Assembly: GCA_029934875.1 (NCBI GenBank)
Contig: JAOZLK010000041.1
Coordinates: 1 to 14,661 of the forward strand
Direction of reading: 5' to 3'
DNA: 14,661 nt
DNA from: Bacteroidales bacterium
Lineage (GTDB): Bacteria > Bacteroidota > Bacteroidia > Bacteroidales > GCA-2748055
Within the stretch, counting starts at the first letter, position 1. The number at the start of each line of letters is the position of its first letter. A model generated the notes under the pieces. The model was given only the letters and a program-made list of their open reading frames with translations, ran no database searches and was not told the DNA's origin. Below, one piece after another: positions 1-14,661 of the stretch. The translations under genes were made by a program, and so were the position numbers.

Positions 1-199
1 CGCTCCACCCTTGCAGGTTAGCGCCATTGAACAGTGATTTCCAGTCATGATTGGCAGAAAACACTTCGATAGTATTCAGCTTGCCTCCTCCCTTGTTGGG
101 ACTGCCGGCTGCAATGTAAACCTGGATACTGAGTGTCAGGATAGAAAGCAGGATGATGGAGATAGATTTGTGGAGTGACATATGGTATAATTTGAGCAT
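1..199 (-). CDS. DUF1080 / 3-keto-disaccharide hydrolase-like secreted protein, 5' part only
   Basis: Only the N-terminus lies in the window; the gene runs off the left edge. Translation on the minus strand gives a hydrophobic export signal (core SISIILLSILTLSIQVYIAA) followed by WKSLFNGANLQGW, the characteristic opening of the DUF1080 domain, a concanavalin-like beta-sandwich seen in 3-keto-disaccharide hydrolases and other sugar-acting periplasmic proteins. Two in-frame ATGs are possible, at 199 and 181. The first adds MLKLYH to a signal peptide that is already complete from 181, so the true start is uncertain. It is divergent from fkp, with 72 bases between the outer start and fkp. Family assignment rests on about 20 residues of mature sequence; the exact enzyme activity cannot be told. 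Confidence 0.75.
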   Translation of the reverse strand, partial: MLKLYHMSLHKSISIILLSILTLSIQVYIAAGSPNKGGGKLNTIEVFSANHDWKSLFNGANLQGWS

Positions 200-247
200 T
201 GTGAATGCTTAGTCTGACATGAAATTAATAAAATAGAATGAAAGCAC

Positions 248-255
248 TATTTTTG
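248..255 (+). promoter_or_regulatory. Candidate -7 promoter element for fkp
   Basis: TATTTTTG is an exact match to the Bacteroidetes sigma-ABfr -7 consensus TAnnTTTG. It lies 16 bases before the fkp ATG, so transcription would start near 262 with a very short leader. No TTTG -33 box is found 19 to 21 bases upstream; that stretch is only AT-rich. The call rests on the -7 match and position alone. Confidence 0.35.
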
Positions 256-271
256 ATTAAAATCCAAATGC

Positions 272-3130
272 ATGCAGATTCAAAAACTGATTAGCCTCCC
301 ACCCGGGATGGTAAGCCATTTTCACCAGCTGGAGGGCAAAGATTCCGAAGAGTGGTATTGCGATTCCGATCCCATTGAAAAAAAAGTTGGCTCCGGAGGT
401 GGGACCGCCTCTGTGCTTGCTTCAGCCTTTAAGGCCGATGAGTTTGAAGGAACTTTCGCTGAATGGCTGGCCCTTAAAAAGCGAATGGTCATCCATTCCG
501 GGGGAGAAAGCCGGCGCCTGCCTGCCTACGCCCCATACGGGAAGTCGCTTCTGCCAATGCCGGTGTTCCGATGGTCCAAAGGACAGTACATTGACCAGAA
601 GCTACTGGATTTCCAGGTTGCTTACTATGAAAAGATTTTAAAACGGGCCCCCGGAGGATACACCACCCTTGTGGGAAGTGGGGATGTAATGTTTATTTCG
701 GGCGATCGCTTTAATGATCTGCCCGAGGCCGATGTACTGGTATTTGGGATCTGGGTGGATGATGAGGTTGCCTCCAGGCATGGAGTGTTCTTTAGTCCCC
801 GGCAGCAACAGGACCAACTTGCTTTTGTGAAACAGAAACCCTCCCCCGAGGCCCTGGGTAAATATGCGAAGGATTACTTCTACCTGATGGATTCGGGCAT
901 CGTTCTCATGAACGCAAAATGCACACAAAAACTTATGGAGAAGTCGGGGTGGGACGAAGGAAGTGGATCCTTCAGCGGTGCATTGCCCAATTATTATGAC
1001 CTCTATGGTGAGATGCTGACCTCTTTTGGTTCAGAGGCATCTGAGCCAGACATTGAGCTTGGAGGTCTGGATGTGAGATTGGTCCCTCTGACGGAGGGGG
1101 AGTTTTATCATTTCGGCAGCAACCGGGATTTGATTCAGTCCAGTCTGAATTTGCAGAACCGTGTAACCGACCAGCGCTTGAAATTTACCAGCGAAACGGA
1201 TCATCACCCATCCATCTTTCAACAGAATTCAAAAGTCGGGTATCAGTTTACCGGACTCAACCATCACCTATGGATAGAGAATAGTCACCTCCCGCAATCC
1301 TGGAAACTCACTCACCACCACATTATTACAGGAGTTCCAGAGAATGAGTGGAAGCTTGATCTTCCCGAAAACATCTGCCTGGATATCGTTCACCTTGCCG
1401 ACGGACGCTACTGTTTGCGACCCTATGGCTTTGATGATGGATTCCGGGAAAGCCTTGATGAAGGAGTGATGTGGATGGGAAAAAGCCTGGAGGATTGGCT
1501 GAAATCCCGCTCGCTTGATCCGGAGACAGCAGGTCTAAGCAGTGGCGATTCAATCTTTGAGCTGCCCCTTTTCCCGGTTCTTGATAAAGATGGGATTCCT
1601 GCTATGTTAAGCTGGATGCTATGGGGAAAGGGGAGTCATGATCAGTGGCTTGCTTCTGAGAGGCTGTCGGCCAGGCTCTTATCTGAAAGAACGGATCCTT
1701 TCATGCTCTATACACAGAGGGAGAAATTGCTGGCCCATACCCTCACTGCCCTGGCAAAAAACCACCACAAAAGCATCTTCTATTACATGGACCTGGAGCG
1801 CTGTGCCTCCGGCTTCAGGGGCTTGGGCCTGGACCTGCCCGCGGACCTTCCATCCGGGGAACCCATTGTAAAACAGATTAACGATCACATGTTCAGGGCC
1901 CTGGCTATTGAAGACTCCTCCATTTCAGGAGAGCATGAGCAATTGGCATTCGGGATTCTCAGGGAGGAAATGATCTCCACCCTCAAGTCGCAGGGAATTA
2001 ATCCTCAACGGAATGTACTGGATGATCAGATTCTCTGGGGCAGGAGCCCTGTTCGGCTCGACCTTGCCGGTGGCTGGACCGATACTCCGCCCTACTGCAT
2101 CATGGAGGGAGGGAAGGTGGTTAACCTTTCGGTAGAGCTGAACGGACAGCTTCCCCTACAGGTGTTCGCCCGCCCCCTGTCCGAGCCAAAAATTGTTCTC
2201 CGGTCCATCGACCTTGGAGAGAAGATCGAAATAAACTCCTTTGAGCAATTGCAGGGATATAACCGTGTGGGCGGGGGCTTTTCAATTCCAATGGCTGCCC
2301 TGGTGCTTTCCGGATTCGGTCCCGGTTTCACACAAAAGGAATATCCCAATCTCCAGGCTCAACTAAAGGCTTTTGGTTGTGGGATCGAGCTGTCCTTGCT
2401 TGCAGCCATTCCCAAAGGATCAGGACTGGGCACCAGTTCCAACCTTGCTGCAACTGTACTTGGCACCCTCAGCGAGTTTTGCGGATTGAACTGGGATAAG
2501 CATGATGTGGCCTACCGTACCCTCATCCTTGAACAGATGCTCACTTCCGGAGGTGGCTGGCAGGATCAGTACGGGGGGATATTTCCAGGTGTGAAATTAT
2601 TGGAGACCGGTCCGGGAATATTACAGAAACCTTCCATCAAGTGGCTTTCCGATCAGCTATTTTCAAATCGTGAAACAGGCGAAATGATGCTGCTGTACTA
2701 TACCGGGGTAACCCGGGTGGCCAGGGATATCCTAAGCGAAATTGTTAAAGGGATGTTTCTTAATTCTTCCCGCCACCTGGCAATATTCTCAGAAATGCAG
2801 GAGCATGCCAGGGAGACCTTTGAGACGATCCTGCGCAATGATTATGAGGGTGTTGCGGCAAGGGTAGCTCATAGCTGGGAACTGAACCAGCGCCTGGATG
2901 AGGGTACCAATCCCCGGGTAATCCAGGAGATCACCGGGAAGGTTGACGACCTGCTTCTGGGCTATAAATTGCTTGGGGCCGGTGGTGGGGGATACCTGCT
3001 TATGTTTGCCAAGTCAGCTGAGGCTGCGCTTCAGACCAGGCGTTTACTTGAATCAAAGCCACCCAACCGCAGGGCGCGCTTTGTGGATTTCAGCGTGTCA
3101 GATACAGGCTTCCAGGTATCCCGGTCCTGA
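272..3130 (+). CDS. fkp: Bifunctional L-fucokinase / L-fucose-1-phosphate guanylyltransferase (Fkp)
   Basis: This enzyme salvages free L-fucose: the kinase half makes L-fucose-1-phosphate and the guanylyltransferase half converts it with GTP to GDP-L-fucose, the cytosolic donor for fucosylated surface polysaccharides and glycoproteins. At 952 residues it matches the Bacteroides Fkp length (about 950). The N-terminal half is the fucose pyrophosphorylase domain, with the nucleotide-binding HSGGESRR at residues 75-82. The C-terminal part is a GHMP kinase: it begins near GRSPVRLDLAGGWTD (590-604), has the ATP-binding loop PKGSGLGTSSNLAAT (714-728) and ends with the glycine-rich GAGGGGY (902-908). 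All key motifs look intact. The ATG at 272 is used; no Shine-Dalgarno sequence is evident. It is monocistronic here, divergent from the DUF1080 gene and ending 2 bases from the convergent operon end. Confidence 0.96.
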   Translation: MQIQKLISLPPGMVSHFHQLEGKDSEEWYCDSDPIEKKVGSGGGTASVLASAFKADEFEGTFAEWLALKKRMVIHSGGESRRLPAYAPYGKSLLPMPVFRWSKGQYIDQKLLDFQVAYYEKILKRAPGGYTTLVGSGDVMFISGDRFNDLPEADVLVFGIWVDDEVASRHGVFFSPRQQQDQLAFVKQKPSPEALGKYAKDYFYLMDSGIVLMNAKCTQKLMEKSGWDEGSGSFSGALPNYYDLYGEMLTSFGSEASEPDIELGGLDVRLVPLTEGEFYHFGSNRDLIQSSLNLQNRVTDQRLKFTSETDHHPSIFQQNSKVGYQFTGLNHHLWIENSHLPQSWKLTHHHIITGVPENEWKLDLPENICLDIVHLADGRYCLRPYGFDDGFRESLDEGVMWMGKSLEDWLKSRSLDPETAGLSSGDSIFELPLFPVLDKDGIPAMLSWMLWGKGSHDQWLASERLSARLLSERTDPFMLYTQREKLLAHTLTALAKNHHKSIFYYMDLERCASGFRGLGLDLPADLPSGEPIVKQINDHMFRALAIEDSSISGEHEQLAFGILREEMISTLKSQGINPQRNVLDDQILWGRSPVRLDLAGGWTDTPPYCIMEGGKVVNLSVELNGQLPLQVFARPLSEPKIVLRSIDLGEKIEINSFEQLQGYNRVGGGFSIPMAALVLSGFGPGFTQKEYPNLQAQLKAFGCGIELSLLAAIPKGSGLGTSSNLAATVLGTLSEFCGLNWDKHDVAYRTLILEQMLTSGGGWQDQYGGIFPGVKLLETGPGILQKPSIKWLSDQLFSNRETGEMMLLYYTGVTRVARDILSEIVKGMFLNSSRHLAIFSEMQEHARETFETILRNDYEGVAARVAHSWELNQRLDEGTNPRVIQEITGKVDDLLLGYKLLGAGGGGYLLMFAKSAEAALQTRRLLESKPPNRRARFVDFSVSDTGFQVSRS

Positions 3131-3132
3131 TA

Positions 3133-3927
3133 CTACCTGATCACGATCTTTTTTACTCCTGATTGCACCTGGCCCGCATTGAGCTGGTAAAGATAGGTGC
3201 CTGGAGGCATCTGCCGGGTTGAAAGTTGCAAATGTCGCATTGATGCTGTCACGGGGTAGCTGAGGATTTTACGTCCGTTCATGTCCATGATCTCCAGGGA
3301 GCCTGAATATACGCCTTCAGGCAGAGAGACCGGGATATTCACCTGCTCATGGCCTGGATTGGGGTAGGCATTTCCCGGAGAAAAGCCTGTAATATCATAG
3401 CTTGCAGCTGGCTCCTCTTCCTCCGGCAGGGCATAGACGTAAGTGGAGGTCCGGTAGGGAATCACCGAATAGTCGTACTTGTAGACCAGGAATTTCTTTC
3501 CATGTTCCACGGTTTCGATAAGCTCGGTAAAGCCTGCACCCGAAGGTAGAGCCAGTAAATCAACCCCATTTTCGTTTATTAGCCGGGTTTCAAAGGTGAA
3601 GTAGTAGGAAAAATCGGTAGGCACGTACTTTGAGTAAATGTATACAAGCTCTATCAGCTCGTCATCATTAAAGAGGTGCTCTGAGACATACTGGATATCT
3701 TCCAGGTAATAACCTTCGGGTGTGGGAAGAGAAATGCTCTTCAGGAGGGTGTGGTCCATGTTGGAGATCAGGCAACGTTTATTGATCACATCCATGCTGT
3801 AGTATACATCTCCAAGGCTTTCGAGATGGCAGATGCTTGTCGATTCATCATAGGTTTTTTCAAATACCGGTTGGGCCAACAGGATCATGCCCATCATCCC
3901 GATAATCATGCTAAGGGTCACTCTCAT
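3133..3927 (-). CDS. T9SS type A sorting-domain protein, function unknown
   Basis: A 264-residue exported protein. It has an N-terminal signal peptide (residues 1 to about 20, hydrophobic core MIIGMMGMILLA), a middle region of about 150 residues that I do not recognise, an acidic linker (EEEEP, 169-173), and a C-terminal type IX secretion sorting domain. The sorting domain shows the usual YPNP (188-191), the MDMNGRKI strand (214-221), GTYLYQL (243-249) and the basic end KKIVIR (259-264). Proteins with this tail cross the outer membrane by the Por/T9SS machine and are often anchored to the surface. The middle region has repeated tyrosine-rich beta-like segments but no catalytic motif. It is the last gene of the operon, 23 bases after the TPR gene, so it may be the surface output of the cluster. 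The start ATG is supported by the signal peptide. Confidence 0.88.
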   Translation of the reverse strand: MRVTLSMIIGMMGMILLAQPVFEKTYDESTSICHLESLGDVYYSMDVINKRCLISNMDHTLLKSISLPTPEGYYLEDIQYVSEHLFNDDELIELVYIYSKYVPTDFSYYFTFETRLINENGVDLLALPSGAGFTELIETVEHGKKFLVYKYDYSVIPYRTSTYVYALPEEEEPAASYDITGFSPGNAYPNPGHEQVNIPVSLPEGVYSGSLEIMDMNGRKILSYPVTASMRHLQLSTRQMPPGTYLYQLNAGQVQSGVKKIVIR

Positions 3928-3950
3928 AGTGGTAGTTTTATAGGTTAAGG

Positions 3951-4574
3951 CTAATTCAACAAATCCAGACCCTCGATGGCCGAGGTCCCGCCAGGGGTGT
4001 GGAGCAGGGCTTTTTGAAACAGCACCTTTGCTTCGCGGAAGTTATTCAGTTTGAAATAGGACCAGGCCAGCATGTTCAGGGCATCATAGTCAAAGGGATA
4101 GAGGTTCGCGACCTTTCCGAAATATTTCTTTGCAGACTCATAATCTCCTTTTCCATAGAAGATCAATCCGAGCCTGTGCATGGCAATGGAGTTATTGGGA
4201 CTTATTTCCAGAATTTTCTCATACTGCTTCATTACCAGGGTCCAGTTGCCCATGGCAGCTCCCGGGTATACGATTCCAAAACGGGGTTCAATGGCATAGG
4301 GCATCAGGCTGATGGCATTGTTATAATAGGCCAGCGATTCGCTGAAGTTCCCCGCCTGGTAACTCAGCCAGCCCAGTCGCAGGTTGATTTCGTAAGATTT
4401 CTCGTCGTACACTCCCTTCAGGCTGTTGATGGCAGCACTCACCTCCCCCGTGGCTTCCTGGATATAACTTTGCTGGAAGGCATCTTTTGTCTCTACAAAA
4501 TTTTGCCCCGACAGGGTGATCATACTCATAAAAAGGCCTGCTCCAAGCAGGCAAATTGATTTTAGAATTTCCAT
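3951..4574 (-). CDS. Secreted TPR-repeat protein
   Basis: A 207-residue protein with a signal peptide (SICLLGAGLFMSMITLSGQ, about residues 6-24) and then tandem tetratricopeptide repeats filling the rest. Units are recognisable near 61-94 (INLRLGWLSYQAGNFSESLA), 129-162 (AMHRLGLIFYGKGDYESAKK) and 163-196 (ALNMLAWSYFKLNNFREAKV), with weaker ones at about 27-60 and 95-128. TPRs are protein-binding scaffolds; the lack of any other domain points to a periplasmic adaptor role. Its start overlaps the end of the upstream barrel gene by 13 bases and is preceded by a strong GGAGG ribosome-binding site inside that gene, so the two are probably made together and may interact. No lipobox cysteine is seen. 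Confidence 0.85.
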   Translation of the reverse strand: MEILKSICLLGAGLFMSMITLSGQNFVETKDAFQQSYIQEATGEVSAAINSLKGVYDEKSYEINLRLGWLSYQAGNFSESLAYYNNAISLMPYAIEPRFGIVYPGAAMGNWTLVMKQYEKILEISPNNSIAMHRLGLIFYGKGDYESAKKYFGKVANLYPFDYDALNMLAWSYFKLNNFREAKVLFQKALLHTPGGTSAIEGLDLLN

Positions 4575-5914
4575 GATACTCCTCCGTATATTGATATGGC
4601 GTTATATGTGATTGAATTGCTAAGCTCATTATTGGCCGGGTCAAGCGGATAAAAATTGCTCTGATGAGCTGTCCACCTTCCCCCAAGGTATAGCATGGAG
4701 CCCTTTTCGCTAATTGGCAAGGAAAAAGTAAGGCCCACTTTTTTCTGTATGACATTCGAAAAGCTGTTGAAAACGATGGATCCGTTCTGCTCCAGGTAGT
4801 TCGTCATATCACCTAAGGCACCATTCAGGTCCAGCCAGACCTTTTGTGCTATGGAAAAACCCGCATGTATCTCGGGGATGATCCTGAGGAGTCCCGTTGA
4901 ATCGGTCATTTCATACTGGCTGTTGAGGTAAGCCCCCAGGTAGAAATTAAGATTGCCCCGGGGGTACCAGGTCAGCCCCAGCCTGTTCTGGACCTGCTGC
5001 AGATTATTCAGGTTGGCATACCATGCGCCCAGGTTCAGGTTCAGACTTCCGGCCGTTTTGAGCACATTCAGTCCGCTTACCAGATCCAGGTTATCAGAGT
5101 AGCCCCATGCTACACGCGGACTCCCACCCTGCATGCCCTGGCTAAAAAAAATGGGGGTCTGGTAATGGACGCTTATAAGGTGAAACATGGGCATGAAGGT
5201 AAATCCCGAATGGCTTGTAAAAGAGGGGGATATATAGTACTGATACTGTTTTACATGCTGTGGGTCCAGATGAAGCTGGTAGAGGCCGTCATTGTAATAA
5301 TAGAAGTTATTCTTCGACAGGTAGGTGAACTTATGGTCAAGCCTGATCCCGGGTGTAATACTGTTTCCCAGGGAGATAGAAGTATTGAAGAAGTCGCGTG
5401 TGACATACTGCACTCCAGGTGGCAGGTCTGCAAACAGTGCATCGGGATCTGAAAGAATCTCATCATTCAGAGCCTTGCTATAAAGGAATTCTACTCCAAA
5501 TTGATCAACAGCCTGACCCTTCACCGGAGGCAGGCGAAGCGCCAGCTCCCCCCTGAACTCCTCCCGCACCATATTTGCCTGTTCAGCCTGTCCCGAAAAA
5601 AGCAGAGCGTAGTATAGGTACTCCATGGCCAGAGGGTCCGCCTGGTTGAATTCCAGGGCATGTTTGAAATGCTTTTCTGACGGGCGGTATTTTGTCTGAT
5701 TGTATAAGGCGATTCCCATCCTCAATCTGAGGTAGTAGTAGTCAATATCCTGCTTCAGGGCCTTCTTTCCCACGACAATAACGCTGTCCCATTCCCCGGC
5801 AAGAAAGAGCCGGTATGTTTCAGTGTTAATTTCATTGAAGTTCATTTGCTCCTGGGCACCGATGCCCGTGGAAACAATGAAAGCAAGCCCTATGGAGATA
5901 ATTAATCGGTACAT
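4562..5914 (-). CDS. Outer-membrane protein with N-terminal TPR-like region and C-terminal beta-barrel (YaiO-like architecture)
   Basis: A 450-residue protein with a signal peptide (residues 1 to about 20, cleaved after IGA). Residues of about 26-120 are helical and TPR-like (YLRLRMGIALYNQTKYRPSE; PLAMEYLYYALLFSGQAEQA). From about 135 to the end it is made of alternating, aromatic-rich strands (RLDHKFTYLSKNNFYYYNDG; NLNFYLGAYLNSQYEM) and finishes in a terminal phenylalanine (SIYGGVSWKF), the usual signature of a BamA-inserted outer-membrane barrel. This TPR-then-barrel layout resembles YaiO-family proteins, but I cannot confirm family membership. The ATG overlaps the 3' end of the UT-M23 gene by 13 bases. 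It likely provides an outer-membrane pore or docking site for the same pathway; substrate unknown. Confidence 0.8.
   Translation of the reverse strand: MYRLIISIGLAFIVSTGIGAQEQMNFNEINTETYRLFLAGEWDSVIVVGKKALKQDIDYYYLRLRMGIALYNQTKYRPSEKHFKHALEFNQADPLAMEYLYYALLFSGQAEQANMVREEFRGELALRLPPVKGQAVDQFGVEFLYSKALNDEILSDPDALFADLPPGVQYVTRDFFNTSISLGNSITPGIRLDHKFTYLSKNNFYYYNDGLYQLHLDPQHVKQYQYYISPSFTSHSGFTFMPMFHLISVHYQTPIFFSQGMQGGSPRVAWGYSDNLDLVSGLNVLKTAGSLNLNLGAWYANLNNLQQVQNRLGLTWYPRGNLNFYLGAYLNSQYEMTDSTGLLRIIPEIHAGFSIAQKVWLDLNGALGDMTNYLEQNGSIVFNSFSNVIQKKVGLTFSLPISEKGSMLYLGGRWTAHQSNFYPLDPANNELSNSITYNAISIYGGVSWKF
4581..4585 (-). promoter_or_regulatory. Strong Shine-Dalgarno site for the TPR gene
   Basis: GGAGG lies six bases upstream of the ATG at 4574, inside the 3' end of the preceding barrel gene. 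It stands out because the other starts in this window have weak or no Shine-Dalgarno sequence, as is usual in Bacteroidetes. It supports the ATG at 4574 and suggests independent initiation at this junction. Confidence 0.7.
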
Positions 5915-8094
5915 GTGGCCTTCAGTTGAAGATTATCTGATTCCACGGTGAATTTGTGGATTCCTCCCTCGTTCACCAGCAGTGTGAAATCGAAAGTTTT
6001 CATTTCACGACCGGCTACGAAATTCCTTGCCGAGGAGACCAGCCTGATTTCGCTGGGAGACATATCACTGTCGATCCAGTCGTAGCGGCAAGAGTATTCA
6101 GAACGCAGGAAGATCCAGAAGGGTGCAAGCAGGTCCTGTAGTCCCAGGAGGGGCTGAGAGTAAATCAGGTTCAGGGGGTACTTATCTGAGATCTTAAGGT
6201 CCTGGTAGAATCCTTGCTGTACCTGGAAGGCTGCAAGGAAGAAATAGTAAAGCAGGCCCTTTTTATCACCTGTGAAGTGGGTGAAATACATCAGGTTCCC
6301 GTCGTTAACGAAATATGCCATGGCACCCGAGGGCTGACACCTGATATAAGAGTTGTTATAGGGATCGGTATTCACTTCCCAATATGAGCTCTTCTTTTCC
6401 CCGTTGATCACCATGTCGAAATGGTACCTTCTTCCCGGGATGAAATGAAAAGCAGAGAAAAGCAGGTCATTTCTTTCAATATTCGAAACCAGGTCTCCCA
6501 ATTCCGGGAGCTCAAAAGATTTCAGGCGGAATCCATCCTTTCTATGGTGGATGTGATAGCTAATGGGGTACTCCTTTGTAACCGATCCGATGTAAGGTGT
6601 TTCCTGAACCTGGAAATGAAGGTGGGGATAGGGGGACCTGCCAGAATTCCCGCACCGGCCAATCTCATCGCCCTCCTTGATGGAATCACCCTCCTTTACC
6701 TTGATGGAACCCTCTTTCAGGTGGCTCAGGGAAGTATAGAGCTGATCGTCGTGTTTGATGATGACAGTGTTACCCCAGTTTTCTTTCACGTTCACCTCAC
6801 CCACAATGTTGTCCGGGATCCGGTCCACCACCAGTTCCACCGTTCCGTCAGCAGGAGCCAGTACCATTTTCTCAAAACAGTAGTAGTCGGTGAGCAGGTC
6901 TCCACTACCCATGTACTGTTTCTCATCAGAATCGGTGATCACGAAATCCCAGGCATGCCTGAATTCATTTTTATGTGTATGTTCCCCGTCGTGGGCCTGG
7001 GAAACGGTCCAGATACCAAGAAAGGGCAGGCTGATGGGGAGCTCTTCGTGTTGTCTGAACCTGACCATGTCGTTGTGAAAGGCGTAGAGATTCTTTTCCG
7101 GCGAGTTGTGTTGAATCACTACCTCGGACAGGGCAAGGGAGGGTTTAAGTCTGAATTTAAGGGCATAGAGAAAGAGCAGCACCACCATGTTAAATGGCAA
7201 GGAATAGATGGGAAGGTTGAACACTGCAAATACCTTCGACAGGCTGATGGTGATCATGGCCACGATGGGGATCAGGATCACCACCCAGAAGTAGGAGCGC
7301 TTAGAGGGAATGATGAAAAATCCTCCCACCGCGATAGAGGTAAGGATGTAGTTAAACCCGATGTAGCTATAGCTTAATTCCGAAATATTTGCCCCGATGA
7401 TGTCGTAGAAAAGGTAGGCCGTGTAGAATCCGATGAGTGATAGGGAAAAAGAAATTCTTGAAAAGAGCAAGAGTCCTATCGAAAGGATGATCCCGGAAAG
7501 CAGGTTATACTGGAACAGAATGGCCCCGAGTGATATGAAATATATCCTGAGGGACCTGGGTAGTTGCAGTTCGTTCCACCATTCATAGACTCTGACCAGG
7601 GGGCCTCCACCAATGGTATAAAGGTCGTTAAAGGTATAGATTCCCCTTTCGCTGATTCCCAGAGCAGCAAAATCCTTGGTGGCAAGGGTCATGATCCAGA
7701 TAGAAAGCAGGAAGGGAATGGATAGGTAGGGCAGCGCGTATTTCCCAATCACTCCCTGCAGGCTTACCGAGATTAACAGGGTCAGGATTGCCGCAATGAT
7801 GATAACCAGGATCAGGTGAGGGCCAGGTTCGAAATAGATCCCGAGTCCGAGTCCCACGAGCAGACTGTTGAATCCAAAAACGCCTTTCGAGATGGTCTTC
7901 CTGTCAAAACCCAGCAGGAAACCTGAAAGGTTTGTGACGAGCACCGAAATGAAGCCCAGCAAGCCCGCATAGAGGTCGAAGAAAGTGACCACGATCAGGA
8001 TAAGCGCGAACATGCGCTGGTCCGAGAAGAAAACCTGCCCGTAACTATTGGGTATGGATTTCAGGAAGAGTTTTATATCGTCATTAAACTTCAA
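5902..8094 (-). CDS. Urea-transporter-family membrane domain fused to an M23 (LytM-like) metallopeptidase
   Basis: A 730-residue fusion. Residues of about 25-315 form a polytopic membrane domain with two homologous halves, as in urea transporters. Each half carries the UT signature LPxx(T/S)xPF, here LPYLSIPF (121-128) and LPIYSLPF (294-301), and a GFN motif (GVFGFNSLLVGLGLG 71-85; YIGFNYILTSIAVGG 244-258). Residues of about 365-500 are an M23 peptidase: candidate zinc ligands H374 or H380 with D383, then APADGTVEL, H458 in SLSHL, and the HxH motif HLHF (H491, H493) after GRCGNSGRSPYP. Residues of about 510-730 form a further soluble region I do not recognise. No ATG fits; translation appears to start at a TTG (8094), because an in-frame stop lies eight codons upstream and the first conserved UT segment begins within 30 residues. 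It follows the decarboxylase gene by 26 bases and overlaps the barrel gene by 13. Urea itself need not be the substrate; no urease or agmatinase is nearby. Confidence 0.85.
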   Translation of the reverse strand: MKFNDDIKLFLKSIPNSYGQVFFSDQRMFALILIVVTFFDLYAGLLGFISVLVTNLSGFLLGFDRKTISKGVFGFNSLLVGLGLGIYFEPGPHLILVIIIAAILTLLISVSLQGVIGKYALPYLSIPFLLSIWIMTLATKDFAALGISERGIYTFNDLYTIGGGPLVRVYEWWNELQLPRSLRIYFISLGAILFQYNLLSGIILSIGLLLFSRISFSLSLIGFYTAYLFYDIIGANISELSYSYIGFNYILTSIAVGGFFIIPSKRSYFWVVILIPIVAMITISLSKVFAVFNLPIYSLPFNMVVLLFLYALKFRLKPSLALSEVVIQHNSPEKNLYAFHNDMVRFRQHEELPISLPFLGIWTVSQAHDGEHTHKNEFRHAWDFVITDSDEKQYMGSGDLLTDYYCFEKMVLAPADGTVELVVDRIPDNIVGEVNVKENWGNTVIIKHDDQLYTSLSHLKEGSIKVKEGDSIKEGDEIGRCGNSGRSPYPHLHFQVQETPYIGSVTKEYPISYHIHHRKDGFRLKSFELPELGDLVSNIERNDLLFSAFHFIPGRRYHFDMVINGEKKSSYWEVNTDPYNNSYIRCQPSGAMAYFVNDGNLMYFTHFTGDKKGLLYYFFLAAFQVQQGFYQDLKISDKYPLNLIYSQPLLGLQDLLAPFWIFLRSEYSCRYDWIDSDMSPSEIRLVSSARNFVAGREMKTFDFTLLVNEGGIHKFTVESDNLQLKATCTD

Positions 8095-8120
8095 ACCGGA
8101 TATTTTGTGGATGAATCAGC

Positions 8121-9467
8121 CTACTTCAGGTGTTCTGGAATGAGCTCTTGCTGCCTGATCAGTTCCATGTTCTCCTCTTTTCGTATCACATGCACCTTGC
8201 CGCTGGTATCGATGAGCGTTACATTTGGACGAAGGGTGATGAACTGCATCCACTGGGTCATGTTATAGGCACCGATGCGTTTGACCACAAACTGGTCACC
8301 CTTTTTTAGCAGGGGGAAGGCAATGGCCTCCCTGAGCACGTCTATGTTCATGCAGAGCGGACCATAGATGGTGGTCTCCTCCATATGTTCAGAAACGGGT
8401 GCTGCCGGGTAAATCTCGTGCTCGTACCAGAAGGATGTGAAAAGCAGGTTGATCCCCACGTCCACGATGGTGGCCCGGTTCCCATTGGAGAGGCGCTTGT
8501 TGGCAATGACGGTTCCAAGCAGGTACCCGGCGTCATCGATCAGGGCCCGTCCGCTCTCAAGGATCAGGGTGGGAAGGTTCCTGGGATTCAGTTCAGAGTT
8601 GATGATGGCCGAAGAGATGGCTTCGGCATATTCATCCACCGAAGGAACGGTGTCTGATCCCGGGTAGTAAGCACCTTTCAGGGTATTGTTCGAGGCAAAT
8701 CCCCCACCCAGGTCCAGGTATTTGATGTTCACGCCATATTTCCTCTCAATCCCGTAAGCCAGGTCGGCCAGTTTCCCGGCGGCGACCTTGTAGGCGTTTG
8801 AGGCAAGCATGTATGTGCCAATGTGGGTATGAAGGCCCACCAGTTCGAGTTTCTCACTGATCATGATCCTGTTGATGGCATCCCATGCATCCCCGTTTTC
8901 ATAGTTGAAACCGAAACGGTCCCACATGGGATAAATTCCGGTATCCATGTTCACGCGAATGGCAACCTTGGGCCTTTTTCCCGAGTTTTCGGCAATGGCA
9001 ATGATGGAATACATCTCATCAAAATGGTCAATGTGGATCAGGGAGTCATTTTCGATGGCTTTTTTCAGATCCTCATCGTTCTTATCGGGACCATTAAATA
9101 TAATCTGGCTTCCCTTGACCCCGTTCTGAAGGGCCTTGTCATATTCAAACCCGGAAACCACCTCGGCCCAGGAGCCCTCCTGGTGGAAGACCCGGCACAC
9201 TGCATCCAGGTAGTTGGTTTTATAGGACCAGGCGAACTGGACCTTCGGGTAGCGTGTGGTGAAGGCGTGTTTCGCCTTCTTGTATTTCTCCCGGATGCAT
9301 CGCTCAGAGATCACGTAAAGGGGTGATCCGTGTTCGGCCAGCAGATCGGGAACTGCTACTTCATCGATATGGGTAATGGGTTCGGCCTGGGTTTTCATGC
9401 CAAATTTGCTGGGCATTCCGGCCTGCAGCTTCTTGATAAACGGTCTTTCAAAAGGTTTTTTAGCCAT
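8121..9467 (-). CDS. Fold-type III PLP-dependent decarboxylase (LysA / Orn-Arg-DAP decarboxylase family 2)
   Basis: A 448-residue enzyme of the alanine-racemase-fold decarboxylases that act on diaminopimelate, ornithine, arginine, lysine or carboxy(nor)spermidine. Visible family features (numbered from the ATG at 9467) are the PLP lysine K83 in AWSYKTN, HTHIG (213-217, the usual H-x-H-I-G), the phosphate-binding LDLGGGF (GGG 254-256), ESGRAL (304-309, where EPGR is usual), the active-site GPLCMNID with C372 and D376 in the C-x3-D spacing, and GAY with Y401. The catalytic set therefore looks complete. The frame continues 14 codons upstream to a TTG at 9509 inside the ATP-grasp gene, but the ATG at 9467, 10 bases after that gene's stop, is the better start. 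The N-terminus carries about 30 extra residues before the barrel. Its placement after an ATP-grasp ligase suggests a specialised rather than lysine-biosynthetic role; the substrate cannot be read from sequence. Confidence 0.88.
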   Translation of the reverse strand: MAKKPFERPFIKKLQAGMPSKFGMKTQAEPITHIDEVAVPDLLAEHGSPLYVISERCIREKYKKAKHAFTTRYPKVQFAWSYKTNYLDAVCRVFHQEGSWAEVVSGFEYDKALQNGVKGSQIIFNGPDKNDEDLKKAIENDSLIHIDHFDEMYSIIAIAENSGKRPKVAIRVNMDTGIYPMWDRFGFNYENGDAWDAINRIMISEKLELVGLHTHIGTYMLASNAYKVAAGKLADLAYGIERKYGVNIKYLDLGGGFASNNTLKGAYYPGSDTVPSVDEYAEAISSAIINSELNPRNLPTLILESGRALIDDAGYLLGTVIANKRLSNGNRATIVDVGINLLFTSFWYEHEIYPAAPVSEHMEETTIYGPLCMNIDVLREAIAFPLLKKGDQFVVKRIGAYNMTQWMQFITLRPNVTLIDTSGKVHVIRKEENMELIRQQELIPEHLK

Positions 9468-9477
9468 AATTTTCTTG

Positions 9478-10521
9478 CTATAATTCTCCACGGGTGGATA
9501 GTTCTTCAAATTCTTTCAGGTTGGTGATCAGGTCATAGGAGTAACGGATAAACATTTTTCCCACTTCGTAGGTATCCATGGGTTTAACCTCCATCCCAAG
9601 GGCCAGTTTTACCAGGGCCTCAGGCAGATTCTGCCCGGCACCAACGGCCAGGTATACCCAGGCCGGGATTCTTGGATTGATCTCTATGATAAACAGCTCA
9701 TTCTTGCTGGACTTCACCAGCTCCACTTCCATGCCACCTTTCCATTTCATGGCACTGATAATCCTGTGGGTCAGGTCAAGCAGCTTGGGATCATCAAGGG
9801 TGATACCCGACCAGGCCTTTCCCTTGTCGGTAATAAATTGTTTCCGCATGGGGACAGCACCAACGGTGTTGCCCTCCCCGTCTCCCAGGGCAACCACGTT
9901 GACCTCGGTGCCCTTGATAAATTCCTGGATGATAACCGGCAGACCCCATTTGGCGCTGATCTTGTTGTAGTTCATACGCACCTGCTCTTCGTTGTAGGCC
10001 AGGTAGGCATCATAGAACTTGCCCTTCACCATCACGGGGTATTCAAATTCGTCCTTAAGTTTTTCAATCTCATCGACACGGGTAATGACTTTGCTGAAGG
10101 GAACTTCAAGGCCATATTTCTTGCCAAAATCAGGCAGGTTGGTCTTGTGGCGTTCCTCGAACTGCTCGAGAGTGGGCAGAAAGGTCTTGATCCCTGCCTC
10201 CTCCAGGATGTGTTGCGAGCGCATGAAAGCGTAAAGCTCTGCATCAAAGTTGGGGATCAGTACATCGATGGGATCCTTTGCATGAATCTCCAGGATCCTC
10301 TGGATCAGCACATCTGAGCCTTCCGATGGATAGGGGACCTGGTAGGTTTTATCTACGACTCCCTCCATGTAGATGCCTGGCTCCAGGTTCTCATACGCCA
10401 GCCCGATGATCCTTGGATCGAAGGTTTCCGATTCTCTGATGCCCCGGATCACCGGAACTCCGGGGCCGGGATTATCCGTGTTATTCAATCCCGTCAGGGC
10501 AATGGTAATTTTAGTTTTCAT
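9478..10521 (-). CDS. ATP-grasp domain ligase (CarB-like)
   Basis: A 347-residue ATP-grasp protein. These enzymes activate a carboxylate as an acyl-phosphate with ATP and join it to an amine or thiol. The N-terminal Rossmann-like part begins at MKTKITIALTG and includes DVLIPNFDAEL, as in carbamoyl-phosphate-synthase-like ATP-grasps. The central part has the ATP-binding lysine K166 (VMVKGK) and QEFIKGTEVNVVALGD, and the metal-binding set E267 (MEVEL) and EINPR (280-284). The frame extends seven codons upstream to a TTG, but the ATG at 10521 places the first beta-strand at the N-terminus and overlaps the upstream stop as ATGAAAACTAA, typical of translational coupling. No biotin carboxylase or CarB tandem repeat is present, so it is a stand-alone ligase. 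Partnering with a PqqD-like protein suggests a peptide or amino-acid substrate, an inference only. Confidence 0.88.
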   Translation of the reverse strand: MKTKITIALTGLNNTDNPGPGVPVIRGIRESETFDPRIIGLAYENLEPGIYMEGVVDKTYQVPYPSEGSDVLIQRILEIHAKDPIDVLIPNFDAELYAFMRSQHILEEAGIKTFLPTLEQFEERHKTNLPDFGKKYGLEVPFSKVITRVDEIEKLKDEFEYPVMVKGKFYDAYLAYNEEQVRMNYNKISAKWGLPVIIQEFIKGTEVNVVALGDGEGNTVGAVPMRKQFITDKGKAWSGITLDDPKLLDLTHRIISAMKWKGGMEVELVKSSKNELFIIEINPRIPAWVYLAVGAGQNLPEALVKLALGMEVKPMDTYEVGKMFIRYSYDLITNLKEFEELSTRGEL

Positions 10522-10765
10522 TTTCCAGTTCCAGGAGTTCAAACTGTTTCAACATGCTGATAAAGTCGTAAAAATACTTTTCAAAGCTTTGAGGATCAAT
10601 CTCGTAATCCCTTGTCATCAGGGAGGTGATCTCATCCGGTGACTTGTTTTCGCCCAGATAGCCGAGGATCTCCTGTCCAACCTGGTTGATGGAGTAGGAA
10701 TCGCCGGTGGTGGGATTGAATACAAAACCGGTTTCACTGATTGCAATGTTTTTTTTAATCTGCAT
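10511..10765 (-). CDS. PqqD-family (RiPP recognition element-like) small protein
   Basis: An 84-residue protein matching the PqqD pattern: a short beta-rich start (IAISETGFVFNPTTGDSYSI), then N-x-x-G-x-x-I-L (NQVGQEILGYL) and helices with the eI...l...y pattern (SPDEITSLMTRDYEI), ending in LKQFELLEL. PqqD folds as a winged-helix-like domain; in PQQ and other RiPP pathways it binds the leader peptide and delivers it to modifying enzymes. Here no radical SAM PqqE or visible precursor accompanies it; the next genes are an ATP-grasp ligase and a PLP decarboxylase. It is the first gene of the operon, starting at an ATG 174 bases from the divergent regulator. PqqD-like proteins also occur in Bacteroidetes clusters outside PQQ synthesis, so the name pqqD is not assigned. 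Confidence 0.8.
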   Translation of the reverse strand: MQIKKNIAISETGFVFNPTTGDSYSINQVGQEILGYLGENKSPDEITSLMTRDYEIDPQSFEKYFYDFISMLKQFELLELENEN

Positions 10766-10775
10766 AGGTGCAAGG

Positions 10776-10790
10776 ATTCTAAATTAGAAT
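10776..10790. promoter_or_regulatory. 15-base perfect palindrome, candidate operator
   Basis: ATTCTAAATTAGAAT is a perfect inverted repeat (7-base arms, one central base) 10 bases upstream of the PqqD-like start. The arms are too close to form a good RNA hairpin, so a DNA-binding site for a dimer is the more natural reading. A looser inverted pair AAATTCCG / CGGAATTT lies at 10794-10801 and 10846-10853. The binding protein is unknown; the adjacent AraC-family regulator usually prefers direct repeats. Confidence 0.35.
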
Positions 10791-10891
10791 GTAAAATTCC
10801 GAATATTCTGCCAGAAGGATGTAATACATTTCTGCGAAAAAGTTACGGAATTTGTGGAATATCATGTTTAGAAGAGTCGCAGGGCATTTTT

Positions 10892-10922
10892 TTTGACTCT
10901 TTAATAGCAAATGCTTACTTTG
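10892..10922 (+). promoter_or_regulatory. Candidate Bacteroidetes promoter for the AraC-family gene
   Basis: A TTTG -33 box (10892-10895) is followed 19 bases later by TTACTTTG (10915-10922), one mismatch from TAnnTTTG. Spacing fits the Bacteroidetes primary sigma factor. Transcription would begin near 10929, giving a leader of about 11 bases to the TTG start or about 41 bases to the downstream ATG. Confidence 0.45.
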
Positions 10923-10925
10923 AAG

Positions 10926-10933
10926 CAAAGCTA
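10926..10933 (-). promoter_or_regulatory. Candidate -7 element for the minus-strand operon
   Basis: Read on the minus strand this is TAGCTTTG, an exact TAnnTTTG match. No good TTTG is found 19 to 21 bases upstream. If real, the operon transcript starts near 10919 with a leader of about 150 bases containing the 15-base palindrome, and the site overlaps the regulator's own transcription start, so the two promoters would compete. Confidence 0.3.
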
Positions 10934-10939
10934 TGTTTT

Positions 10940-11515
10940 TTGCCTGACACGACTATTCATATTAAGAATATGATTTCCCATTGCTGCCTCAGGGTCATCA
11001 GGGGGGAATTTGAAAAAGCTGGCATAGAGGTCCGGGAGATGAGCCTGGGCAGGGCTGTGATTGCTTATGATTCCGACCATATTTCCATGGAGCAGATCAG
11101 GGCCATCCTCGTGGACCTGGGTACCGACCTTATCGAAACACGTGAGGACAGGCTGGTGGAGGAGATTAAACTGGCAGTGGTTGAACTGGTTCATCACATG
11201 AACAACGTGGACTCCATCGTCAGGAAGTCAGACTACCTGGTGGAAAAAACAGGTCTCTCTTTTGCGTACCTGTCGAGAATCTTTTCAAGCCGTGAGCATA
11301 TCACCCTTGAGAAATTCATCATCCTGAATAAGATAGAACGGATCAAGGAACTGATCGACCAGGAAGAGCTTACTTTGAGTGAGATTGCCTACATGATGGA
11401 TTATAGCAGTGTGCAATACCTTTCAAATCAGTTCAAACACATGACGGGGATGACCGTGAGTGAGTACAAGGAAAGTGACCGTTCCTCAAAGAGGCCCATC
11501 GACCAGCTATACTGA
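10940..11515 (+). CDS. Small AraC-family transcriptional regulator with HMA-like N-terminal domain
   Basis: A 191-residue protein. Residues 1 to about 70 look like the HMA-type beta-alpha-beta domain that precedes AraC HTH domains in many small Bacteroidetes regulators (IHIKNM, then a helix, then a VREMSLGRAVI strand). Residues of about 92-177 are the two-HTH AraC DNA-binding domain (LVEKTGLSFAYLSRIFSS; LTLSEIAYMMDYSSVQYLSN; final FKHMTGMTVSEYK). The metal-binding CxxC expected after IHIKNM is here SHCC (13-16): the first cysteine is serine. Translation appears to start at TTG 10940, because the first ATG (10970) would delete the first beta-strand. It is divergent from the seven-gene operon and is its likely regulator. 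The DNA-binding assignment is firm; the ligand is unknown. Confidence 0.85.
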   Translation: MPDTTIHIKNMISHCCLRVIRGEFEKAGIEVREMSLGRAVIAYDSDHISMEQIRAILVDLGTDLIETREDRLVEEIKLAVVELVHHMNNVDSIVRKSDYLVEKTGLSFAYLSRIFSSREHITLEKFIILNKIERIKELIDQEELTLSEIAYMMDYSSVQYLSNQFKHMTGMTVSEYKESDRSSKRPIDQLY

Positions 11516-11581
11516 GTTCCGATTTCATAACATTTTCCCCGTATTTCATTACAGCCGCTCTCCATGAATGCCCGATATTTG

Positions 11582-11599
11582 TATCTACATATATAGATA
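11582..11599. promoter_or_regulatory. Inverted repeat in the upstream region of the DUF2202 gene
   Basis: TATCTA and TAGATA form a 6-base inverted repeat with a 6-base spacer, in an AT-rich stretch 15 bases before the DUF2202 start and just after a TTTG (11578-11581) that could be a -33 box. No convincing -7 box follows. The site may simply reflect AT-rich composition. Confidence 0.22.
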
Positions 11600-11614
11600 T
11601 TTAAATAAGAAATC

Positions 11615-12235
11615 ATGGAAACAGGAAAATTCAGAATTACAGGCTTAAGCATTGCCATACTGGCCTTTGCCCTCTCCCTTACCCAGTGTACTGATTTAGA
11701 GGGATTAGATGAAACCCCCGACACCGGAGTAGAGTTGTCCACGACTGAAAGTAGCGGGATTCTCTTCATGAGGGAGGAGGAAAAACTGGCTCGTGATGTA
11801 TACCTCTATCTTTATGAACTATACCCTCTCAGGCCCTTCCTGAATATCAGCAAAAGCGAGCAGGCACATATGGATGCGATGTTGTACCTGATCGACACAT
11901 TAGGTCTTGAAGATCCCGTGGGGGAAAATCCGGAAGGAGTCTTTCAGAATGAGGAGCTGCAGGAGCTCTATGACGAACTCATTGAGCGGGGCAGTAAAAG
12001 CCAGGAGGAAGCGCTGAGGGTAGGAGCCCTGATCGAGGAGGTGGATATTATAGACATTCAGACCGAACTGGAGGAACATGCCACCGATGAAGAGGTGATC
12101 AGGGTCTATACCAATCTACTCAGGGCTTCAGGAAAGCACCTCCGGGCCTTTGTAGGGGTGCTCGGGCTCTATGATGTAGAGTACGAGCCAGTCCTGATGG
12201 ACCCGGAACAGTACAGGCAGATCATCGAAGATTAG
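11615..12235 (+). CDS. DUF2202 ferritin-like putative lipoprotein
   Basis: A 206-residue exported protein of the DUF2202 family, four-helix ferritin-like proteins of unknown activity. The N-terminal hydrophobic segment (GLSIAILAFALSLTQC) ends at C25; glutamine before the cysteine departs from the strict lipobox, so lipidation is likely but not certain. Family motifs follow in order: LFMREEEKLARDVYLYLYEL (50-69), NISKSEQAHMDAM (77-89), the GVFQNEELQELYDEL segment (108-122), EALRVGALIEEVDIID (132-147) and SGKHLRAFVGVL (172-183). E54-E56, E82, H85, E141/E142, D144 and H175 are candidate metal ligands, as in ferritin-like folds. The gene stands alone, 99 bases after the AraC gene, and its stop overlaps the convergent mannosidase stop. 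A role in metal binding or oxidative stress is plausible but unproven. Confidence 0.85.
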   Translation: METGKFRITGLSIAILAFALSLTQCTDLEGLDETPDTGVELSTTESSGILFMREEEKLARDVYLYLYELYPLRPFLNISKSEQAHMDAMLYLIDTLGLEDPVGENPEGVFQNEELQELYDELIERGSKSQEEALRVGALIEEVDIIDIQTELEEHATDEEVIRVYTNLLRASGKHLRAFVGVLGLYDVEYEPVLMDPEQYRQIIED

Positions 12236-14661
12236 TTAACATAGGTGTCCCTGATGGTCTTCACCCGGATTTCACGTTTGATGCCGGCCTTGAGATCTGT
12301 CTTCAAATGAATCAGCTTTGATTCACCGGGCAGGAGATCGAAGTAATTGTCTTCAAAGAATCCCTCTCCATCCATGGAAAGATATACATTCTTTGCAAGG
12401 ACATCGGAAGTGAGCTCCAGCATGTATCCCTTCTCGGTATTACTTGCTTTAAGGGTGATTTCAGCTTTGGGCAGATCGATCTCTTTGATGGGGGCGAAAT
12501 AGTAGAGGTTGGAGGAGATCTCCTTCCCATTTTCCAAGAGTTTGGCTTCCAGGAGATGCTCATTGGCTCCATGGCTTCCCAGTAGCTGCTTTACCGGGAT
12601 CTCAAATTGAAGTGCACTGGTATTGGCAGCTACATCGATTGTTCCTTCCTCACTCCAGGCCGTTTCACCCGAGAAATTTAGCAGGCGCAGGGAAAGGGTC
12701 CCCTCAAAGGCCGTAAGCCGGTCGGAGACCACATGCACCTTCATAATGCCATCCTCGTTTCGGGGTGCAAGCAGTACTTCTGCAAATGCTTTTTTTGAAA
12801 AGTATTGAAGGGCCTTCCATCTCACATAATAGTCGGTGCTTGACCAGGAAGCCACCGGCCAGCAGTCGTTGATCTGCCAGTAAAGACTACCCATGGTATA
12901 GGGCATGGCAATGCGGTGCCCCTCCATGGCCTTCTTTACACCTTCCGCCTGCAGCACATGGCTCAGGTAGAGATAGGATTCAAAGTCCGGGGGTTTCTTG
13001 TAGTCCCTCAACATATAAGTTTCGATGGTAACATTCCCGATGGAGGAACGCTGGTGCGATTGCATCACTTCGGAGTAAATATCAAAATCGCTTTCAGCGG
13101 CGTATTCTTTTACGGTTTTTATTTCGGGGAAGGATTGGAAGCCATATTCCGACATGAAACGGGCCAGGTAGCTATGATAGTTTTCGAAGGGTTCTTTTCC
13201 CCACCAGACTCCCCAGTAGTGACTGTCGCCGTTGGCCAGGTCCTCGGCAATGCTATCGCCCGACTGTGGGCTCGATGCCCAGTAGAAACGGTCGGGATCG
13301 TTAGCGGCAACAGCTCCGGGGAGCACATCCAGGAATATATCTTTATAGGCCTTCCACTGGGCATTTGCCCCAGCCTGATTCTCAGCTTCAGCCCTCTCTT
13401 TCCAGCCCCACAGCCACCAGGCTGATAGAACCTCGTTGTTACCGCACCAGAGGGCAAGGCAGGGGTGATTTCTTAAGCGTTTGATATTGTCAATGGCCTC
13501 CTTTTCAACACTCTCAAGGAATTCGGGATGTCCCGGGTACATGTTGCAGGCAAACATGAAATCCTGCCACACCAGCATTCCGTGTTTGTCGCACAGATCA
13601 TAGAATATATCTTTCTCGTAGATTCCTCCTCCCCATACGCGCAGCATATTAAAGTTGCTCTCTTTGGCAGTCATGATAATCTTTTCATATTTCTCCGGGC
13701 TCACTCTGTCCAGGAAGGCGTCGCTGGGAATGTAGTTGGCACCTTTCATGAAAACGGGATACCCGTTCAGCTTGAAGTAGAATGAAGTACCCTCCTGATC
13801 TTTATCCCTTATAAGTTCAATGGTTCGCAATCCTATCTTGTGAGTAAGCTTTTGTACCCCTTCGGTGGTGTTAAGAATTCCTGACACCTGGTATAGATAG
13901 GCCTCACCCAATCCATTGGTCCACCATCGCCGGGGATCCTCAATCTCAAAATCCACAGCATATACATGACTTCCCTCCCGGATCTCCACTTCATTGCTGG
14001 CAAAAACGGAGTGCATGACCTCCACCGAAACTGTGCCCTGCCTGACGCCCTTCGATTCAATTTCAAAATAGGCCGTAAGGCTGGCTTTTGAGTCAGACAG
14101 GCTGTTCTGAACGATCCTCAGATCATTGATCCTGGCCTCGTTCCAGCCCTTCAGCAGGATGGGCTTCCAGATACCGCTGGTGACCAGCCTGGGCCCCCAG
14201 TCCCATCCAAAATGACATTGGGCCTTGCGAATGTGCGGACTCACAGCCTTCTCTCCCGGAACCTGGCCGATCTTGGCCAGGTCATTATCCGAGGTTTCCA
14301 GTCGATGGGGATAGTTGTCGTATTTTTCTATGCCTGTGTTGATTGGCGAGTGAAACATGATTTCCAATTCGTTGGAGCCCTCCCGGAGGACTCCCTTTAC
14401 ATCCACCTCCCACTCCCTGAACATATTATCGGCTTCAAGGATCAGCTGCTCGTTTAAAAACACATCTGCGTGGGTGTCAAGCCCCAGGAACTGTAGCACA
14501 ATCTGCTGCTTTTCCATGAGTGCTGCCGGAACATCCAGGAGGGTTTTATACACCCAGTCTTTTTTATCGATCCATTGAACATCATGTTCATTGAGCCGAT
14601 AGAAGGGATCTTCGATAAGCCCGTTTCGGATCAGGTCGGTATGTACACAGCCGGGAACGGC
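12232..14661 (-). CDS. GH2 family beta-mannosidase, N-terminus cut by the window edge
   Basis: Glycoside hydrolase family 2 enzyme that removes beta-linked mannose from non-reducing ends of oligosaccharides. The frame is open to the right edge, giving 809 visible residues. The first visible residues, VPGCVHTDLIRNGLI then DPFYRLNE, are the typical beta-mannosidase N-terminal sugar-binding domain, so only the signal or first few dozen residues are missing. The catalytic acid/base lies in CGNNEV (E410 of the fragment) and the nucleophile in SEYGFQSFPE (E505), about 95 residues apart as expected. The flanking RVWGGGIYE and MLVWQDFMFACNMYP are family hallmarks. The C-terminal beta-sandwich region ends at 12232. 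A GTG at 14553 could be mistaken for a start but lies inside the first domain. Upstream neighbours are outside the window. Confidence 0.93.
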   Translation of the reverse strand, partial: AVPGCVHTDLIRNGLIEDPFYRLNEHDVQWIDKKDWVYKTLLDVPAALMEKQQIVLQFLGLDTHADVFLNEQLILEADNMFREWEVDVKGVLREGSNELEIMFHSPINTGIEKYDNYPHRLETSDNDLAKIGQVPGEKAVSPHIRKAQCHFGWDWGPRLVTSGIWKPILLKGWNEARINDLRIVQNSLSDSKASLTAYFEIESKGVRQGTVSVEVMHSVFASNEVEIREGSHVYAVDFEIEDPRRWWTNGLGEAYLYQVSGILNTTEGVQKLTHKIGLRTIELIRDKDQEGTSFYFKLNGYPVFMKGANYIPSDAFLDRVSPEKYEKIIMTAKESNFNMLRVWGGGIYEKDIFYDLCDKHGMLVWQDFMFACNMYPGHPEFLESVEKEAIDNIKRLRNHPCLALWCGNNEVLSAWWLWGWKERAEAENQAGANAQWKAYKDIFLDVLPGAVAANDPDRFYWASSPQSGDSIAEDLANGDSHYWGVWWGKEPFENYHSYLARFMSEYGFQSFPEIKTVKEYAAESDFDIYSEVMQSHQRSSIGNVTIETYMLRDYKKPPDFESYLYLSHVLQAEGVKKAMEGHRIAMPYTMGSLYWQINDCWPVASWSSTDYYVRWKALQYFSKKAFAEVLLAPRNEDGIMKVHVVSDRLTAFEGTLSLRLLNFSGETAWSEEGTIDVAANTSALQFEIPVKQLLGSHGANEHLLEAKLLENGKEISSNLYYFAPIKEIDLPKAEITLKASNTEKGYMLELTSDVLAKNVYLSMDGEGFFEDNYFDLLPGESKLIHLKTDLKAGIKREIRVKTIRDTYVN

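Follow-up and report, generated by a model that had tools for sequence, protein, structure and literature searches.

RREs are known for binding precursor peptides, and exporters that combine TPR with an outer-membrane barrel are known from the PgaA, BcsC and AlgK/AlgE type. In the discrete-RRE RiPP systems, which include lasso B1 and LppB of the linear polyphosphorylated peptides, individual leader contacts have been described: LppB D70 hydrogen-bonds the leader Tyr in the solved complex, the substitution N33A in LppB almost abolishes complex assembly, and PbaB1 F83 separates the leader pockets. For lasso leaders, PMC10368454 reports that Tyr(-17), Pro(-14) and Leu(-12) are required for B1 recognition. 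Among PLP decarboxylases, FigC, SbnH, AcsE, MccE and BtrK, each of which works on a conjugated amino acid, fall into one clade that also includes the DAP and D-ornithine enzymes, according to PMC7857480; BtrK is described there as decarboxylating carrier-bound Glu. The locus described here combines relatives of these proteins. A literature search aimed at the combination found no description of it in a title or the start of an abstract, in agreement with the sequence-only reading, which had recognised no named system, and the accessible portions of PMC2922099 and PMC12710340 hold nothing on this gene set.

The window, a stretch of 14,661 nucleotides from a Bacteroidales genome (contig JAOZLK010000041.1), carries seven ORFs between positions 3133 and 10765, all on the minus strand in the ORF list of the whole window:

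10511..10765, minus strand: PqqD-like discrete RRE, 84 aa (PF05402)
9478..10521, minus strand: ATP-grasp ligase, 347 aa (PF15632/PF02655)
8121..9467, minus strand: fold-III (alanine-racemase-fold) PLP decarboxylase, 448 aa (PF02784 and PF00278; the ORF opens at 9509)
5902..8094, minus strand: UT-M23 fusion, 730 aa (PF03253 and PF01551)
4562..5914, minus strand: TPR and predicted outer-membrane beta-barrel protein, 450 aa (sub-threshold TPR match; barrel judged from sequence)
3951..4574, minus strand: secreted TPR protein, 207 aa (TPR Pfam matches)
3133..3927, minus strand: T9SS-sorted secreted protein, 264 aa (sorting tail PF18962/TIGR04183)

With the ATG starts that we chose for the ATP-grasp (10521) and decarboxylase (9467) genes, the gaps from gene to gene are -11, 10, 26, -13, -13 and 23 bases. 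The tight packing that had been noticed earlier is real, as indicated by the ORFs, the family matches and gaps lying between -13 and 26 bases. No tRNA or RNA element was found in the window. A role in anti-phage defence was rejected, as PADLOC matched none of the seven products at E ≤ 0.01.

The ATP-grasp family was found in 34 of 395 Bacteroidota genomes, and the UT-M23 fusion occurred in exactly those 34; across the 395 genomes, an M23 fusion bearing a UT domain was seen only where the ATP-grasp was present. The order PqqD, ATP-grasp, decarboxylase, UT-M23 was kept in all 33 loci fetched, and two control loci with M23 only did not have it. Counts of neighbours placed the secreted TPR gene in 87 of 113 loci and the TPR-barrel gene in 70, with a TPR-less barrel-like gene in 17 others (at +4 in 14 of these); a relative of the T9SS-sorted protein was present in 24/113, at several positions. 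This grouping of genes is far beyond chance. It had been proposed from the sequence that the cytoplasmic genes belong together with the envelope genes in one unit, with co-occurrence of the UT-M23 fusion and the ATP-grasp across Bacteroidota as the suggested check. That check has now been run, and the shared 34 genomes and the order kept in 33/33 loci bear the proposal out; the two sets of genes do not occur apart in most genomes. It is almost certain that the seven genes represent a conserved locus and one functional unit. This seems to be a dedicated biosynthesis-and-export locus of Bacteroidota, and its product seems to be an exported small molecule.

When the PqqD profile was compared with the PDB, its best matches were the lasso RREs TbiB1 (1.1e-13) and TfuB1 (1.7e-9). 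These matches, together with an Asn at residue 27 in 176/176 sequences, indicate an RRE domain of the leader-binding kind, and the assignment of the protein as a predicted discrete RRE nearest to the lasso-peptide recognition elements is well supported. Three of its positions correspond to residues with a described role, residue 64 being placed by alignments read by hand:

10685..10687, minus strand: Asn27, equivalent to LppB N33 (Asn in 176/176)
10574..10576, minus strand: residue 64 (Tyr in the window), equivalent to LppB D70 (covariation with tail position -17)
10562..10564, minus strand: Phe68, equivalent to LppB F74 and PbaB1 F83 (Phe in 164/176, Leu in 6, Tyr in 6)

The RRE family and the pocket residues are shared with the discrete-RRE RiPP systems. 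The alternative that the protein is a LysW-like amino-group carrier was rejected, its C-terminus not being conserved.

The likeness extends to a ligand motif of the [Y/W]xxPx[L/V/I/F/A] type and to its distance from the end of the leader; however, the motif here lies on the PLP decarboxylase rather than on a precursor, and it may begin with Phe. It is part of an N-terminal tail with the following features:

9399..9467, minus strand: leader-like N-terminal tail of the decarboxylase (in register in 114/114)
9450-9452, minus strand: Phe(-17)
9441-9443, minus strand: Pro(-14)
9435-9437, minus strand: Ile(-12)
9405-9407, minus strand: Lys(-2)
9399-9401, minus strand: Gly(+1)

The lasso leader motif [YF]xxPx[ILV] was present in lasso register on 114/114 tails (Tyr in 58, Phe in 56), under a search pattern with Pro(+3), Lys/His(+15) and Gly/Ala(+17) as its sole fixed positions; the strict [YW] form was found in 60/112 tails. 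The spacing is that of lasso Tyr(-17), Pro(-14) and Leu(-12), and Gly(+1) falls at the position where the lasso core begins. Lys(-2) was found in 176/176 tails and Gly(+1) in 175/176, at positions where the search pattern permitted Lys/His and Gly/Ala, respectively. Docking of the tail would by itself leave these two invariant residues unexplained. No part of the tail is covered by the best stretch of any of the 52 PDB matches; these stretches all start at profile position 28 or beyond.

A further difference from the discrete-RRE systems is that no precursor was found in 113 loci and that, in family searches, none of the seven products matched a lasso cyclase or a B2 peptidase. The search for small genes covered 894 ORFs of 20-70 aa lying no more than 2 kb from the core across the 113 loci; none was conserved, the largest family being confined to 3 loci, and a separate RiPP precursor was rejected on this ground. 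A loose [YFW]xxPx[ILVFA] string occurs in 50/894 of these small ORFs, without conservation.

Position -17 of the tail covaries with residue 64 of the PqqD-like protein. Over 182 pairs, a tail Tyr was accompanied by Asp or Asn at residue 64 in 126/126 and a tail Phe by other residues in 56/56. The main set comprised 176 pairs, one for each of 176 distinct ATP-grasp sequences, and all fit (125/125 Tyr and 51/51 Phe). It contains 108 of the 114 earlier tails; 70 loci were added, two with unreadable tails (L168, L224) were dropped, and three that repeat other loci (L155, L156, L227) were not used. The six earlier loci left out by filters were read later and also fit (1 Tyr, 5 Phe); in five of them (L045, L095, L107, L118, L145) the PqqD gene had first been missed or had fallen under the cut. 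The mutual information at residue 64 was 0.868 bits, equal to the full entropy; the next PqqD column reached 0.286 bits, and the best of 349 ATP-grasp columns 0.519 bits. A first pass over 99 loci and 967 columns of three proteins had given 0.994 bits for residue 64 and 0.71 for the next column. On the ATP-grasp tree, five switches between Tyr and Phe were counted, all concordant and three on supported branches (first pass: three, two on supported branches). Although the independent-pairs test alone, with only these five switches, gives p 0.25, the covariation carries weight because it is complete and its site is a contact in a crystal structure.

Because the tail motif is joined by a covariation that matches the LppB D70 contact, the RRE probably binds an enzyme. 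We consider it highly likely that the RRE takes as its ligand the N-terminal tail of the decarboxylase, whose gene is the second one downstream, and that it binds this tail as lasso RREs bind leaders. Of the earlier claim that the PqqD-like protein binds a peptide, the leader-binding kind of RRE stands; the separate peptide gives way to the decarboxylase's own tail as the most likely ligand, given the motif, the covariation and the lack of a precursor in the loci searched.

The nearest solved relative of the decarboxylase is the N-citrylornithine decarboxylase FigC (7kh2), which scored 301 bits versus 231 for the best DAP decarboxylase, and an alignment showed that the active-site stretch GPxCMxxD is common to the two enzymes. 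The earlier assignment to basic or dicarboxylic amino acids was revised accordingly: the nearest enzyme acts on an amino acid that is already conjugated. The cluster enzyme scored below the curated FslC cut-off (236 bits vs 500). It differs from the FigC/FslC type and its relatives SbnH, AcsE, MccE and BtrK in having an ATP-grasp partner, neither an IucA/IucC-type synthetase nor an acyl carrier protein being found among the seven, and in its N-terminal tail, which is outside the matches to solved relatives; the BtrI/BtrJ/BtrK route also uses an acyl carrier protein, for which no match was obtained among the seven. A role as LysA in lysine synthesis was judged unlikely, since the enzyme fell under the curated LysA cut-off in 33/33 genomes (222.9 bits vs 297.9 in the window) and 28/33 carried a separate LysA above it. 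The other 5/33 (G000, G031, G116, G124, G365), which include the window's genome, showed no LysA above this score, and there a LysA role of the cluster enzyme is conceivable. The substrates of the ligase are not readable from sequence.

The UT-M23 fusion is made up of three parts:

7063..8094, minus strand: urea-transporter-fold domain, residues 1-344
6553..7050, minus strand: M23/LytM peptidase domain, about residues 349-514, predicted cytoplasmic
5905..6552, minus strand: beta-rich C-terminal region, about residues 515-730 (secondary structure of the model)

Its AlphaFold2 model had a mean pLDDT of 89.1 and a pTM of 0.75. The UT fold, supported by Pfam and by a fold search, is that of the urea channels dvUT and UT-B; the cluster protein differs from them in its fusion to M23 and the beta-rich region, and in the dvUT E187 position, placed by an alignment and by published passages, which is non-acidic in 40/40 sequences (Ala in 24, Leu in 10, other non-acidic residues in the rest; Glu or Gln in 0/40). 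The pore of a UT protein is narrow, perhaps too narrow for the product. The second domain has the fold of M23/LytM peptidases and five catalytic-type residues invariant in 40/40, which we take to be the zinc and catalytic residues. Beyond about residue 530 no family was listed, and the fold search barely covered that region. With loops assigned by hand, those on the side of the N and C termini had 10.15 K/R in 72.6 residues and those on the opposite side 3.3 in 76.9, in the same direction in 40/40; the short loops of the opposite side had 0.275 K/R in 27 residues. Because of this charge bias and of homology, the M23 domain is predicted to lie on the cytoplasmic side, a correction to the earlier description of the fusion. 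Unlike described M23/LytM peptidases, it would thus be a cytoplasmic domain on the C-terminus of a channel.

The 450-aa protein resembles the TPR and barrel exporters in joining TPR to a predicted outer-membrane barrel, but it reached no family cut-off, and no polysaccharide synthase was found among the seven products. The T9SS-sorted protein carries a type A sorting tail (TIGR04183, 36.5 bits; cut-off 23). It belongs to a small family, with 155 relatives among 5.8 billion proteins; for 21 of the 31 relatives listed on contigs of at least 10 kb, the contig equals in size one bearing a cluster gene. Its AlphaFold2 model is weak (pLDDT 75, pTM 0.57) and had no Foldseek match at E 0.001, lower rows including propellers and fibronectin domains. 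For this protein and the barrel, it is the neighbourhood that suggests a role.

The following route would fit these parts. Judging from the families, the RRE would bring decarboxylase and ATP-grasp ligase together by docking the one to the other. The ligase would link an amino acid to a partner by an amide-type bond; once conjugated, the amino acid would be stripped of its alpha-carboxyl by the decarboxylase. The topology suggests that the product may meet the cytoplasm-facing M23 hydrolase, which would release or trim it, and that the urea-channel-fold pore may pass it over the inner membrane. From their neighbours, the barrel and TPR proteins could carry it over the outer membrane, and outside the cell the T9SS-sorted protein may act on it or together with it. 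The route as a whole, from ligase through decarboxylase and M23/pore to outer-membrane export, is put forward tentatively, and we think it somewhat less than probable; the complete explanation, comprising the unit, the RRE-tail recognition and a route, has in our view about an even chance. The link from amino-acid chemistry to export drawn in the sequence-only reading remains reasonable, with the decarboxylase tail replacing a separate peptide as the ligand of PqqD.

Under a different explanation, the tail would be a carrier arm: the ATP-grasp would modify it, for example by placing an amino acid on Lys(-2), the decarboxylase would act on the tethered residue, and M23 would free it. The constancy of Lys(-2) and Gly(+1) exceeds what RRE contacts need, Gly(+1) sits at the lasso core start, the ATP-grasp, UT-M23 and decarboxylase genes stay together in the 33 fetched loci, and BtrK offers a case of a carrier-bound substrate; however, the Lys and Gly may serve only folding or the dimer, and we consider this explanation unlikely. 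We know of no modification of a decarboxylase tail. Its fullest form, in which the decarboxylase would be its own RiPP-like substrate, with the RRE holding the leader, Lys(-2) loaded, decarboxylation on the tether and an M23 cut at the mouth of a urea channel repurposed to let the product out of the cell, is rather more doubtful. Equally doubtful is the proposal that a separate peptide or amino acid is modified and becomes attached to the envelope, the T9SS protein being either the carrier or the substrate. The recurrence of relatives of this small family at several positions in 24/113 loci and their contig sizes are in its favour, but the 113 loci held no conserved precursor within 2 kb, the decarboxylase tail accounts for the RRE ligand, and no sortase or transferase family was found among the seven products.

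A pro-peptide role is improbable. The RRE would present the tail to the cytosolic M23, and a cut near Lys-Phe-Gly would activate or free the decarboxylase, like lasso B1 handing over to B2. The putative cut site is in the register of the lasso leader's end, and the M23 domain keeps its residues and is cytosolic by prediction; however, the ATP-grasp and the UT pore would go unexplained, and M23 enzymes of known specificity cut peptides containing Gly or D-amino acids. Finally, that LysA, urea uptake and wall-hydrolysis genes adjoin by chance is scarcely credible: each gene singly matches such families, some source annotations agree (e.g., urea transporter) and five cluster genomes have no LysA over the cut-off, but the separate LysA in the other 28, the cluster enzyme's scores under that cut-off, the strict co-occurrence (34 = 34 of 395) and the non-acidic E187 position argue against it.

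The preferred reading, that the RRE recognises the decarboxylase tail, pairs an RRE with an enzyme tag by sequence evidence, and the covariation reproduces a hydrogen bond of a crystal structure. If it is true, RREs can also serve to organise enzymes where there is no peptide precursor, and genome mining based on precursors would miss such loci. In addition, a predicted cytoplasmic M23 hydrolase and a urea-channel fold are joined in one protein that, among the 395 genomes examined, is confined to those with the ATP-grasp. Because at least 566 stretches in a scan of species genomes encode an ATP-grasp relative, some of which may lie outside clusters, the exported compound of this cluster may be common in environmental Bacteroidota.

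The seven genes of the cluster all lie on the minus strand (3133-10765), with gaps between them of -13 to +26 bases. Domain searches bore out the family labels of the sequence-only reading, except for the barrel of the 450-aa protein, which is a sequence judgement only. That reading had also linked UT-M23, the fusion of a urea-transporter fold with an M23 peptidase, to the ATP-grasp and decarboxylase genes, and this link held. Searching 395 Bacteroidota genomes with UT-M23 at a threshold of E 1e-10 gave hits in 63; these took in the UT half in 34 (in two pieces in G005 and as a shorter 535-aa frame in G255) and were confined to the M23 part in 29. An ATP-grasp alignment search of the same 395 genomes, with E 1e-40 as the threshold, also returned 34, and these were identical, compared by handle, to the 34 UT-bearing genomes. 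Loci were fetched from 33 of the 34 (the window's excepted), together with two M23-only controls. PqqD, ATP-grasp, decarboxylase and UT-M23 stood in this order on one strand in 33/33 fetched loci, while neither control contained any of the other cluster genes. A 661-aa ORF was interposed between PqqD and ATP-grasp in L045, small ORFs lay between decarboxylase and fusion in L044, and the fusion was split over two ORFs in L063.

A scan of species genomes found at least 566 stretches encoding an ATP-grasp relative, of which the best 80 were taken as loci; with a threshold of E 1e-60, the gene was present in 76 of 395 genomes drawn from the class to which the window belongs. Neighbours were counted in 113 loci, and the counts are lower bounds because many loci end at contig edges and some genes are split: decarboxylase 113, ATP-grasp 112, PqqD 107, UT-M23 103, TPR 87, TPR-barrel 70 and T9SS-family protein 24. 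Five loci without a PqqD above 35 bits nevertheless contain one, and 17 loci other than the 70 carry a TPR-less barrel-like gene. These in silico comparisons show that the cluster is one conserved unit.

Behind UT-M23, most of loci L035-L042 carry a TPR gene and then a barrel-like gene, and L044 and L047 carry a gene of 280-317 aa of no identified family and then TPR; no NCBIfam family matched the barrel-like genes of these loci. Split genes were observed in L063 (7949-10203, UT-M23) and L107 (9767-15422, ATP-grasp, decarboxylase and UT-M23), reflecting either decay or assembly error. Contig C1 of genome G124 has an identical ATP-grasp gene at both ends with equal score, probably an unclosed circle and not two copies.

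The cluster is flanked in the window by the following genes:

272-3130, plus strand: bifunctional fucokinase/fucose-1-phosphate guanylyltransferase (NF009948), separated at its end by 2 bases from the T9SS gene, which is on the opposite strand
10940-11515, plus strand: AraC-type regulator, divergent from the cluster on the far side of the PqqD gene
11615-12235, plus strand: DUF2202 gene (PF09968), on the same side of the PqqD gene as the regulator
12232-14661, minus strand: long ORF continuing past the window end, presumably resembling a GH2 beta-mannosidase

The fucokinase/guanylyltransferase gene was not counted in the unit. An AraC relative adjoins the cluster in 34/113 loci, mostly on the same strand, and a DUF2202 relative in 14/113. 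We take the short N-terminal domain of the regulator to resemble a metal-binding HMA domain; the Pfam scan of the window gave no HMA match for it. Metal-linked control of the cluster through this regulator is possible.

The T9SS-sorted protein was taken as a real but optional part of the cluster. Its alignment, in which distant rows are linked through chained matches, shows likeness beyond the sorting tail. Its relatives in the 24 loci are placed at -2 upstream of PqqD (9), at +1 directly behind ATP-grasp (4), at +5/+6 behind the barrel/TPR genes (6) or elsewhere (5). A search of 5.8 billion proteins, restricted to relatives sharing short words, found 155 relatives at E 0.001; among the matches listed, at least 21/31 on contigs of 10 kb or longer match a listed UT-M23 or ATP-grasp contig in length, a proxy for the same contig.

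The best solved-structure matches of a 25-row PqqD profile were the lasso RiPP recognition elements (RREs) TbiB1 (5v1u/5v1v, E 1.1e-13) and TfuB1 (6jx3, 1.7e-9), followed by the paeninodin and LPP RREs (9x90, 9x8z); PqqD of PQQ synthesis came only after these. In the LppB-leader structure (PMC13381572), D70 of LppB hydrogen-bonds the leader Tyr and N33 the leader's Pro region, and F74 lies in both leader pockets; its PbaB1 counterpart F83 divides them. Complex formation was reduced by D70A and almost abolished by N33A. Read by hand through printed alignments, D70, N33 and F74 correspond to residues 64, 27 and 68 of the window's protein, with an 18-residue offset for the PDB chains that is consistent for LppB N33/D70/F74 and PbaB1 G42/Q79/F83. 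Asn27 is present in 176/176 PqqD proteins and Phe68 in 164/176. The PqqD-like protein is thus predicted in silico to be an RRE of the lasso type. Two further PqqD-family genes above the Pfam cut-off occur elsewhere in the window's genome (contigs C235 and C408; loci L151 and L152), and the genes around them may form RRE systems of their own.

The decarboxylase alignment contains a conserved N-terminal tail, which is not covered by the best-matching stretch in any of the enzyme's 52 solved-structure matches. A pattern fixing only Pro(+3), Lys/His(+15) and Gly/Ala(+17) was matched by 114/114 decarboxylases, in which +0 is Tyr (58) or Phe (56), +1 Glu (109) or Asp (4), +5 Ile/Val/Leu (114), +7 Lys/Arg (108), +11 Gly (111), +15 Lys (114) and +17 Gly (113). 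Where the partner tail starts with Tyr (125/125), PqqD residue 64 is Asp (104) or Asn (21); where it starts with Phe (51/51), residue 64 is Tyr (40), Ser (9), Ala (1) or His (1). Six loci first filtered out and read later all fit as well (one pairs Tyr with Asp, five pair Phe with Tyr or Ser), giving 182/182 pairs (176 + 6). The information of residue 64 about the tail start is complete (0.868 of 0.868 bits, n=176), against 0.286 bits for the next PqqD column and 0.519 for the best of 349 ATP-grasp columns. On the ATP-grasp tree there are 5 tail switches, 3 of them on supported branches, and residue 64 switches with each. For the 3 supported pairs a sign test gave p 0.25, and so few events cannot be significant alone; however, the column that follows the tail completely is the very one named by the crystal structure. 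The in silico evidence indicates a leader-like tail on the decarboxylase that covaries with the putative RRE at its contact site. No conserved separate precursor came to light: 894 ORFs of 20-70 codons, each lying no more than 2 kb from the core and overlapping no called gene by >30%, were compared over 113 loci, and the largest family comprised 3 loci.

The decarboxylase profile matched N-citrylornithine decarboxylase (FigC/FslC) at 301 bits and the best DAP decarboxylase at 231, and the window's enzyme falls under the curated cut-offs of both families. Examination of 33 of the 34 cluster genomes showed a distinct LysA above cut-off in 28 and none above it in five; the window's genome (88% complete) has a LysA fragment only. 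PMC7857480 places FigC, SbnH, AcsE, MccE and BtrK in a single clade that also contains DAP and D-ornithine decarboxylases, and describes these five as decarboxylating an amino acid already conjugated to citrate, microcin C or a carrier protein. The ATP-grasp is carbamoyl-phosphate-synthase-like, and solved-structure comparison gave no close relative. By analogy, its position next to a conjugate-type decarboxylase would fit a 'ligate, then decarboxylate' order like that of butirosin synthesis, where the ligase is presumably an ATP-grasp.

Membership in known families was considered, and none fitted: RiPP clusters fell short on the precursor, LysA and FslC on the curated cut-offs, the BtrI route on the carrier protein, and UT urea channels on the E187 site. 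Literature searches aimed at this gene combination, in a collection with few subscription journals, yielded no title or abstract start describing it.

We infer that the RRE would dock the decarboxylase to the ATP-grasp ligase and that the product may be an amino-acid conjugate that has been decarboxylated. Its release and passage would fall to M23 and UT, and the barrel, TPR and T9SS proteins may export it further or act on it extracellularly. The invariance of tail Lys(-2) and Gly(+1) in leader numbering (+15 and +17 of the pattern above) would be compatible with a tethered intermediate or with cleavage. Every part comes individually from a known family; the novelty would lie in their combination and in the use of a predicted RRE on an enzyme.
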